Source of the DNA: a virus
Direction: 5' to 3' (one strand)
Virus record (IMG/VR): IMGVR_UViG_3300013286_000010
Span: 19,093 to 83,092 of that record
Length of the DNA: 64,000 nt
Under the pieces are notes generated by a model. It ran no database searches and was not told the DNA's origin. It was given only the letters and a program-made list of their open reading frames with translations. Shown piece after piece: positions 1-64,000 of the stretch (position 1 is its first letter; every line of letters starts with the position of its first letter). Made by a program: the position numbers and the translations under genes.

Positions 1-2
1 TA

Positions 3-494
3 GGGTGGCAACGGGCATATCCAGAATTATTAGATCAGCCTTGCATGACGAACTTAAAAGAAATTACTTTTGAGACAAACGGAACAATGCGTCTGACCAA
101 AGACTTTAGACAATATCTACTTAACTGGACATTGGGCAATAAGTCAAGAGGTCGAGATGCACTTACATTTTCCATCAGTACTAAACTGCCGTCGAGTGGT
201 GAAGCATGGGAAGATGCTATCAAGCCGGAAGTGGTATTAACATACGAAGATGTCGGACACGCATATCTCAAGTTTGTTGTAGCAACAGAACAAGATATCG
301 AAGATGCATTAAAGGCAACACAACAATATCGTGATGCTGGATTCAAAGGTAATGTCTACTTAATGCCGGTCGGCGGCGTTGAAAGTGTATACAGCGTTAA
401 TAACAAAACTGTTGCATTAGCTGCAATGAAACATGGTCTCCGTTATAGTGATCGTTTGCAGGTGCCGTTGTTTAAAAATGAGTGGGGAACTTAA
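3..494 (+). CDS. queE: QueE-like 7-carboxy-7-deazaguanine synthase, 5'-truncated by window edge
   Basis: The frame is open from base 3, so the gene starts left of the window; the ATG at 45 is internal because coding sequence precedes it (GWQRAYPELLDQPC before that Met). QueE is a radical-SAM enzyme that makes 7-carboxy-7-deazaguanine, a precursor of queuosine and of phage deazaguanine DNA modifications. Only the C-terminal part is present, so the CxxxCxxC cluster cannot be checked. Visible family features are the ETNGT motif and the C-terminal block YLMPVGG...GLRYSDRLQVPLFKNEWGT. The stop overlaps the next start (TAATG), so it heads a tightly coupled run of genes. No other preQ0-pathway gene is visible here. 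Confidence 0.82.
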   Translation, partial: GWQRAYPELLDQPCMTNLKEITFETNGTMRLTKDFRQYLLNWTLGNKSRGRDALTFSISTKLPSSGEAWEDAIKPEVVLTYEDVGHAYLKFVVATEQDIEDALKATQQYRDAGFKGNVYLMPVGGVESVYSVNNKTVALAAMKHGLRYSDRLQVPLFKNEWGT

Positions 495-952
495 TGAAAA
501 ACTTTTTTAAAAAGATAACCGGACTAGCTGCTATAGAAGAAGCCAAAGTTAAGGCAATTGCAGAAGCAGAAAAGATTAAATCAGATGCCAAAGAAGCAGC
601 AGTTAAAGCAGTAAAAGTAGCCGAACAAGCAAAAGAAGAAGCTCGCATTGCCGCCCTATCTCCAAAAGAAGCAGCAACTGAAAAGAAAGAGCCATACATT
701 ATGGTTCTTAACACACATGTTAATATGGACAATGTGCGTAATGGATTCTTTGAGCTTGACTGGAACGAGTACTTTGTGTTACAGTTAAAGAGTGCTGGAT
801 ACACAGGCGAATCAGACGAGGCTGTTGTAGATCAATGGTTCAGCGAGCTTTGCCGAAATGTCGGCGCCGAAGAAGGCGTCAACATGGACCGTAGAGGCAG
901 TGGATTTATCAGCGTAAATAATTTAGGTAACGGAAAGTCAGAGGTTTCTTAA
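494..952 (+). CDS. conserved phage protein of unknown function, coiled-coil N-terminus
   Basis: 152 residues. I chose ATG 494 because it forms a TAATG overlap with the queE stop; a GTG at 482 is in frame but lies inside queE. Residues 1-75 are Lys/Glu/Ala-rich and probably helical or coiled-coil. The C-terminal part (from PYIMVLNTHVNMDN) is a compact domain with the motifs FELDWNEYFV and WFSELCRNVG. I recognise the C-terminal block only as a type seen in T4-like phages without known function. It sits between queE and a nuclease gene and overlaps the next start by TAATG. Confidence 0.75.
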   Translation: MKNFFKKITGLAAIEEAKVKAIAEAEKIKSDAKEAAVKAVKVAEQAKEEARIAALSPKEAATEKKEPYIMVLNTHVNMDNVRNGFFELDWNEYFVLQLKSAGYTGESDEAVVDQWFSELCRNVGAEEGVNMDRRGSGFISVNNLGNGKSEVS

Positions 953-1944
953 TGTCAAAGACATATATTCTCGTAGATACTGCAAATACTTTCTTTCGGG
1001 CACGTCATGTTATTCGTGGTAGCTTGGAAGACAAAGTTGGTATGAGCTTACAAACAGTGTTTATGAGTGTGCGTAAGGCATGGCGTGAATTTAAAGGCGA
1101 TCATGTTATCTTCTTTTTGGAGGGGCGTAGCTGGCGCAAAGATTACTATGCTCCTTACAAGCGCCAACGCACAGAAGCTCGTGCGGCACAGAGTCCTCGA
1201 GAAGCGGAAGAAGATCGTGTATTTTGGGAAACGTTTGATCAGTTTAAAGAGTTTATCACTGCAAAGACCAATGCCACAGTATTGCAACATCCACAATTAG
1301 AAGCTGATGATTTGATTGCAGGTTGGATACAAAGTCATCCAGAAGACAGCCATGTTATTATCTCAACAGATGGCGACTTCGCACAATTGATTGCACCTAA
1401 TGTGAAACAATACAATGGTGTAATGCAGATTACAACAACACATCTAGGATACTTTGATGAAAAAGGTAAGTATGTCGTTGATAAGAAAACTGGATTGCCA
1501 AAAGGGCCGCCGGAGCCTGAATGGCTACTATTCGAAAAGTGTATGCGTGGCGACACCTCCGACAACATCTTTAGTGCATATCCGGGAGTACGTGAGAAAG
1601 GGACAAAGAATAAAGTTGGTCTCCGTGATGCGTTTGCCGATAGAGCGTCCAAAGGATATTCTTGGAACAACATGATGTTGCAACGTTGGACCGACCACGA
1701 AGGTGTCGAACATCGTGTGCTGGATGATTACTTCCGCAATGTAAAACTCTGTGATCTAACTGCTCAACCAGCCGATATTCGTACACTTATCAACGAAACA
1801 ATCGAAAGTGCAACTACAGCCGATAAGAATATTTCACAAGTTGGTATCCGTTTGTTAAAACTTTGTTCAGAATTTGACCTAGTAAAGATTAGCGAACAGA
1901 TACAGAGCTACGCAGAACCGCTTAACGCAAGGTATATTAAATGA
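952..1944 (+). CDS. RNase H / 5'-3' exonuclease-like FEN-family nuclease (T4 Rnh type)
   Basis: 330 residues, close to T4 RNase H (305). FEN-family acidic motifs appear in order: VDTANTFFRARH at the N-terminus, EGRSWRKDYYAPYKRQR near residue 60, LEADDLIAGW near 120, STDGDFAQL near 140 and CMRGDTSDNI near 200. Family knowledge: such metal-dependent enzymes remove RNA primers and 5' flaps during lagging-strand synthesis, and the aspartates bind the metals. The start overlaps the previous stop (TAATG), and the end overlaps the next start (ATGA), so it is translated within the operon. It could act as a general 5'-3' exonuclease rather than strictly as RNase H. Confidence 0.85.
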   Translation: MSKTYILVDTANTFFRARHVIRGSLEDKVGMSLQTVFMSVRKAWREFKGDHVIFFLEGRSWRKDYYAPYKRQRTEARAAQSPREAEEDRVFWETFDQFKEFITAKTNATVLQHPQLEADDLIAGWIQSHPEDSHVIISTDGDFAQLIAPNVKQYNGVMQITTTHLGYFDEKGKYVVDKKTGLPKGPPEPEWLLFEKCMRGDTSDNIFSAYPGVREKGTKNKVGLRDAFADRASKGYSWNNMMLQRWTDHEGVEHRVLDDYFRNVKLCDLTAQPADIRTLINETIESATTADKNISQVGIRLLKLCSEFDLVKISEQIQSYAEPLNARYIK

Positions 1945-2423
1945 TCTCAACAGCCAAGGTATTGATTCCAAATAAAGAATGGTTGGTCCGCGACGAAAGT
2001 CGTAAAATTGGTAGCATTGCCAAAGGTAAACAAGGCTATAGTTTCTTACATAAAGGAAATCAAATAGATTTTAAAAATCTAGCAGATATCAAAGCTCAAT
2101 TTGGTATTGCGATATTTGAAGAAGGTATTAAGAAGGTTAAAAAAGATACCGCAGAAGGTAAGAACTACTATATCTATGACTTTCCTTGCAGTAGCAAACC
2201 CTACGAATCTGTTTATAGCGTTAAAAAGAAACTGCCGTTGTATGCCAAAAGTGCCAAAAGTAAAAGTCAATATTGTGCAGGACATTACATTATACAATTC
2301 CGTAAAGGTTGGGTAAAAAGTTTCTGTCCAAAATTGATTACATTAGAACGATATCCTTATCAAGGACCGTTTAAAACAGAAACAGAAATGAAAACTGCAT
2401 TAAATAATGTGAATAAATTATGA
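1941..2423 (+). CDS. conserved phage protein of unknown function
   Basis: 160 residues, Lys- and aromatic-rich and basic. There are no signal peptide or membrane segments. A distinctive central stretch is YSVKKKLPLYAKS followed by SQYCAGHYIIQF and GWVKSFCPKL, with two Cys that might matter structurally. It is coupled to the nuclease gene before it and to the small gene after it by ATGA overlaps. The conserved look and the replication-gene context suggest a DNA-metabolism accessory, but that is inference only. Confidence 0.75.
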   Translation: MISTAKVLIPNKEWLVRDESRKIGSIAKGKQGYSFLHKGNQIDFKNLADIKAQFGIAIFEEGIKKVKKDTAEGKNYYIYDFPCSSKPYESVYSVKKKLPLYAKSAKSKSQYCAGHYIIQFRKGWVKSFCPKLITLERYPYQGPFKTETEMKTALNNVNKL

Positions 2424-2641
2424 AACAACTTAACACATTACCAATTGAAGACTTTCTAGACAAGACCCGTATTGCAATTAAGTCAAATCAAAAGAATCTT
2501 ACACTAACTATCAAAGAAGCTACCGATCTTCAAAATAGTTTGAGTGTGGTTATGACTAGATTAGCAGGGGAGCTGGATCAAATGGCTGCAACTGCACAAC
2601 CTAGCACTGTAGAAATTAAGATGGATGGTGGCACATTCTAA
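2420..2641 (+). CDS. small phage protein of unknown function
   Basis: 73 residues, mostly predicted helix (residues 8-60 with heptad-like Leu/Ile spacing), ending in a short polar tail. It starts in an ATGA overlap with the preceding stop, which supports it being real despite its size. No domain recognised. It may be a partner of the 160-residue protein it is coupled to. Confidence 0.65.
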   Translation: MKQLNTLPIEDFLDKTRIAIKSNQKNLTLTIKEATDLQNSLSVVMTRLAGELDQMAATAQPSTVEIKMDGGTF

Positions 2642-2685
2642 TTAAACCTGCTAAATATATACGCACTTTTCGGAGAGATGTATAT

Positions 2686-2985
2686 ATGAGTAGGCCAAAA
2701 CCCAAAGTCTTATTAGAGGTAACTAGTAAAAAGACTTATAAAACAGAACAAGTTCTAGAAGCTGATGCTATCTGGGCAGTATTCTATCAGGATAAACCTA
2801 TCAATCTGAAAACAAGTAGTCTTGTAGCACAGCAATTAGGTCCAAAATATAAGAAAGTTAGTTTCTCAAATAGCGGACATGCAATTAATCTTGCCGAAAA
2901 GCTCAATAAGCAATTCAATACTACAGAATTTGCTGTTTTTAAATTGGTAACTGGAGATAAGTTAACCAATGAATCAAAAGACTGA
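2686..2985 (+). CDS. small phage protein of unknown function
   Basis: 99 residues, mixed alpha/beta and basic. The start has a clear Shine-Dalgarno (GGAGAG, about 7-12 bases upstream). A 44-base gap precedes it, containing GCTAAATA (2650-2657), a weak late-motif variant. Its 3' end overlaps the next gene by 17 bases. No domain recognised. Confidence 0.7.
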   Translation: MSRPKPKVLLEVTSKKTYKTEQVLEADAIWAVFYQDKPINLKTSSLVAQQLGPKYKKVSFSNSGHAINLAEKLNKQFNTTEFAVFKLVTGDKLTNESKD

Positions 2986-3346
2986 CATAACCAAATACGT
3001 AGCAGAGCAATCTAATCTTTCTACGGACGACAAATCCATTAGAAAACTTATTTCCCAATGGTGGATCAATCCTCGCCAAAAGGTCAAGGGCGGGTTGAGA
3101 CTATCCGACGATGGGTTTGCCAGACTAACTACTCAATTCAAATCCTATAAAGTTAAGTTTGATGAGCCCGTAGACTACACGAATCAACTGATTATCCGTT
3201 TGGATAACTTCATAGACTGTCCTTGGTATCTTACCAAAAAGGAAATTTATGTTTTTAACGACAAAATGGCTGTGCAATTAGTGTTGTTTTCTGGTAACAT
3301 TGCAAAATTTAGCACTGCAAAGGCAAAAAGTCTAAAATCTGCTTGA
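2969..3346 (+). CDS. conserved phage protein of unknown function
   Basis: 125 residues. N-terminal half has STDDKSIRKLISQWWINP and GGLRLSDDGFARL; C-terminal half has IIRLDNFIDCPWYLTKKEIYVF. This looks like a compact soluble domain that I associate only with hypothetical proteins of T4-like phages. It overlaps the previous gene by 17 bases. Its 3' end contains the -35 box of the next transcription unit (TTGACA at 3343), so the moxR promoter is partly inside this gene. Confidence 0.72.
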   Translation: MNQKTDITKYVAEQSNLSTDDKSIRKLISQWWINPRQKVKGGLRLSDDGFARLTTQFKSYKVKFDEPVDYTNQLIIRLDNFIDCPWYLTKKEIYVFNDKMAVQLVLFSGNIAKFSTAKAKSLKSA

Positions 3347-3371
3347 CATAGACACTGTTTCCGTGTATAAT
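3343..3371 (+). promoter_or_regulatory. consensus sigma70 promoter for the moxR-VWA unit
   Basis: TTGACA (3343-3348), a 17-base spacer and TATAAT (3366-3371): a perfect match to the bacterial housekeeping promoter. The predicted start is near 3378, exactly where a hairpin begins (ATACTG 3378-3383 pairing with CAGTAT 3398-3403, 14-base loop), so the mRNA would carry a 5'-terminal stem. This suggests early, strong expression by unmodified host polymerase. Confidence 0.88.
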
Positions 3372-3433
3372 TAATACATACTGAAGCACAAGGCAGTCAG
3401 TATTTAAATTAACCCAAACACTGAAAGTTTAAA

Positions 3434-4513
3434 ATGGCAGAACAAATTAGTTCAAACCGCACAGTTACACCCAACGAAGCTAAACGCTCAATTCGTAAGT
3501 GTGTTAAAATCCAGCGTCCTATCTTTATGTGGGGCCCTCCCGGTATCGGTAAGTCCGATATCGTTAAACAAATCGGCGATGAACAAGGTCGTGAAGTTAT
3601 CGACGTTCGCCTGTCACTGTGGGAACCCACTGACATTAAAGGTATTCCATATTACAATAGTACCGAAAACACAATGACATGGGCTCCTCCTGCTGAATTG
3701 CCCACAGATCCAGAGTCTACTGCTATCTTGTTCTTGGATGAGTTGAACTCTGCGGCTCCTGCTACACAGGCAGCGGCTTTTCAATTGGTGTTAAACCGTA
3801 AAGTTGGCACATATTCATTGCCAAAGGGTGTTTCAATTGTTGCCGCAGGTAACCGTGAAACTGACAAGGGTGTTACTTATCGTATGCCTGCTCCGCTGGC
3901 TAACCGTTTTGTTCACTTGGAACTGAAAACTGACTACGAAGATTGGTTGCAGTGGGCTACTAATAACCATGTGCATGAGCAGGTTGTAGGTTATGTTGGC
4001 TTTGCCAAACAAGACTTGTACGATTTTGATCCAAAGTCTAGCTCACGTGCATTTGCTACTCCGCGTAGCTGGTCTTTCGTTAGCGAATTGTTGTCAGACG
4101 ACGACTTGGATGAAGGCACATTGACTGACTTGGTGTCAGGTGCAGTTGGCGAAGGCTTGGCATGTAAGTTTATGGCACACCGTAAAGTGGCAAAACAAAT
4201 GCCTAAACCCGAAGACATCCTGTCTGGCAAGGTTAAGAAGTCCGATATCAAAGAGATCTCTGCAATGTATTCTTTGACTGTGTCACTATGCTACGAACTT
4301 CAAGGCGCTGACCAGAAGAAAGTTAAAGGTTGGGATGCTATGGCAGACAACTTCTTTGGCTTTATGATGGATAATTTCCCAACTGAATTGGTTGTTATGG
4401 GTGCAAAGGTTGCGTTGACTAACTATCAACTGCCATTTGATGCTAGTAAGATGCAGAACTTTGATCGGTTCCATGCAAAATACGGCAAGTACATTATCCA
4501 AGCAATGGAATAA
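3434..4513 (+). CDS. MoxR-type AAA+ ATPase
   Basis: 359 residues. Walker A is GPPGIGKS (residues 34-41) and Walker B is ILFLDELNSA with Asp102-Glu103. A sensor-1-like AAGNRE segment and an arginine-finger region (PAPLANRF) follow. MoxR ATPases couple ATP hydrolysis to remodelling or metal loading of partner proteins and usually sit beside a VWA-domain gene, as here. It has its own consensus promoter and is followed directly by a terminator hairpin. The Shine-Dalgarno is weak (GAAAG). Function in the phage is unknown; a chaperone-like or anti-host role is possible. Confidence 0.88.
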   Translation: MAEQISSNRTVTPNEAKRSIRKCVKIQRPIFMWGPPGIGKSDIVKQIGDEQGREVIDVRLSLWEPTDIKGIPYYNSTENTMTWAPPAELPTDPESTAILFLDELNSAAPATQAAAFQLVLNRKVGTYSLPKGVSIVAAGNRETDKGVTYRMPAPLANRFVHLELKTDYEDWLQWATNNHVHEQVVGYVGFAKQDLYDFDPKSSSRAFATPRSWSFVSELLSDDDLDEGTLTDLVSGAVGEGLACKFMAHRKVAKQMPKPEDILSGKVKKSDIKEISAMYSLTVSLCYELQGADQKKVKGWDAMADNFFGFMMDNFPTELVVMGAKVALTNYQLPFDASKMQNFDRFHAKYGKYIIQAME

Positions 4514-4517
4514 AACT

Positions 4518-4537
4518 GGCCCGCAAGGGCCTTTTTT
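4518..4537 (+). terminator. Rho-independent terminator after moxR
   Basis: GGCCC-GCAA-GGGCC stem-loop (4518-4531) followed by six T. It sits 5 bases after the moxR stop, so most transcripts should end before the VWA gene unless they read through. Confidence 0.88.
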
Positions 4538-4562
4538 ACTCGCATTTTTTCTAATTTGAATG

Positions 4563-4568
4563 TATAAT
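4563..4568 (+). promoter_or_regulatory. -10 element (TATAAT) upstream of the metallopeptidase/VWA gene
   Basis: A perfect TATAAT lies 29 bases before the start, between the terminator and the gene. No good -35 box is present at 17 bases (TCGCAT at 4540-4545), so this may be an activated (middle-type) or weak promoter. The gene has a good Shine-Dalgarno (AAAGGA). Confidence 0.5.
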
Positions 4569-4596
4569 TGTATATATACACTAGTAAAGGACCGAT

Positions 4597-5853
4597 ATGT
4601 CAAGCGTAATGAAAACTGAAAAAGTTAAAAAGCCCGTAGCTACCAAAGAGTATACGCAGGCAGAAAAGAATAAAATTGTTGAGAAGCTGGTCACAGCCCG
4701 TATTGGCCTGTTGTTGCGCCATCCGTTTTTTGGCAATTTGGCAACACGCATGAAGTTAATTGATGCATCAGACTGGTGTGCTACACTGGCTACAGATGGT
4801 CGTAACTTCTATTACAATAACGACTTTGTCAACAAACTCAAACCCAAAGAGGCAGAGTTTGGATTTGCACACGAAGTTCTCCATAATGTGTTTGACCATA
4901 TGGGCCGTCGTGATCACCGTGATCCCACATTGTCAAACATTGCCGCTGACTATGCCGCCAATCAAATTCTTAAAGATGAGCGCATTGGTGAAGTGCCTAC
5001 ATTCATTAAGATTTTCCAAGATAACAAATATCGTGGCATGAGCTATGAACAGATCTATGATGACCTGTATGAAAAGGCTGACAAGATTGACATCGGTTCT
5101 TTAGGCGAGCTGTTAGACGAGCACTTGGATGGTGATGACGAAAGTGACGGCGGCGGTGAGGACGGTGATCAAGAAGGTAAGGGCAAACGTCCAAAACTCA
5201 CTGCTGAAGAAAAGAAAGCTATCCGCGATGAGATCAAGGAAGCTATGGTAGCGGCTGCACAGGCAGCAGGTGCTGGGAAAGTGCCTGCAGGTATCCAGCG
5301 CATGATTAGTTCATTCACTGAACCTAAAATGGACTGGCGTCAAATGTTGCGTATGAATATCCAAAGTATTCTTAAGAGCAACTTCAGCTTCAGCCGCCCT
5401 AACCGCAAGTCACAACACTGTGGCGCTATCTTGCCAGGCATGATGAACGAAGAAACTATCGATGTGTCCGTAGCAATTGACATGTCTGGTTCTATTAGTG
5501 ACTCAATGGCAATGGACTTCTTGAGTGAAGTCAAGGGCATTATGGATGAATATCAAGACTTTAAATTAGATCTGTGGACATTCGATACCCGTGTGTATGG
5601 CTATCAACGTTTTACTGGTGATACTGCTGATGAGATCTTGTCCTACAAGTGCCAAGGGGGTGGTGGAACTGACTTCGATGTTAACTACGATTTTATGAAA
5701 GAGGAAGGCATCGAGCCCAAGCGTTTCATTATGTTTACAGATGGCTACCCTTGCGGCAGTTGGGGTGATGAGAACTATTGTGAAAGTCTGTTTATTATCC
5801 ACGGTAATGACAGCATCGTTTCTCCATTCGGTCAGACTGCGCATTATAAATAA
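4597..5853 (+). CDS. zinc-metallopeptidase-like / VWA-domain protein (MoxR partner)
   Basis: 418 residues. The N-terminal domain has HEVLH (His92, Glu93, His96), a zinc-binding motif, within a DUF2201-type putative metallopeptidase fold. An acidic Gly/Asp linker (about 168-200) and an Ala-rich helix follow. The C-terminal domain is VWA-like with MIDAS residues DxSxS (Asp295, Ser297, Ser299), Thr358 in GGGGTDF, and FTDGYP. Such proteins pair with MoxR ATPases. It is placed directly after moxR but behind a terminator, with its own -10. The catalytic motif and the MIDAS are both intact, so it is probably functional; the target is unknown. Confidence 0.85.
   Translation: MSSVMKTEKVKKPVATKEYTQAEKNKIVEKLVTARIGLLLRHPFFGNLATRMKLIDASDWCATLATDGRNFYYNNDFVNKLKPKEAEFGFAHEVLHNVFDHMGRRDHRDPTLSNIAADYAANQILKDERIGEVPTFIKIFQDNKYRGMSYEQIYDDLYEKADKIDIGSLGELLDEHLDGDDESDGGGEDGDQEGKGKRPKLTAEEKKAIRDEIKEAMVAAAQAAGAGKVPAGIQRMISSFTEPKMDWRQMLRMNIQSILKSNFSFSRPNRKSQHCGAILPGMMNEETIDVSVAIDMSGSISDSMAMDFLSEVKGIMDEYQDFKLDLWTFDTRVYGYQRFTGDTADEILSYKCQGGGGTDFDVNYDFMKEEGIEPKRFIMFTDGYPCGSWGDENYCESLFIIHGNDSIVSPFGQTAHYK
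5845..5852 (+). promoter_or_regulatory. T4-type late promoter motif TATAAATA (possible)
   Basis: An exact TATAAATA overlaps the last codons of the VWA gene (Tyr-Lys-stop), 12 bases before the next start. The match is perfect, but its position in coding sequence means chance cannot be excluded. Confidence 0.4.
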
Positions 5854-5864
5854 GTAGGTAGTTA

Positions 5865-6161
5865 ATGCCATTAAGCAGAGGTGAGATTAACCCATTAGGT
5901 GTTCTGAAGTTAAGGAAACTTTCCTTTATTCCAGAACACTTTGGTAAAATATCAGTAGATCAATACGTTGATATCAAACTTATTGACCACTGGATTAGCT
6001 ACAACTTAAATAGTAGGTATGCAATAAAGAAGAAGATAACATTAGACCCTAATAAAAAAATGGTTGACGTTATTGAAATAGGCATGGAGGATCCTCGGGA
6101 GATTACTATGTTGACTTTAGGATGTCCCTACTTACATAAAACATTAAAGGATAAATTTTAA
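5865..6161 (+). CDS. small phage protein of unknown function
   Basis: 98 residues, basic, no membrane segment. Motifs such as FIPEHFGKISVD and a closing segment LTLGCPYLHKTL are visible, but I recognise no domain. It follows the VWA gene by 11 bases and is followed by the next gene after 1 base, so it is part of a compact run. The Shine-Dalgarno is poor (AGTAGGTAG). Confidence 0.68.
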   Translation: MPLSRGEINPLGVLKLRKLSFIPEHFGKISVDQYVDIKLIDHWISYNLNSRYAIKKKITLDPNKKMVDVIEIGMEDPREITMLTLGCPYLHKTLKDKF

Positions 6162-6162
6162 A

Positions 6163-6405
6163 ATGGAAAATCAAGAACAAACTCAAATGCCAACTGAAGA
6201 AGGCGTAGCACCCCAGGCTCCTCAACCAGAGTTGAGCATCAATGATCTTCAAAATCTACGCGGCATTATCAATGTAGCAGTTAAGCGTGGCGCATTTGAA
6301 GCCGCAGAATTAACTCCAGTCGGTGCTGTATATGATCGATTGAACGCATTTTTAAATGCAGTAACACCAGCACAACCTGCACCAGACCAGGCTCCAGCAG
6401 CCTAA
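6163..6405 (+). CDS. small conserved phage protein of unknown function
   Basis: 80 residues. Pro/Ala/Gln-rich ends flank a conserved helical core (LSINDLQNLRGIINVAVKRG, then AELTPVGAVYDRL). I know this core only as a hypothetical family in T4-like phages. Low-complexity tails suggest flexible ends around a small helical domain. Confidence 0.7.
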   Translation: MENQEQTQMPTEEGVAPQAPQPELSINDLQNLRGIINVAVKRGAFEAAELTPVGAVYDRLNAFLNAVTPAQPAPDQAPAA

Positions 6406-6417
6406 TAGGAGAATCAC

Positions 6418-7029
6418 ATGAAACATGTGGGAAAAATGAAAAACAATGGAGCCAAGGTAGTTGTTGCATATCGCACACTGCCCGGAGATCCACATAGTGC
6501 CCTAGTCGTAGGCACTAATAATCTAGGCGATACTTATCATGATTCATTGATGAGCACCGTTCAAGACAATAGTGCCCAACAGGCAAACGAACTTGCAGAC
6601 ATTTTAGCTGTTCGTCGTTTCCCCGATGGTAGCAATATGCTGGAATGGTTGCACAGGCGTGGCAATCTTAAGAAAGTTCCCACTGACGGCGTGTTGATGA
6701 CTCCTACTCCGCAAACAAGCATTTCGTTAGATGAATTGAATGTATTGATTGCAGAACAAAAGGGTATTACTCTAGATGAGTTAGCTGTCACTGATGGCAA
6801 CACTCCTAATCCAAAGAGTAAAAAATCCGATCCAACTAAAACTACCAGCGCCAGCGTAAATGGTGAGGATGAGATTGTCGTAGTCGAAACTGCTGAAGAA
6901 GATATGACTCCTGCTCAACTACGTAGCAAGGCCGATGCATTGTTCAAGCAGGCCCAAGTCTTGCGTAAGCAGGCAGACGCTATTGATCCTCCAAAGAGCA
7001 AGAAAAAAGCCTCTGTAGAAGTTGAATGA
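6418..7029 (+). CDS. conserved phage protein of unknown function
   Basis: 203 residues with a good Shine-Dalgarno (AGGAG). The N-terminal domain (1-130) begins MKHVGKMKNNGAKVVVAYRT and includes PGDPHSALVV, YHDSLMSTV and FPDGSNMLEWL, a pattern I have seen in T4-like phages only as hypothetical. Residues 130-203 are Lys/Ser/Glu-rich with a short helical repeat (LRSKADALFKQAQVLRKQAD). Its stop overlaps the thyA start by ATGA, implying coupled translation with nucleotide metabolism. Confidence 0.74.
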   Translation: MKHVGKMKNNGAKVVVAYRTLPGDPHSALVVGTNNLGDTYHDSLMSTVQDNSAQQANELADILAVRRFPDGSNMLEWLHRRGNLKKVPTDGVLMTPTPQTSISLDELNVLIAEQKGITLDELAVTDGNTPNPKSKKSDPTKTTSASVNGEDEIVVVETAEEDMTPAQLRSKADALFKQAQVLRKQADAIDPPKSKKKASVEVE

Positions 7030-7910
7030 GCCAATCTGAAGTAGCATACCTAAACGCACTGCGAGACATTTTGGATCACGGTGAGGATCGTCCTGATCGT
7101 ACAGGAACTGGTACTCGCAGTATCTTTGGTCTCCAGATGCGTTTTGAGTTGACCGAAGGCTTTCCTGCTATCACTACAAAGAAGTTGGCATGGAAGGCGT
7201 GTGTTAGTGAACTAATTTGGTTTATTGAAGGCAGCGGTGACGAATATCGTTTGAGAGAAATCCTACACGGTGATCGTTATAGCGACAAGAAAACTATTTG
7301 GACTGACAATGCACAATCTGACTATTGGGTCAAGCAACGTCTCCAACGTCATCCAGGTGACCTAGGTCGTGTCTATGGTGTTCAATGGCGCAGATGGCGC
7401 AAGCCTTTGATCCGTGTTAACAAGGTTGTGCTACAAAATCACGATCAGTTAATTGAATTGATCAACGGCATTAAAGATGATCCATACAGTCGCAGGCACA
7501 TTATCAGTGCATGGAATCCTGGAGAATTGGACCTAATGGCACTTCCGCCTTGTCATATGATGGCACAGTTCTATGTCAGCAATGGTAAGTTGAGCTGCCA
7601 AATGTATCAACGTAGTGCTGACATGTTCTTGGGAATGCCCTTTAACATTGCATCATATGCATTGTTCACTCATATGATTGCACAAGTATGTAATTTAGAA
7701 GTAGGCGATTTGATTATCAGTGTAGGTGATGCTCATATCTATGACAATCACTTTGATCAGGTCAAAGAACAATTGGCTCGTAAGCCGTTTCCATTACCAA
7801 CATTAAAATTGAATCCAGATATTTCTGTTATTACAGAATTTGATATGAATGATATTAATCTAGACGGTTATGAAAGCCACGAAGCTATTAAGGCTCCAAT
7901 GGCTGTTTAA
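7026..7910 (+). CDS. thyA: thymidylate synthase
   Basis: 294 residues, about the length of T4 Td (286). It makes dTMP from dUMP using methylene-tetrahydrofolate, supporting phage DNA synthesis. Family blocks are DRTGTGTRSIFG (substrate loop), WRRWR, SRRHIISAWNP, the catalytic Cys176 in LPPCHMMAQF, YQRSADMFLGMPFNIASY and VGDAHIYDNH. All key residues are present, and there is no intron (the T4 homologue has one). The start is coupled to the previous gene (ATGA). The stop overlaps the stop of the convergent fibre gene by two bases. Confidence 0.97.
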   Translation: MSQSEVAYLNALRDILDHGEDRPDRTGTGTRSIFGLQMRFELTEGFPAITTKKLAWKACVSELIWFIEGSGDEYRLREILHGDRYSDKKTIWTDNAQSDYWVKQRLQRHPGDLGRVYGVQWRRWRKPLIRVNKVVLQNHDQLIELINGIKDDPYSRRHIISAWNPGELDLMALPPCHMMAQFYVSNGKLSCQMYQRSADMFLGMPFNIASYALFTHMIAQVCNLEVGDLIISVGDAHIYDNHFDQVKEQLARKPFPLPTLKLNPDISVITEFDMNDINLDGYESHEAIKAPMAV

Positions 7911-9142
7911 ACTACTAATACTTCAATAACTCCGACAGGCCCTTGGAAATCTTCAAGGGCCTTTCCTATTACAGCGTTAGAACTATCTGTAGGTAGTTTA
8001 GCACAAGCATGTCCTAGACGGGCACTAGTTACTAGAAGATCACCCTTTTTAATACTGCCTATAATTTTGCACGGAACACGGCCTTTTAAGGCAATATAGG
8101 GGTGAGTTTCGTCGGTTCCGGCGTCGGAATTCATCATATAGGCTGGATTTTTAGATACTATGCCTGCGACTGCGGTACTGGCACGTTCTTCACATGCTGT
8201 TACTTCTTTATCTCCACCTATTACAACTACAGTTCCGGATTCGTATAGCATATCGGCAGCATAGCGCTCTGCCAAATCAGCATAACGAGCTGCACTAGCA
8301 ACAGTTGATAATACGTTTGTAGATGGATTATATGTTATGCCTGCATCAGTTTTTAAAGGTTGATCGCCAGTTGCTCCGGGTGCAAATGGTACATAAAATG
8401 TAGCATCAGACGACGAAGCGGAAAGTGTAACATTAGTTGCAGTAGTTGCCCTTTGAGCATTGGCAGCACTAACTGTAGTCAACGATTCGGCTGCTGTTCC
8501 CCAAAAATAGTAACCAGCATCTTTAGTAGATCCAGATGCATTAGCTCCTGGTAAGGTTATACCGCGTTTAACATTTATAAAATTTTCAGAAAGATCAGAT
8601 GTTGCTACTGGAACAAAATCAGTATCTCCATAATTAGAAATTACAGCAACAGGTGCTGATCCAATTTTAGCTTTAAGTAATGTACTAAAAGAATCGAGAC
8701 CACCCTGACGTGTTTCATCAACTGCGGTCCATGCCGCTTTAGATGCTGCCGGTGATACAGGTCCAATTAATACAAAGTTGTTGCCGTCAAATCCTTTTAA
8801 TTGTTTGTTAGAAGAATCCCACCACAGGTCCCCTGCCCTGACTCCAGATGTAGGTTGCAATGCCTGTATTTGTAAATTAGCAATGCCTTTGAAAGACTTT
8901 CCATTGTAAGATACATTAAGTTGTTGTGTAGTGTTATTAAACCAAAGTTGACCTTGTATAGGTTTAGATGGTGCTGTTGTATTTGAAAAATTTTCTAAAA
9001 GTTTTAGAAGGTTTTCGTTAACTATCTCTCCGTATCCGGAATAGTTTCTTCCAACAAATGTTAAGTTAGTAGTAATGTCCGTTGCAGCATCGTTTACTGT
9101 AGTAAGAACACTTCCGTTGGTTTTGTTTAAAATATATGGCAT
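7907..9142 (-). CDS. fibre-like virion protein with C-terminal G2-peptidase-like domain
   Basis: 411 residues. Residues 1-110 match the N-terminal domains of the next two minus-strand genes (LxFVGRxYxxYGExxxxNLLKLLENF, then GQLWFNN, then GDLWWDSSNKQLKGFDG). The C-terminus from about residue 290 (DLAERYAADMLYESGTVVV, then GIVSKNPAYMMN, GRVPCKIIGSIKKGDLLVTS, VIGKALEDF) resembles the autocleaving or chaperone-type peptidase G2 domain at the ends of phage fibres. It is the last gene of the long minus-strand tail operon. Likely a host-contact fibre or an accessory to one. Confidence 0.75.
   Translation of the reverse strand: MPYILNKTNGSVLTTVNDAATDITTNLTFVGRNYSGYGEIVNENLLKLLENFSNTTAPSKPIQGQLWFNNTTQQLNVSYNGKSFKGIANLQIQALQPTSGVRAGDLWWDSSNKQLKGFDGNNFVLIGPVSPAASKAAWTAVDETRQGGLDSFSTLLKAKIGSAPVAVISNYGDTDFVPVATSDLSENFINVKRGITLPGANASGSTKDAGYYFWGTAAESLTTVSAANAQRATTATNVTLSASSSDATFYVPFAPGATGDQPLKTDAGITYNPSTNVLSTVASAARYADLAERYAADMLYESGTVVVIGGDKEVTACEERASTAVAGIVSKNPAYMMNSDAGTDETHPYIALKGRVPCKIIGSIKKGDLLVTSARLGHACAKLPTDSSNAVIGKALEDFQGPVGVIEVLVV
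7937..7965 (+). terminator. probable terminator for the thyA transcript, inside the convergent fibre gene
   Basis: AGGCCCTTG (7937-7945), an 8-base loop and CAAGGGCCT (7954-7962): a perfect 9-bp stem followed by TTTCC, starting 27 bases after the thyA stop. It lies in the coding 3' end of the opposite-strand fibre gene. The U-tract is short. On the minus strand there is no T-run after the hairpin, so it should act mainly on rightward transcripts. Confidence 0.65.
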
Positions 9143-9156
9143 AGTTTATTTTCAAT

Positions 9157-10365
9157 TTAAGATACAAATGTCCATGCTCCGCCGGATATTGTAAATGTTT
9201 TTACAACCCTAGCAACGGATACAGTAGGAATACTTGCACTAGCAGTTGCTCCAGTTAATGCTGGTCCAGTAGTTGACGGGGTTATCATGAATGTGCTGGT
9301 TGTGGTACTTAAAGTTACTGTAGAAGAACTAACGGTGACTGTTGAGCATAAAATTCTAGCATTTGTACCATTCTTATATTCAGCTACAGGAGCAATTTGA
9401 GCAAGGTAATTAATAATACCAGAATTATTTAAACCGTCTGATATGTCTATGCTTAGTACAATACTTCTACCATATAGATATTGTCTAGTCACTGCATCTG
9501 TGTCAGCGATCGGATCTGCCATATTAGTAATTTTATTACTACCCATACTCAACTTTGAAGTTACTACAACATTAGTAAGAGTTGCATTAGTAGCGGTAAA
9601 ATTTGTAATAGTTGCACTGGTTGATACTAAATTTGTAGAAGTAACAGTTCCTGTTGAAACAATATTTTTTGCAGTAAAATTAATAGTAACAATGCCAGCA
9701 GATGTTACAGTATTGTATACCTTCAGTGAATTAAACAATGTTAAACCACTTTCAACAATAACCGTTGATGTGTTTACTGTAGCTGTAAACTCTGAATATG
9801 TAGTTACAAATGAATTTGTAGAAAGGACACCCAATGTAGTATGGTGATTCTTTAACAATGCTACAAACTGTTTAACGTTGCCAAGATCGTTTACTGGATT
9901 TTGATAAGGGGGTAATACCCATCCACTATCTTGCCCATAATATGCAGGGAATGTTGGACCAACGGTAGTCCACACACTACCGTCCCAAACATTTAATTGA
10001 AAATTATCTTTATCCCACCACAAGTCGCCCGCTGATGGATTAGTTAACGATACAGGAGTAGGAGGATTAGCAACCGACGGAGAAGATACTACTGCACCCG
10101 ACACAGGTCTAAATGTACCATCATACACTTTTAATCTTCTAGATGTAGTATCAAACCATAGTTGACCAGTTAGTGGACTGCGTGGAGGACTGCTAGAAGA
10201 ACTAGCTGAATTAGCTAATAATCTTACAAAGTTATTGTTAATGTACTGACCATAAGCGTTAATGTTTTTGCCAACAAGAGCTAGACTAGTAGCAGATTGA
10301 TTAACTGTATTATCTGCCAATAACAACAGAGTAGTGCCATCAGTGTTTAAAATTTTATATGCCAT
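9157..10365 (-). CDS. fibre-like virion protein, paralogue of its neighbours
   Basis: 402 residues. The N-terminal domain shares the TSLALVGKNxxxYGQ...NFVRLLANS, GQLWFDTTSRRLKVYDG and GDLWWDKDNFQLNVWDG pattern with the two flanking genes. The middle is Thr/Val/Ser-rich beta repeat. A segment KLSMGSNKITNMADPIADTDAVTRQYL near residue 280 is a common phage-fibre motif. The C-terminus is beta-rich without the G2 or collar domains of its paralogues. Coding DNA is repetitive (gta/aca runs). Spacing to the next gene is 14 bases. Confidence 0.72.
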   Translation of the reverse strand: MAYKILNTDGTTLLLLADNTVNQSATSLALVGKNINAYGQYINNNFVRLLANSASSSSSPPRSPLTGQLWFDTTSRRLKVYDGTFRPVSGAVVSSPSVANPPTPVSLTNPSAGDLWWDKDNFQLNVWDGSVWTTVGPTFPAYYGQDSGWVLPPYQNPVNDLGNVKQFVALLKNHHTTLGVLSTNSFVTTYSEFTATVNTSTVIVESGLTLFNSLKVYNTVTSAGIVTINFTAKNIVSTGTVTSTNLVSTSATITNFTATNATLTNVVVTSKLSMGSNKITNMADPIADTDAVTRQYLYGRSIVLSIDISDGLNNSGIINYLAQIAPVAEYKNGTNARILCSTVTVSSSTVTLSTTTSTFMITPSTTGPALTGATASASIPTVSVARVVKTFTISGGAWTFVS

Positions 10366-10369
10366 ATTT

Positions 10370-11875
10370 TTATGTCTTTATAATATAGTAGGAGGTTGCA
10401 GTTCCGCCTGTAGTTGTAGATGTTTCAAATAAGTTTGGGATATAAAACTCACTTCCCGATATAGGTGTACCATATTTATTTTTAATTAATGCAAATAGAT
10501 CAGGATAAGTAGCTCGAACTTTTGACGAACCATCACACTTTAACCATCCAGTAGGAGGTACATCCGATACTGACAATTGAAGTGTTCCTACAGGCCATAT
10601 AACATTTGAGGAATATACATTAGATGCATATATAGTAGAAACATACAAGGACCTAAAATAGTTAGTAGCAGTTCCAATATCATAACTATTATGATGGTTG
10701 GATACGAGTGCAACCCCCGAACCTGCATTTGCACCAACTGTTATTTTTCCAGTTGATGTTGTCACACCACCGATAATTATACCACTAGTAACAGCTAGAC
10801 TTTCACCAACTGATGCACTTCCTAAAATATTCGTTGACGAAGAAACTGTCAATGTACTTGCAACTAACAAGGTTCCTGTAATCGTAGTAGCAGCATTAAT
10901 AGATACCAAATTACTGTTAACACTTAACGAAGCAGTTGTAATTCCGCTAGGGTTTTTAGTTCTAATAACGACAGACCCGCCTGCTTTATTATTATAAAGT
11001 ACGCCATCATTAATATTTTTATATAATTGTATAAATTCTGTAGATATGCCAGCATCAATAACAATACCATTGTTATAGTTAGCACCGTCAGTAGCGGCTG
11101 CATTACTTTGAGAAAAAACAATGTGACCTTTTACTACCTGACCTCGATTAGAATAATCGTTCTTTTGTAAAAATTCTTTGCCTGGTGTAGAGAATCCGTC
11201 AACTAAAACGTTAGTAGCATTATCAGCAGTACCATGCAATGCGATTCCCACTCTATTATAATCCACATCTGCTGATAAATTAATACCACGCTTAATAGTT
11301 GTAAATCCATTTATGACAGGATTAGGAATAAATTCTTCATTAGATACAATCGATATAAGAACATCATTTGCATAATTTTTTATTACATTATATGTTTCAG
11401 TAGATGTTTCAATTGTACTTGCTTCAGATCCAGTTCCGTTACTGATTGAAGGACCAACGGTAATCCAATTATCGTTAGCATAGATGCTTAATTTTTTAGC
11501 TGACGTATTGACCCATATGTCTCCATCCCTTAATCCTGGATTGATTGAGTTTTTAGGATCAATGTCTTGTTGATATATACCTGTAGCAGCCGGCCATCTA
11601 GCAGCAGTTGCAGTACCATCCATTATTCGAAGAACTTTTTTAGATGGTACACTTGTATCATACCACAATTGCCCTTCCATTGGATTCTCTGGAGGAACAG
11701 GGCTTGCAAAGTTTTCTAATAATCGAATTAAATTTGCTGCAAATGTTTCGCCATAGTTAGGATATCCACGACCGACTAAACTTAAACTTGTATCAACAGT
11801 ATTAACTCCCGGAGGCATGTCCGGAACGTAAATTGGATCTTTAGTAGGATCTGAATGTTTTATGTAATATGGCAT
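10370..11875 (-). CDS. fibre-like virion protein with C-terminal tail-collar domain
   Basis: 501 residues. The N-terminal 120 residues share the module TSLSLVGRGYPNYGE, NLIRLLENFASP and GQLWYDTS with the two downstream paralogues; residues 120-150 repeat the GDIWVNTSAKKLSIY pattern. The C-terminal 75 residues (VGTLQLSVSDVPPTGWLKCDGS, then YPDLFALIKNKYG, then FYIPNL) form a phage tail-collar domain, as in short-fibre tips. Predicted to be a trimeric receptor-binding or adapter fibre. Four bases separate it from the paralogue downstream. Confidence 0.8.
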   Translation of the reverse strand: MPYYIKHSDPTKDPIYVPDMPPGVNTVDTSLSLVGRGYPNYGETFAANLIRLLENFASPVPPENPMEGQLWYDTSVPSKKVLRIMDGTATAARWPAATGIYQQDIDPKNSINPGLRDGDIWVNTSAKKLSIYANDNWITVGPSISNGTGSEASTIETSTETYNVIKNYANDVLISIVSNEEFIPNPVINGFTTIKRGINLSADVDYNRVGIALHGTADNATNVLVDGFSTPGKEFLQKNDYSNRGQVVKGHIVFSQSNAAATDGANYNNGIVIDAGISTEFIQLYKNINDGVLYNNKAGGSVVIRTKNPSGITTASLSVNSNLVSINAATTITGTLLVASTLTVSSSTNILGSASVGESLAVTSGIIIGGVTTSTGKITVGANAGSGVALVSNHHNSYDIGTATNYFRSLYVSTIYASNVYSSNVIWPVGTLQLSVSDVPPTGWLKCDGSSKVRATYPDLFALIKNKYGTPISGSEFYIPNLFETSTTTGGTATSYYIIKT

Positions 11876-11877
11876 AA

Positions 11878-12534
11878 TTATACTCCGCTGGTAAGACTTT
11901 GAATTCTAACGGTATAATCAATTTGAATCATTCTGTTCAACGACTTCTGCACGGGATGAAAAATAACGTGTGTTAATAAATCTCCTAAACCTGCTCCGTC
12001 AGGTGTATATGCCTTTAATCCCAATTCGTCAAATACAAATGGCCCGTCTGATTGTGTTGTATTATCAAATGCTGATTGACTCAATGGTTCTCCAAAATCT
12101 AACAAACAACTTACTAAAATATCAGTATATGCTGTTCCAGCAACGTGACGAGTTTCCATAAAATTTCTTACAGGATCTAAATCACTGGATTGTTTAGCAT
12201 CCACTGTTTTGTAATAAGTTTGATTATAGAGACTAGCGTTAGTTCCAATAACATTTGGAGTAAGATATGTAATGATACCAGTCTGATCAACTCGTGTTCC
12301 ACCATTACCAAATGCCATTTCTGCAATAGTACCGTATCCCTGATTACTTAATCCGCGGGCCAATGCAATACTAAAATTTTCATAATGGATAGCATTACGT
12401 TTATCTATAAAGACTTCTTTAGTTTCAGGGTCAAATATTTTAATGTGGCCCTGAACGCCAACCGTTCCCTGCTCGTTAGGCCTAGCTACAGGAGGTGTAT
12501 TCTGTTGATTTTTCATAGTTTCAGTCTGTTCCAT
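11878..12534 (-). CDS. conserved structural protein of T4-like phages, function unknown
   Basis: 218 residues. Conserved-looking blocks are GVQGHIKIFDPETKEVFIDK, NAIHYENFSIALA, MAFGNGGT, VFDELGLKAY and LLTHVIFHPVQKS, a pattern I know from virion proteins of T4-like phages of aquatic bacteria. The listed ATG (12534) lies 4 bases after a late motif and has no Shine-Dalgarno. A second in-frame ATG at 12516 would leave a leader of about 17 bases and may be the true start. Confidence 0.75.
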   Translation of the reverse strand: MEQTETMKNQQNTPPVARPNEQGTVGVQGHIKIFDPETKEVFIDKRNAIHYENFSIALARGLSNQGYGTIAEMAFGNGGTRVDQTGIITYLTPNVIGTNASLYNQTYYKTVDAKQSSDLDPVRNFMETRHVAGTAYTDILVSCLLDFGEPLSQSAFDNTTQSDGPFVFDELGLKAYTPDGAGLGDLLTHVIFHPVQKSLNRMIQIDYTVRIQSLTSGV

Positions 12535-12538
12535 ATGG

Positions 12539-12546
12539 TATTTATG
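12539..12546 (-). promoter_or_regulatory. late promoter motif CATAAATA (minus strand)
   Basis: Reads CATAAATAC on the minus strand, 4 bases before the ATG at 12534. With T4 spacing the start point would fall within that ATG, implying either a leaderless mRNA or use of the ATG at 12516. Confidence 0.55.
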
Positions 12547-12551
12547 CTGTA

Positions 12552-12851
12552 TTAAAATGTGCTTGCAGGAACTCTACGCCAGGTATTTTCTGCTACACAG
12601 ATATATACATACTCATTGTCAAACGCTATATTTCCAACATGTCCAGTAGATGTACTACTTAACGGTTTAGATTTTGCATTTTGACGACTAGCGGTTGCAA
12701 AATTACTATAAGCTATAGCATTTATAAGACCTTCAACCGCTAGAGTAGAAACACGAGTTGCTACTCTGTCTTGTATTGATAAAAAGTAATTTGTGTTACC
12801 AATAATGCCGTCAGCGGTAGTTATTGCAGGTAATTCGTTAATATTTGGCAT
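12552..12851 (-). CDS. small virion protein, fibre-associated
   Basis: 99 residues. The N-terminus MPNINELPAITTADGI is followed by a short helical region, and the C-terminal 30 residues (GHVGNIAFDNEYVYICVAE, then TWRRVP) match a beta-rich motif common at ends of phage tail or fibre proteins. Its ATG follows the giant gene's stop directly (TAAATG), implying re-initiation. Probably a minor baseplate or fibre-attachment protein. Confidence 0.7.
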   Translation of the reverse strand: MPNINELPAITTADGIIGNTNYFLSIQDRVATRVSTLAVEGLINAIAYSNFATASRQNAKSKPLSSTSTGHVGNIAFDNEYVYICVAENTWRRVPASTF

Positions 12852-15800
12852 TTAAAATCCTTCAGTTAATGGTTTATTGTTATCATCTAACAAGGGAGAT
12901 CCGTCATTATCAGTTAATGTAATATCTCCTCCGTAGTAGTACTTATCAGGTAATTCAGCTGTTTTCTCTTGTAAGAATTTAGCAGGCAATGTTGTGCTAT
13001 CTATAATTGATAAAGTTCTTCTAGAATTATTAGGATCAACGTCATTCCATTCTGCAGATTTATCAAATTCTTTTTTAACAACTGCTAACTTAATCCGATC
13101 ACCGACACCGCCTGTAATATTTAATATTAATTGTTGTGTATTCGATATAGTAAATTCGGGAGGTAAGTATTGTAGTCCTCGGTATACATATCCTTTAAAC
13201 GAATCAGGTTCGATAGAATCTGTGTAGACCCAGACTTGATTTGTTGATGTTACTGTATATGCCTTGCCAATTTCTGTGGTATACGGCAATCCCGCAACAG
13301 TAGATGTTGTTCCAATTTTAATACCTTTGGTGTCCGGACTGTCATATGTGATAGTAGTATCGTGTATATAGGTTCCAGATTTTCTTAATAATCTACCACC
13401 ATAAAATACCTGTACCTGATCTTCAGGATTGACGATACTATTCAATATTATACCGTCGCTAATTAATACCTCATTGGTGCCAGTAACTGTTAATTTTTGT
13501 GTAACAGTATTGATACTATATGTCGATACTCCATTACTTGTATAATGAACTTGTGTTTTAATTGTTTCTGTAAAAGGAATAGTTTGATTAACACTTTGGT
13601 CTATTACTTTAGTACCTGGAGCAGAATAACGACTAGGAGCTGTACCTAATGTACCTCTTCTTAATTGACTCAATACAGTCTTACTTGCCTTCATAAATTC
13701 AATACGTTCACCGTCAATAATAACAACGCCGGGTATTTTTTTACTTAACATAGGTTGTGTAAGAACAGTAGCATCAGCCACATGAATTTCAGTATCTTTA
13801 TAAGACAATGGGCTGGTTAGATAAGTTGTATTTTCTTTAGATAAACGTTTAAATGAAGTTCTATTAAACATATCATTGAAAATTCTATAACCTAGCAGAG
13901 TAGTAGCCAACCGTTGATCAACCATACTCCTAATAACAATGGAGTCAGTTGATAGAATTGAATATGCATCACTAATTTGAATTGTTAATTGATCGTCCAA
14001 TACATCAAAATCTAATCCGCTAGTTAGAGGTGTTCCGTTCAATTGTACCCATACATAATTTATATTAGTTACAGGGCGAGTAACTTTAAATCTTCTATTT
14101 GGATTACCATCAAATCTTTCTGTTCTTATCATCATATCGTCATTATCGTTATATGTGAGAACTTTGATTTCTCCTGTAGAAGTACTAACACTTAATTGTA
14201 ATTTAGGAATTCCTGCGTTGTCATAATATATATCATAGTCATAATCTTTATCTCCACCAGTTGGTAGATCTACTATTGCAATTGCATCTCCGCTAACTAG
14301 TGCCACACGTGATATATCAATTGTCAATAAATTATCAGACACTGTATAATCAAATCCAGGAGTTAGTTTATTTCCATTTCTATATGCCCTAACTGTTCCG
14401 TCGTATGTGTTAAATGTTCCTTGATTGTTGATTAAGAATACATTATTTGTAGACGATGTTACCTGATAGTAATCAATATGAGGAGGTGTCAATTGCTTAC
14501 GAATCTTTGTATTAGGATTATAATACTCAACAATAGGAGCAGCAACAATTGGATCTATCTCATTTGATTTTATGTTTATACAGGTAGCAGTAAATGCAGA
14601 AGTATTCAATGCAATAGTCTGTTCACTGATCTCGTTAAAATAATCGTATTGTGTACCAAAGAACCAAGCCTGTATAGTGCTTGTGGTCCCCGGAGTTAAT
14701 CCGTAAACATTAACAGCAGCACGATCGTTTTCTATATTAGAAAATGTTAATTCAAAATAAGGTAATGCAGTTGTAATTGTAGTTATTGCAGATCCGTTAA
14801 CAGTTACATATGCGCTCTTGACAGAACTAGTTGATGCTAAACTAGAAACTTGAGCAATAGTTTCAAATCCAAAAATAGTAGAACTACCGGGCAAGTGTGT
14901 TGCAGAAGCAGAATCAATTATTCCATTCTCACGTCCAATATGACCGCCACCTATACTTATGATGGTATAACCTAGATACCCACTAACTGATTGAGGTCCA
15001 ACTACAATTTCATTGTGTTCCCAATCTATATAAAAGAATGGGCTATCAAGTTCAGTAGGAATAAAATCACTTACACTAAACATTTTACCATTAAAGGAAA
15101 CTGTGATATTGTTATTGCTTGGAGGTACTATACCTAATTTTCTGCGAGTAGTAACATTAGATATTATGTCTATTGAATGTGAAAATACAACAGGAGCTCC
15201 ATAAAATGTTTTAGTATAGACATTTATTCCTACACTGTCAGATGCTTGTCCAGGTAAAAATTCTTCCGGAGCATGGCTAGTATCCGCTGTATAAAAGGCG
15301 TCGCCGTTAATAATAACTTCAGGAGAACTGCTATTTCCGTCTATTGCACTATCAAGTAAGTTAGAATTCTCTTCATATTTCCAGAATTCTATAACATAAC
15401 CTTTTGGTATTTCTGTGGTAGAAAAGTCACTAACTTCTATAGAACTCGAAAGTGCATAGACTGCACTAACTAATACATTTGTTATCTTAAATACCGTAGA
15501 CGTGGTACTGATAATATTAACATTTTGACCCGCTTCAATACCGGTAACTGAATCTAAAATAAATGTATTAGAACCAATAGTAGCCGTAGTGGTTACTACA
15601 GCCGTTGTATAAAATCCAACATCGTCAGCATACGGGACAGTATCAAATGTATTTGTAGAGCCAGAACCGTATAAAAAATCCCATGCAGAATTTGTAAATG
15701 GCAATCCTTCAATTATTGTTTTAGGATAATTAATACCTGAAATTAATTGATCAAATTCTGGATTCTCTGGATCAAAACCGGGCATACCAGAAGCCGCTTT

Positions 15801-18800
15801 ATAATAATTTTGAATCCTCTCCGAAGCATTGAAAAGATTTATACTCTTTGTGTATATTACTTTTAATACTTGAGAGACTAATGGTACATAATTTAAAAAT
15901 ACCACTTTACTAAACTTTTTTGTATATCCGTTGTACTGCGCTGTAAAATACTTAATTGTATAATCCGAACGTAGCACAACATTGCCATCTAGTGTAATAG
16001 TAATTTTAGATTTGTCTGCATCTGCTAACCAGTTTAAAGTAAACTCTTCAACCGATCCGTTACATACAAATTGATCAACTACAATATTATTTCCTATTTG
16101 ATCAGTTGACCCCACTCTATCAAATTTCATACCTATTTGATTAGTACGAACTTGTTTATTTGTTAAATGCGTGTAGGCAATTGCTACTACTCCAGTTGTT
16201 CCGCCTTGCAACTTAACAGTCGGTTGTCGATAAAAAGTGCTAGTAGTGTTATTAGTAATCTCAATTGAAATTACTTTTCCAGACTCTATATGAGCAATTG
16301 CTCTAAAATCTTCAATTACTTGATAGTATTCGTTGAACACCAAAACCGTTGGAGCAGATGTATAATTAGTCCCAGGATGTGATACCGAAATATGATCAAG
16401 AGCAAAACCTCTATTAAGCAAAAATGACTCTTGAGGTTTAGGAAGATTTAAACTTTTGATGTAATCAGTAGTAGCATCTACATCACCGACAGCAAAATTG
16501 TCTGTTTGATAGTAATCAACCAAGTTGCCGTTTACCCAACGATACGGATTATCAAAATCAGTTGAAAAAGTATTTGTAGGTTCTACCAATGTATGGTTAG
16601 ATGTAAAGCTACGAACAATTGTATGATAGGGTTTTACTTCATCTAGATATTGTTCGTAGTAATCGCTACTAGAGATTTTGTAAACAGGTCGTTGATCTAA
16701 TGCACCTGCATAATTTACTACGTTAATGAATGAAGTTTTAAATGCCCAGTCCAATAATTTCTGTTCAGACAATGCATACTTAACTGCCTTGAAGAAGAAT
16801 AAATTCCAATTAACTTTTAATTCATTAACAAAAATATCATCTCTCAATGCAATCAACATATATTGCAATTCAATATCTGGAGTTTGATCATACAATGTTT
16901 GATCATAACTATTATTTTGATCAAACCCATAGCTGCTTAATGGCAGGTCCCAGATAGTATCTAATATTTGTATTGTGCCATTCTCATTGTAGACAATATT
17001 GTAATCAGTACTAAACGATCCAACAATACCCAAAGCAGTTTTTTCTAATATTATGTAATGACCCGATCCGCCATTTTTAATTTTAACATACTGGCCTGCT
17101 GACAATGTTAATTCGTTTATTTCATAAACATCATTGACTGTAGCTGTAAAATCCAAGAAAGGATTATAATCAGTACTGACCCAGTCTACATATTTCCAAT
17201 ATAGAGGAGTATTATATTGTTGAGTTGCTACTCGTGCCCAAGTTAATGTATCAAGGTCGTAAATAAATTTAGACCATCTGTTTTTAAATTGGGTATCAGC
17301 TAATACAATAACAGTATAGGGTCTAACTTCTAATGTAGGCGCTTCTGTAAATCCGTTGCCAGCATTGACAACTTTGACAGATATAACCCTACCTTGATTG
17401 TCAATTTCTGTAGAAATTTCTGCATCAGATTTAACATCACTAATAATTTTAACTGTCGGAGATATCTTATATCCAAATCCCGGATTATCAATTATAACAG
17501 TTTGAATCTTACCGTTATCAATTACACATCTTAATTTAGGAATGGCAAATAATCTAGTGTCAATTATTAATAAACCTTCATTATCTTCAACTGTTTGATC
17601 GTACTCGTGGCTATTAATGTCAGAAACTAACTGCTGTTTATTTAGATTTGCAAAACTATAATTTCCAGTTATTCTATTTTTAAGTAGAACAGAATTTGTA
17701 AATTCCACTAAATTTCTCAACGCTTCCAATCTATCTTTGAACAAAGTTTGTTGAGGTCTAATGCCAATTCCATATCGCGTTCTAGATGTTAGTGTTGGAT
17801 TAGGAACAGGATTTCCTAACTTGTCATGTCCTAATAAACTATCAATTAATTTTTTCTCAAGCAATGCATTAGGTCTGCTGGTCGCAGAACCTTCTTGCAA
17901 TAGCAACCATTCAGTATGGCGGTTTGTACTTGATTCAGCAATATTTTTATTAGTAGAATCGATTGCGACATTTAAATGTATTCTATTACCGACTAATAAA
18001 GATCCAATATTAGCTAATGCAATTGCATTAGTATCAATAATTGCCGCATATTGAACTCCGTATGCAGTAGGATTATAGATCATAGATGCAACTTGATAGC
18101 TACTGGCTCTTCTATTTTTAACATCAGGAACTGTAGATTTATTCTTAACCCAGTAGTAATAACGAGTGCTGAATGAATTCGTTACAGAATTATAAACTTG
18201 TTTAGAAGATATTACACTATCATCGGCAACTTTAGGTTGTCCGCTGATTCCTTCTGTTAGGCCCAAGGCAGTATCTGCCAGTTGACTCCACTCACTAGGA
18301 AGATAACTAGATCCAACCCACTCATATACATCGATACTAGCACCTGGGAATAATTTGCCCCAGTTATTCTTTCTATAAGTTAGGTCGCTTTGTTCATACC
18401 AAACATATTTTGCAGTGCTCAAATCCCACCATAGCTCACCTACGTGGTCTTCTAACCAGTTTGTTTCGGAGTCAATAACGGTTGAAGTAGTTCCTGCAGA
18501 ATAAACTGCTGGATCAAATGTTGTTCTATAGGTCAATTCTTGATCAGCAATGCCAACGATCTTTCCTTTTAGAGGATCAACAACATCAAGATAGTTGATA
18601 ATTTCTTCAGTAAAAGAGTTAATCAAAGTCACACGTTGTATTGCATCAACCATGGTCAAGCTATCTTGTTCTCTTAAAATTTTAAAACCATTAGTAGATT
18701 TATCAATCTTATTAAACTGATAGAAGGCATTAACTGTATTTGAATTTTTTAAAGAAGGTGCACCTACTAGTATGCAATCATCAATTGTTACGCTAGTTCC

Positions 18801-21800
18801 GTAGAATGTGTCGTCATCAATAACAGTTGATTCTAAATCGTCTGCTAATACGAATCTTGTGTCTTTTCGGTTGTAAACATAGACTGTACCAGAATTTTTA
18901 ATGGTACCATAGAACATAGTCGAGTCAACATCAAATATTGATTCTGTGTTTGTAATATCAAACGTACTATATAGGTTCTTATTATTGCCAATTGCTGAAA
19001 TAACTAATGAATCATTAGATACAGTAATATCAATGTCCTTACCAAAATACATACCCGGACCAGGTGCAGGGTTTGTTAAAACAGACTGTAAAACAAATAG
19101 GCCGTTAGTAGCAGTATAGATTGCAACTTTACCATATGACAAATTGTCATTTTTAGAGTAAGGCGCCGATACAAACAAATATGCACCGTTCGGTGATACT
19201 AATAATTTTTCTCCAAACTGTCCATATTTTCCAAAAGGTGAAACTAAAGTCTGTGAGAATACTGCAGAAGTTCCTGTAAATATAGAAACTAATCCAGTGT
19301 TGGTAAAATGTCCGGGTGCTCCGATAGCAAGTATGTTAGCATTATCAGATCCACTGATACTATATCCCCATTTACTTCCGATAGTAGTAACTGACGAAGT
19401 AGTAAGTTGTTTAACATATGCTACATTAATTGAATTAGTAGCAGTAGTGATCTGATAAGCATATACAGTTCCGGTGCCGGTGTTGTTTGTGCCCGGAGCT
19501 CCGACTAACATTAATTTTGTATTGATGTTACGTTGAACGTAAATTGAATGTCCAAAGTGTTGATAACTAGAAGTAGATACCGGTACTGTTAAAACTGCCT
19601 GTGTATTTTCCTCAAGTATTTGGGGATTGATACTACTAATTTTTATTAGACCCTGTTCTACATAATTAGAATAATTTGATCCTGTAGTGGATACATAGCT
19701 AGCCAACGGGGCACTAGCAAAGATTAAACCATAGGTTGTTGTACTAAAAGCAGTATCATCATAAACCACACAATGACCAAAATCTGTAATAGGTGCCCGC
19801 TCAACATCGTAATAATGCAGTGTTCCATCATTTAATGTATAATTTAATTGCCCGCGGAAATCATCTCCTGTCTTTTTATAAACAGAAACTTTACCTCGAA
19901 TTGCAATGCTGGTTGCAGTATATGCAGGTGATCCAACAACAAATATATCGCTGCCTTTTCTCTTGCTGATGCTGCGTCCAAGTTGTTCGTTTTTATTTGT
20001 ACCTGTAGAAATTACAGGAGTAAAGTTATTAATTTTCTGATAAACTTTCCATTTGTAGTTGTCATCATTGTCTACCCAGAATATAGTATTGTCTGAGAAT
20101 TTTAATAGTTCGTCATCTGTAGGTAAATTATCATAAGACGATGTTCTTGCACTCTTAAATTTATACAACGGTATTGGGTCAACTCCTAACGAGGTTAACG
20201 AAATAGAAGGAGAAGCAACAGTGAATTCAGATACAGAAGGAGTTTTGATAACAGTGTATATTCCGTCAGCATCACTACTAAATTTAGATACTGATACAAT
20301 ATCTCCAACTGACAAACCGTGGAATAAATTTGTTTTAAATGTAATTTCTCCAGAGTAAGTAACTACATCTACTCCAATAATATCTGCATCTACCCTAGAG
20401 TAACGATATACATCCCAGTCGCTATTTTTTTTAAATCCCATCCATACAGTGTCACCTTCTTTAATAGTGCCATTGTTTGCAAGATTTAACAAACTAGATT
20501 CGTTGTATGCGGTTGCAGTTACATCATCAATTCTTACATAACCTGCTGTAATTAATTCAAATTCAAAATCAGTATCTGTTTCTACAGGAAACGTTGTCAA
20601 CGGATTATAGTCCGTAGGAACTATAATTTGATCAGTTACTGCACTGTAGTAGATTAAATCATTAGGTGCAGAAGGTGCAGAATTGACAAAGTTAACAACT
20701 TGCGGATTTTCAATGAACTTACCTTCTGTTAACGGAACTTCTAATTCTTGATAAGTTTCATATGCTCCATAATATCCAATACGGAACGCCCACTCTTCTG
20801 AATATCCCAACTGCCCTTGCAAGTTATGAATACTAGCCTTAGCAAGTTTTGTAATAGCATTACGGGTTCCTTTTTCTTTGATAAATCCTTGATAGAATTT
20901 ATATTGAGCAATAGGATTAGTGAAGATATTGTTTAGATAAACACGAGGTGTATATCCAATTAAGTGCTGTGCCATTTTTTGTTGGCCACTATCAAAGTTA
21001 TCAATATCTAAACTATAGAAATCTTCAAATTGATTAATCTTGTAATCAAAGTTTGGTAACAATCCAGCAACAGGTTTGTTACCTAGTAAGGTCCACAAAT
21101 TAAAATCAAATTTTGCAGAACCAGTAATATTTTTATTAGCAGAATAATATTGACTATTGAATCGAACTACATCACCTGATTGATAATCAGTATATTGCAA
21201 CCAATCGTTTATTTGAGCACTGTCATAAACAAACCCAGGACTAAAATAATCACCATTCCAATTTGCAGTACGGAATCCCGTTAACTTCATTCTGCGTTGA
21301 CGGTATCCAGTTTCGATATCATAGATAGTATCGTTGAAAATTGTAGTGTTATTAAACACCATTGCATGTTCTTTTTGTACAGAATATATTGTAGCAAAAT
21401 AGATACCGTCTGTAGAGTTTGATGTTTTAATTGTGCAAACTCCGTTGTCTCTAGTTACAGAAAGATTTTGTCTAGGAAACGATGTGCCGTTTGCCGACAA
21501 CAAACTGTAATCGTAAAAACTATCAAACACACTATCAACAACTGTATTAGCTAATGAATATTTTATTTGATTTGCAAAAGGACTTACGGTGATTATACTG
21601 TTGTTAGACCAATTCTGACTAGTCCAATATAAAAATTCTTTAGAGGAGAAGTTCCAATCGATAGTTGTTGCAAAATCTGAATTATATTCATCAAATATAA
21701 AACCTTGGGCTTCTAACCATTTTCCGTAACCAACGATTATATCATATACTTCTTGTATAGTAGAAAATTCTGTCTTATAAGGAATCTGTTTAACTTCTGT

Positions 21801-24800
21801 TTCAAAACTACTCGCTAGCTGAACCGTCGTTCCACCTATGATAGGCAAAGTAGGAATTGATTGAAAGTATACTAGATTAAATGTTGTTCCGCTTTGATGA
21901 CTAGTTTTTACTCTGTAATAATTATTATTATAAGAAACTAGTTGACCTGCTTGATAAAATGTTCCTGTAGGTGCAGAATTAGCAGATGTTGTATCTGCCG
22001 ACGAAAGTCCAGTTGCTCCAGAAGACGAACCGCTAGTCCATGTTACATATGATTCAGAAACTCCACCAACTGTTATTGTAGGCGTATTAGAATTTCTAAC
22101 TGGCATGTATATATCAAAATAAGGATTACTAGAATCGTAACCTTGGATAGAATATTTGTCATTTATCTTCTGTACAACTAGACCAGAAATGCTTACTTTC
22201 TTTACAGGATTACTAGTGTTTAAAATTAAATTATAATTTTCTTGAGGCAGTAACGCACCTGGACTAGTGCTATTTGGTTCGTATGCATCAATGACAATTT
22301 GTAGTTTATCTTTGCTAACAAACCCGCCAACTTTATAGAATAAATTAAAATCAATATAAGATAAATCTTGTTTTAATTGATCAATATAATTTGTAGATCG
22401 TTGTTGACCCACTTCGGAAACATAAACACTATACCCACTAGTTTGTGTTTTATCAACATCATCGTGAATTTTAACTGCGGTAATATTTAAAAATTCTCCA
22501 GCAGTTCCATATGTCCATTGTCCGGCGGCATTTTTAATTACTCTGCTAGTATCGTACATCGATGATGCATAGACAGCAGGTTTAGTTAATGCTAATAATT
22601 TTTGTACAACAAACGGCCAATAGCTACTACGTCGCCACGATGTTTCAGCAGGACCCTGATCACCAAATTTCCAAGGCTGACGCGTGTTATAATCAGTAAC
22701 GTCAGTTACTAAATGTGCAGGGGGCGGTAATAAATGACCAAAGCGGTCAACTGGAATTATTCCTAATAAACCAGGACGAGCATAAACGCTATTGGTAGTG
22801 TTATTGTGACGATTGTATCCGTTTGATAAATCAGTCCATAGTTTAGTATTTGTAGATAAGTAAGGAGCATTACCATATTCTGCAACCCACCATGATGGCC
22901 TTTCAGCAAATCCTAACATTTCCCAAGGATGAGTATGAGGTTTGTCAGTATCATAAAAATATTTAGATACGCCTCTCCAATATCCCGGAACATACGTTGA
23001 GTGAGCTGCATTATAGCTACCTGTATAATTCCAAGTAAATTCAGCAGTGTTAATACCATCATATAAAATGCCGCTGTCTTCAAACACAGTATTAGTAGTA
23101 TAATCTATGCCGTAGAATCCAGCCCATTTAATGAAGTCACTTTGTAGAATAGAATTAATTTCGTCTACAGAGTAATCAGTAGTTCTAAATGCTCCGGGCA
23201 TTACACTGTTAACATCTAATAATTCTGATCTGTATTCTGTTTTGATGTTATTGTAAACACGTTTTTCAAATTCAAGAATAATAGCATCTCTATAATCATT
23301 GTAGGCTACCATTAAGCTACCATCATGACCTTGAATAACATTTACAGGAGTAAGATATGTGTTATCTTCAAATATGCTAGGAGCAAATCTTGGGAATAAT
23401 CCCAACTTAGTAGGAGTAGAAGGTACAAAAGATCCTTCAGTACTAAAGTAATCATCAACAACTAATACATCACCCTTTGTTAAAGATTTTAAAATTCTAA
23501 CAGATGAATCATTAGTTACAAACTCGTAGTCGTGATCACGTAGTAATTGTCCTCCATTTAAGTAAACAATAATAGAACGTAGGCTTAACGTAGAAAGACT
23601 AAAGTCACTAGTAATAGGATATACAGTATTACGAGAATCTGTTACTGTCCATGTTCTAGTAGTTTTATCAGTTCCGTAGGCAATCATGTCTGATAGATAG
23701 TACGGAGACAATAAATCTTTATCTACATTTAATTCTTTTAATGCTCTGTCAAGGCTTCCTATTGGATTAGTTTGTGTATCAATTTCAGAAATCTTCTTTA
23801 AAAATAACAACTTGAATTGATTATATTGATCAGCAGATTTTGTTAGTGCATCGATAACACTGTGTTCTTTCTTACCAATAAAAAAGTTTGCAAATGCTAA
23901 CGGATTAGCATTAGAAATTAATCTAGTGCCATAACTAGCAACACCAAAAACATCTCTTAAATTTAAAACGCCAGAATAGTCTCCGTGAAGATGACGATAC
24001 CTGGTTAACGCTGTTTGTAAATGATCACTCAATTCACTTAAGGTTAAAGATGCGATTGGACCATTTAATGGATTGTTAGTTAACGACAATGGCAATTCAT
24101 AATAGCTAGAAGTAGCTCCATGAATAATAGGAATCGGATATGGTTTAGAAGTTGCCCAAACATTGCCATATGTACTATTGTTTATAAATTTGAAATAAGT
24201 GTCAGCAGTCGGTACCGTTGTAATATTCTGATTTGTTTCAGAAATATCAAATGTACCGTCCATGAAATAGTTTTTAAACAGATAACTGCCTAGCCCTGCA
24301 CTATTTTTATATTTTAGCGGGAATCCCAATACTGAATCATTTGCACCTGTGCCTATGTCATAACTGAATAATTTGTTCCCTGTAAAATTAGTCAAATAAT
24401 GTGCAGTATCACTATAACTATTTCCGTTACTGTCAAACAAATCAAATAATGGTGCCTGATTTAATGTGGGATGTTGTTGTGCATATTGCCACTTACTGCT
24501 ATCAAACCACCAATTTGTTCCAGCATACTGGTTGCCTGTGTTTATGCTAACATTAACTTTGTCCGATACATTGATAATATTAACTAGCTCTATTCTCGGA
24601 TACCCACCAACGGTTACAAAGTTAACTTGAAAAATTTTGTTACGTACTGTTGCATCAGTGTCGGCATTAAAGATAATAGTATTTCCTTGCTCCAGTAAAG
24701 TTCCATCAACATAATATCCTGCAGAACCTTCTACTTTATTAAATGCGTCTAAAGTAACTGTATCAATAAAATCGATGTTAGAAATTCCAATTTCTCCAAA

Positions 24801-25745
24801 ATTAAATAATTTTAGATTTGCATTAAATTCAACAATAGGACGCTGTGCTCTTTTATTTGCAGGATATAATGGAATTTGATTATTAACTTCCGAACTTATT
24901 TTAATTACATCACCGTGTATCCATCTATTGTATTTTGACCAAGGGTTAACATCTTGACTAGCACGGTTGATAGTTATATATTCAGGAGTAATAGGCAATG
25001 TTTTAAAATTATCAAACGGATAATCATCAAATGCATTAGCATCAAAGTTATCATTAAAGACAGTTTTTATACTCTGAGAGCCCGACAATAAATCATAACT
25101 GACTAATTTAATACTACCTCCTACACCTTCTACAAAATATTCTTTTTCATAATACGACGAAGGAGTAACATTTCCCCTAAAACGTAACTTCATTCCATTT
25201 GATAAAGGCAATTCAGACGCATATGAGACAACTGTACCTATGGTCAGTGTATAATTTGTTTGACCTACTATGGCTTTTTCTAAATTGCCAATAGAAGTTG
25301 CATCAACTACAATAGTTTCTGGACCAGTTACTAACCAATAATATTCTTGATAATTTATAAGTTTGTCCCAATCAACTTGGGGATCAAAAGAATACACCTC
25401 TGATCTAAACATCCTATCAAAGTTATCATTTTTTCCGCCTTTTGTAGAGATTTCATTTGTTAAATCATCAATACCTATTACATCGTTAACTGTACTAGAA
25501 TTATCTTTAACTACCAATGCGGGCTCTAACTGATAATCTCTACGCAAAGGCAACGATTCAGTAATATAAACATCTGTTAAAGAATTGTATGTTGCAGTTT
25601 GTGTGGATCCAATGTATCCGTCAATTCGTTCTAACTGGGGAGGCTGTATTAATTGGTCAATAGTACTGGATAAGAATTTTGCGTTCTTATCCGTTCTAAA
25701 TATTTCAGGTAGTAGATTGATAGACTTGATAACTTTATTTGCCAT
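12852..25745 (-). CDS. giant tail/baseplate structural protein (4297 residues) with an FG-GAP-like propeller
   Basis: 12.9 kb, uninterrupted. It follows gp6 and occupies the position of T4 gp7-gp12, none of which is otherwise visible. The N-terminus (NAKFLSSTIDQLIQPPQLER) is of a type I know from very large virion proteins of T4-like marine phages. Residues about 1930-2340 contain five or more integrin-like repeats (for example FGHSIYV...LVGAPGT...GTVYAY, WGYSI...LAIGAPG...GLVSIF, FGEKLLV...VSAP...GKVAIY), suggesting a beta-propeller. Beta-rich repeats with GxGYxxxPTV motifs lie near 2760-2800 and 3125-3180. There is no signal peptide. Probably a peripheral baseplate or host-adhesion protein. 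gp7-like identity is by position only. Confidence 0.8.
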   Translation of the reverse strand: MANKVIKSINLLPEIFRTDKNAKFLSSTIDQLIQPPQLERIDGYIGSTQTATYNSLTDVYITESLPLRRDYQLEPALVVKDNSSTVNDVIGIDDLTNEISTKGGKNDNFDRMFRSEVYSFDPQVDWDKLINYQEYYWLVTGPETIVVDATSIGNLEKAIVGQTNYTLTIGTVVSYASELPLSNGMKLRFRGNVTPSSYYEKEYFVEGVGGSIKLVSYDLLSGSQSIKTVFNDNFDANAFDDYPFDNFKTLPITPEYITINRASQDVNPWSKYNRWIHGDVIKISSEVNNQIPLYPANKRAQRPIVEFNANLKLFNFGEIGISNIDFIDTVTLDAFNKVEGSAGYYVDGTLLEQGNTIIFNADTDATVRNKIFQVNFVTVGGYPRIELVNIINVSDKVNVSINTGNQYAGTNWWFDSSKWQYAQQHPTLNQAPLFDLFDSNGNSYSDTAHYLTNFTGNKLFSYDIGTGANDSVLGFPLKYKNSAGLGSYLFKNYFMDGTFDISETNQNITTVPTADTYFKFINNSTYGNVWATSKPYPIPIIHGATSSYYELPLSLTNNPLNGPIASLTLSELSDHLQTALTRYRHLHGDYSGVLNLRDVFGVASYGTRLISNANPLAFANFFIGKKEHSVIDALTKSADQYNQFKLLFLKKISEIDTQTNPIGSLDRALKELNVDKDLLSPYYLSDMIAYGTDKTTRTWTVTDSRNTVYPITSDFSLSTLSLRSIIVYLNGGQLLRDHDYEFVTNDSSVRILKSLTKGDVLVVDDYFSTEGSFVPSTPTKLGLFPRFAPSIFEDNTYLTPVNVIQGHDGSLMVAYNDYRDAIILEFEKRVYNNIKTEYRSELLDVNSVMPGAFRTTDYSVDEINSILQSDFIKWAGFYGIDYTTNTVFEDSGILYDGINTAEFTWNYTGSYNAAHSTYVPGYWRGVSKYFYDTDKPHTHPWEMLGFAERPSWWVAEYGNAPYLSTNTKLWTDLSNGYNRHNNTTNSVYARPGLLGIIPVDRFGHLLPPPAHLVTDVTDYNTRQPWKFGDQGPAETSWRRSSYWPFVVQKLLALTKPAVYASSMYDTSRVIKNAAGQWTYGTAGEFLNITAVKIHDDVDKTQTSGYSVYVSEVGQQRSTNYIDQLKQDLSYIDFNLFYKVGGFVSKDKLQIVIDAYEPNSTSPGALLPQENYNLILNTSNPVKKVSISGLVVQKINDKYSIQGYDSSNPYFDIYMPVRNSNTPTITVGGVSESYVTWTSGSSSGATGLSSADTTSANSAPTGTFYQAGQLVSYNNNYYRVKTSHQSGTTFNLVYFQSIPTLPIIGGTTVQLASSFETEVKQIPYKTEFSTIQEVYDIIVGYGKWLEAQGFIFDEYNSDFATTIDWNFSSKEFLYWTSQNWSNNSIITVSPFANQIKYSLANTVVDSVFDSFYDYSLLSANGTSFPRQNLSVTRDNGVCTIKTSNSTDGIYFATIYSVQKEHAMVFNNTTIFNDTIYDIETGYRQRRMKLTGFRTANWNGDYFSPGFVYDSAQINDWLQYTDYQSGDVVRFNSQYYSANKNITGSAKFDFNLWTLLGNKPVAGLLPNFDYKINQFEDFYSLDIDNFDSGQQKMAQHLIGYTPRVYLNNIFTNPIAQYKFYQGFIKEKGTRNAITKLAKASIHNLQGQLGYSEEWAFRIGYYGAYETYQELEVPLTEGKFIENPQVVNFVNSAPSAPNDLIYYSAVTDQIIVPTDYNPLTTFPVETDTDFEFELITAGYVRIDDVTATAYNESSLLNLANNGTIKEGDTVWMGFKKNSDWDVYRYSRVDADIIGVDVVTYSGEITFKTNLFHGLSVGDIVSVSKFSSDADGIYTVIKTPSVSEFTVASPSISLTSLGVDPIPLYKFKSARTSSYDNLPTDDELLKFSDNTIFWVDNDDNYKWKVYQKINNFTPVISTGTNKNEQLGRSISKRKGSDIFVVGSPAYTATSIAIRGKVSVYKKTGDDFRGQLNYTLNDGTLHYYDVERAPITDFGHCVVYDDTAFSTTTYGLIFASAPLASYVSTTGSNYSNYVEQGLIKISSINPQILEENTQAVLTVPVSTSSYQHFGHSIYVQRNINTKLMLVGAPGTNNTGTGTVYAYQITTATNSINVAYVKQLTTSSVTTIGSKWGYSISGSDNANILAIGAPGHFTNTGLVSIFTGTSAVFSQTLVSPFGKYGQFGEKLLVSPNGAYLFVSAPYSKNDNLSYGKVAIYTATNGLFVLQSVLTNPAPGPGMYFGKDIDITVSNDSLVISAIGNNKNLYSTFDITNTESIFDVDSTMFYGTIKNSGTVYVYNRKDTRFVLADDLESTVIDDDTFYGTSVTIDDCILVGAPSLKNSNTVNAFYQFNKIDKSTNGFKILREQDSLTMVDAIQRVTLINSFTEEIINYLDVVDPLKGKIVGIADQELTYRTTFDPAVYSAGTTSTVIDSETNWLEDHVGELWWDLSTAKYVWYEQSDLTYRKNNWGKLFPGASIDVYEWVGSSYLPSEWSQLADTALGLTEGISGQPKVADDSVISSKQVYNSVTNSFSTRYYYWVKNKSTVPDVKNRRASSYQVASMIYNPTAYGVQYAAIIDTNAIALANIGSLLVGNRIHLNVAIDSTNKNIAESSTNRHTEWLLLQEGSATSRPNALLEKKLIDSLLGHDKLGNPVPNPTLTSRTRYGIGIRPQQTLFKDRLEALRNLVEFTNSVLLKNRITGNYSFANLNKQQLVSDINSHEYDQTVEDNEGLLIIDTRLFAIPKLRCVIDNGKIQTVIIDNPGFGYKISPTVKIISDVKSDAEISTEIDNQGRVISVKVVNAGNGFTEAPTLEVRPYTVIVLADTQFKNRWSKFIYDLDTLTWARVATQQYNTPLYWKYVDWVSTDYNPFLDFTATVNDVYEINELTLSAGQYVKIKNGGSGHYIILEKTALGIVGSFSTDYNIVYNENGTIQILDTIWDLPLSSYGFDQNNSYDQTLYDQTPDIELQYMLIALRDDIFVNELKVNWNLFFFKAVKYALSEQKLLDWAFKTSFINVVNYAGALDQRPVYKISSSDYYEQYLDEVKPYHTIVRSFTSNHTLVEPTNTFSTDFDNPYRWVNGNLVDYYQTDNFAVGDVDATTDYIKSLNLPKPQESFLLNRGFALDHISVSHPGTNYTSAPTVLVFNEYYQVIEDFRAIAHIESGKVISIEITNNTTSTFYRQPTVKLQGGTTGVVAIAYTHLTNKQVRTNQIGMKFDRVGSTDQIGNNIVVDQFVCNGSVEEFTLNWLADADKSKITITLDGNVVLRSDYTIKYFTAQYNGYTKKFSKVVFLNYVPLVSQVLKVIYTKSINLFNASERIQNYYKAASGMPGFDPENPEFDQLISGINYPKTIIEGLPFTNSAWDFLYGSGSTNTFDTVPYADDVGFYTTAVVTTTATIGSNTFILDSVTGIEAGQNVNIISTTSTVFKITNVLVSAVYALSSSIEVSDFSTTEIPKGYVIEFWKYEENSNLLDSAIDGNSSSPEVIINGDAFYTADTSHAPEEFLPGQASDSVGINVYTKTFYGAPVVFSHSIDIISNVTTRRKLGIVPPSNNNITVSFNGKMFSVSDFIPTELDSPFFYIDWEHNEIVVGPQSVSGYLGYTIISIGGGHIGRENGIIDSASATHLPGSSTIFGFETIAQVSSLASTSSVKSAYVTVNGSAITTITTALPYFELTFSNIENDRAAVNVYGLTPGTTSTIQAWFFGTQYDYFNEISEQTIALNTSAFTATCINIKSNEIDPIVAAPIVEYYNPNTKIRKQLTPPHIDYYQVTSSTNNVFLINNQGTFNTYDGTVRAYRNGNKLTPGFDYTVSDNLLTIDISRVALVSGDAIAIVDLPTGGDKDYDYDIYYDNAGIPKLQLSVSTSTGEIKVLTYNDNDDMMIRTERFDGNPNRRFKVTRPVTNINYVWVQLNGTPLTSGLDFDVLDDQLTIQISDAYSILSTDSIVIRSMVDQRLATTLLGYRIFNDMFNRTSFKRLSKENTTYLTSPLSYKDTEIHVADATVLTQPMLSKKIPGVVIIDGERIEFMKASKTVLSQLRRGTLGTAPSRYSAPGTKVIDQSVNQTIPFTETIKTQVHYTSNGVSTYSINTVTQKLTVTGTNEVLISDGIILNSIVNPEDQVQVFYGGRLLRKSGTYIHDTTITYDSPDTKGIKIGTTSTVAGLPYTTEIGKAYTVTSTNQVWVYTDSIEPDSFKGYVYRGLQYLPPEFTISNTQQLILNITGGVGDRIKLAVVKKEFDKSAEWNDVDPNNSRRTLSIIDSTTLPAKFLQEKTAELPDKYYYGGDITLTDNDGSPLLDDNNKPLTEGF

Positions 25746-25746
25746 A

Positions 25747-28700
25747 TTAACTGCTGGTTACTATTGATGTTGTGTTTAATTGTGATGCTGTAATTGCATC
25801 AATAATCTCTATGTCGAATACTGTTGCACCGCTGATAAAAATCTCGTTGCTCAAACAGGCTACCTCATATAGACTTCCAAAATTATTTGATTTGGGAACT
25901 ATTACAAAGTTTGTAATATCAGGTGTTAGTAAATTCATTACATAAGTTGATAACTCGCTGAAGTAAAATGTTTGACCAAAATCCCAATTAGATAAAGCAA
26001 AAAAATTATTAATTGCAGATAATATTCTAGTCTTTAATTCATTATCACTGATTGGTCTAGCAGGATTTTTTACAGCTTTAAAAGTTGCTTGTAGATTAAT
26101 GGTTGCTTTTTTACCAAATAATACTTTGTATTTTACAGGTTGGAAAATAATTTCATCGCTAATTGTTTTAATATTTTCTAACGATGCTGCAAAATTTTCT
26201 TCTAGACTCTGACTAGTAGGAGCCAACGGCTCTGTGCCAACACCCGTAGATAACCAATTACGATAACTGGTATCATATGACGAAGTTAACAAATACACAT
26301 CCATGATGTTACTCTTACTAGGATCAATTCTTCTGTCTTCTCCACTATTATGTACATAATGGAAATTTAATCCAGACTTACCAGGATATGCAAAGTACGA
26401 TGGTTCATACACCAATTGGTTATATGTACCAGATGCTGTAGAAACGCTTTTTACAACATTTATTTTAGGATTGTAAAAATAATAAAGCGTACCAGTAGAT
26501 AATTCAGCTGGAAGATCGGCTTCTGTAGGATATGTTTCAAACTGATTACTATTCATTAATGTGTATCTTAAACCGTCTGCTGATTTTTTAAAATAAACAA
26601 ATTTATCTTTAAAATTAGTATCAGAAGTATCAGGTTCTACGATATTATTAAATGTATCAAGATCAAGAATTTGACCTGAATTATTATAATCATAGAAACT
26701 TACTTTGACTTTTTTAGGTTCTACATATCCATCAGCTTCAACAACTGCTCCGTCAATTTGCCATTGATAATCTTTTCCTAGACTTCCTGGATTAATTGTA
26801 TTTGCAATAGCGTTAGTGGCTGTATTGATTGATAATACATTAATTTGATCTTTGACTACCTTGTCGTTGACAAAGTCATAGTTAACTGTATTAGGATCGA
26901 TAAAGAACGAAGTTTCTTTTTCACTTTCAAATATAAAATCAGTAGTTCTATATCTAACTTTGTAACCTTTACCTGTCCATACAAATGCAACAAACCAACT
27001 AGCATCTAAACTAGAGTTAGACGTATCGCCTTGTGTATCTAAATTAAAAGGATTAGTTAAATCTAAATTTACAGCTGAAATTATGTTCCATGCCCTATCA
27101 TCTTTTAAAAAACTTAATCCAAAATTTATTTGGTTAATGCAAAAATTTGCAAGTTCAGTTTCAAAAGAAGTTGAAAATACATTAACAAATTTAGGAATAA
27201 TTTTTGTAGGTATTGCAGAACTAGGAATAACATTATTTAATATGATAGGTCCAGTGCCGTTATCCAATGTACCTAATCCCGAATTAGATCCATCGCCTAC
27301 CACTTGAGAAACTTTGACCCAAATATATTTTAATGTTGTTCTAGTTTGTTTATCAACTAGTTTACCGTTAGGAGAAAAATATTTCCCTGTAGGTGGAACA
27401 AATTTTATCATTGCTCCGGGTGCAGTGTATTTTAAATTATTTGAAGAAAAATACCCAACATTAACCGGACCGTCAGTGTTACTAAAATATCCTCTAGATT
27501 GTGTGGAAGATTTATTAACCTGGTTCCATGTCAATTCTAAATTACTGATATCAGTTTGTTGATATTGATCAAAGTAAAATGAACGCATTGCCGCAGATGC
27601 AATAACTGGTTCTAATTGCTGTTTGATAACAGCCAATATTTCATTACGGCTAGTGAAATTAAATTCAAAACTATCTTCTCTATTATCTTTGTACAAGATA
27701 CCGTCTGTCGCAAAGATGTTGGTCTTACTATATTTTCCACTAACATCGCTTAATTCAAAATACTTACTTAACCCACTAGATACTCTGTTGACACTTTTAA
27801 CTTTAATAATATCACTGCCCAATGTTAGTGGAGCAATATTATAATCTTCAGCAGTAACCATTCTATTCTGTACATAGAAAGCCTGCGGAGCTTTGCTTTG
27901 TATACTAGCATTAGATTCTGCGCCAGAACTATTGCTAACAGTATATTGTAGTCCCATGGTCAATGTTAATGTGTGACCTTGCCCATTTTTATTATGATAA
28001 GGAATCTCAATAACAATGCCACTCATCTGTCCTGGTTTAATAGAATATGTTAGTCCATTACTTTGTCTGTAAAATAACTTAAATTGACCTCTTGGTAAAT
28101 TACCAAAACTTCCATCAGCAAAATTTAAATCAATCTGATCACGGTCTCTACTAGTAACACTATAGATGTTTCTTACATCGTTGTTCAAACTATTGTATAT
28201 AATGTTATTACCAACTACATCAGATACTTTAGTCCATAGATTTGAATAAGCACCGTTACTATCAAGTTGCCATAACCATACATCAGTATTATTGATATCG
28301 TTAGTATTAACTCCAACGATTTCATTAGGTACAGGATTATCTATCGAAAAACTAGATAGATTTAATGCACCTTGGCGGAAATATGTAAAGAATCCTGTAT
28401 TTGCACTACCCGATCCTTGATTATCATTTTTATAAATTAAACTAAACGAGTTTGCAGGCAACGGAGCATCTTCATATATAGATGTCTTTCCAGAAAATGT
28501 TGCTGGAACAATTTCAAAATTCATTGCTGTACCGTTTATGTTCTTTAAAAAACTGTAAACAGGAATATCGTTATTTGTGCTGTTTATTTTATATTGTTCA
28601 GTTAGCATACCGTCAATAGTTTTTCTATCGTAAGGTTTTCCAAAAGCAAAACTGCCCGCCATAGTAGAATTGATAATAGTAATAAATTGTTGATACCAAT

Positions 28701-29148
28701 TTGAATTAGCAGGATCGTTCCATCCAATTGTAGTGTTGGCTAAATTAATTCCATTGCCATCAATGACATTATCTGTTGTAGAAATGCCGGTAACTTTTAA
28801 GAATCCGCTAGCAGGGGTGTTACGTTTAGGAACATAACTGATTAACTGAGCAAGGCGCAGGATACTATCACGACGTTGGGCTGTTTCTAAAAAGTTTTCG
28901 CGGGCATTTAAGTCAATACGGAAACTTAAATTCTGTCCTAGGTATGCAATAAGGTCAATAAGAGCAACATATTCACTACTGTCAATAAAATCGTTAAAGT
29001 CTTCAGGAAAGTTTTCCTGAAGATATTGAATCATTGTTCGGCGTAGAGTTTCAAAATCATAACTTTGAAAGTCAGCATTGCGGAAGCTCTGATAGATCTT
29101 TTTCCAATCTTCAGCCACTAGCAGTTTGTTATTTGTAGATGGAATCAT
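25747..29148 (-). CDS. baseplate wedge protein gp6-like
   Basis: 1133 residues, much longer than T4 gp6 (660). N-terminal family features: KKIYQSFRNADFQSYDFETL, YLQENFPEDFNDF, EYVALIDLIAYLGQNLSFR and RDSILRLAQLISYVPKRNTP. The central segment SKAPQAFYVQNRMVTAEDY matches the baseplate J/gp6 fold, as does the C-terminal ELSTYVMNLLTPDI. gp6 forms the ring joining the wedges to the hub. Extra length lies between residues 120-330 and 560-900. It follows gp25, as in other T4-like phages. A late motif (29169-29176) and a 20-base leader precede the start; the Shine-Dalgarno is weak. Confidence 0.92.
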   Translation of the reverse strand: MIPSTNNKLLVAEDWKKIYQSFRNADFQSYDFETLRRTMIQYLQENFPEDFNDFIDSSEYVALIDLIAYLGQNLSFRIDLNARENFLETAQRRDSILRLAQLISYVPKRNTPASGFLKVTGISTTDNVIDGNGINLANTTIGWNDPANSNWYQQFITIINSTMAGSFAFGKPYDRKTIDGMLTEQYKINSTNNDIPVYSFLKNINGTAMNFEIVPATFSGKTSIYEDAPLPANSFSLIYKNDNQGSGSANTGFFTYFRQGALNLSSFSIDNPVPNEIVGVNTNDINNTDVWLWQLDSNGAYSNLWTKVSDVVGNNIIYNSLNNDVRNIYSVTSRDRDQIDLNFADGSFGNLPRGQFKLFYRQSNGLTYSIKPGQMSGIVIEIPYHNKNGQGHTLTLTMGLQYTVSNSSGAESNASIQSKAPQAFYVQNRMVTAEDYNIAPLTLGSDIIKVKSVNRVSSGLSKYFELSDVSGKYSKTNIFATDGILYKDNREDSFEFNFTSRNEILAVIKQQLEPVIASAAMRSFYFDQYQQTDISNLELTWNQVNKSSTQSRGYFSNTDGPVNVGYFSSNNLKYTAPGAMIKFVPPTGKYFSPNGKLVDKQTRTTLKYIWVKVSQVVGDGSNSGLGTLDNGTGPIILNNVIPSSAIPTKIIPKFVNVFSTSFETELANFCINQINFGLSFLKDDRAWNIISAVNLDLTNPFNLDTQGDTSNSSLDASWFVAFVWTGKGYKVRYRTTDFIFESEKETSFFIDPNTVNYDFVNDKVVKDQINVLSINTATNAIANTINPGSLGKDYQWQIDGAVVEADGYVEPKKVKVSFYDYNNSGQILDLDTFNNIVEPDTSDTNFKDKFVYFKKSADGLRYTLMNSNQFETYPTEADLPAELSTGTLYYFYNPKINVVKSVSTASGTYNQLVYEPSYFAYPGKSGLNFHYVHNSGEDRRIDPSKSNIMDVYLLTSSYDTSYRNWLSTGVGTEPLAPTSQSLEENFAASLENIKTISDEIIFQPVKYKVLFGKKATINLQATFKAVKNPARPISDNELKTRILSAINNFFALSNWDFGQTFYFSELSTYVMNLLTPDITNFVIVPKSNNFGSLYEVACLSNEIFISGATVFDIEIIDAITASQLNTTSIVTSS

Positions 29149-29168
29149 AATTTTATTGTTCTATACCG

Positions 29169-29176
29169 TATTTATT
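29169..29176 (-). promoter_or_regulatory. late promoter motif AATAAATA before gp6
   Basis: Minus strand reads CAATAAATACGG, 20 bases before the gp6 ATG and in the 48-base gap between gp25 and gp6. This fits a T4-type late promoter internal to the tail operon. Confidence 0.6.
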
Positions 29177-29196
29177 GTATTAATAAACTTGGTATA

Positions 29197-29631
29197 TTAT
29201 TGTGTCCTTAAGCCAATTGACTGGTCAAATGTCAACTTCATGTTAGCAGTTTGATCAGTTCCATTCATTTGCAATGTTAATTCTAATTGATAACCGTTGG
29301 CATATTCAGTTAGATCAATTTGTGTAGGTGTTACTCTAGGATCAAATGTACAAATACGATTAATATCTTCTGTTAACGTATCGCGAACTTGGTCTGTTAA
29401 TGGCTCCATTAATAGGTCCCAAATGATACTACCAAAATTAGGTTTCATTAATCTTTCACCTCTTTTGGTATTGAAGTGATTTATAATGTCTTGTTTAATT
29501 AACTCAAAATCATATAAACTTGTATTGGCGGTTGTATTTGCAGAATTAAAACCTTTATAAAAATGATCTAATTTTGTCAAAGGCTGGACTGTTGTACCAG
29601 GATTATTAAGTTCAATTGTTTTGTAGGCCAT
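29197..29631 (-). CDS. baseplate wedge protein gp25-like
   Basis: 144 residues, close to T4 gp25 (132). Family features: DFELIKQDIINHFNTKRGER, MKPNFGSIIWDLLMEP and EDINRICTFDPRV. The gp25/TssE-like fold contacts gp6 and starts sheath polymerisation. The start MAYKTIELN is preceded within 4 bases by a late motif and has no Shine-Dalgarno, so its own late transcript may be leaderless; it may also be translated from the upstream operon mRNA. Confidence 0.93.
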   Translation of the reverse strand: MAYKTIELNNPGTTVQPLTKLDHFYKGFNSANTTANTSLYDFELIKQDIINHFNTKRGERLMKPNFGSIIWDLLMEPLTDQVRDTLTEDINRICTFDPRVTPTQIDLTEYANGYQLELTLQMNGTDQTANMKLTFDQSIGLRTQ

Positions 29632-29635
29632 GATG

Positions 29636-29643
29636 TATTTATT
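29636..29643 (-). promoter_or_regulatory. late promoter motif AATAAATA before gp25
   Basis: Minus strand reads AATAAATACATCATG, with the gp25 ATG 4 bases after the motif; it lies in the 21-base gap after the gp5-like gene. T4 spacing would put the transcript start at the ATG. Confidence 0.55.
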
Positions 29644-29652
29644 TTTTAATTT

Positions 29653-31686
29653 TTATGCAACTGCTGTGCCGCCCGCTTGCTTATAAAGTGCAAGGGCAAC
29701 AGGCAATGTTTTAGGATGTTGGTTGTAAGGACTGCCTGGCAGACTAGCCCATATTTTATTTGTCCTAGAAATTGCTTTAGTAAAGTTACCTGCTTTGATA
29801 TCGTTAACTGCACCTTGCATCTGTAATAGATATATGGCTGCAAGATCTTGATTATGTGGGCTAAAATCAGACAAGTTAAGAGCCTTCTTACACATATCCC
29901 AAGTCTTTGATAAGAATTGATATGCGCCTGCTGCCGTAGAAGTTAGACCGCCACCTTTGTTAGCAATACGAGGATGGTCGGCAAAGCTAGTAAACAGTTT
30001 ACCTGTAAACATAGTCTTATATCCATCAGGACCACTAGTTCCTTCACACACTCTGATCATCCATAAAAATGCTGCTAGGTTATCATCAGCAGTATTACCA
30101 GTTGGTGTAGGAGGTGTTCCTTGAACGTTCGGTGCTTTATTAAATGCCACATTTGGCGAACCGCCTACTGAAGAATCTATTGTTGCATCTGTATTATTAG
30201 AATTAAATTTTGCAGGGTCTGTGCTTTCATGATCCGGCCATGGCTCATGTGTAGGAACACGTTTCATGATACTTATTAGATCATCAGTTTTGTATGCATT
30301 GCCATTTTCCCAGCCTGCACTAACACTCCTGTTAGGCAAACTAAATGTCTTTAATGAATTGGCAGATGCAGCAGATGTAGGAGTTGTAGCGACTGCGGCT
30401 GCTGGACCATTCATATGTATCTTTGGAGCAGTTTCTTTATAGGTACCACCTGCTTTAACATTAAACTCACCTCCAGATGTTTGATACATTATACCGCTAG
30501 ATATAACATGAACATCTGCCGACGATCCTTGATATAAAGAGCCAATAGCTGTTACATGCAGATCAGCTGCCGATGTTATTTTAGTTGTATCATCTGCATT
30601 AATATCTAGTGTTGATCCAAAATCTAACTTTCCTGCTTGAGAAGAGTTTACGGTATAGTTGCCAGTGACATCTATATGATGATCTCCGCCTACTGATATA
30701 TTAAAACTACCACCAGCTTCCATGTTGATATTTCTATCGGCTCGAAAATTGAAATCTGCTTCTGTATGAATACTAACACTGTCCGCAGCATAGATATCTA
30801 ACTTGCCTTCGCTGGTCATTTCTATCCAAGATGTTCCGCCAGCATTGGCAATGTAAATCAAATCTTTTGTATTGTGCATTAAGATTTGATGTCCGGTCCT
30901 AGTTCGTATTCTAACTAATTCATTATCTCCATTGATGTCACCGTCATCCATTACAAATGTGCTGCCACCTAATCTACTTACAGGTGCCTGTGTATTGCCC
31001 GTATATCCTATCTTACCTCGTTTGGCGCCGGCACTAGTGTCTAAAGGTCCAGGTGTACTGATACCAAATACGCTACTAGGAACTTCACGACGGGCACTAC
31101 TTGAAGTAACACCCCTAACATCATCAAGCAATAACCCTTGAGAAAGCAATCTATCCGCAAACGGATGAACTGGTTTCTTAATTGTTTTAATATTAGGTGT
31201 ATCTAATTTTTGACTTTTCTTATGTAACTCTGCACTAGGCAAATAAGATGTGCCGTATTTCTTTTTTTGTTCTTGAGTAGCCTCAATACTGTCTGTAGCA
31301 GCGATACCTGGAACCATTTGATTTTGAAAAATGTCAGGGACACATCCAATCCAATAACATTGATTAGGATCACCGTCAACAAATATAACCAGTACTGTTG
31401 TTCCTACATCTGGCGGTACCATCCACATGCCATATGATTTCTGTACGTCATTAAACTCGCCTGGATTATTTCCCTCGTATCTAACAGAGGTTGCTCCGTA
31501 GAATGGGCTTAAATATCTAGCAACATAGGTGTTACCTTGTAACACCACTGAACTAGGAACACCTTTAGACAATACTACTTCCACTCCGCCCATGTAAGTA
31601 GGATCTAAATGATTAGTTATTTCAGCAAGGTACGGACCCGGAGCAGGCAGCTTACCTTTTCGACGCTGTTCAAATCCTGATGACAT
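29653..31686 (-). CDS. baseplate hub spike with C-terminal lysozyme (gp5-like)
   Basis: 677 residues. Residues 15-125 (YLAEITNHLDPTYMGGVEV, GMWMVPPDVGTTVLVIFVDGDPNQCYWIG) form a gp5/VgrG-type OB domain. Residues 260-430 carry a short-period beta-helix repeat (TSEGKLDIYAADSVSIHTEA type) expected to trimerise into the membrane-piercing needle. Residues 533-677 match lambda R-type (GH104) transglycosylase: CEGTSG with the probable catalytic Glu548, GKLFTSFADHPR, STAAGAYQFLSKTWD, DFSPHNQDLAA, NKIWASLPGSPY. In T4 gp5 the lysozyme is GH24 and sits before the helix, so the order differs here. It should open the cell wall during injection. Confidence 0.9.
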   Translation of the reverse strand: MSSGFEQRRKGKLPAPGPYLAEITNHLDPTYMGGVEVVLSKGVPSSVVLQGNTYVARYLSPFYGATSVRYEGNNPGEFNDVQKSYGMWMVPPDVGTTVLVIFVDGDPNQCYWIGCVPDIFQNQMVPGIAATDSIEATQEQKKKYGTSYLPSAELHKKSQKLDTPNIKTIKKPVHPFADRLLSQGLLLDDVRGVTSSSARREVPSSVFGISTPGPLDTSAGAKRGKIGYTGNTQAPVSRLGGSTFVMDDGDINGDNELVRIRTRTGHQILMHNTKDLIYIANAGGTSWIEMTSEGKLDIYAADSVSIHTEADFNFRADRNINMEAGGSFNISVGGDHHIDVTGNYTVNSSQAGKLDFGSTLDINADDTTKITSAADLHVTAIGSLYQGSSADVHVISSGIMYQTSGGEFNVKAGGTYKETAPKIHMNGPAAAVATTPTSAASANSLKTFSLPNRSVSAGWENGNAYKTDDLISIMKRVPTHEPWPDHESTDPAKFNSNNTDATIDSSVGGSPNVAFNKAPNVQGTPPTPTGNTADDNLAAFLWMIRVCEGTSGPDGYKTMFTGKLFTSFADHPRIANKGGGLTSTAAGAYQFLSKTWDMCKKALNLSDFSPHNQDLAAIYLLQMQGAVNDIKAGNFTKAISRTNKIWASLPGSPYNQHPKTLPVALALYKQAGGTAVA

Positions 31687-31687
31687 A

Positions 31688-33979
31688 TTATCCTTGTAAC
31701 GTTAATTTAGCAAGTGGACTAAACTTACTGGCAACTGAAGATGCATCTGTAACAACCGCAGGCAGATTAAAAGACGGCACAGCAGGCAAAGATGCACTAA
31801 CTGCTTGATCGTTTTTATCTGGTGAAGTTTTCACTGCATCGGCAGGTTTATCTTCAACTACATTACCACCACCTGCATCAATTTGTCCAGGTATCCTTGC
31901 TATGCTCAATGTCTGCTTAAACTGTCCGTCTTTAAACGAACTTCGTGCAGATAGAACATGATAAACTCCACCAAACGGTACTTTACCATCTTGGAAATAC
32001 ATTAATCCGCCCGATTCAAAAGTTCCTATATCTATAGGATTTCTAAAAGTAATGGTGATGAATACACTTCCATAATGTTGAGTCGCTTCGCCGTTTACAG
32101 TTATTCCTCTGCTCTTGGGTTTAGGATTAGTATTACCAATTCCACCCGTAGCTATATAAAAAGGATCGCCTAGTATGGTTATTTCTCCAGTGATCAATGA
32201 GGCATTTGAATTAATAATTGCTTCGTGCATACTTTTGGCAAGAATGCTATACGGATCATCTAATGGTTGCCCCGCAGACCCTCCGGATTTTTCTGACATC
32301 TCGCCTGCATTTGATGCCGGTAATGTTAATCCTCCAGAAGTTTCACTAATTGCTGTACGAGTTATCCTTTGATCCGATGTTTCTAATTTTGGATCAACGG
32401 TATTACTATTACCAAGTGCTGTTTTTGATCCGGGAATATCATTATTACCCATGGCTCTTGGGATAGCTTCAAAATATAATGTATTAAAATTTAAATTAAA
32501 ATCTATTATATCTAAATTTTTTCCTGTATAGATATAATTATAATCTCGCAAACTTAACAATTTTAATTTTGCAGCGTCTATGGTATCTGTTGCAAATGCC
32601 GGAATTGTAGTATGATAGACTTTATATTTTGTAACAACATAGGTAAACTTTTGATAAGGTCTGCGAGAAATCTTATCAATCACTTCTGAATTTTCAACAT
32701 TCAGTGTTATTAGAAAATAATCCACCATTCCATATGCATCAGGATTTGTTCCCTTACCCATACTACTGTAAATATCTCTAATGTACTTGCTGTCTCTTAT
32801 CAATGAAGAAATACAATCATGAATATTTGCTCCGTTGGCAAATTGTACTGTAGAGGTCCTCGGAGTATATGCTACACCCGAAGGTGCTGTTCCTTCAGTA
32901 GGAGGTTTTGTTGCGGCATCGGCATGTAATGCATTTTCTTTTGTAGTAGTAGCCGGATCATCAAACTTATAAAGTTGATTATCTTTAAGTAATTCAACTA
33001 CATCTGATTTTGCAATTTCATTATCGGGATTATTCAAATCAAACCCTGTAGTTTCAGACCAACTGGGGAATTTTATTTCATATGTGTCATGTTCATTTGA
33101 TGAAAGATCGGTTCTAGATGCCTTATCTGCTTCAGCAACTTGTTCAGTAATTTTCTTCATCAAATCTGTTAAAATTTCTTTAACTGTTTTACCTGACATA
33201 TTTGCAGGTTGTTTTAATATATTAGATTGACCGTAACCCTTTTGAGCAAATGGTAGACCAGAACATCTATATCTAGTTCCTTTTTCGGTCACTGACACTT
33301 CTAAACCAGAGAATCCAAATACAAAATATCTAGTACCGCCTTCAACAATTTCTGGATCAGTGAATGTATCACTATCAGAATATCCAACAAATTCCATTTT
33401 TAAAATAAAACTTGCCGACGAGTATGTAATATATCCTGCAGCCACCGCAGACACGTGCAATGCTTCAATAAATCCATTAATACTGTAGGGTTCTATTACT
33501 TCAAATTTTATACTGGTAGGAAGAGTTGTGCCGCTAGTTTTAGAAAATGCCATTGTTGCATCAATGTCGACATTGTCAATAAACAAATCAAATCTGCCAG
33601 GGCTCTTTTCGTTAAAATCACTTACTAACTTTTTAACAGATGGAGAAGCTTGAACAATATCTGTAGTGACTCCAGAGACTTCACCATTGTTTTCGTATTG
33701 AGTAGTAGTTTTAGTTGCACTAACTGTTGTTATACCAGAAGTACCTTTACCACCTGTTTTAGCAATGACAAAATTTAATGCACTGTTTTCATATTTTTTA
33801 GGATTATTAACATCAGCTTTATTCAATGCTGCTAATGTAAAATTATATGTATAAGACCTATAGTTGTTTAATACATTCTGCACGCCAGATGATACAACTT
33901 TAGGCGGAACTTTAGGTAATACAGTCTTACGAGTAGTATCCTCGTATACTCCGGCTTGTACGTCAATTCTTCCGCCCAT
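31688..33979 (-). CDS. baseplate hub-like structural protein
   Basis: 763 residues. The N-terminus NNYRSYTYNFTLAALNK, then FDLFIDNVDIDATMAFSKTS, IEPYSINGFIEALHVSAVAAGY and LKMEFVGYSDSDTF match a large hub-type virion protein of T4-like phages. The C-terminus has GGVYHVLSARSSFKDGQFKQTLSI, a LysM/hub-like closing block. It lies directly before the spike gene (1 base), the usual place for the gp27-type hub. Identity with gp27 is by position and style, not by clear motifs. Confidence 0.7.
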   Translation of the reverse strand: MGGRIDVQAGVYEDTTRKTVLPKVPPKVVSSGVQNVLNNYRSYTYNFTLAALNKADVNNPKKYENSALNFVIAKTGGKGTSGITTVSATKTTTQYENNGEVSGVTTDIVQASPSVKKLVSDFNEKSPGRFDLFIDNVDIDATMAFSKTSGTTLPTSIKFEVIEPYSINGFIEALHVSAVAAGYITYSSASFILKMEFVGYSDSDTFTDPEIVEGGTRYFVFGFSGLEVSVTEKGTRYRCSGLPFAQKGYGQSNILKQPANMSGKTVKEILTDLMKKITEQVAEADKASRTDLSSNEHDTYEIKFPSWSETTGFDLNNPDNEIAKSDVVELLKDNQLYKFDDPATTTKENALHADAATKPPTEGTAPSGVAYTPRTSTVQFANGANIHDCISSLIRDSKYIRDIYSSMGKGTNPDAYGMVDYFLITLNVENSEVIDKISRRPYQKFTYVVTKYKVYHTTIPAFATDTIDAAKLKLLSLRDYNYIYTGKNLDIIDFNLNFNTLYFEAIPRAMGNNDIPGSKTALGNSNTVDPKLETSDQRITRTAISETSGGLTLPASNAGEMSEKSGGSAGQPLDDPYSILAKSMHEAIINSNASLITGEITILGDPFYIATGGIGNTNPKPKSRGITVNGEATQHYGSVFITITFRNPIDIGTFESGGLMYFQDGKVPFGGVYHVLSARSSFKDGQFKQTLSIARIPGQIDAGGGNVVEDKPADAVKTSPDKNDQAVSASLPAVPSFNLPAVVTDASSVASKFSPLAKLTLQG

Positions 33980-33980
33980 T

Positions 33981-34283
33981 TTATAATCCTAATGCAGTAT
34001 TGATAGTAGTAATTTTAGGGAGATAAATTTTAACTCCTGCAATTAGATCAAATGTAGGATCTTTAATTATAGATTTATTCCTAATGGCAAATACCCACCA
34101 TAGATTAACATCCCCATACAAATCGTATGCTAATAGGTCTGGTCTATTTTCATATGTACTTGTAACTTCAAACAAGATATCATCAGTTTCTGCAGGGATA
34201 TCTCTAAAACTCATAACATCCAGATACCCATTTTCGAGACTGGTAGAATAATAGGGACTTTTTTTACTGTAAGTTGCGACCAT
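33981..34283 (-). CDS. baseplate wedge protein gp53-like
   Basis: 100 residues, about half of T4 gp53 (196). The diagnostic segment RPDLLAYDLYGDVNLWWVFA, followed by IKDPTFDLIAGVKIYLP, matches the gp53 family, in which a LysM-like fold clamps the wedges together. The T4 C-terminal half is absent. Its start overlaps the stop of the preceding gene by one base, and the next gene follows after 1 base. Confidence 0.8.
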   Translation of the reverse strand: MVATYSKKSPYYSTSLENGYLDVMSFRDIPAETDDILFEVTSTYENRPDLLAYDLYGDVNLWWVFAIRNKSIIKDPTFDLIAGVKIYLPKITTINTALGL

Positions 34284-35029
34284 TATAATATTCCTGATTT
34301 TCTAACTTTTGAATCACTTAACCAACCATTGACTGTAAACTGTTGCATCTCTGCTCTGCTGTACATAGGTACACATGTTATTGCAATAGTTGATAATACA
34401 GGAACAGAAGCTTCTCCAAATGAAGGAGTTTTAGTGGTAAAATAATCTACACCGTCCGGAAGTTCTAATCTAAAACTGCCGATTGCTACTGGCACATTAG
34501 ATAACATGTAATCTCCATATGCATCTAAACGACAAACTGGCGGAGGAGCTCCGCTATTTGGTTCGCCGCCTGATAACATTTTTGTTAATGATCTTAATAA
34601 ATGAACTGTAGCAAGATAAACTGCTGCATCTTTATCATTTTGTACTGTAAATTTTCCCGAAATGCTAATATTGCTAATGCCGCTACGTTGATAAAAATTT
34701 TGAGTAAAGTTGCTATGGATAGGAGTAGCAGTTGCATAGTCGGCTTTTTGTTCATAACTGATACTAGGAGTATAGGGGAAAATAATGCCACCTAAATTGT
34801 ATAACTCTCCTGCGGAACCTCTAGTGGTCATTCTGATATAGTTATCGGGCACTCGAATCTTAACACGAAGATCAGAAGGAGGAGTATTTCCAGATATTGA
34901 TTTAGTGTTGACTTTTGCGGCAGTAGCATAGTCAGGCATAGCACCTTTTAACAATGATCCAAGCCTGGAACTTTGAACAAAGTTTGAAACCGATGCTCCA
35001 AGATTACTGATAGGGTTAGTGAATGCCAT
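34283..35029 (-). CDS. baseplate/tail-tube junction protein (gp48/gp54-type by position)
   Basis: 248 residues. Motifs: IIFPYTPSISYEQKADYATA, NFYQRSGISNISISGKF, RLDAYGDYMLSNVPVAIGSF and VPVLSTIAITCVPMYSRAEM. This beta-rich tube-like pattern occurs in T4-like phages as a baseplate protein near the tube. First gene of the minus-strand tail operon, with a good Shine-Dalgarno (AAGGAA) and a late motif 18 bases before the start. Assignment to gp48 or gp54 is uncertain. Confidence 0.6.
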   Translation of the reverse strand: MAFTNPISNLGASVSNFVQSSRLGSLLKGAMPDYATAAKVNTKSISGNTPPSDLRVKIRVPDNYIRMTTRGSAGELYNLGGIIFPYTPSISYEQKADYATATPIHSNFTQNFYQRSGISNISISGKFTVQNDKDAAVYLATVHLLRSLTKMLSGGEPNSGAPPPVCRLDAYGDYMLSNVPVAIGSFRLELPDGVDYFTTKTPSFGEASVPVLSTIAITCVPMYSRAEMQQFTVNGWLSDSKVRKSGIL

Positions 35030-35047
35030 GTTTATTCCTTTATATGC

Positions 35048-35055
35048 TATTTACC
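35048..35055 (-). promoter_or_regulatory. late promoter motif GGTAAATA heading the tail operon
   Basis: Minus strand reads GGTAAATAG, 18 bases before the first tail-operon start, with an AAGGAA Shine-Dalgarno between. The same variant occurs at 51673-51680 before another virion gene. Confidence 0.6.
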
Positions 35056-35063
35056 AATAAATA
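35056..35063 (+). promoter_or_regulatory. possible late motif AATAAATA before gp55
   Basis: A plus-strand AATAAATA abuts the minus-strand motif. It could give late expression of gp55 itself (autoregulation). The distance of 77 bases to the gene and the A+T-rich setting make this tentative. Confidence 0.35.
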
Positions 35064-35088
35064 AAATGCTAACTTAATATATAAATGG

Positions 35089-35116
35089 TTGACACTATCC
35101 AATTATATGTTATACT
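35089..35116 (+). promoter_or_regulatory. sigma70-like promoter for the late sigma gene
   Basis: TTGACA (35089-35094), a 16-base spacer and TATACT (35111-35116). Its predicted start lies about 18 bases before the gp55 ATG. It would let host polymerase make the phage late sigma factor before late genes are read. Confidence 0.75.
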
Positions 35117-35140
35117 AAAATAAGGAATAACAATAATAAG

Positions 35141-36067
35141 ATGAACCTTATACCAACAATACGAAAAGTAAAATACTTAAACAATAGAGACCTGTTAGCA
35201 GAAATACATTATAGTAAATGCAGTTTTTCAAGTTTTACACAACCTGATTACAGTCAACACGACATTATTTTATCAAGTCTCGACAAAGTTAACATTCGCA
35301 CACTAGCAGACGCTAAACGTGCCAGAGCCAAAAGAATAGGTCTTATTGCATTTGCAATAGCTCGCAACGGTGGCGATAAGAAAACCAAACTAGCAGAAGT
35401 TACTCCAGATTATACCACTGTTGCAAAAACTGATGTTATTATCCGTATAATGACATTTGATCATATTCCGCTAGCACCAGGTCGCAAGAAGACAGTCAAG
35501 AGCACAGCAGATAGCCACGAAAAAGTAAATTTTCCTCCTTTCCAGCATTGGAAGTTTGACGAAGTTACAGGTGAATTAGTATGCGTGGGTAAGAGCCATT
35601 GGAAAGGGCTACTAGATACAGGGTACTTTAGCAAGGACCACGGACGTATTACTGAAAACTTAGGTAAGATGTTTATCAAACTAAGCGAGAGATACGCACA
35701 GCGTAGCAACTGGCGTGGTTATACCTATATTGAAGAGATGCGCGGACAAGCTATCCTACAGTTAAGTCAGATCGGACTACAGTTTGACGAATCAAAATCT
35801 GAAAATCCATTTGCCTACTACACCGCAGCAGTAACAAACTCATTTACTCGTATCTTAAACATTGAGAAGAAAAGCCAAAACATCCGTGATGACTTGTTGG
35901 AAGAAGCTGGATTAACTCCTAGTTCAACAAGACAAAACGCTCACGAGTACGCAGATGAGATTGCCCGACAGGCAGTACTGTATAAAAATATGCGTATGCC
36001 CAAGAGTGAAGAAGACGTCTTCGAAGATGGAGAAGGCGATGGCGAAACTGACGAAACTAATCCTTGA
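35141..36067 (+). CDS. late-transcription sigma factor gp55-like
   Basis: 308 residues against 185 in T4 gp55. The sigma-like core starts near residue 168: GRITENLGKMFIKLSERYAQ, WRGYTYIEEMRGQAILQLSQ, NPFAYYTAAVTNSFTRIL and IEKKSQNIRDDLLEEAG, matching the gp55 region that binds the core enzyme and recognises the TATAAATA -10. Residues 1-165 form an extension with its own conserved-looking motifs (MTFDHIPLAPG, VNFPPFQHWKF). The C-terminus is very acidic. gp55 works with the sliding clamp on late promoters. A consensus-like promoter precedes it, and its 3' end holds the -35 of the gp47 promoter. Confidence 0.88.
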   Translation: MNLIPTIRKVKYLNNRDLLAEIHYSKCSFSSFTQPDYSQHDIILSSLDKVNIRTLADAKRARAKRIGLIAFAIARNGGDKKTKLAEVTPDYTTVAKTDVIIRIMTFDHIPLAPGRKKTVKSTADSHEKVNFPPFQHWKFDEVTGELVCVGKSHWKGLLDTGYFSKDHGRITENLGKMFIKLSERYAQRSNWRGYTYIEEMRGQAILQLSQIGLQFDESKSENPFAYYTAAVTNSFTRILNIEKKSQNIRDDLLEEAGLTPSSTRQNAHEYADEIARQAVLYKNMRMPKSEEDVFEDGEGDGETDETNP

Positions 36068-36092
36068 CATTTAAAATACGTCCTGCTAAACT
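36064..36092 (+). promoter_or_regulatory. sigma70-like promoter for gp47-gp46
   Basis: TTGACA (36064-36069), a 17-base spacer and TAAACT (36087-36092). It overlaps the end of the gp55 gene; a good Shine-Dalgarno (AGGAG) and the gp47 ATG follow. Confidence 0.7.
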
Positions 36093-36112
36093 CGTAGCTA
36101 GGAGAATAATAA

Positions 36113-37126
36113 ATGCCCTTGTTTAAAAAGGTAGCGTGTTTCACAGATATACACTTTGGTTTAAAATCAAATAGTGGAACACATTTACGAGATTGCGAAG
36201 AATTTGTAGACTGGTTTATCCAAGAAGCGCAGAAAGAGGGTTGCGAGACCTGTATCTTTCTAGGTGACTGGAGCCATAATCGAAATAGTCTAAACTTGTT
36301 TACGCTAGATAGCAGTCTACGCTGTTTAGAAAAACTAGGTGCAGCATTTGATCAGTTCTACTGGTTCCCAGGTAATCATGATCTCTTTTATAAAGACAAA
36401 CGTGATATCCATAGTAGTGCGTTTGGACGACATATCCCCGGTGTAACCGTAGTCGAAAGTATAACAACAATTGGTGATGTCACGCTTGTTCCGTGGCTTG
36501 TGGGCGACGAGTGGAAGACTTTAGGTAAGATCAAAAGCAAATATATGTTTGGGCATTTTGAATTGCCCCTGTTCTATATGAATGCCATGGTGCAAATGCC
36601 CGATCATGGTGAGTTATCCCCTGGACATTTTGTACATCAGGACTATGTGTTCAGCGGACATTTCCACAAACGCCAGAATAAAGAACGAGTATGGTATATT
36701 GGTAATGCATTTCCGCATAACTTTGCAGATACCGGCGACGATGCTCGAGGCATGATGGTCATGGAATGGGGCGGTACTCCAGAGTTTATTGATTGGCTGG
36801 ACTGCCCGAAGTATAGAACTGTTAAGCTAAGTGATCTTATCGACAAGAAAGATGAGATCATGAAATCAAAGATGCATATCAAAGTCAATTTAGATATTGA
36901 TATCAGCTTTGAAGAAGCCAACTTTATCAAAGAAACATTTATTGCAGACTATGATATCCGTGAGATCAGTCTAATTCAGGATAAAACTAACTTAGACGGA
37001 ACTATCGATGACAATCCAGATGCTACATTTGAAAGTGTTGATCAGATTGTGGCTGAACAATTGATCAATATTGAGAACGGACAGTTTGATAAGAACACAC
37101 TACTTGAAATCTATAATAATCTCTAA
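36113..37126 (+). CDS. recombination nuclease subunit gp47 (SbcD/Mre11-like)
   Basis: 337 residues, as in T4 gp47 (339). Calcineurin-like phosphoesterase motifs: FTDIHFG (Asp12, His14), FLGDWSHNR, FPGNHDLF and FSGHFHKR, all metal ligands intact. With gp46 it resects DNA ends for recombination-dependent replication and may degrade host DNA. The stop overlaps the gp46 start (TAATG), giving equal expression of the two subunits. It has its own sigma70-like promoter. Confidence 0.96.
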   Translation: MPLFKKVACFTDIHFGLKSNSGTHLRDCEEFVDWFIQEAQKEGCETCIFLGDWSHNRNSLNLFTLDSSLRCLEKLGAAFDQFYWFPGNHDLFYKDKRDIHSSAFGRHIPGVTVVESITTIGDVTLVPWLVGDEWKTLGKIKSKYMFGHFELPLFYMNAMVQMPDHGELSPGHFVHQDYVFSGHFHKRQNKERVWYIGNAFPHNFADTGDDARGMMVMEWGGTPEFIDWLDCPKYRTVKLSDLIDKKDEIMKSKMHIKVNLDIDISFEEANFIKETFIADYDIREISLIQDKTNLDGTIDDNPDATFESVDQIVAEQLINIENGQFDKNTLLEIYNNL

Positions 37127-38907
37127 TGTTTAAACTAAAGAATATAACCGTAAAAAACTTTATGAGTGTGGGCAACCAGACTCAAGCAGTTGATTTTGAC
37201 AAACAAGCTCTAACATTAGTGCTAGGTAGTAACCACGATCTAGGTGGAGATGACACAGGTTCCCGCAACGGTACTGGTAAAACTACCATTGTCAATGCGT
37301 TAAGCTACGCGATGTACGGGCAAGCCCTAACCAACATCAAGAAAGAAAATTTGATCAATAAGACCAACGGTAAGAACATGTTGGTCACTGTTGAGTTTGA
37401 AAAGAATAGTACCAAATATCGCATCGAGCGGGGTCGTAAACCTAATGTCCTACAGTTATTTGTCAATGACAATCAATTAAAAACAGATGAACATGAAGAT
37501 GATAGTCAGGGCGATAGCCGTGAGACACAGAAGGTAATTGAGCAGATGCTGGAAATGTCGCACACAATGTTCAAACATTTGGTTGCACTAAACACTTATA
37601 CCGAACCGTTCCTGTCTATGAAAGCAGCGGATCAACGTGAGGTTATTGAACAGCTATTAGGTATTACATTACTATCGGAAAAAGCCGAAGCCCTTAAAGT
37701 ATTAGTCAAAGAAAGCAAGGATCTTATTCAAAAAGAAGAATTTAAGATTGAAGGTATTAAGGCTGCTAATGAAAATGTGCAAAAAAGTATCAACAGTTTA
37801 GAGATCAAGAGTTCTGCCTGGGAAACTAAAAAAGAAAATGATATCGAAGGGTTAGGTCGTGCTATGATGCGATTAGAAAATGTCGACATCGAAACTGAAC
37901 TAGCTGCACATCTGCAACTTAAACAATGGTCCGAGAACAATGTTAAGATTAATAACCTTAACAAACAGAAGGCTACACTAGAATCTGCGGCCATACAAGC
38001 TGAAAAAACTTTAGCCAAATATAAAAAAGAATTAGAAAGTCTAGCAAATAAAACATGTCATGCGTGTGAACAGGAGTTACACGATCATAAACATGAAGAA
38101 ATGACTACTACGGCTACACAGCACTATGACGAAGCATACGAATATTGGCAACGGATTCGTGCTCAACTTAAACAAGTAATCGAGGAAGTCACTGCAATCG
38201 GAGAACAGCCACATCGCCCGCAGACATTCTATGATACAGAAGCAGAAGCACTGGGTCACAAGAACAATTTAGACGGTCTTGAAAAGAGTTTGACTGCAAA
38301 GATTGATGAATCAAATCCTTACCAAGAACAGATAGCCGAACTTAAGAAGACTGCGATCCAAGAGATCACTTGGGATCATATCAACGAATTGACCAAATTA
38401 AAAGATCATCAAGAGTTCTTACACAAGCTATTGACCAACAAAGATAGCTTTATCCGTAAGAAGATCATTGATCAGAATTTAAGTTACTTAAACAAACGGT
38501 TAGGTTACTATATTGACAAGCTAGGGTTGCCGCATCGTGTTGTATTCCAAAACGATCTATCAGTTGAAATTACTCAACTAGGACAAGATCTAGACTTTGA
38601 TAATCTATCTCGTGGCGAGCGCAATCGTTTGATTCTATCAATGAGCTTTGCGTTCCGAGATGTTTGGGAAGGCTTATATCAAAGCATCAATTTATTGTTT
38701 ATTGACGAACTTGTGGATGCAGGTATGGATGCCGCAGGAGTAGAAAGTGCCCTAGCGGTCCTAAAAAAGATGGCACGAGAACGCAATAAGAATATATACT
38801 TAATATCACACAAGGACGAATTAATAGGTCGTGTAAACAACGTTCTAAGAGTAGTCAAAGAAAACGGTTTTACCTCCTATAGTAATGATGTAGATTATGT
38901 TGACTGA
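37126..38907 (+). CDS. recombination nuclease subunit gp46 (SbcC/Rad50-like ATPase)
   Basis: 593 residues, near T4 gp46 (560). Walker A GTGKTT around Lys52, long coiled-coil arms (about 180-300 and 325-420), a zinc-hook CHAC (Cys311, Cys314) at the apex, the ABC signature LSRGERNRL near residue 495 and Walker B NLLFIDELVDAG near 525. SMC-like ATPase partner of gp47. The last 11 bases overlap the next gene. Confidence 0.96.
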   Translation: MFKLKNITVKNFMSVGNQTQAVDFDKQALTLVLGSNHDLGGDDTGSRNGTGKTTIVNALSYAMYGQALTNIKKENLINKTNGKNMLVTVEFEKNSTKYRIERGRKPNVLQLFVNDNQLKTDEHEDDSQGDSRETQKVIEQMLEMSHTMFKHLVALNTYTEPFLSMKAADQREVIEQLLGITLLSEKAEALKVLVKESKDLIQKEEFKIEGIKAANENVQKSINSLEIKSSAWETKKENDIEGLGRAMMRLENVDIETELAAHLQLKQWSENNVKINNLNKQKATLESAAIQAEKTLAKYKKELESLANKTCHACEQELHDHKHEEMTTTATQHYDEAYEYWQRIRAQLKQVIEEVTAIGEQPHRPQTFYDTEAEALGHKNNLDGLEKSLTAKIDESNPYQEQIAELKKTAIQEITWDHINELTKLKDHQEFLHKLLTNKDSFIRKKIIDQNLSYLNKRLGYYIDKLGLPHRVVFQNDLSVEITQLGQDLDFDNLSRGERNRLILSMSFAFRDVWEGLYQSINLLFIDELVDAGMDAAGVESALAVLKKMARERNKNIYLISHKDELIGRVNNVLRVVKENGFTSYSNDVDYVD

Positions 38908-39205
38908 AAATTTAGAACGTTATAAACAGTTATATTCAGAATATATAGAGCTGTCTATAGAACTGCATAACTATCAACAAGCGTTCCTTGCTACTCTAGG
39001 GCAAGTTCCTAGAGAGAAAGTAGGGAGCGCCTGGTATAGGATGGGCAAGTTATGTAAAGAAATGAAAAAACTTGCCCGATTAGTACACAGAGACCATTTA
39101 GCAAATAGAATAGAGCTGAAAGCAATTGCAGAAGCAGAAGCCGCTCATAGAAGAGCAAACCCAAAAAAACCGGGCCCAAAAGGTCCATGGAAACATAAAA
39201 AATGA
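38897..39205 (+). CDS. small basic phage protein of unknown function
   Basis: 102 residues. A helical N-terminal half (LERYKQLYSEYIELSIELH) is followed by a conserved-looking centre (LGQVPREKVGSAWYRMGKL) and a very basic tail ending PKKPGPKGPWKHKK. The tail suggests nucleic-acid binding. It overlaps gp46 by 11 bases and is coupled to the next gene by ATGA. Confidence 0.72.
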   Translation: MLTENLERYKQLYSEYIELSIELHNYQQAFLATLGQVPREKVGSAWYRMGKLCKEMKKLARLVHRDHLANRIELKAIAEAEAAHRRANPKKPGPKGPWKHKK

Positions 39206-39399
39206 ACGATACAAATACACAACTACAACAACAATTTGCAGAATTCCTAGCCGAAGATGCAAAATTTACAGCAGGTAATGCTGCCGCAGGCACACGCTCA
39301 CGCAAGGCTCTAGGAGAGTTAGGCAAGTTAGTCAAAGCTCGCCGTAATGAAATCACTGCCGAGAAGAACGCTCGCAAGGAAGCTAAGGCCGTAAAGTAA
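39202..39399 (+). CDS. small basic histone-H1-like protein
   Basis: 65 residues. The Ala/Lys/Arg-rich C-terminal half (AGTRSRKALGELGKLVKARR, then KNARKEAK) resembles the Hc1/histone-H1-like basic helix in some bacterial and phage proteins. Likely binds DNA. It starts in an ATGA overlap with the previous gene. Function is inferred from composition only. Confidence 0.65.
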   Translation: MNDTNTQLQQQFAEFLAEDAKFTAGNAAAGTRSRKALGELGKLVKARRNEITAEKNARKEAKAVK

Positions 39400-39402
39400 T
39401 TA

Positions 39403-39831
39403 ATGATTTGGACTTATCAAGGTCAAGTTGTAAATGAATTACCCGAGGATTGTGTGGGATATGTTTATTGCATAACCAATTTAATCACCGGGCGCCAATA
39501 TATTGGCAAAAAATTAGCAAAATTCTCTAAAACGACCTACAAGACAATCACGTTAAAGAACGGCACAAAAAAGAAAAAGAAAATCAGATCTAAAATAGAT
39601 TCAGATTGGAAAGAATATTGGGGTAGTAGCCCCAATCTTCAGGCAGATATAGACACCCTAGGCAAAGAAAAATTCTCTCGCGAAATATTATATTATTGTA
39701 AAAGTAAAAGTGAATGTACCTATATAGAAGCAAGAACCCAGTTCGAAAGAAAAGTATTAGAATCAGACGATTATTATAATGGGCAGATAAGTTGCAGGAT
39801 ACACCAGTCACATATCAAAGGCAAGATATGA
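39403..39831 (+). CDS. GIY-YIG nuclease-family protein
   Basis: 142 residues. GYVY (19-22) and YIG (33-35) form the GIY-YIG motif within VGYVYCITNLITGRQYIGKK. A very basic loop (residues 52-68) and DWKEYWGSS follow, and Glu109 in YIEARTQFE is in the place of the catalytic glutamate. Related proteins in T4-like phages are either Seg-type homing endonucleases or resident nucleases. No separate DNA-binding domain is evident, so it is short for a homing enzyme. Its stop overlaps the next start (ATGA); both fit a resident gene rather than a recent insertion. Confidence 0.8.
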   Translation: MIWTYQGQVVNELPEDCVGYVYCITNLITGRQYIGKKLAKFSKTTYKTITLKNGTKKKKKIRSKIDSDWKEYWGSSPNLQADIDTLGKEKFSREILYYCKSKSECTYIEARTQFERKVLESDDYYNGQISCRIHQSHIKGKI

Positions 39832-40109
39832 CAAAACTTGATTATAGCAAAACTAATAAAAGTGACACAGCTTTCTTAAATGATCCGTTTTGGACCAATC
39901 CAAAGGCGGGTTTTGATAAAGCATGGCATGAACAAAGAAATAAACTCAGGCAACATTTAGGCATACACAAAGAACATGATTGGGAAATCATTAACGAACC
40001 CACTGGTCCACATGCAGGCAAAGTAGTCTGTAACACTTGCAAGAGCAAAAAAGGCAAAAGTATGTTCGTATCATGGCTTCCCAAAGGTTATATATCATCT
40101 AACACCTAA
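39828..40109 (+). CDS. small conserved phage protein with a Cys-pair motif
   Basis: 93 residues from ATG 39828, chosen because it overlaps the GIY-YIG stop as ATGA; the ATG at 39792 lies inside that gene. The C-terminal half HDWEIINEPTGPHAGKVVCN, then CKSKKGKSMFVSWLPKGY, has CxxC, possibly half of a zinc ribbon. Known to me only as a hypothetical in T4-like phages. The structured non-coding region begins right after its stop. Confidence 0.75.
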   Translation: MTKLDYSKTNKSDTAFLNDPFWTNPKAGFDKAWHEQRNKLRQHLGIHKEHDWEIINEPTGPHAGKVVCNTCKSKKGKSMFVSWLPKGYISSNT

Positions 40110-40576
40110 GGCTGGCGGGCCGGTTTGTAATACCGCTGTGGAAAAACCGGGGAATAACCGGACACGTGACATATTGAGACACTCCCCTAGGTAGATCCTA
40201 GTATCCTGAAAAATTGGAAGTGAGTATGAGAGCGCGAACCCTAATGCTCGACGTATTGATATAGTATGAATGTTAGCATACGAAAAACCGTGCTATAAAC
40301 ACTTAGACATTAGGAACGAGGTCTAAGACGCATTATGCGAGTCGATGTAGGTTGGGAAAGATCAGAGCCCATTAGCAACACGGTAAAACACCTATTTCCA
40401 ATGTCTCGGCTGTGACAACTCACATGAAGACAAAAAGATGGAACCGTGCAAAACGGTTCCGTCTGACTAAAACAATCTACATGAATTTAAAAACACTTCG
40501 TGTATATCATAATAAGTAAAAACAAACAACTGCTATGAGCGATTAGCGAAAGAGCAAGTGAACGTAGTTCACTTTA
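40110..40576 (+). ncRNA. candidate structured non-coding RNA (about 0.47 kb)
   Basis: There is no plausible gene here in a genome where most gaps are under 100 bases. Several strong helices are visible: CCGGTTT 40120-40126 with AAACCGG 40144-40150; CTAGG/CCTAG 40187-40201; CTTAGAC 40302-40308 with GTCTAAG 40321-40327; a 10-bp long-range stem 40345-40354 with 40473-40482; GGAAA 40355-40359 stacked on it with TTTCC 40395-40399; TGTGA/TCACA 40411-40424; and an 11-bp hairpin 40437-40463 (one G-U). An 8-bp hairpin at 40556-40574 closes the 3' end. No tRNA, tmRNA, RNase P or group I/II intron core was recognised. The 5' end is unknown and no promoter was found, so it may be cut from the upstream mRNA. 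Function unknown. Confidence 0.6.
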
Positions 40577-40577
40577 A
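40556..40577 (+). terminator. terminator-like hairpin closing the non-coding region
   Basis: AAGTGAAC-GTA-GTTCACTT, a perfect 8-bp stem with a 3-base loop followed by a short T/A run. It is placed 10 bases before a late promoter, as expected for separating the upstream RNA from the late gene. Confidence 0.6.
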
Positions 40578-40586
40578 TAGATTGAC

Positions 40587-40594
40587 TATAAATA
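40587..40594 (+). promoter_or_regulatory. late promoter TATAAATA
   Basis: Exact TATAAATA, 29 bases before the next gene, with an AAAGGA Shine-Dalgarno between. An exact match to the T4 late -10 sequence in non-coding DNA. Confidence 0.85.
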
Positions 40595-40623
40595 AAAGAT
40601 CGTAATCCCCAAAGGAATAATAT

Positions 40624-41223
40624 ATGAAGATTGAACAGTTAATTAAAGCAGTAAATGAATCCGCAAGTAATGAGGATTTTAATGCAATGTCTCAAAAAGC
40701 TAATGCTATCAAACAGCAACAGGGTGTTACAAAACCAACAGGTACGGTTCTTCCTTTTCCTAAAACTACCACAGCTACTCCTGGTCCTGCGGGAACTACA
40801 GGTCCAAGTGCTTTAGATAAATTTAAGCAGGGAGCTAGCGCAGTTGGTTCTGCTATTAAAACAGGTGCCCAAGCTGTAGCTAAAAACGCTCCAGCAGTTG
40901 GTCAAGGGGTTAGCAATGTTGCCCAAGGGTTAGGCACAGCAGGTACAGGTATTGTTAAAGGTGCTGGAGATATTGCCAGTCAAGCAGTTGGTGGCGCAAC
41001 ACAAGCAGTCGGTGCCGGTCTAGGTGGTATTGTTCATGGATACAAAGCTGCTCGTGGTGGACAACAATTTGGCGGAGGTGGTACTGCTGGAACTCCTAGT
41101 TCGGCAGGTGCTCCAAGTACACCTAGTTCTGCAGGTGCCGCAGCAGGCGGTAATGACGAGATGGATCAGTTAAGATCTACACTACAGACAATGGATCAAA
41201 GACTACGCAGGGCAGGTATTTAA
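40624..41223 (+). CDS. Ala/Gly-rich late protein, possible internal virion protein
   Basis: 199 residues, low complexity (Ala, Gly, Thr, Gln). It starts MKIEQLIKAVNESASNE, a short amphipathic helix ending in Glu that resembles the capsid-targeting peptides of T4 internal proteins, which gp21 cuts after Glu; that resemblance is inference. Residues 75-145 repeat short AVG/AQG units. A short helix (DQLRSTLQTMDQRLRR) closes it. It is driven by an exact late promoter. The stop overlaps that of the convergent gene within TTTAAA. Confidence 0.7.
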   Translation: MKIEQLIKAVNESASNEDFNAMSQKANAIKQQQGVTKPTGTVLPFPKTTTATPGPAGTTGPSALDKFKQGASAVGSAIKTGAQAVAKNAPAVGQGVSNVAQGLGTAGTGIVKGAGDIASQAVGGATQAVGAGLGGIVHGYKAARGGQQFGGGGTAGTPSSAGAPSTPSSAGAAAGGNDEMDQLRSTLQTMDQRLRRAGI

Positions 41224-41447
41224 AAGAAAGGAAGCTGACTTTCTTTTGTAGTTTCGAGATTTTCTTTAACAATCTCACTTATTATTTCTCTCTCACCTAC
41301 ATCTAGCATATATGCTTGCTCAAAGTTTAATGAGCCACGCATGAACCACGCTAGTTTATAAAGTTCTTTCTTTAAGGCTTTTGACTCTTTATCTAATTTT
41401 TCGACTTCTCTATGGATTTCTTCCATAGACATAGTCAAAAGCCTCAT
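41220..41447 (-). CDS. small tail-assembly-type protein, T4-like phage family
   Basis: 75 residues. A helical N-terminal half (EEIHREVEKLDKESKALKKE) and a conserved-looking C-terminal half (LAWFMRGSLNFEQAYMLDVG, then EREIISEIVKENLETTKES, ending PFF). It begins in an ATGA overlap with the hub gene upstream, so the two are co-translated. The pairing suggests a hub-assembly or chaperone role (position of T4 gp51/gp26 partners), but I cannot assign it. Confidence 0.7.
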   Translation of the reverse strand: MRLLTMSMEEIHREVEKLDKESKALKKELYKLAWFMRGSLNFEQAYMLDVGEREIISEIVKENLETTKESQLPFF

Positions 41448-42313
41448 GCGAAAAAATCAGAATCGTTAAAGTTAATGGGAACTGTGTAAGTAGCAGGTGC
41501 ACCTAGAGCCTGCTGTTCTTCGGTAGTGGCAAACTCGAGTGGCTTCAATTCGTTATTTTTCTTTAGCTCATTAAGATGATTCTGTACTGTTTCAAAAATA
41601 CTCTTATCAGCATTAGAAACGAACTCTGAAATATAACGCTTTTCAGTTACTTCACCGTCTGCCGTAATGATCTTATATACACTTTCAGATAATAAATCAA
41701 CTGTAACTTTGGTCAAGTTATTGAAGCTGTTATTGAACATTTCTAATTTCTTTTCATCGGAAATGCTTTCGTCGTTAACCATATTGAGAATTCTGGTTGT
41801 TTCAAAACTCTTAATGTTGGTCTGCGTCATATGACGATAGGTCAACGGCTTAACACATATAATAAAATCTGGACTGATTGCAACTTGATCAATCCAATAG
41901 TTACTTTGTTGCTGATCTAACAACATTCTTAAATCAATTTCGTATTCAACATCTTCTGTTGTGTTGGGAATTTTATGCGTAAACGGCATCTTTGCACCGT
42001 AGGTTGCTAGACGGATAGCAATCAATATAGTATCTAAATCTAGTGTAGGAGTTAACCAAGCATCTTTAATATTGGGCATACAACTTTGAATAACATCCAC
42101 AACTGCCTGACCGTTCATTAATGCATCGGGTGTTTTAAACAACAGCTCATCTCGAGCCGTCATGGAGAAAACAGGAAACTCACAGTTCTCGGGGATAACA
42201 ATACTGCCTTTGGGCCAAAACTCTCCTCCGCTAGGCAGTTTGATATAGATCTTTGGCTGGCGCATATAATTGGCCAGTGGATTGATTCTTGGTTGGAACG
42301 TTGGGGTTTGCAT
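41444..42313 (-). CDS. baseplate hub protein gp26-like
   Basis: 289 residues. Features: IYIKLPSGGEFWPKGSIVIP, FPVFSMTARDELLFKTPDAL, DVIQSCMPNIKDAWLTPTLD and LLDQQQSNYWIDQV, as in the hub subunit that T4-like phages of aquatic bacteria annotate as gp26. The start has a Shine-Dalgarno (GGAGAT) and a late motif 42 bases upstream. It lies divergently from the tape-measure-like gene. Confidence 0.72.
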   Translation of the reverse strand: MQTPTFQPRINPLANYMRQPKIYIKLPSGGEFWPKGSIVIPENCEFPVFSMTARDELLFKTPDALMNGQAVVDVIQSCMPNIKDAWLTPTLDLDTILIAIRLATYGAKMPFTHKIPNTTEDVEYEIDLRMLLDQQQSNYWIDQVAISPDFIICVKPLTYRHMTQTNIKSFETTRILNMVNDESISDEKKLEMFNNSFNNLTKVTVDLLSESVYKIITADGEVTEKRYISEFVSNADKSIFETVQNHLNELKKNNELKPLEFATTEEQQALGAPATYTVPINFNDSDFFA

Positions 42314-42324
42314 TTTTTATCTCC

Positions 42325-42332
42325 GATAAATA
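42325..42332 (+). promoter_or_regulatory. late motif GATAAATA (plus strand, for the tape-measure-like gene)
   Basis: 58 bases before the plus-strand gene. It forms a convergently overlapping pair with the identical minus-strand motif 23 bases away, so each mRNA leader covers the other promoter. Confidence 0.6.
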
Positions 42333-42355
42333 AACTATATATGGATATTCTCTTT

Positions 42356-42363
42356 TATTTATC
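42356..42363 (-). promoter_or_regulatory. late motif GATAAATA (minus strand, for the hub gene)
   Basis: Same eight bases on the minus strand (plus strand TATTTATC), 42 bases before the hub gene start. Confidence 0.6.
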
Positions 42364-42390
42364 TATACACTTAATGATGGTTTTTAATCT

Positions 42391-44670
42391 ATGAACGGCG
42401 CAACCGAAGCAACACAAGCAGAACTATTAGCTACTGCCCAAGCCATGAATGTCAATCTAATTAAACTTCAAGGTTTGTTGGGTGGTGCAAGAGGCGCTGG
42501 CGGATCCGGGGGTGGTGTTGCAGGATTAGCGGCCGCAGCAGGGCCCGCTGGGTTAGCAATGAAAGCATTAAGTGGTGCTAGCAGTGTAGTATCTGGATTA
42601 TTTTCAGCTATGGGCAATATCATAGGAAAAGTTATTGGCGGGTTGGCCAACACTGCAAGTAATCTTTTTAACTTTGCCAAAGCTGCTGCAAACGGCACAG
42701 CTAAATTAAGCGATTTTTATGATGCCTTTAAAGACTTACCATTCTTTGTAGGCGAAGTTGCAAGTATATTTGCTAGTATTGTTCGATACTCTGAAGGGTT
42801 ATTAGCGTCATACAGAGACATGACCAAAGCAGGTGCAAGTTTCAGTGGCGACTTATTTGTTATGGCGCAAATGGCAACTAGGGGTTATTTGTCTCTACAA
42901 GAATTTAGCAAAATAGTTCGTGCAAATTCTGAAATATTCAGCACCCTAGGCGGCAATGTTGAATCGGGCATGGGTAAGTTTGTAGATGTGCAAAACAAGC
43001 TAATGGGTCCGGGTAGTGCATATTCTAAAAGTATTTTAGGATTAGGTTTTACTGCTGAAGAAACTGCCGATGTATTAGCATCTGTAATGAATTTACAAGG
43101 CAACTTGAACAAGAAAGAACTTGCAAACAATGATAAAGTTGCTGCCAGTGTCAATAATGTTATTAACGAAATGGACCTGTATGCAAAACTAACAGGCAAG
43201 ACTAGAGAAGATCAAGAAAAAGCATTAAAGAAAGCATCGTTTGATAATGCATGGAAAACATTTACACAAGGATTAAATCCAGATCAAGCTGCATCAGCAA
43301 CATTGGCTGTAGACAGAGCACTGCAAGAAGGTGGAGAAGGTGCCTCTGATAATTTAAGACAAATGTTTATGACTGGTGGAGCAATTTCTACACCTATAAC
43401 TGATGCAGCAAAAGCATTTTATGTGCAGACTCAAGGTGCAGGTGATGAGTATACTCGTGCATTGTTTGATTCTGTAATGAATATGAAAGCAGGTAGTAAA
43501 GAGCAGGCAGTTGCACAGGCAAAGGCAAGAACTCTCATTGCTGATCAATACAACGATTACATATCTAAATTTGGACCAATGGGTGGTTTGTTAAGTGTAA
43601 TGGGCAACAAATTTGTTAACAATGCAAACTTAATGGGCAACGCATTAAAGAACGGCGGACTTTCCGCTGATCAGAATGCAAAAAGAGTTGACGATGCATC
43701 GAAACAACAGGCTAAACAAGCAACAGGGACTGCGGCAGCATTAGGAGAAGCTGGATTGAATATTAAAAACTTTGGTATCATGATAATGGGTTTAGTTAAC
43801 ACTATTATTGGACCTATTGCTGGAGAATTAATTAACGTTGGACAAGAGATAACAACTGCACTATTGCCAGTGATGAAATCAGTTGCAGCGTGGTTCAAGA
43901 CAGCAGTTACTGATTTAAGAGGGGCGTTTGACACAGGCGGATTCTCTGGTCTAATGAAGAAGTTTGGTGAAAAAATTACTGAAGGAGCAGGAAATGTGTG
44001 GACATTTATAAAACCAATTTGGTTAGAGCACATACAACCTGCATTGGAAAGTGCGTTTAAATCAATAATGGATTTCTTACAACCATATTTTAAATCTGCA
44101 ATGGATCAAGTATCCGATATGCTTAATGCTTGGGTATATACCTTGCCAGGCGGTAACAAAGTGTTCAATGCAGAGGATCCTGAACAACGGGCTAAACGAC
44201 GACAATATGAACAGGCGCTTGCCGAAGATGATGCAAAAATTAAATCTTTAAAAGATCAAATAGAAGCTAATAGATCTGCTATGGGGGCCGACCGTCGATT
44301 AGATGTCAATCCTGAATATAAAAGAACAATCTCTAGATTACAAGAGTTACTGGAAGGTGCAGAATTTAAAAGAAGAGCAGATGCAGAAATGGCTAGACCT
44401 GGAAAACGACATTCCGGAACAATTGGAATGACTGGAAATTGGTGGGAGAAAGCTGATACAACGGTTAATATACAGCAAGGTGAATCAGTAGTTACACAGT
44501 CCCAAATGGATCAAATTGTTAATACAGCAAGTCAGAACGGTGTTGCACAGGCGCTACAACAGTTAAATAGCTTAACTGCACAATTGTTAAGGCAAGCAAA
44601 GGATACTGCCGAAAATACTAGATTGACTCACGAAGCAACTAGAAGATTAGATGGTAATTTATTTGCATAA
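42391..44670 (+). CDS. tape-measure-like tail protein (gp29-type)
   Basis: 759 residues (T4 gp29 has 590). The N-terminal region is Gly/Ala-rich, with long hydrophobic helices (about 35-110 and 455-490) and long amphipathic helices elsewhere, as in tape measures. The C-terminal block SGTIGMTGNWWEKADTTVNI, then QGESVVTQSQMDQIV, is of a type found at tape-measure C-termini. It sits between hub genes and the portal gene. Position and composition support a tail-length ruler; no single diagnostic motif proves it. Confidence 0.6.
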   Translation: MNGATEATQAELLATAQAMNVNLIKLQGLLGGARGAGGSGGGVAGLAAAAGPAGLAMKALSGASSVVSGLFSAMGNIIGKVIGGLANTASNLFNFAKAAANGTAKLSDFYDAFKDLPFFVGEVASIFASIVRYSEGLLASYRDMTKAGASFSGDLFVMAQMATRGYLSLQEFSKIVRANSEIFSTLGGNVESGMGKFVDVQNKLMGPGSAYSKSILGLGFTAEETADVLASVMNLQGNLNKKELANNDKVAASVNNVINEMDLYAKLTGKTREDQEKALKKASFDNAWKTFTQGLNPDQAASATLAVDRALQEGGEGASDNLRQMFMTGGAISTPITDAAKAFYVQTQGAGDEYTRALFDSVMNMKAGSKEQAVAQAKARTLIADQYNDYISKFGPMGGLLSVMGNKFVNNANLMGNALKNGGLSADQNAKRVDDASKQQAKQATGTAAALGEAGLNIKNFGIMIMGLVNTIIGPIAGELINVGQEITTALLPVMKSVAAWFKTAVTDLRGAFDTGGFSGLMKKFGEKITEGAGNVWTFIKPIWLEHIQPALESAFKSIMDFLQPYFKSAMDQVSDMLNAWVYTLPGGNKVFNAEDPEQRAKRRQYEQALAEDDAKIKSLKDQIEANRSAMGADRRLDVNPEYKRTISRLQELLEGAEFKRRADAEMARPGKRHSGTIGMTGNWWEKADTTVNIQQGESVVTQSQMDQIVNTASQNGVAQALQQLNSLTAQLLRQAKDTAENTRLTHEATRRLDGNLFA

Positions 44671-44685
44671 GATAAGAGATAATAT

Positions 44686-46419
44686 ATGGCAACTTGGAAA
44701 AAATACTTCACCCCCGTTAATACATCAGGTAAACTGAGCCCAGTTAGCGGCAGCATGGGAGGCGGTGGTAGCAATCCTAGCAGAACAAACTATTCTAGCT
44801 ATTTGCCCGATGTATATGCTGGTCATCCAAACCGGTTAGAGCGTTACGGTCAATATGATACAATGGATACAGACAGTGAAGTTAACGCCGCCCTTGATAT
44901 CCTAGCAGAGTTCTGTAGTCAAACCAATGACGAAAACAAAACACCATTTAGTGTTTATTTTAAAGAAAAAGCCACTGCTACTGAAATTAAGATTATTAAA
45001 AAGTATCTACAACAGTGGACTAAACTAAACAAATTTGACACACGCATCTTTAAAATTGTTCGCAATGCGTTCAAATACGGTGATGTATTCTTTGTCCGTG
45101 ACCCAGAAACACAGAGCTGGATGTATATTGATCCTGCTAAAGTAGATAAGATCATTGTTAACGAATCGGAAGGTAAGAAGCCCGAACAATATATGATTCG
45201 TGACTTTAATCCTAACTTAGAAACACTGGCAACTACAGCTATTAACCCAAGTAACTTACACGGTGGTGGCAGTAGTTTTGGCGGCAGTTATGGTACGGGT
45301 CAAGGCGGTGCTGGGGGATCACGCGGCATGGTTGGTTCATTTCCGACCAGCACTAACAGCAGTAGATTTGCAGAGAATCAAAATCAATACGCAATTGATG
45401 CACGACATGTAATCCATATTTCAATGAGCGAAGGGTTAGACAACAACTTTCCTTTTGGCAACAGTTTGATGGAAAGTATCTTTAAAGTATTCAAACAAAA
45501 AGAATTATTAGAAGACGCTATCATTATCTATCGTGTACAACGTGCTCCTGAACGCAGAGTATTCTATATTGACGTTGGTAATATGCCAAGTCACTTGGCA
45601 ATGAGCTTTGTAGAACGTGTTAAAAACGAAGTAAATCAACGCCGTATTCCAAGTACAACAGGTGGAAGTCAGAGTGTTGTGGATGCTGGATATAACCCGT
45701 TAAGCATTAACGAAGATTACTTCTTCCCGCAAACAGCAGAAGGTCGCGGCAGTAAAGTTGAGATCCTACCAGGAGGAACTAACCTAGGAGAGATTGATGA
45801 TCTTAAGTATTTTACTAATAAGCTGTTCCGTGCTCTACGCATACCTAGTTCTTATCTACCTACCGGCAGTGACGATGGAGGATCTAACTTCAATGATGGT
45901 CGTGTTGGAACAGCCTACATCCAAGAATTGCGATTCAACAAGTACTGCGAGCGTCTCCAAAGTCTGTTAAATGGTCCTTTTGACACAGAATTTAAAGTAT
46001 ATTTGCACACCAAAGGCATTAATATTGACAGTAATATCTTTGATGTTCAGTTCAATCCTCCACAAAACTTTGCATCATATCGTCAAAGTGAGATGGATAC
46101 TGCCCGTGTTGCAACCTATTCTACCATGGCTGCTGTGCCGCATATCAGCAAACGCTTTGCACTAAAACGCTTCTTAGGCCTAAGTGCAGAAGAGATTGCA
46201 GAAAACGAAAGCCTATGGAAAGAAGAGAATATTGATGAAGATACTGCATTAAGTGCTAATGCTGAACTACGTAATGCAGGTATTACTGCTAACGGTATGG
46301 CTGGTGATTTGAGTGATTTAAGCAGTGCAGCACCACCTCCGCCTGCTCCGGGTGAAGAAGGAATGGAAGAACCAGGCATGGATCAAGCTGCGGCAACACC
46401 GTCTGCTCCTCCGGCTTAA
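44686..46419 (+). CDS. portal vertex protein gp20
   Basis: 577 residues (T4 524). Hallmarks: NRLERYGQYDTMDTDSEVNA, LDILAEFCSQT, FKYGDVFFVRDP, NNFPFGNSLMESIFKVFKQK, PERRVFYIDVGNMP, LPGGTNLGEIDDL and YFTNKLFRALRIPSSYL. It forms the dodecameric portal through which DNA enters the head. Extra Gly/Ser-rich insertion near 195-225 and a Pro/Ala-rich acidic tail (about 545-577). First gene of the head block, in T4 order. Confidence 0.97.
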   Translation: MATWKKYFTPVNTSGKLSPVSGSMGGGGSNPSRTNYSSYLPDVYAGHPNRLERYGQYDTMDTDSEVNAALDILAEFCSQTNDENKTPFSVYFKEKATATEIKIIKKYLQQWTKLNKFDTRIFKIVRNAFKYGDVFFVRDPETQSWMYIDPAKVDKIIVNESEGKKPEQYMIRDFNPNLETLATTAINPSNLHGGGSSFGGSYGTGQGGAGGSRGMVGSFPTSTNSSRFAENQNQYAIDARHVIHISMSEGLDNNFPFGNSLMESIFKVFKQKELLEDAIIIYRVQRAPERRVFYIDVGNMPSHLAMSFVERVKNEVNQRRIPSTTGGSQSVVDAGYNPLSINEDYFFPQTAEGRGSKVEILPGGTNLGEIDDLKYFTNKLFRALRIPSSYLPTGSDDGGSNFNDGRVGTAYIQELRFNKYCERLQSLLNGPFDTEFKVYLHTKGINIDSNIFDVQFNPPQNFASYRQSEMDTARVATYSTMAAVPHISKRFALKRFLGLSAEEIAENESLWKEENIDEDTALSANAELRNAGITANGMAGDLSDLSSAAPPPPAPGEEGMEEPGMDQAAATPSAPPA

Positions 46420-46421
46420 TG

Positions 46422-46429
46422 AATAAATA
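46422..46429 (+). promoter_or_regulatory. late motif AATAAATA just before the small head gene
   Basis: Lies between the gp20 stop and the next ATG, 5 bases before it. With T4 spacing the start point coincides with the A of the ATG; no Shine-Dalgarno is present. Confidence 0.55.
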
Positions 46430-46434
46430 AGTCT

Positions 46435-46680
46435 ATGCTATTAAGAGAATTCATTTACTTTGACAAGGATCATGCAGATCCGCAAGACGATAACCGGTAT
46501 TTAAGTCAAAATGATACCAGCGTTCTGCGTAAGTCTGACCTACGCAAGACTCGTTTAACATTGAAAATGTTGAATGATCTACGCAAAGCAGGTGATGCTA
46601 GAGAGAAAGAACAAAAAGAAGAACGCGGTTTAATTAGAAAGATGTATGAGATGCCTCCGCCGGAAGCAGCGGCTGCATAA
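46435..46680 (+). CDS. small head-core protein (gp67-position)
   Basis: 81 residues, the size of T4 gp67 (80), and placed between gp20 and the next core gene as gp67 is. N-terminus MLLREFIYFDKDHADPQDDN; then a basic, strongly helical part (LRKSDLRKTRLTLKMLNDLR, KEQKEERGLIRKMYE) and an Ala-rich end. The charge pattern differs from T4 gp67, so the identity rests on position and size. Confidence 0.65.
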   Translation: MLLREFIYFDKDHADPQDDNRYLSQNDTSVLRKSDLRKTRLTLKMLNDLRKAGDAREKEQKEERGLIRKMYEMPPPEAAAA

Positions 46681-46862
46681 ACTGATAGTTTAACTTTTTG
46701 TATCAGCAACTAAATATTTTTAACAAAATTATGTCAATTCAGAGTCAAACTCTGCCTCCTTTAGTCTAAAACGGCTCGTTTTAGGCCTATTTCGTATAAG
46801 TATATCAGAACGGCCGTAAATACGTTACAGCCTTGCCGCTACCTATTAAGGAGAATTTATTA
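46681..46862 (+). promoter_or_regulatory. structured leader before the acidic core gene
   Basis: 182 bases without a gene. It holds a late-like motif ACTAAATA (46709-46716), a CAGAGT-CAA-ACTCTG hairpin (46740-46754), a CTAAAAC-GGCTC-GTTTTAG hairpin (46766-46784) and a palindromic ACGGCCGT near 46810. The gene's Shine-Dalgarno AAGGAG (46848-46853) follows. The hairpins could tune translation or partly stop read-through; none has a U-tract. Confidence 0.5.
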
Positions 46863-47861
46863 ATGTCTACAAAATTTGAACAACTGTTAGACCTTCTAGT
46901 CAATGAAGAACATGAACAAGCCAATGAACTTTTTCATGATATCGTCGTTGAAATGTCTAGAGGTATCTACGAAAACCTAATCGCTGAAGAAGCAGATGAG
47001 GAAGAAGAAATGGATGAGTCCGCAGAGGACGACGAAGAAGAAATGGATGAGTCATCTGAAGAAGAAGACGAGTCTGTTGAAGAAAACATGGATCTAGAAG
47101 ATTCGTACAGCATGGAAGCAGATCCAGATGATGGCTTCGGTGGTGGCGAAGAAGGTGATGCCACTGATGATCTAGGCGCTGAAATTGGTGCCGATGGTGA
47201 TGATATGGGTGGAGAAGAAGGTGGCGAAGACGCTGCTATCTTTGATATCAAGAACGCTATTGCTGAACTAGAAGCTGCATTTGCACAACTAGAAAAAGCC
47301 CAAGGCAGCGAAGAAGCTGGTATGGGAATGGACGGTGATGACAACATGGGCATGGACGGCGAAGATGAGCCAGAAGACGAAATGATGGGCATGGGAATGC
47401 AAGAAGGTCGTCGCGTTACACGTGAATACGTTGAAAAAGTTGGAAACGACTGGGATAAGTCTGGAAGCCAAAAAGCACAAGGTCAATACCTAGGTGCTGG
47501 TACTGGTGAGAAAGATGGTGCTCCGGTTGAAGGCCGTAGCCCAATCAGCTCTGGTAAAGGTAAGCCTAATACAGGCGCTAATGCTAGTAACATTCTAAAG
47601 CCAGCTACAGAGCCAGGCACAAACACAGGAACAAGCCCAGCTGGTAAAGCAGGCGGTTTCTTGAGCGCAGCTAAAGATATGAACACAGGTAACGGTAATG
47701 TTCCTGGCGGCAAGATGGGTGTTAAAAACCTAGCTAAAGTTGCTGGCGGACACGGTGCCGAGAAGAAGGGCAGTGGTCCTGGTCCAGTAGGTTCTGGTAA
47801 AGGCGATAAAGCCGGCCAGACTGATGTTCCAAAAATTCCGCAGTTCTTAAAGAAGCTATAA
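46863..47861 (+). CDS. acidic prohead core protein (gp68-position)
   Basis: 332 residues from ATG 46863, chosen for the AAGGAG 9 bases upstream; a TTG 30 bases earlier is in frame but has no such signal. N-terminal 35 residues (FEQLLDLLVNEEHEQANELF) are helical. Residues 40-180 are extremely acidic (Glu/Asp/Met/Gly runs), and the C-terminal 130 are Gly/Lys/Thr-rich and basic, ending IPQFLKKL. Similar proteins precede gp21 in T4-like phages as prohead core components. Strong charge asymmetry suggests a disordered filler. Confidence 0.75.
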   Translation: MSTKFEQLLDLLVNEEHEQANELFHDIVVEMSRGIYENLIAEEADEEEEMDESAEDDEEEMDESSEEEDESVEENMDLEDSYSMEADPDDGFGGGEEGDATDDLGAEIGADGDDMGGEEGGEDAAIFDIKNAIAELEAAFAQLEKAQGSEEAGMGMDGDDNMGMDGEDEPEDEMMGMGMQEGRRVTREYVEKVGNDWDKSGSQKAQGQYLGAGTGEKDGAPVEGRSPISSGKGKPNTGANASNILKPATEPGTNTGTSPAGKAGGFLSAAKDMNTGNGNVPGGKMGVKNLAKVAGGHGAEKKGSGPGPVGSGKGDKAGQTDVPKIPQFLKKL

Positions 47862-47874
47862 TTAGAGAATTAGG

Positions 47875-48504
47875 ATGAAAGTATCTTACTTAAGAGAACA
47901 CCTGAGTTTTGATCAGTCCGGCATCGTAATGGAGTCGGACGACAAGGATGGTAAAAGCCTTTACCTAAAAGGTATTGCTATCCAAGGTGGAATTCGCAAC
48001 GCGAATCAACGAGTCTACCCAGTAGATGAAATTGAACGTGCTGTAAAGACACTTAATGATCAATTACAAAACGGGTATTCTGTACTTGGTGAAGTTGATC
48101 ATCCTGATGATTTAAAAGTGAATTTGGACCGCGTATCCCATATGATTACTCAAATGTGGATGGAAGGTCCTAATGGATATGGAAAGATGAAAATCCTTCC
48201 TACGCCAATGGGCAATTTAGTACGCACGATGCTTGAAAGCGGTGTAAAACTTGGTGTTAGTTCTCGTGGTAGCGGCAACGTAAACGACGGAAACGGCCAT
48301 GTATCAGATTTTGAGATTATTACGGTGGACGTAGTTGCACAACCAAGTGCTCCTGGCGCTTATCCTACTCCTGTTTATGAGCATCTCATGAACACAAGAG
48401 GTGGAATGAGAGCATATACAGTAGCAACAGAAGTAAAAGAAGATCCAAAGGCCCAGAAATATTTGCAAGAATCCCTTTTGCAAATTATTAAAGGTCTAAA
48501 ATAA
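47875..48504 (+). CDS. prohead protease gp21
   Basis: 209 residues (T4 212). Herpes-protease-like catalytic residues: His76 in GEVDHPDD and Ser129 or Ser130 in LGVSSRGSG. It assembles in the prohead core and then cuts scaffold and capsid proteins after Glu. It lies in T4 order between the core and scaffold genes, with 16 bases to the next start. Confidence 0.96.
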   Translation: MKVSYLREHLSFDQSGIVMESDDKDGKSLYLKGIAIQGGIRNANQRVYPVDEIERAVKTLNDQLQNGYSVLGEVDHPDDLKVNLDRVSHMITQMWMEGPNGYGKMKILPTPMGNLVRTMLESGVKLGVSSRGSGNVNDGNGHVSDFEIITVDVVAQPSAPGAYPTPVYEHLMNTRGGMRAYTVATEVKEDPKAQKYLQESLLQIIKGLK

Positions 48505-48520
48505 GCCCGAGGAGAAATAA

Positions 48521-49606
48521 ATGTTGGACGCATTCAAACAATTAGTTGAGTCAGGTGTAATGACAGAAGAGACAACACAAGTTGTCGAAGCTGCCTTTGC
48601 TGCCAAGATTCAAGAGAATCGCGACCAAGTCACCGCAGAACTTCGTGAAGAATTCGCACAAAAGTATACACATGACAAACAAGTTATGGTAGAAGCGATC
48701 GACAAGATGTTAAGCGACAGATTGGCCGTAGAGATGGCTGAATTGCACAATGACAAGAAGGCTCTAGCTGAAGCAAAAGTAGCATACCAAACACGTATTG
48801 CTGAAGATGCTACCAAGTTAGAAGGTTTCATGATCACGCAATTAGGCAAAGAATTAGTTGAATTTCAAAATGACCGTAAAAAAGTTAGCGAGAATTTCAA
48901 CAAGTTAGAGCAGTTCGTTGTACATGCCCTAGCTAAAGAAATTGGAGAGTTTGCTGTTGATAAGAAGGACCTAGCTGAAACAAAAGTTAAGTTAGTTCGT
49001 GAAGCAAAGAGCAAGTTTGAAGAAATCAAACAAAGTTTCATTAAGCATAGTTCTAAAGTTGTAGAAGGTGTAGTCACTAAAAAGTTGACATCTGAAATCA
49101 AGCAATTGAAAGAAGATATTGACAGTGCTCGCACAAACGATTTTGGTCGTAAGATTTATGAAGCGTTTGCACAAGAATATTCTGGTTCTTATCTAAATGA
49201 GAAGTCTGAAACAAGTAAATTGTTGAAGATCATCGCAAAGAAAGATCAAGAATTATCTGAAGCTAAACAAGTTGTAGCAGAAAAAACTACCATTGTAGAA
49301 TCCAAGGAACGTGAAATTCGTATCCAGAAAGACTTAATGGAACGTAAGGCTGTTATGGCTGAATTATTGGCTCCTTTGGATGCCAGTAAGAGAGAGATTA
49401 TGAAAGAGCTTCTAGAGTCCACAGCGACAAAGAAACTTAACGAGTCTTTCGACAAGTACCTACCAGCAGTGATGGACGGACAGAAAAAATCTGCCCCTAA
49501 AAAGGCGTTAACTGAAAGTTCTGAAGTTACTGGAAATCGTGAAACCAAGCCTGAGGTAGGCTTAGATAACATTTTAGATATCCGCAAATTAGCGGGCCTA
49601 AAATAA
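48521..49606 (+). CDS. prohead scaffold protein gp22
   Basis: 361 residues (T4 gp22 269), almost entirely helical and charged. It begins MLDAFKQLVESGVMTEET and ends in the conserved-looking tail VGLDNILDIRKLAGLK. Repeats of Lys/Glu helices account for the extra length. It forms the internal scaffold around which gp23 assembles and is then degraded by gp21. Good Shine-Dalgarno (GGAG). Confidence 0.93.
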   Translation: MLDAFKQLVESGVMTEETTQVVEAAFAAKIQENRDQVTAELREEFAQKYTHDKQVMVEAIDKMLSDRLAVEMAELHNDKKALAEAKVAYQTRIAEDATKLEGFMITQLGKELVEFQNDRKKVSENFNKLEQFVVHALAKEIGEFAVDKKDLAETKVKLVREAKSKFEEIKQSFIKHSSKVVEGVVTKKLTSEIKQLKEDIDSARTNDFGRKIYEAFAQEYSGSYLNEKSETSKLLKIIAKKDQELSEAKQVVAEKTTIVESKEREIRIQKDLMERKAVMAELLAPLDASKREIMKELLESTATKKLNESFDKYLPAVMDGQKKSAPKKALTESSEVTGNRETKPEVGLDNILDIRKLAGLK

Positions 49607-49630
49607 TTTATATTCAAGGAGACAATTAAA

Positions 49631-50812
49631 ATGTCACAACTATTAAATGAAAGATGGTCAGAGACCAAAGAAGCTCTGCTTGAAGGCCTAACCGGTAACC
49701 GTAAAGCTTCGATGAACGTATGTTTAGAGAATACACGCCGCCATTTGGCTGAAAGCGCAACTGCTGGTGCAACATCTGCTGGTAACGTAGCTACACTTAA
49801 CCGTGTTATTCTACCGGTTATCCGTCGTGTTATGCCTACAGTTATTGCTAACGAAATCATCGGCGTTCAGCCAATGACAGGACCTGTTGCACAGATCCAC
49901 ACTCTACGTGTTCGTTATGCAGATGACGGTCAGAACGTATCAGCAGGTGAAGAAGCATTAAGCCCATTCAAGATTGCTGCTGCTTATTCTGGTAACAACG
50001 TTGATGCTTCTCCAAAAGCACAAACAACTGCTAACCTAGAAGGTACTCCAGGTAAGCGTATGAGCATTCAGATCTTGAAGAGCCCAGTTGAAGCAAAGAG
50101 CCGCAAGCTATCTGCTCGTTGGACTTTTGAAGCTGCTCAAGATGCACAAGCCCAACAAGGTATTGACATCGAAGCAGAAATTATGGCTGCTCTAGCACAA
50201 GAAATTACTGCTGAAATTGACCAAGAAATCCTAGCTAGCCTACGTGGCTTGGCATCTGTTGAAGAAACTTATGACCAATCTCTAGTTAGTGGTACTGCTA
50301 CTTTTGTTGGTGATGAGCACGCTGCTCTTGCTATCCAGATCAATCGCGTAAGCAACTTGATCGCTCAACGTACACGTCGTGGTTCTGGTAACTGGGCTGT
50401 TGTTTCTAACCAGGCTCTAACGATCCTTCAGTCTGCAACAACTAGTGCTTTTGCACGTACTACAGAAGGTACATTCGAAGCTCCTACAAACACAAAGTTT
50501 GTTGGTACATTGAACGGCGCAATGCGCATTTATGTTGACGCATATTTGAGCGATGCAACTGCTCAAAACGACAACCAAGTTCTAATCGGTTACAAAGGTG
50601 CTAGCGAAGCTGATGCGGCTGCATTCTATTGCCCTTACATTCCGTTGATGTCTTCTGGTGTTGTTCTTGATCCAGCAACATTCGAGCCAGTAGTTGGTTT
50701 CTTAACTCGTTACGGTTACGTCGAGTTGACAAACACAGCTTCCAGCTTGGGTAACGCTGCTGACTATCTAGGCAAAGTGTCTATCACTGCTGCTAAAGTT
50801 AGCTTCAAGTAA
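49631..50812 (+). CDS. major capsid protein gp23
   Basis: 393 residues, short against T4 gp23 (521). Family features: RRVMPTVIANEIIGVQPMTG, PVAQIHTLRVRYAD, KSRKLSARWTFEAAQDAQAQ, DIEAEIMAALAQEITAEIDQ, IQINRVSNLIAQRTRRGSGN and the C-terminal FLTRYGYVELTN. The insertion domain of T4 gp23 appears largely absent, giving a compact HK97-fold subunit. Glu-ending sites near the N-terminus (ALLE, residue 18) are candidates for gp21 cleavage. Strong Shine-Dalgarno (AAGGAG), and GCT/GTT-rich codon use unlike its neighbours, as expected for the most abundant protein. A terminator follows. Confidence 0.97.
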   Translation: MSQLLNERWSETKEALLEGLTGNRKASMNVCLENTRRHLAESATAGATSAGNVATLNRVILPVIRRVMPTVIANEIIGVQPMTGPVAQIHTLRVRYADDGQNVSAGEEALSPFKIAAAYSGNNVDASPKAQTTANLEGTPGKRMSIQILKSPVEAKSRKLSARWTFEAAQDAQAQQGIDIEAEIMAALAQEITAEIDQEILASLRGLASVEETYDQSLVSGTATFVGDEHAALAIQINRVSNLIAQRTRRGSGNWAVVSNQALTILQSATTSAFARTTEGTFEAPTNTKFVGTLNGAMRIYVDAYLSDATAQNDNQVLIGYKGASEADAAAFYCPYIPLMSSGVVLDPATFEPVVGFLTRYGYVELTNTASSLGNAADYLGKVSITAAKVSFK

Positions 50813-50836
50813 TCAACTGCTAAAAGCAAAACAATT

Positions 50837-50858
50837 AACCTGCTTCGGCGGGTTTTTT
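50837..50858 (+). terminator. Rho-independent terminator after gp23
   Basis: AACCTGC-TTCG-GCGGGTT stem (50837-50854, one G-U) with a UUCG loop and a run of six T. It ends the head transcript. Confidence 0.9.
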
Positions 50859-50869
50859 GTTGACTATAC

Positions 50870-50877
50870 TATAAATA
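50870..50877 (+). promoter_or_regulatory. late promoter TATAAATA
   Basis: Exact TATAAATA immediately after the gp23 terminator and 71 bases before the next virion gene, which has an AAGGAG Shine-Dalgarno. Textbook placement for a T4-type late promoter. Confidence 0.87.
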
Positions 50878-50948
50878 AACAGTCTAGATTATTATGCTGT
50901 ACCATCAGCGTAGGGCCTAGAACGCCATTAAACTCAAGGAGAAACAAA

Positions 50949-51605
50949 ATGGGACGTCCAATTAAAAAAACATTTTTCGGAAATTTAAACACAGGTGGCG
51001 CAGGAGCTGAAGCTGTTGCATCTGTTACATTATCTACAACATCGTTTGCTGTATCAACATTAACTGTTACAATGACTTTTTCAGCACCGCAGATTGCTGG
51101 TGGAGTAACAGCCGCAGGTACACCTGTAAAAACAGGAAATACTGTTACTAGCGTTACAATTACAGAAGCAGGTTCTGGTTACACCTCTGCACCAACTGTC
51201 GCTTTTACAGGCACTAATATGACAACACAAGGTGCTGGTACTGCTGTGCTAACAAGTGATCGCACCGATGCTATTTCTATTATCTCTTACTTGCCAACTG
51301 CTAGTCAGTCACAAACAGGTGGCGACATTATTAAACAAGAATCTAGTCGTCGTTATCTAGTTCGTAACAGTGACGGTTATGGTCAGTGTACTCTAACTAC
51401 TGGCACATTGACTGCTGGTTTTATGCATATTATTGCTGCTGACTTCTACGGCGGCACATACTATGTAACTAAACTAACTGCTCACAGAGCAGTTTTACAA
51501 GTTAGATCTAACACTAGCTCTTGCATCTACTCTAGTGGCAATGTTGCTCCATGGAACATCACTGCTGCTACAGGCACATACGTAACATTGAATCACACAA
51601 TTTAA
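50949..51605 (+). CDS. virion structural protein, beta-rich, unknown role
   Basis: 218 residues. It begins MGRPIKKTFFGNLNTGGAG, a start I have seen in structural proteins of T4-like phages. Then a Thr/Val-rich beta domain with the motif SVTITEAGSGYTSAPTVAFT, also seen in the giant tail protein, and a C-terminal compact domain (SSRRYLVRNSDGYGQCTLTT, FYGGTYYVTKL). It is transcribed alone between two terminators from an exact late promoter, so it is probably abundant, perhaps a capsid decoration or neck protein. Confidence 0.72.
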   Translation: MGRPIKKTFFGNLNTGGAGAEAVASVTLSTTSFAVSTLTVTMTFSAPQIAGGVTAAGTPVKTGNTVTSVTITEAGSGYTSAPTVAFTGTNMTTQGAGTAVLTSDRTDAISIISYLPTASQSQTGGDIIKQESSRRYLVRNSDGYGQCTLTTGTLTAGFMHIIAADFYGGTYYVTKLTAHRAVLQVRSNTSSCIYSSGNVAPWNITAATGTYVTLNHTI

Positions 51606-51621
51606 TTGTTGCCTACTTGAT

Positions 51622-51646
51622 AAAAGGACTCTTCGGAGTCCTTTTT
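51622..51646 (+). terminator. Rho-independent terminator
   Basis: AAAA-GGACTC-TTCG-GAGTCC-TTTTT: a perfect 6-bp stem with a UUCG loop, extended by A-T pairs, and a T-run. It follows the stop by about 16 bases. Confidence 0.92.
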
Positions 51647-51672
51647 CATTTACTACGCATAGTATCAAATTA

Positions 51673-51680
51673 GGTAAATA
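51673..51680 (+). promoter_or_regulatory. late motif GGTAAATA
   Basis: Same variant as the tail-operon motif. It sits 5 bases before an ATG with no Shine-Dalgarno; with T4 spacing the transcript starts at that ATG. Confidence 0.55.
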
Positions 51681-51685
51681 CTGGT

Positions 51686-52177
51686 ATGACCACTGAATGG
51701 ACGCTTCCCTCAATAATTTCTCAATTTGCCGAAGACGGTGGAGAAACAGCACATATATCCTGGACCGATCAATTTCCGATTAGTACAACGGGATTTCTAA
51801 TGCATATTGCCCGCGCCCCTAGACATGATATACAAATGAAAACGTATTATCTAAAGTTAACAGGATTTAATTTTCGCAATCTTCCAACAACATTGTCTGG
51901 AGTTGAGATGAGAATAACTGCTAGACGCAGAGGTAGAATTATGAACGAGACAATACAATTATGTATTGGTAATCGTGTAAGTGATAACCGTGCAACATTA
52001 CATATTGAACCTGTAGAAGTGTTTGGCGGAGCAACGGACCTATGGTCTATGAAAGATTTATCGTTAGTTGATGTAGCAGATAGTAATTTTGGGGTTGTAG
52101 TTAGACTCCAATCGCACACACATTGGCCCCACAAAGACGCAGCGATAGTAGATGCTGTTGAATTGCGAATTCATTAA
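51686..52177 (+). CDS. virion-type protein of unknown function
   Basis: 163 residues, beta-rich. Motifs: WTLPSIISQFAEDGG, LKLTGFNFRNLPTTLSGVEM and ITARRRGRIMNETIQLCIGN. This looks like a jelly-roll or lectin-like domain. It has no Shine-Dalgarno and follows a late motif by 5 bases, so probably a leaderless late mRNA. It lies between a terminator and the fibre genes. Confidence 0.68.
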   Translation: MTTEWTLPSIISQFAEDGGETAHISWTDQFPISTTGFLMHIARAPRHDIQMKTYYLKLTGFNFRNLPTTLSGVEMRITARRRGRIMNETIQLCIGNRVSDNRATLHIEPVEVFGGATDLWSMKDLSLVDVADSNFGVVVRLQSHTHWPHKDAAIVDAVELRIH

Positions 52178-52180
52178 ACT

Positions 52181-52188
52181 AATAAATA
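52181..52188 (+). promoter_or_regulatory. late motif AATAAATA heading the fibre operon
   Basis: AATAAATAC 17 bases before the first fibre gene, with AAAGGA between. Likely promoter for the 52.2-64 kb operon. Confidence 0.65.
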
Positions 52189-52205
52189 CTCTAAAGGAAT
52201 ATAAA

Positions 52206-55200
52206 ATGGCTAGAACGATCAGAGTATCAGGAACACTATCGACAAACCCGACGCCTGGTGCATCGTATAAAATTACCGCGCCCGACGGCAGCGTTACTAT
52301 TAGTTCTTCTAACACAAACATCATCAGTACCAGCCCTACTGGAAAATTTACAATTCAGACTCCGTCTGTTCAGCTAACAAGTCCTACACAATCTTATAGT
52401 TCGCAGACTGGTGCATTAACCGTTGCCGGCGGTGTTGGTATTGAAAAAGATTTATGGGTTGGTGGTATAATTCACGGCATTGTTGAAAATGCAGTTACAT
52501 CTACCCTATTAATTGTTACTGCTACTAACATTGATTCTGTCTTCTATCCAGTCTTTGTAGACCAATTAGGTACTGGTCGTCAATTAAGAGGCGACAATAT
52601 AGGCCAAGGTACTGATACATTCCGTGGCTTAACATATAATCCAGCACGTGGTTTGTTGAGAGCAGATAAAATGTTTGTTTCAGCAAGCACCGCATCTACT
52701 TCTCCTATCACAGGAGCATTCACTGTCACAGGTGGCGCTGGTATTTTAGGTAATGTTAATCTTGGTTCAAATTTAACTGTAGCAGGCAATGCCAATCCCG
52801 AACAAAATTTAAATTCTAATTTAGGTAACACTGCAACACAGTGGGCAGAGTCTTACTTAAATAAAATCTATACACAATTTATTTCTTCAACTGCTAGTAA
52901 CGTTCAGATTGCACCCGAAGGTGGCGTTACTGAAATCATTGGAGACATTCGTGTTCGTGGTACAAAACCAATTGGTACTGCACCTGTTGTTACTAATGTA
53001 TTGTATGTTACAATGGACGGTGATGATACTAACGACGGTCGTGCTCAAGATGCTAGCCGTGCTTGCCGTACAATTACTGGAGCTGTTAATAGTCCTTATT
53101 ATCAACCGGGCACACAGATCCGTGTTAGTCCTGGACATTATTTAGAAGACAACCCAATTCAACTGAAACCATATACAAGTATTATGGGTTCAGACATTCG
53201 TACTACAGGTGTTGAACCGATTAACAAGACACAAGACTTGTTCCATATGAATTCAGGATGCTACCTAGCGTTCATGCAATTCTTAAATGGACGTAGTGGT
53301 TTGTTAGAAGGAGCATATGAAGATAGATTTAATCGTGGAGCATATTGCACAGCATTCCCTCCATTGATCGGTGATGATAGAATTGATCTATATCATTCTC
53401 CATACATTCAAAACTGTACCAACCTTTCTGGCCCATGGTTAAAAGATGGTACATTGTTCACCCCGAACCAAACAGTTCAAGTGCCTACTGCTGTTGGTAC
53501 AGGAACTTGGGTAATTAATACAACTAGCATCGTAGTAAACGTAGCGTCTGGCACGATTAAGCAAGGCGACTATGTCAATGCTGGACAACAAAATCCAGGA
53601 TTCTTCAATGCTCGAACATTGTTGTTGGCCAGCAAACCATTCTTACAAGAACAAGTTGTTGCACATGTTAACAGTAGCTATCCTGGATTTGTTTATAATC
53701 AAGAAAAATGTTTTAGAGATGTTGGTATCCTTATAGAGAATGCTGCATACGATGCAGCATTTGGCGGTAATGAAAAATCTGTTGAAAGTGGTTTAGCATA
53801 TTTTAACGGAGTAGTAAGTGTTATTGCTGGTCAAGAAATACAAACCACTAATGCTATCAATTACCTTCGTGATCGTTGTTTAGAAGTTATTACTAATACT
53901 CCTTGCACTAATACGATTTCTGGAAAATATTCTCAAGTTAGAAATACAGTATTAATAGGTGGCGGTGTTGCATCCGATTCAATAACAAATCTATTTGGTA
54001 TTGTTACAACAATTATTAATAACGGTCCATCAGCTGCTCCAAAAATTTATAAGAGCACTGGGCCAGATGCAGCATTTGTTAGTGCTGAAATTTTAATGCA
54101 AGCCAACAGAGCTTTCATGCAAGAAGATACTATCAATTATATCAATTATAATTTATGTGTACCTCCTAAAACATTGCCATACAACAAAATTAAATGCAAA
54201 CGAGATGTTGGATTAATTGTAGATTCTGTTGCATTTGATTTGTTATATACAACTTCAAGTCAAACAACATTTGCCGGTTTACAATATTGGAACCAAAACG
54301 GTTATGTAGGTACAATTGCAGGTGAACTTACAACTACAACCGCCGCAGTTAGCTATCTAAAAGAGTTAGCAGTTAAAGTTATACAAAATATTACACCTGC
54401 TGACGATTTAGTAACTCGTTATCAGACCAGTACTCCGCAGAATACTAGTTTAGAAGCAGCTACAGCAGAAGAAGCAACAATTATTATAAAAGAATTTAAT
54501 ATTATTCTTGACATTCTTGGCGGAAATAGTTTAGGATGGTCTGATAAAATTATTCCTAATGGTCGCTCTAGTGAATTTTTAAGTGTACGAAATGCTGTCG
54601 CAATTTTAGAAGCCAACAAAAATTACATGAAGGCAGAAGTTATTGCATATATCGATGCATTGAATGTAGGATTTTTAGATGCTCACAATGCAAGGACAAA
54701 ATATATCCGAGACATTGGTTATATGATTGATTCTGTTGCATTTGATTTGTTGCATGGTGGCAATAGACAAGCTGTTCAATCTGGTCTAGCATATTATGCC
54801 CCTGATCTAGGAACTATTACTATTCAGGCACAAGAAGTAGCAACAACTAATGCATTTACTTATTTGGCTACTATTGCAGGTAATATTGTACAAAATATTA
54901 AAATTAGTCCGTTACAAACACGAGTAAAACAAAATACTTTGTTGACTACTGCTACATCTGCCGAAGCTACATTGATTGCTAACGCGGTTTCTACAGTAAC
55001 AAATATCATAAACAACGGTCCAGTTGGCTACAAATACAGCCCTATGTCATTAACTGAATCTGGTTCTGCAAATGTTGCTAACGCATTTAATATATTATTG
55101 GCCAACAGAGCATTCATACAGGCAGAAGTTGTTGCTTATATTGATAAGACATACAATCCTAATTCGTTTAGTTATGACGAAGAACTATGCTACAGAGATA

Positions 55201-57491
55201 CTGGCTTGTTAATTGACGCAGTTAGTCAAGATATCTTATTAGGCGGTAACAGCAAATCTATCGAAGCCGGTCTTGCATATTGGAATCAAGGTTATAATTC
55301 TATAGCAGGACAAGAGACTACCACTACAATGGCAATTAATCACATCCGAGATATTGCTCTACAGATTATTGCAAATGAAGCTGTTACTGCACAGACTGGA
55401 ACATTGTCTACACAGGTAATTAATCACTTCTTTGATTACGGCGGCGATTACATGCCACAACAAGCTGTAAGTCGTAATTTCAATATTATTACGATTATTA
55501 TTCAAGAAGGTCCTGAATATGCGCCGCCTGTATATCAAGGTGGTGGTATCTTTGCATTAACCGGTATCAACGGACTAGATGTTAAGACTGCTCCTCAGGT
55601 TACTTCTGTTAGTACAATTACAGTTGGCAAATATCTAGTAGGGTTGAATACTGCTACTATTGGTTTTGGAACTAACTCAACATTATACTTTGGTGAAACA
55701 TTAGTATTCCCTAAACAAGATTTTGAAGTTGCAGCAATGAGTTTAGAATTGACAGGTGATGCAACTACATGGAACAGCAGAAAAGTTGATCCTATTGGCG
55801 GCATGGGTGGTAGTCTAGTAGACGGCGCTGTTATTAGTGCTCGTAGTCCTATCCAATCTTTTGTTTATGATGCGTTTACACAACTAACACAAGGCGGTCA
55901 CGGTGTTAAGATCACTAATGATGGTTATGCGCAGTTAGTTTCTGTGTTTACAATCTTCTCAAGTGTTGGAGTTCAAGTTACCAATGGTGGTATTGCTTCT
56001 ATTGTTAACAGTAACGCTAACTTTGGTGATGTTTGCTTATTGGCAAAAGGTTACGGAGAAAGAAAGTTTAGCGGTACAATTTATAATCCAGTATTTAAGG
56101 CTTATCCAAAAGGTACTGATTTAGATCAATATTACCCTGCAGGCTATTGGCCAAACAATGCTCGCGTTGAAGTGTTCTTACCAGATACAGGTGATAGACC
56201 ACACATTTCTCTAGTAATGGAAGTACTTCCTCCAGACGGTCATACTAACGAGCAAGGATTCCCCGGATTCCTAAACGCTGTCCCTAACCTAGCAACGCTG
56301 AATACTGGTACAATTACTATCACTGGTATTAATACTGACGGTATTGCAATTGGCAATACATTGTACATTAGAGATCAAAATGCTAGTACTGTAGATTCAA
56401 GCGGAACACCATATGTAGCTACTGGAACAGTTGTTACTGATCTAGGTTATCAGAGTGTTACACTAAATCTTGCATTAACAGGTGGCGGCGGCGAAATTGG
56501 CAATCCTAATTTCTTTAACTTATATTTTTGTGGAAATGCTTACTATACAGTATTAAGCAGTGAAGTGGCTGAAAATCCAAAGACTGCTGGATTGAATTTA
56601 TTGTCAGCAGCCAGTACCGGCGGCACTGATCAAATCGCGCAACACACTCTTGCATTACAACGTTTAAATATTATTGTTGATCAAGTTATTAGTAACACCA
56701 CTGTGACAAGAATGTCCACATCCACACAAACTAAACTTCCATTAGTAACTGGTGGTGGGGCAGCACAAACATTTATTGATCTACGATTTGGAGAAATAAT
56801 CAGTATATTTGGTGCTGCTAATCTAGCGGCAGCTGAAGCAGTTATTCCTGTTAAGTTAAGAACAAAAACTGGCCCTGCTGTACAAGGCGCAGGTTCTGCA
56901 ATTACACTAATTAAAGCCAATATAGATTTTATGGCTGACGAAATACTTGCCTATATTACAGGTGACATTGGATCAGGCGGTTTAGATTTTACAAATTTTA
57001 ACCAAGATAAATGTAAGAGAGACATTAAGATTATTTTACAAAGATTGATCTACGATATTGAAACTGGCGGTAGATATAATAGTGTTATGAACGGATTGAG
57101 CTACTGGTCAAGAGACGCCACGCATCATTTAATATCTTTAGGAGAAAATGTAAGACGTACTGATCTATTCCCAGACGGTTCTACTGTTAACTTCTACCAA
57201 CGTAGTTACATCAGCGCATCTGGATATGTATTTGAATATGTAGGTGCCGGAACTAACTATGGTGCATTACCACAAGTAGGTCGCGCAGATCCTGTACAAG
57301 GAAAAGAAACAGTTCAGTTAGGCAGCGGTAAAGTATTCTTTACAAGTACTGATCAGAACGGTGACTTCCGTATTGGTCCAGGATTAGTTATTAGTCAAGC
57401 AACAGGTGTTCTGAGTGGTAGAACATTTACTAAATCGTTATTCGCTAACATGACACCGTTCATCCTAGCAATTGAAGGTGGAAACCTATAA
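52206..57491 (+). CDS. large fibre/structural protein with four to five internal repeats and a beta-helix
   Basis: 1761 residues from ATG 52206 (Shine-Dalgarno AAAGGA; the ATG 54 bases upstream overlaps the previous gene). Residues 55-95 and 160-200 hold the TGAxTVAGGVGI fibre module. Residues 262-420 look like a right-handed beta-helix start (YVTMDGDDTNDGRAQDASRA, then PGHYLEDNPIQLK). Repeats of about 165 residues follow near 497, 659, 825 and 989, with a divergent one near 1598; consensus CxRDxGxLIDxxxxDxxxGG, then GLAYxN, then GQExxTTxAIxY. A second beta-helix lies near 1115-1290. Likely a trimeric tail fibre or baseplate appendage. Confidence 0.8.
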   Translation: MARTIRVSGTLSTNPTPGASYKITAPDGSVTISSSNTNIISTSPTGKFTIQTPSVQLTSPTQSYSSQTGALTVAGGVGIEKDLWVGGIIHGIVENAVTSTLLIVTATNIDSVFYPVFVDQLGTGRQLRGDNIGQGTDTFRGLTYNPARGLLRADKMFVSASTASTSPITGAFTVTGGAGILGNVNLGSNLTVAGNANPEQNLNSNLGNTATQWAESYLNKIYTQFISSTASNVQIAPEGGVTEIIGDIRVRGTKPIGTAPVVTNVLYVTMDGDDTNDGRAQDASRACRTITGAVNSPYYQPGTQIRVSPGHYLEDNPIQLKPYTSIMGSDIRTTGVEPINKTQDLFHMNSGCYLAFMQFLNGRSGLLEGAYEDRFNRGAYCTAFPPLIGDDRIDLYHSPYIQNCTNLSGPWLKDGTLFTPNQTVQVPTAVGTGTWVINTTSIVVNVASGTIKQGDYVNAGQQNPGFFNARTLLLASKPFLQEQVVAHVNSSYPGFVYNQEKCFRDVGILIENAAYDAAFGGNEKSVESGLAYFNGVVSVIAGQEIQTTNAINYLRDRCLEVITNTPCTNTISGKYSQVRNTVLIGGGVASDSITNLFGIVTTIINNGPSAAPKIYKSTGPDAAFVSAEILMQANRAFMQEDTINYINYNLCVPPKTLPYNKIKCKRDVGLIVDSVAFDLLYTTSSQTTFAGLQYWNQNGYVGTIAGELTTTTAAVSYLKELAVKVIQNITPADDLVTRYQTSTPQNTSLEAATAEEATIIIKEFNIILDILGGNSLGWSDKIIPNGRSSEFLSVRNAVAILEANKNYMKAEVIAYIDALNVGFLDAHNARTKYIRDIGYMIDSVAFDLLHGGNRQAVQSGLAYYAPDLGTITIQAQEVATTNAFTYLATIAGNIVQNIKISPLQTRVKQNTLLTTATSAEATLIANAVSTVTNIINNGPVGYKYSPMSLTESGSANVANAFNILLANRAFIQAEVVAYIDKTYNPNSFSYDEELCYRDTGLLIDAVSQDILLGGNSKSIEAGLAYWNQGYNSIAGQETTTTMAINHIRDIALQIIANEAVTAQTGTLSTQVINHFFDYGGDYMPQQAVSRNFNIITIIIQEGPEYAPPVYQGGGIFALTGINGLDVKTAPQVTSVSTITVGKYLVGLNTATIGFGTNSTLYFGETLVFPKQDFEVAAMSLELTGDATTWNSRKVDPIGGMGGSLVDGAVISARSPIQSFVYDAFTQLTQGGHGVKITNDGYAQLVSVFTIFSSVGVQVTNGGIASIVNSNANFGDVCLLAKGYGERKFSGTIYNPVFKAYPKGTDLDQYYPAGYWPNNARVEVFLPDTGDRPHISLVMEVLPPDGHTNEQGFPGFLNAVPNLATLNTGTITITGINTDGIAIGNTLYIRDQNASTVDSSGTPYVATGTVVTDLGYQSVTLNLALTGGGGEIGNPNFFNLYFCGNAYYTVLSSEVAENPKTAGLNLLSAASTGGTDQIAQHTLALQRLNIIVDQVISNTTVTRMSTSTQTKLPLVTGGGAAQTFIDLRFGEIISIFGAANLAAAEAVIPVKLRTKTGPAVQGAGSAITLIKANIDFMADEILAYITGDIGSGGLDFTNFNQDKCKRDIKIILQRLIYDIETGGRYNSVMNGLSYWSRDATHHLISLGENVRRTDLFPDGSTVNFYQRSYISASGYVFEYVGAGTNYGALPQVGRADPVQGKETVQLGSGKVFFTSTDQNGDFRIGPGLVISQATGVLSGRTFTKSLFANMTPFILAIEGGNL

Positions 57492-57500
57492 GGAAATATC

Positions 57501-57884
57501 ATGGCATTAATTCCATTAAACACATTTAAAACAAAGACCGCAGTGTTAGGTAGTAATTCTACTAGCACAGTATATACAGCACCAGTTGGTGTTACAAGTA
57601 TTATATTGATGGCACAGGTAGCAAACTTAACTACTCAAACTCAAACATTAAATTTTGTTCATCATAGAAACAGACCAATATTAGCAGATGCACAAGGTAA
57701 TGGCAGACAAGATGCTAACATAGACAGTCCATTGGTTAGAAACTTTTTAGTGCCTGCGGGCGATGCTGCTAGTGTATTAAGTGGCAAACTAATTATCGAA
57801 AGTTTAGACAGCATTAGAGCATATAGCGGAAACACTGGAACATTACAATTAGTATTGAGTATTCTAGAAACAGCAAACGAATAA
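57501..57884 (+). CDS. small virion protein, fibre-associated
   Basis: 127 residues. MALIPLNTFKTKTAVLGSNS, then VYTAPVGVTSIILMAQVANL and FLVPAGDAASVLSGKLIIES, match a small beta-sandwich protein found beside fibre genes in T4-like phages. Spacing to the upstream gene is 9 bases; Shine-Dalgarno AAGGAA. Possibly a fibre-binding or cap protein. Confidence 0.75.
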   Translation: MALIPLNTFKTKTAVLGSNSTSTVYTAPVGVTSIILMAQVANLTTQTQTLNFVHHRNRPILADAQGNGRQDANIDSPLVRNFLVPAGDAASVLSGKLIIESLDSIRAYSGNTGTLQLVLSILETANE

Positions 57885-57896
57885 TAGAGACGTATA

Positions 57897-59783
57897 ATGG
57901 CTAAACTATTAAGTGGATCATCATTACGAGTAGGGGGTAGTAATACTTTTATTAACCTAATCAATGCTCAACCTCAACTGACTACATCATCAAGTACTAC
58001 CACAGGTTTTACAATTAACACTGACCAATTCTTGATAACAACTTATCGTTCAAGTCTAGGTAACCTAGAAATGAATTCTGGGACTATCTTTAATAACATT
58101 CCTAACGGTAATATTACACTTGCAGGAACTGGCACAGGATTTGTATTTGTATCAAGCAGCACGGCATCGACTAGTACAACATCCGGTGCATTGGTTGTTG
58201 CAGGCGGTATTGGAGTTGGCGGAACAATATGGACTGCACAAGATATTCATGTTAACGGATTAACAATAGGACAAGGATTCAAAGGAATCAATAATATTGT
58301 TATTCAGGGAACTGCTATTACTCAAGTAAATGAATTTAGTAATGGTCAAGAAAGTATTGTAATTGGGAATGATGCACTACAAGGGTTATCTACAGCATAT
58401 AAAAGTGTCGCTATCGGCAACTATGCATTAAGTAGCGGTACTGAAATTAGAAATAGTATTGCAATAGGTGACAGTGCTCTTAAAGCAACTGGGTCTGTTC
58501 AGTACGTATTAGCAGCCGCAATTACCAATATCACTAAAGCCAATCCAGCAAGAGTAACAGCCGCAGGACATGGTCTAGCAACCGGTACACATATTACTAT
58601 TGTTGGTGTTGCTGGTATGACTGAAATCAATGGATTAAAATGTTATGCTAAAGTTATAGATAGTTCCACACTGGATTTATATTCTAATGTTATTGTAACA
58701 ACACCAATTAATAGTACAGGTTATTCTACATATACCGGTAGCGGCACAGTAAACAGATTGCTAACTCGCGATAACAATATTGGTATTGGTAACAATGCAG
58801 GTGCAAAACTTATTGACGGAGAACAAAACTTTTTCTTTGGAGAAAGTGTTGCAAAGAATTTAACTACTGGATCTTTTAACTTTTTAATTGGTCACAATGT
58901 AGGACAGAATTTAATTACTGGTAGCGGTATTATTGGTATCGGTGGCGACAATCTAGTTGACGGTGTTGACAATCAAATTAATATTGGCAGCGCATTTTAC
59001 TATAACGGATCTGGTCATTTAGAATTAATTACCGATGTTACACTTGGCTTGGGCACCCCTTGCGGTACAGACACTGCGGCATTATGGGTAATAGGCGGAA
59101 CCAACATTGATTCACCCGACACAGCAATAAGCACTACAACCGGTGCGTTAGTTGTCGCAGGCGGTGCAGGCTTTGGAAAAGATGTGTGGATTGGAAAAGA
59201 TCTAACAGTATTAGGCACAATCAACGGTGCTATTAATACTACTACAAATATTCGTGGCGGCGCCAGAGGCAGTGTACCATTTCAAACTAGCACAGGTATA
59301 ACATCATTGTTACCGATTGGTGCAACTGGTACAGTGTTGGTATCTGACGGTCATGTTCCTTATTGGAGCAATGCCGGTGGAAATGGCGGACTTGGAGTAA
59401 TTTCGACTGCAACTGAAGCAGTGTTTATACATGCAACTACTGCTAATAATGTATACTATGTTGGGTTGAGTGAATCAATTGGGACTTATTCAAAATTTGA
59501 CGGCGACTCTAGATTAAAATACGTAACTACTAGCTCTAATGTTAATACCAGTACATATTATTCATCAGGCACAAATGTATTAAATGTTCCTGGAACTGTT
59601 TACAGTGCTACTGGCAACCCCGATGAGTATAATTTATTATATACTCCTAGAGTTACATTGAGTGATATTGCACCTGTTAATCCTAGGGTAGGAGATTTTT
59701 GGATTGATACGGTAAATGGTGTTGAACTACAATGGATCAAAGATGGTCTTAATGCTTTTTGGATACAATTTGCAGGACTGTAA
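57897..59783 (+). CDS. tail fibre with YadA-head-like repeats
   Basis: 628 residues. Copies of the TGALVVAGGxG module lie near 95 and 415. Residues 150-200 and 295-360 contain YadA-head/left-handed beta-roll repeats with the IxIGNxAL pattern (IVIGNDAL, VAIGNYAL, IAIGDSAL, IGIGNNAG, FLIGHNVG), typical of trimeric adhesins. A unique insert (about 200-285) separates the two sets. The C-terminus has PRVGDFWIDTVNGVELQWIK. Likely a receptor-binding fibre. Confidence 0.8.
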   Translation: MAKLLSGSSLRVGGSNTFINLINAQPQLTTSSSTTTGFTINTDQFLITTYRSSLGNLEMNSGTIFNNIPNGNITLAGTGTGFVFVSSSTASTSTTSGALVVAGGIGVGGTIWTAQDIHVNGLTIGQGFKGINNIVIQGTAITQVNEFSNGQESIVIGNDALQGLSTAYKSVAIGNYALSSGTEIRNSIAIGDSALKATGSVQYVLAAAITNITKANPARVTAAGHGLATGTHITIVGVAGMTEINGLKCYAKVIDSSTLDLYSNVIVTTPINSTGYSTYTGSGTVNRLLTRDNNIGIGNNAGAKLIDGEQNFFFGESVAKNLTTGSFNFLIGHNVGQNLITGSGIIGIGGDNLVDGVDNQINIGSAFYYNGSGHLELITDVTLGLGTPCGTDTAALWVIGGTNIDSPDTAISTTTGALVVAGGAGFGKDVWIGKDLTVLGTINGAINTTTNIRGGARGSVPFQTSTGITSLLPIGATGTVLVSDGHVPYWSNAGGNGGLGVISTATEAVFIHATTANNVYYVGLSESIGTYSKFDGDSRLKYVTTSSNVNTSTYYSSGTNVLNVPGTVYSATGNPDEYNLLYTPRVTLSDIAPVNPRVGDFWIDTVNGVELQWIKDGLNAFWIQFAGL

Positions 59784-59804
59784 AATTAACAAAAGAATTA
59801 TAAT

Positions 59805-60887
59805 ATGGCAACTTTAAATTTTCCCTCAAATCCAGTAATTGGTGATACCTATACCGTAGGCACTACTACATGGAAATGGACCGGGTATGCTTGGATTAAA
59901 GCACCCGGAGCTAATACATTTGGTTTAATAACAGCTACAAGTATTATTGTTTCAACAACAACTAATTCTGTATCTACATTAACTGGATCTCTTGTAGTAT
60001 TTGGCGGAGTCGGTATCGGTGGCGACTTATGGTTAGGTGGCGATTTGTATGCACAAGGACATTATGTATTAACTACTGCAACATTTGCTAATGGCGTATT
60101 GGATGGATCAGACATTAATATTAATACTAATCCAGGCGGCTCTGTTACAATTTCTAATACGTCAACATTACAATCAGTAACTGGGCGCGGAGCAACAACT
60201 ACTAATGTGGTAACATTTGCTAGCACTGCTAGATCAACTTCAACTACTACAGGTGCTGTGATAATTAAAGGTGGATTAGGAATCGCAGGCAATTTGACAT
60301 TAGGCAGCAGAATTTATGCAAATGGTTCTACTGGAACAGTAGGTCAAGTATTGAGTGTTACTCCTACTGGATTAACATGGGCATTACCGGTTAGTACGTT
60401 TAATGGCGGCAATGTAAATTCTCCTATGCGTATTTTATCTACAGTATCTTCAGTTAGCACTACTACTGGCGCATTGATAGTAACCGGTGGTGTCGGCGCT
60501 GGTGGTGATGTATGGGTAGGTGGTCGAGTAAATTCTGAAAGTGTTAAAATTGCAGATGCAATTTTTGATTCAAGTTCTGTCAACATAACTAACACTGCAC
60601 CTACAGCAATTGATTCATTCTCGTTTAGCCAGTATAGATCAGCAAAGTATCTAGTTCAAATTGATGAAGGTTCTACCTCAACAGCACGCTGTCAAGTAAC
60701 TGAACTTATGATGATCGTAACCAACACAGGTACAGTAAGTATTTTAGAATACGGTAATATAATGCCAAACGGAGACCTGGGTAATTTTGATGCTAACTAC
60801 ATAAGTGGGACAGTTACTCTAGTATTCATAGCAGTAGACAATATTCCAAAGACAGTCAAGGTATTAAGAACAGCAATGGCTGTATAA
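59805..60887 (+). CDS. tail fibre-like protein with three repeat modules
   Basis: 360 residues. It starts with an intein-like-fibre cap segment (FPSNPVIGDTYTVGTTTWKW, then GYAWIKAPG). Three TGAxxVxGGVGIGG-type modules lie near 60, 150 and 220. The C-terminal 110 residues (FSFSQYRSAKYLVQIDEG, then VTELMMIVTNTGTVSILEYG, then NYISGTVTLVFIA) form a beta-sandwich tip domain seen in other phage fibres. There is no clear Shine-Dalgarno. Confidence 0.78.
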   Translation: MATLNFPSNPVIGDTYTVGTTTWKWTGYAWIKAPGANTFGLITATSIIVSTTTNSVSTLTGSLVVFGGVGIGGDLWLGGDLYAQGHYVLTTATFANGVLDGSDININTNPGGSVTISNTSTLQSVTGRGATTTNVVTFASTARSTSTTTGAVIIKGGLGIAGNLTLGSRIYANGSTGTVGQVLSVTPTGLTWALPVSTFNGGNVNSPMRILSTVSSVSTTTGALIVTGGVGAGGDVWVGGRVNSESVKIADAIFDSSSVNITNTAPTAIDSFSFSQYRSAKYLVQIDEGSTSTARCQVTELMMIVTNTGTVSILEYGNIMPNGDLGNFDANYISGTVTLVFIAVDNIPKTVKVLRTAMAV

Positions 60888-60898
60888 CGGAGAAGTAA

Positions 60899-63800
60899 AT
60901 GGCGGCAATTAGTAAAGATTTCGTAGTTAAGAACGGCATAGTCATAGAGGGTGACAGTGAAGTAACTAGTTCTACGAATCAAATAGACGCCTTACAGGTA
61001 GACGGCGGAGCCGCCATTGCAAAGAATTTAATTGTAGGAACAACTGCAACTATTCTTGGAAACGTATTTCTTAATCAACCATTACTACCCTTATCGAGAA
61101 ATGCAACCCTTGGATCTCCAGACAATCCATTTTCAGAATTATATCTACGAGGAAATTCATTATATATAGATCATGTTGTTATAACATCTACTGGGACAGA
61201 CTTAACAGTTTCTAGCACAATTGGTTCTTCAGTAGTACATGCTGGTTCGTTAATATTAAGTAACATTGCATCTTCTAATAGTCCTAGCACTGGTGCATTG
61301 CAAGTTGCTGGTGGCGCAGGCATTGGCGGAAATTTATATGTTGGATTGGATGCCGAGCTTCAACAAACGTTGTCAGTAACTGGCACATCGGTATTTTATT
61401 CAACGATATCAGTTGCGGGTATAGCATCATTTAACAATACTGCTCCTGCAACATCAATGGGTGCTGGCGCAGTTCAAGTTACTGGCGGCGCAAGACTAAA
61501 CAACAATTTAGTTGTCATGAGCACTGCATCTAATACTGGCACATTAGAAACCAATGCCGTATATGTTGAAGGCGGCGTCGGAATTAAAGGAGGATTGGCA
61601 GTTAGTGGAAGTGCTGTATTTAAAAACGATGTATACTTCCAAGGTTCTACTACCTATGTTTACAGTACAAATACCGTCTACACAGACAATTTAATTGAGC
61701 TACATGTACCTCCAACGGGTGCATGGACATTTGACGATGGAAAAGATATTGGATTTAGATTCCGCTATTATAATAATGCTGATTGGAATGCCGCATTAAT
61801 AGTTGCTAACGATTCTAAAAAATTAGAATTTTATAAAAATGGATCAGAAGTTAATGGCTCATTTGTTGGAGTCTACGGTGATTTTAAAACGGGCACACTT
61901 CAGTTAGTTGGTAATGCCACTTCTGTATCAACTACTACTGGAGCATTAACTGTTGCCGGCGGAGTTGGTATTGCAGGTAATTTATTTGTTGCTGGCGGAA
62001 TAACAGGTACAATTACACAAGCTGATAATTTAACTGGTGGTGTAAAAGGTTCTATACCTGTACAAAGTAGTACTGGTACAACTATATTTGTTGATCCAGG
62101 CACTAGAGGTAACCAAGTATTAACTTGGGATTCTGCTACATTTTTACCCAAGTGGGGTGATTCAGGTGTTTATGCCACTACTGCATCAAACATTGCAGGA
62201 GGATATCCCGGATCTATTGTATATCAATTAACTACTGGATCAACAGCATTTTTAATTGGCAGTAGTTCGAAATACATGTTGACCTATAACACAGGCACAC
62301 ATGCTCCACAATGGACTAATCCTATTGAATATACAGTAGGGTATGCTAATACTGCTACTACTTCTACATGGGCAAGTACTGCAAGTTACTCAGTATATGC
62401 AAGTAGTGCAACTTATGCAACAACTTCTAGTCAAGCAAATTATGCACTATTTGCAGATTCAGCTACTACTGCTACTACTTCAACATATGCATTTACAGCA
62501 ACGTATGCAAATATAGCATTTACCTCAACATATGCAAATATAGCATTTACCTCAACATATGCAAATATAGCATTTACAGCAACGTATGCAAATATAGCAT
62601 TTACAGCAACATATGCAAATATAGCATTTACCTCAACTTATGCAAATATAGCATTTACCTCAACTTATGCAGATATTGCGTCTACAGCAACCTATGCAAA
62701 TACATCTAACTATGCTGTCGTAGCTGGAACAAGTACATATGCTAATACATCTAATTATGCATTAGTTGCAAGTACTAGCACTTATGCAGATATAGCATTT
62801 ACTTCAACATATGCTAATACATCTAATTATGCATTAGTTGCAGGTACTAGCACTTATGCAGATATAGCGGTTACTTCAACATATGCAAATACATCTAATT
62901 ATGCTATCGTAGCTGGAACAAGTACATATGCATCAATTGCAGGATATGTAGTTACATCTACATACGCAAGTACATCTACTAACATTGCAGGTGGTACACC
63001 TGGATCAATATTATATCAATCAACTACAGGAACAACAACTTCTTTACCATTAGGTAACGCAGGAGAATTATTGTCTGTTGGTACAGGCTCTAATATTAAA
63101 TGGATGTCAATCACTGGATTATCAGTCGGATATGCTACAACAGCAACAACAGCAAATTTTTCTGATAACATTAAAACAATTTCTCAATACTCCGATTTAA
63201 CTTATTATCCTACGTTTGTTACTGACAATAATACTACAGCTACATATGAGGCAGTATATACAACTAGTAGTTTCCGTGTTAATCCTAGAACTGGCGCTGT
63301 TAATATTGGTGGTAAAGTAACAGTTGGTGGGAAAATTTGGGCTAATACTGGATCATCTTTTCAAGCACTATCTACTAACAATTTTAGTATAGATAGAAAT
63401 ATGGATCCGTCAGCTGGAGCAGAAATATTCACATCTCTGCCAACAGGTACGGTATGGCGTCAACGAGTATATACCGCCGATGATAAAATTTGGTTACACA
63501 ATGATAGAAAAGCGCAATCGTCTCGATATATAAATTTTGATTCGTTTGGATCAATAAATTTTGGAGATGCTTTTATACTTGATCGAGAATATGTTTCATT
63601 ACATGCTGATCTAGAAGCAAGAGCATTTCAGATTAATGTAACTAATTTTGCAAACTTTCCAACTTTAACAACAAGTACCTGGATATTCGATGCCGACGGT
63701 GGTTTAACTGCTCCTGGTAAAATATTTGTTAGTTCAACTGCAAGTTCAACATCAACTACAACCGGTGCGTTAGCAGTAGTGGGCGGAGTTGGCATCCGGG

Positions 63801-64000
63801 GCGATGTATATGTTGGTGGTGATATATACACTAACAATCAAAAGGTTATTACCACTGCTACTATTAACTCTTATGCTAATCAAACAGCTATATTTGCAGG
63901 AACTGATACTGCTATCAATACCAGTACCGGCAATGTTACAATTTGGAATACCAGTACATTACAAAGTGTAACTAATCGTGGTAATAGCACTACTAACGCA
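60899..64000 (+). CDS. long tail fibre-like protein, 3'-truncated by the window edge
   Basis: Open for 1034 codons from ATG 60899 (Shine-Dalgarno GGAGAA) with no stop before the right edge. N-terminus MAAISKDFVVKNGIVIEGDS. At least five modules of the shared GGxGIxGNLxVG type lie near 125, 185, 220, 340 and 950. Residues 260-310 contain NTVYTDNLIELHVPPTG and a domain DGKDIGFRFRYYNN. Residues 530-700 are a Tyr/Ala/Ser/Thr tandem repeat. The modules recur in the three upstream fibre genes. Confidence 0.8.
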   Translation, partial: MAAISKDFVVKNGIVIEGDSEVTSSTNQIDALQVDGGAAIAKNLIVGTTATILGNVFLNQPLLPLSRNATLGSPDNPFSELYLRGNSLYIDHVVITSTGTDLTVSSTIGSSVVHAGSLILSNIASSNSPSTGALQVAGGAGIGGNLYVGLDAELQQTLSVTGTSVFYSTISVAGIASFNNTAPATSMGAGAVQVTGGARLNNNLVVMSTASNTGTLETNAVYVEGGVGIKGGLAVSGSAVFKNDVYFQGSTTYVYSTNTVYTDNLIELHVPPTGAWTFDDGKDIGFRFRYYNNADWNAALIVANDSKKLEFYKNGSEVNGSFVGVYGDFKTGTLQLVGNATSVSTTTGALTVAGGVGIAGNLFVAGGITGTITQADNLTGGVKGSIPVQSSTGTTIFVDPGTRGNQVLTWDSATFLPKWGDSGVYATTASNIAGGYPGSIVYQLTTGSTAFLIGSSSKYMLTYNTGTHAPQWTNPIEYTVGYANTATTSTWASTASYSVYASSATYATTSSQANYALFADSATTATTSTYAFTATYANIAFTSTYANIAFTSTYANIAFTATYANIAFTATYANIAFTSTYANIAFTSTYADIASTATYANTSNYAVVAGTSTYANTSNYALVASTSTYADIAFTSTYANTSNYALVAGTSTYADIAVTSTYANTSNYAIVAGTSTYASIAGYVVTSTYASTSTNIAGGTPGSILYQSTTGTTTSLPLGNAGELLSVGTGSNIKWMSITGLSVGYATTATTANFSDNIKTISQYSDLTYYPTFVTDNNTTATYEAVYTTSSFRVNPRTGAVNIGGKVTVGGKIWANTGSSFQALSTNNFSIDRNMDPSAGAEIFTSLPTGTVWRQRVYTADDKIWLHNDRKAQSSRYINFDSFGSINFGDAFILDREYVSLHADLEARAFQINVTNFANFPTLTTSTWIFDADGGLTAPGKIFVSSTASSTSTTTGALAVVGGVGIRGDVYVGGDIYTNNQKVITTATINSYANQTAIFAGTDTAINTSTGNVTIWNTSTLQSVTNRGNSTTNA
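62507..62695 (+). repeat. seven tandem 27-base repeats within the last fibre gene
   Basis: Units start at 62507, 62534, 62561, 62588, 62615, 62642 and 62669; the first begins GCAAATATAGCATTTAC and each encodes ANIAFTSTY or a close variant. Differences are mostly ctc/cag at the TS/TA codon, and the last unit is diverged (ADIASTATY). A related longer period (about 24 residues, ANTSNYALVA-type plus ADIAFTSTY) follows to about 62940. It is in frame throughout, so length changes by slippage would keep the protein intact. Confidence 0.92.

Follow-up and report, generated by a model that had tools for sequence, protein, structure and literature searches.

The window analysed here (64,000 nucleotides of a viral contig, from a large T4-like phage) ends in four adjacent genes whose products are probably tail fibres or spikes of beads-on-a-string design, with a glycine-rich module of about 37 residues as the standard joint. 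Judging from the sequence, we take this module to join one fibre bead to the next and do not regard it as a proven crossover site. Each module would close one bead and open the next, and whole beads would be added, lost or replaced in evolution while the ends stay constant, these ends being the putative N-terminal attachment segments (E and K) and the putative C-terminal caps (M and B). The chains are presumably homotrimers, with the module acting as a short beta element that would lock the three chains between beads, and a standard joint may be the reason why rearranged genes survive. Gene 1 would add an arm of five repeats with a phycobiliprotein fold.

The phage encodes a T4-type portal and major capsid protein (phrog_213, 8.9e-113; phrog_138, 5.7e-99) and is thus a T4-like myovirus. 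Among named phages, its nearest relatives at the DNA level belong to the jumbo T4-like phages, for instance XbC2 and CBB, with about 31% query coverage at about 70%. The coordinates of the four genes and their parts are listed in Table 1. The ORF of gene 1 opens at 52152, with the likely ATG at 52206; the protein carries two modules near the N-terminus, followed by the five repeats, and also matches phrog_17885, a tail-fibre family profile. Similarly sized genes follow the equivalent fibre gene in phages S-SRM01 and B23, a correspondence to the small protein behind gene 1 that is based on position only. Gene 2 matches a tail spike profile (phrog_4636, 3.5e-6). One of seven gene 2 proteins compared with the Pfam family YadA_head matched at E 0.021, and none matched strongly. 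Genes 3 and 4 match phrog_697 and phrog_3018, families named merely as structural or head decoration. Searches against named phages returned no match for gene 3 or for the last module with its A unit. The window ends where the contig ends; gene 4 is therefore cut and may contain further module copies.

Table 1. Fibre genes, module copies and repeats, with positions in the window.
Feature	Position	Strand	Support or remark
Gene 1, tail-fibre protein, 1761 aa	52206..57491	+	phrog_5342 tail fiber protein, 5.1e-68
Module copy 1 (gene 1)	52374..52487	+	41.8 bits held out
Module copy 2 (gene 1)	52677..52790	+	23.9 bits held out
Phycobiliprotein-like repeat 1, KCFRD	53577..54017	+	leave-window-out profile 166 bits, best shuffle 3.3
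Phycobiliprotein-like repeat 2, KCKRD	54048..54518	+	169 bits
Phycobiliprotein-like repeat 3, YIRD (Tyr for Cys)	54570..55010	+	113 bits
Phycobiliprotein-like repeat 4, LCYRD	55050..55502	+	193 bits; Pfam Phycobilisome; repeat used for folding
Phycobiliprotein-like repeat 5, KCKRD, joined to conserved SGYVFEYVGAGTNYG end	56865..57278	+	107 bits
Small protein (127 aa) behind gene 1, ahead of gene 2	57501..57884	+	phrog_1276, unknown
Gene 2, E - module - G - module - P; C-terminal cap ...GDFWIDTVNGVELQWIKDGLNAFWIQFAGL	57897..59783	+	
Module copy 3 (gene 2)	58149..58262	+	27.1 bits held out
Module copy 4 (gene 2)	59106..59219	+	32.4 bits held out
Gene 3, K - module - L - module - 35 aa - module - B	59805..60887	+	
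Module copy 5 (gene 3)	59949..60062	+	45.7 bits held out
Module copy 6 (gene 3)	60216..60329	+	36.1 bits held out
Module copy 7 (gene 3)	60432..60545	+	35.5 bits held out
Gene 3 C-terminal cap, family B; beta-sandwich resembling the C-terminal domain of T4 gp9	60558..60884	+	AF2, predicted
Gene 4, 5 modules and a degenerate one, segment H, 9-aa tandem array, final module + A unit	60899..64000	+	
Degenerate 13th copy, gene 4 residues 31-54	60989..61060	+	17.7 bits full profile, 5.8 held out
Module copy 8 (gene 4)	61256..61369	+	31.6 bits held out
Module copy 9, weak (gene 4)	61430..61543	+	not above 5 bits held out; 45.2 full profile
Module copy 10, weak, overlapping copy 9	61517..61630	+	6.7 bits held out, 44.2 full profile
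Module copy 11 (gene 4)	61904..62017	+	34.8 bits held out
Tandem array inside gene 4 (families D1, D2)	62332..62931	+	mostly 27-nt steps (9 aa)
Module copy 12 (gene 4)	63728..63841	+	49.9 bits held out

The preliminary description had counted twelve module copies, two each in genes 1 and 2, three in gene 3 and five in gene 4, and we found all of them in these genes. A copy comprises a polar serine/threonine stretch followed by TGAL-x-V-x-GG-x-GI-x-G-x-L-x-VGG, and five columns are invariant in an alignment of the ten better copies. When the copies of each gene were scored with a profile built only from the copies of the other genes, ten of the twelve were recovered with 23.9–49.9 bits, while the best scores of shuffled sequences (500 per gene) were 4.6–8.8 bits and none of the 2000 exceeded 10 bits. 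The copies are thus alignable beyond their Gly/Val composition and form one family. Two copies of gene 4, centred on residues 194 and 223, fail this test and count only with the full profile (copy 10 scored 6.7 bits held out against 6.9 for the best shuffle). At their cut-offs, neither Pfam nor NCBIfam contains a family matching the module, and a sequence search of the PDB gave no match. The degenerate thirteenth copy in gene 4 was absent from the earlier count.

Across 27 records we found 411 module copies, 403 of them distinct, distributed over 96 proteins. Their spacing peaks at 32–35 and at 88–99 residues, corresponding to tandem modules or to a module plus one bead. The segments between modules fall into 27 families with at least three members, defined as Louvain communities with a 70% length rule in place of single-linkage chaining, after removal of two overlapping loci (L105, L108) and one near-identical record (G023), which were likewise left out of the sham-mask control described below. 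Families A, C, I, J, N and others are found beside differing neighbours, and the same family turns up at different ranks and in different genes, so that the exchangeable fibre segments proposed earlier do lie between the modules. The relatives also vary in fibre arrangement, by changes in copy number, by a module-to-module deletion and by one fusion-like ORF. In the 14 gene 3 orthologues listed, the end cap is conserved and the start usually so, with one, two or three modules in between. Relatives of gene 2 carry one to five modules, or 15 in the fusion-like ORF of G018, where the gene 2 start continues into segments of the gene 4 type. In G006, gene 2 encodes 250 aa instead of 628, with both ends and one module kept and the inter-module stretch gone.

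The second part of the preliminary proposal was that recombination between copies could swap fibre tips. Taken further, the module would be a recombination site at which short DNA homology drives unequal crossing over and swaps tips within or between adjacent genes, a reading that we consider unlikely. Several relatives are in line with it: the deletion in G006 leaves one module, G016 and G017 are colinear at the DNA level (71.8% over about 8.5 kb) up to a point inside the last shared module, and in G013 two neighbouring fibre genes share a module with its A unit at 92% identity. The window itself argues against it. The 13 copies share 34–61% pairwise DNA identity and are too diverged for homologous recombination now. 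At positions with identical amino acids, 354 of 960 codons are identical (0.369, versus 0.368 predicted from codon usage), a level reached by 231 of 500 simulations; since this is the expected level, recent copying among the window modules is ruled out, and no codon-level excess speaks for recombination between them. DNA words do recur between copies, as had been noted, but they are not independent evidence, as shared amino acids and codon usage predict them. The longest genuine shared word measures 19 nt (simulations: mean 14, maximum 22); a 27-nt match was discounted because two copies overlap there and the same DNA is counted twice. A recent swap of tips between neighbouring genes is rejected for cap B, shared by genes 3 and 4, whose nearest relative came from a different record in all 22 cases. 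Ends of recent within-genome tracts (80% or more) fall in modules at a lower rate than shifted controls (14% versus 21%), for which reason crossovers targeted to modules in recent duplications are rejected.

Similarly improbable is the reading that the module is no more than a structural motif conserved in beta fibres, whose mosaic surroundings reflect fast segment divergence instead of rearrangement. Alignments would naturally end at the module edges, the modules being better conserved than anything else, and part of the breakpoint and sham-mask signal could come from such edge effects. We observed a modest enrichment of breakpoints at modules, about 1.3- to 1.5-fold per side (33.6% versus a null of 25.2%; 24.5% versus 16.5% in a second analysis), which could partly be due to fast divergence between conserved modules. 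Nulls for both sides ending in a module were set aside as unfair, because aligned ends are not independent; the evidence used consists of the per-side values worked out from the outputs and a paired sham-mask control, from which S-ShM2 was additionally dropped. In this control, homology ends at real modules in 85–89% of encounters but at equally masked sham sites in 72–76%, an excess retained in eight of eight random draws. Divergence is further opposed by the presence or absence of whole beads while the ends stay conserved, and by the occurrence of one segment family at different ranks and in different genes. Finally, that Gly/Val-rich low complexity was misread as a module by chance is highly improbable despite the weak copies 9 and 10, given that a composition artefact is rejected for the ten copies whose held-out profiles beat the shuffles and that 24 of 25 related records searched hold the module at E 1e-3 or better.

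In the AF2 monomer model of gene 3, the shaft (residues 35–251) has a pLDDT below 50. The module region has neither a confident monomer fold nor a sequence relative in the PDB, so the role as a joint is proposed from position, not from structure, and the trimerisation knot suggested in the preliminary description draws no support from these results. The model of the cap has a pLDDT of 73–95 and resembles PDB entry 1qex (Z 13.8, 109 aligned residues, rmsd 2.1).

Gene 1 contains five repeats of about 150 residues with a predicted phycobiliprotein fold. The AF2 model of repeat 4 (pLDDT 75.5, pTM 0.72) retrieved phycobiliproteins in all 50 structure matches listed (Z 15.3–17.2 over 118–149 residues), among them 8u0f, a ‘bacterial fluorescent protein’ that we take to be derived from a phycobiliprotein. 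At the sequence level, Pfam PF00502 matches the whole protein (1.1e-6, score 29.2 versus a cut-off of 22.2), while 19 of 62 single repeats match at E up to 1 (best 7.3e-6), mostly below the cut-off. Of 25 phage records, 12 matched the same profile at E 1e-3 or better, three of them over the cut-off; among 14 control genomes one matched, the cyanobacterium. The best profile match of the repeats in the PDB has E 0.021, and a search of GTDB genomes with the last repeat gave 26 stretches, none a relative. The repeats also occur in S-PM2 (S-PM2p091) and eight other named cyanophages, whereas the virion-proven long tail fibre of S-CREM2 has neither repeats nor modules and so does not place the repeats in a virion.

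The repeats carry a C-x-R-D motif, whose cysteine is kept in 60 of 63 repeats from 15 records (four of five in the window); the K-C-x-R-D of repeat 5 is kept in 11 of 11 rows. These repeats may well be purely structural, an ancient globin-like domain with no bound bilin. This would agree with the loss of the cysteine in repeat 3 of the window and in three of 63 repeats overall, and with the ungapped repeats of named phages, 10 of 42 of which lack the arginine. In the alignment of 62 repeats (one truncated repeat was dropped), however, a lone cysteine column is conserved in 59 of 62 and the arginine and aspartate in 62 of 62, and an unpaired cysteine in an extracellular fibre is not obviously needed for structure. 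Moreover, C-x-R-D is a published bilin-attachment motif in the part of the source drawn on here (PMC10151467). We tentatively propose, as a possibility held with considerable doubt, that the tail fibre is a biliprotein, in which the tandem domains of gene 1, as well as those of its relatives from cyanophages and large uncultured freshwater phages, covalently carry a bilin at C-x-R-D. The bilin would come from the host, or the phage would make it with a heme oxygenase and a bilin reductase of its own.

The distribution of the bilin genes bears on both readings. Of 83 bilin-reductase loci, 21 on contigs of at least 60 kb were compared, one such contig being left out. All eight contigs of at least 100 kb examined encode heme oxygenase together with the bilin reductase, and all eight have repeats; none of the 13 shorter contigs (60–86 kb) has them, these probably being fragments. 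Repeats are also common in large relatives without a bilin reductase (five of seven), which favours the purely structural reading, as does P-SSM2 with bilin genes and no repeats. An association between repeats and bilin genes is thus not established, and a scan for further control contigs of at least 100 kb gave no new one. A search for psbA was negative in all 14 viral records used for host inference, which gives a cyanobacterial host no support.

If a defined joint delimits the beads, the natural units of exchange in phage fibres could be recognised by a rule at the sequence level, which would help annotation and the inference of host range. We consider the phycobiliprotein-like repeats to matter more than the joint. 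The role of phage bilin genes, including those of phages proposed for non-photosynthetic hosts, is called ‘still enigmatic’ in the excerpt of PMC11480375 considered here, and some cyanophages adsorb in a light-dependent manner according to the available text of PMC9229316. Both would be linked by a virion protein that binds bilin: if true, a biliprotein fibre would give the enigmatic genes a direct use and would be a possible physical basis of light-dependent adsorption in some cyanophages.

The predicted fold and C-x-R-D are common to the gene 1 repeats, the phycobiliproteins (PF00502) and, in the portion of PMC10151467 considered, the bilin-binding globins (BBAGs), but the repeats stand in tandem inside a phage fibre protein and share 10–17% identity. 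The predicted gene 3 cap resembles the C-terminal beta-sandwich of T4 gp9, the long-tail-fibre connector (1qex), at 17% identity, but here it terminates a module-jointed shaft; the N-terminal and middle domains of gp9 were not found in gene 3, whose shaft lacked a confident fold for comparison. The module itself is present at low copy in cyanophages S-ShM2 (SShM2_102, ‘YadA domain-containing structural protein’) and S-SRM01, while many relatives of the window have 10–43 copies, mostly in adjacent genes after gp23. Domain mosaicism in phages is known to concentrate in tail fibres and spikes, and mosaic fibres and receptor-binding proteins are likewise assembled from exchangeable segments, as covered by the part of PMC10684548 used here. 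Unlike the mosaic fibres described in that part, the segments in these phages are delimited by one joint of about 37 residues, which occurs up to dozens of times per phage.

Four adjacent fibre genes (genes 1 to 4) share a glycine-rich module of about 37 residues (TGAL-x-V-x-GG-x-GI-x-G-x-L-x-VGG). The 12 copies listed in the preliminary description were all located in the sequence, and a degenerate thirteenth copy lies close to the start of gene 4. Profiles built from the other genes only recovered 10 of these 12 copies with 23.9-49.9 bits, against best scores of 4.6-8.8 bits in 500 shuffles per gene; two weak copies of gene 4 fail this cross-gene test. The DNA words said to recur among the copies are present, but carry no information beyond protein likeness, as codon identity at matched residues (354/960) equals the value predicted from codon usage. 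Because codon identity is only as predicted and pairwise DNA identity between copies is 34-61%, the copies of the window are old.

The window spans positions 19093-83092 of an IMG/VR record with 83,092 bases and ends where the contig ends, thus gene 4 is cut. Genes for a T4-type portal and a major capsid protein are located directly upstream of the fibre genes. The closest DNA relatives among named phages are jumbo T4-like phages (~31% of the query, ~70% identity), and the closest of all are uncultured viral contigs. A search for psbA found it absent from 14 out of 14 viral records, including that of the window. The small gene between genes 1 and 2 belongs to phrog_1276, a family with no assigned function; a similarly sized gene also lies behind the corresponding fibre gene of S-SRM01 and of B23.

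Features of the window and their coordinates
Feature	Position	Remark
Open reading frame	12852-25745	4297 aa, minus strand
Gene 1	52206 (start)	fibre gene
Gene 1 repeats	53577-57278	five of ~150 residues, downstream of its two modules
Small gene	57501-57884	phrog_1276
Gene 2	57897 (start)	fibre gene, 628 aa
FCCH-like region of gene 2	58563-58754	residues 223-286
Gene 3	59805 (start)	fibre gene
Gene 3 cap	60558-60884	C-terminal domain
Gene 4	60899 (start)	fibre gene, cut
Tandem array in gene 4	62332-62931	mostly 27-nt units (T-Y-A-N-I-A-F-T-S type), distinct from module

Starting from gp23 and fibre-gene relatives, we found 411 module copies (403 distinct) with an iterated profile, in 96 proteins of 27 records. 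Their spacing peaks at 32-35 residues (back-to-back modules) and at 88-99 residues (a module plus one bead of ~55 residues). Cutting the proteins at the modules gave 27 segment families with at least three members, here designated by letters. Gene 1 has the segment order N-D-F in nearly all relatives, gene 2 starts with E-G and ends with P or M, and gene 3 mostly starts with K and ends with B, while the number of shaft units between them varies. Variation is greatest in gene 4, with beads from N, H, C, J, A, I and V and with B, R or other caps. The differences between relatives comprise entire beads. Gene 2 of relative G006 encodes 250 aa versus 628 aa in the window, both ends matching around a single module. 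In G018, gene 2 continues into gene-4-type beads as one open reading frame, which reaches the contig end without a stop and is 1967 aa or longer. Relatives G016 and G017 are colinear over ~8.5 kb (71.8% DNA identity), with homology stopping inside the last shared module. In relative G012 (loci L115 and L116), one protein of 4524 aa has 21 module copies, and the stretch read contains 40. Part of gene 2 is similar to FCCH, a domain of ubiquitin-activating enzyme E1 (PF16190; 27.0 bits, below the 29.5 cut-off), a match seen in six out of seven gene-2 proteins (best 2.2e-9).

Whether the module is itself a recombination site received a mixed answer. With the real modules and a nearly equal number of sham sites both masked, homology ends instead of crossing in 85-89% of encounters with real modules versus 72-76% at sham sites, with an excess at modules in 8/8 draws. 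Repeated beads are often closest to a copy in the same genome (A 18/26, I 5/10, J 6/10, C 8/20), and two adjacent genes of G013 share a module plus A unit at 92% identity. However, recent within-genome tracts (n = 47, at least 80% identical, at least 80 nt) have 14% of their ends in modules versus 21% for shifted modules, and caps or single-copy domains are closest to other records (B 22/22, H 11/11, N 7/7). We conclude that the modules are joints respected by surviving rearrangements, a crossover-site role not being demonstrated. The observation in the preliminary description is confirmed and its interpretation holds in part: the fibre is modular, its joint recurs and relatives show genuine rearrangement, but trimer knots and crossover within the copies stay hypothetical.

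AlphaFold2 modelling of gene 3 with seven sequences gave no confident fold for the shaft (residues 35-251, pLDDT <50) and a confident fold for the cap. The best match of the cap is to the long-tail-fibre connector of T4, gp9, in its C-terminal domain (109 residues at rmsd 2.1, Z 13.8). Further phage chains, from baseplates, tailspikes and fibres, rank next (Z 7.7-11.8); matches in a viral library are mainly cyanophage and uncultured-phage proteins. The fibre is presumably trimeric. The same cap family also ends gene 4 in several relatives.

The repeats of gene 1 score 107-193 bits with a profile built without the window (best shuffle 3.3), and Pfam Phycobilisome matches the whole protein above its curated cut-off (1.1e-6). 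With 62 repeats as input, AlphaFold2 gave a model (pLDDT 75.5, pTM 0.72) that matched phycobiliproteins in all 50 PDB entries listed (Z 15.3-17.2, over 118-149 residues), counting 8u0f, titled 'bacterial fluorescent protein', which we take to be phycobiliprotein-derived. These Z values exceed the range where the search tool cautions on helical models. In a PDB profile search, the phage C-x-R-D aligns weakly (E 0.021) with KC-V-RD of a phycocyanin chain. It is kept in four out of five window repeats; the Cys is kept in 60/63 repeats from 15 records, and Arg and Asp are invariant in the 62-row alignment, whose sole other column with at least five Cys has 9/44. PMC10151467 describes C-x-R-D as the bilin-attachment motif of phycobiliproteins and some bilin-binding globins (BBAGs).

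By tblastn, the repeat region matched 128 out of 50,697 phage records, all cyanophage or marine virus by name (Synechococcus 110, Cyanophage 9, Prochlorococcus 8, Marine 1). Nine out of ten named cyanophage regions read, S-PM2 among them, contain 3-7 repeats by profile (in 42 ungapped rows: Cys 41, Asp 42, Arg 32); the profile found none in P-SSM2, and the virion-detected long tail fibre of S-CREM2 has none. Two of the large uncultured relatives, G005 with 19 repeats and G010 with 9, have a bilin-reductase gene as well, adjoined by a heme oxygenase (L133, G005:C1:163900-164900; L134, G010:C1:42700-43800). With the G010 reductase as query, 395 viral stretches matched. All eight bilin-reductase contigs of at least 100 kb searched carry repeats (3-19) and heme oxygenase. 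Since repeats are absent from 13 shorter bilin-reductase contigs and present in five out of seven large relatives without bilin genes, an association is not established. CpeT-type lyases were found in 6/12 named phages and 0/12 viral contigs searched.

Read conservatively, the gene 1 arm is a globin-like spacer domain decorating the fibre; more boldly, it may be a putative bilin-carrying fibre. Light-dependent adsorption of some cyanophages is mentioned in PMC9229316 and reportedly described by Jia et al. 2010. PMC11480375 calls it 'still enigmatic' that heme oxygenase and bilin-reductase genes occur together on phage contigs, proposing a bilin-binding globin partner as one option. Searches of full-text literature from which most subscription papers are absent showed no account of phage fibres with phycobiliprotein-like domains, so novelty is unproven. 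The module finding is clearly a variant of known fibre mosaicism, its interest raised by the phycobiliprotein-like arm.
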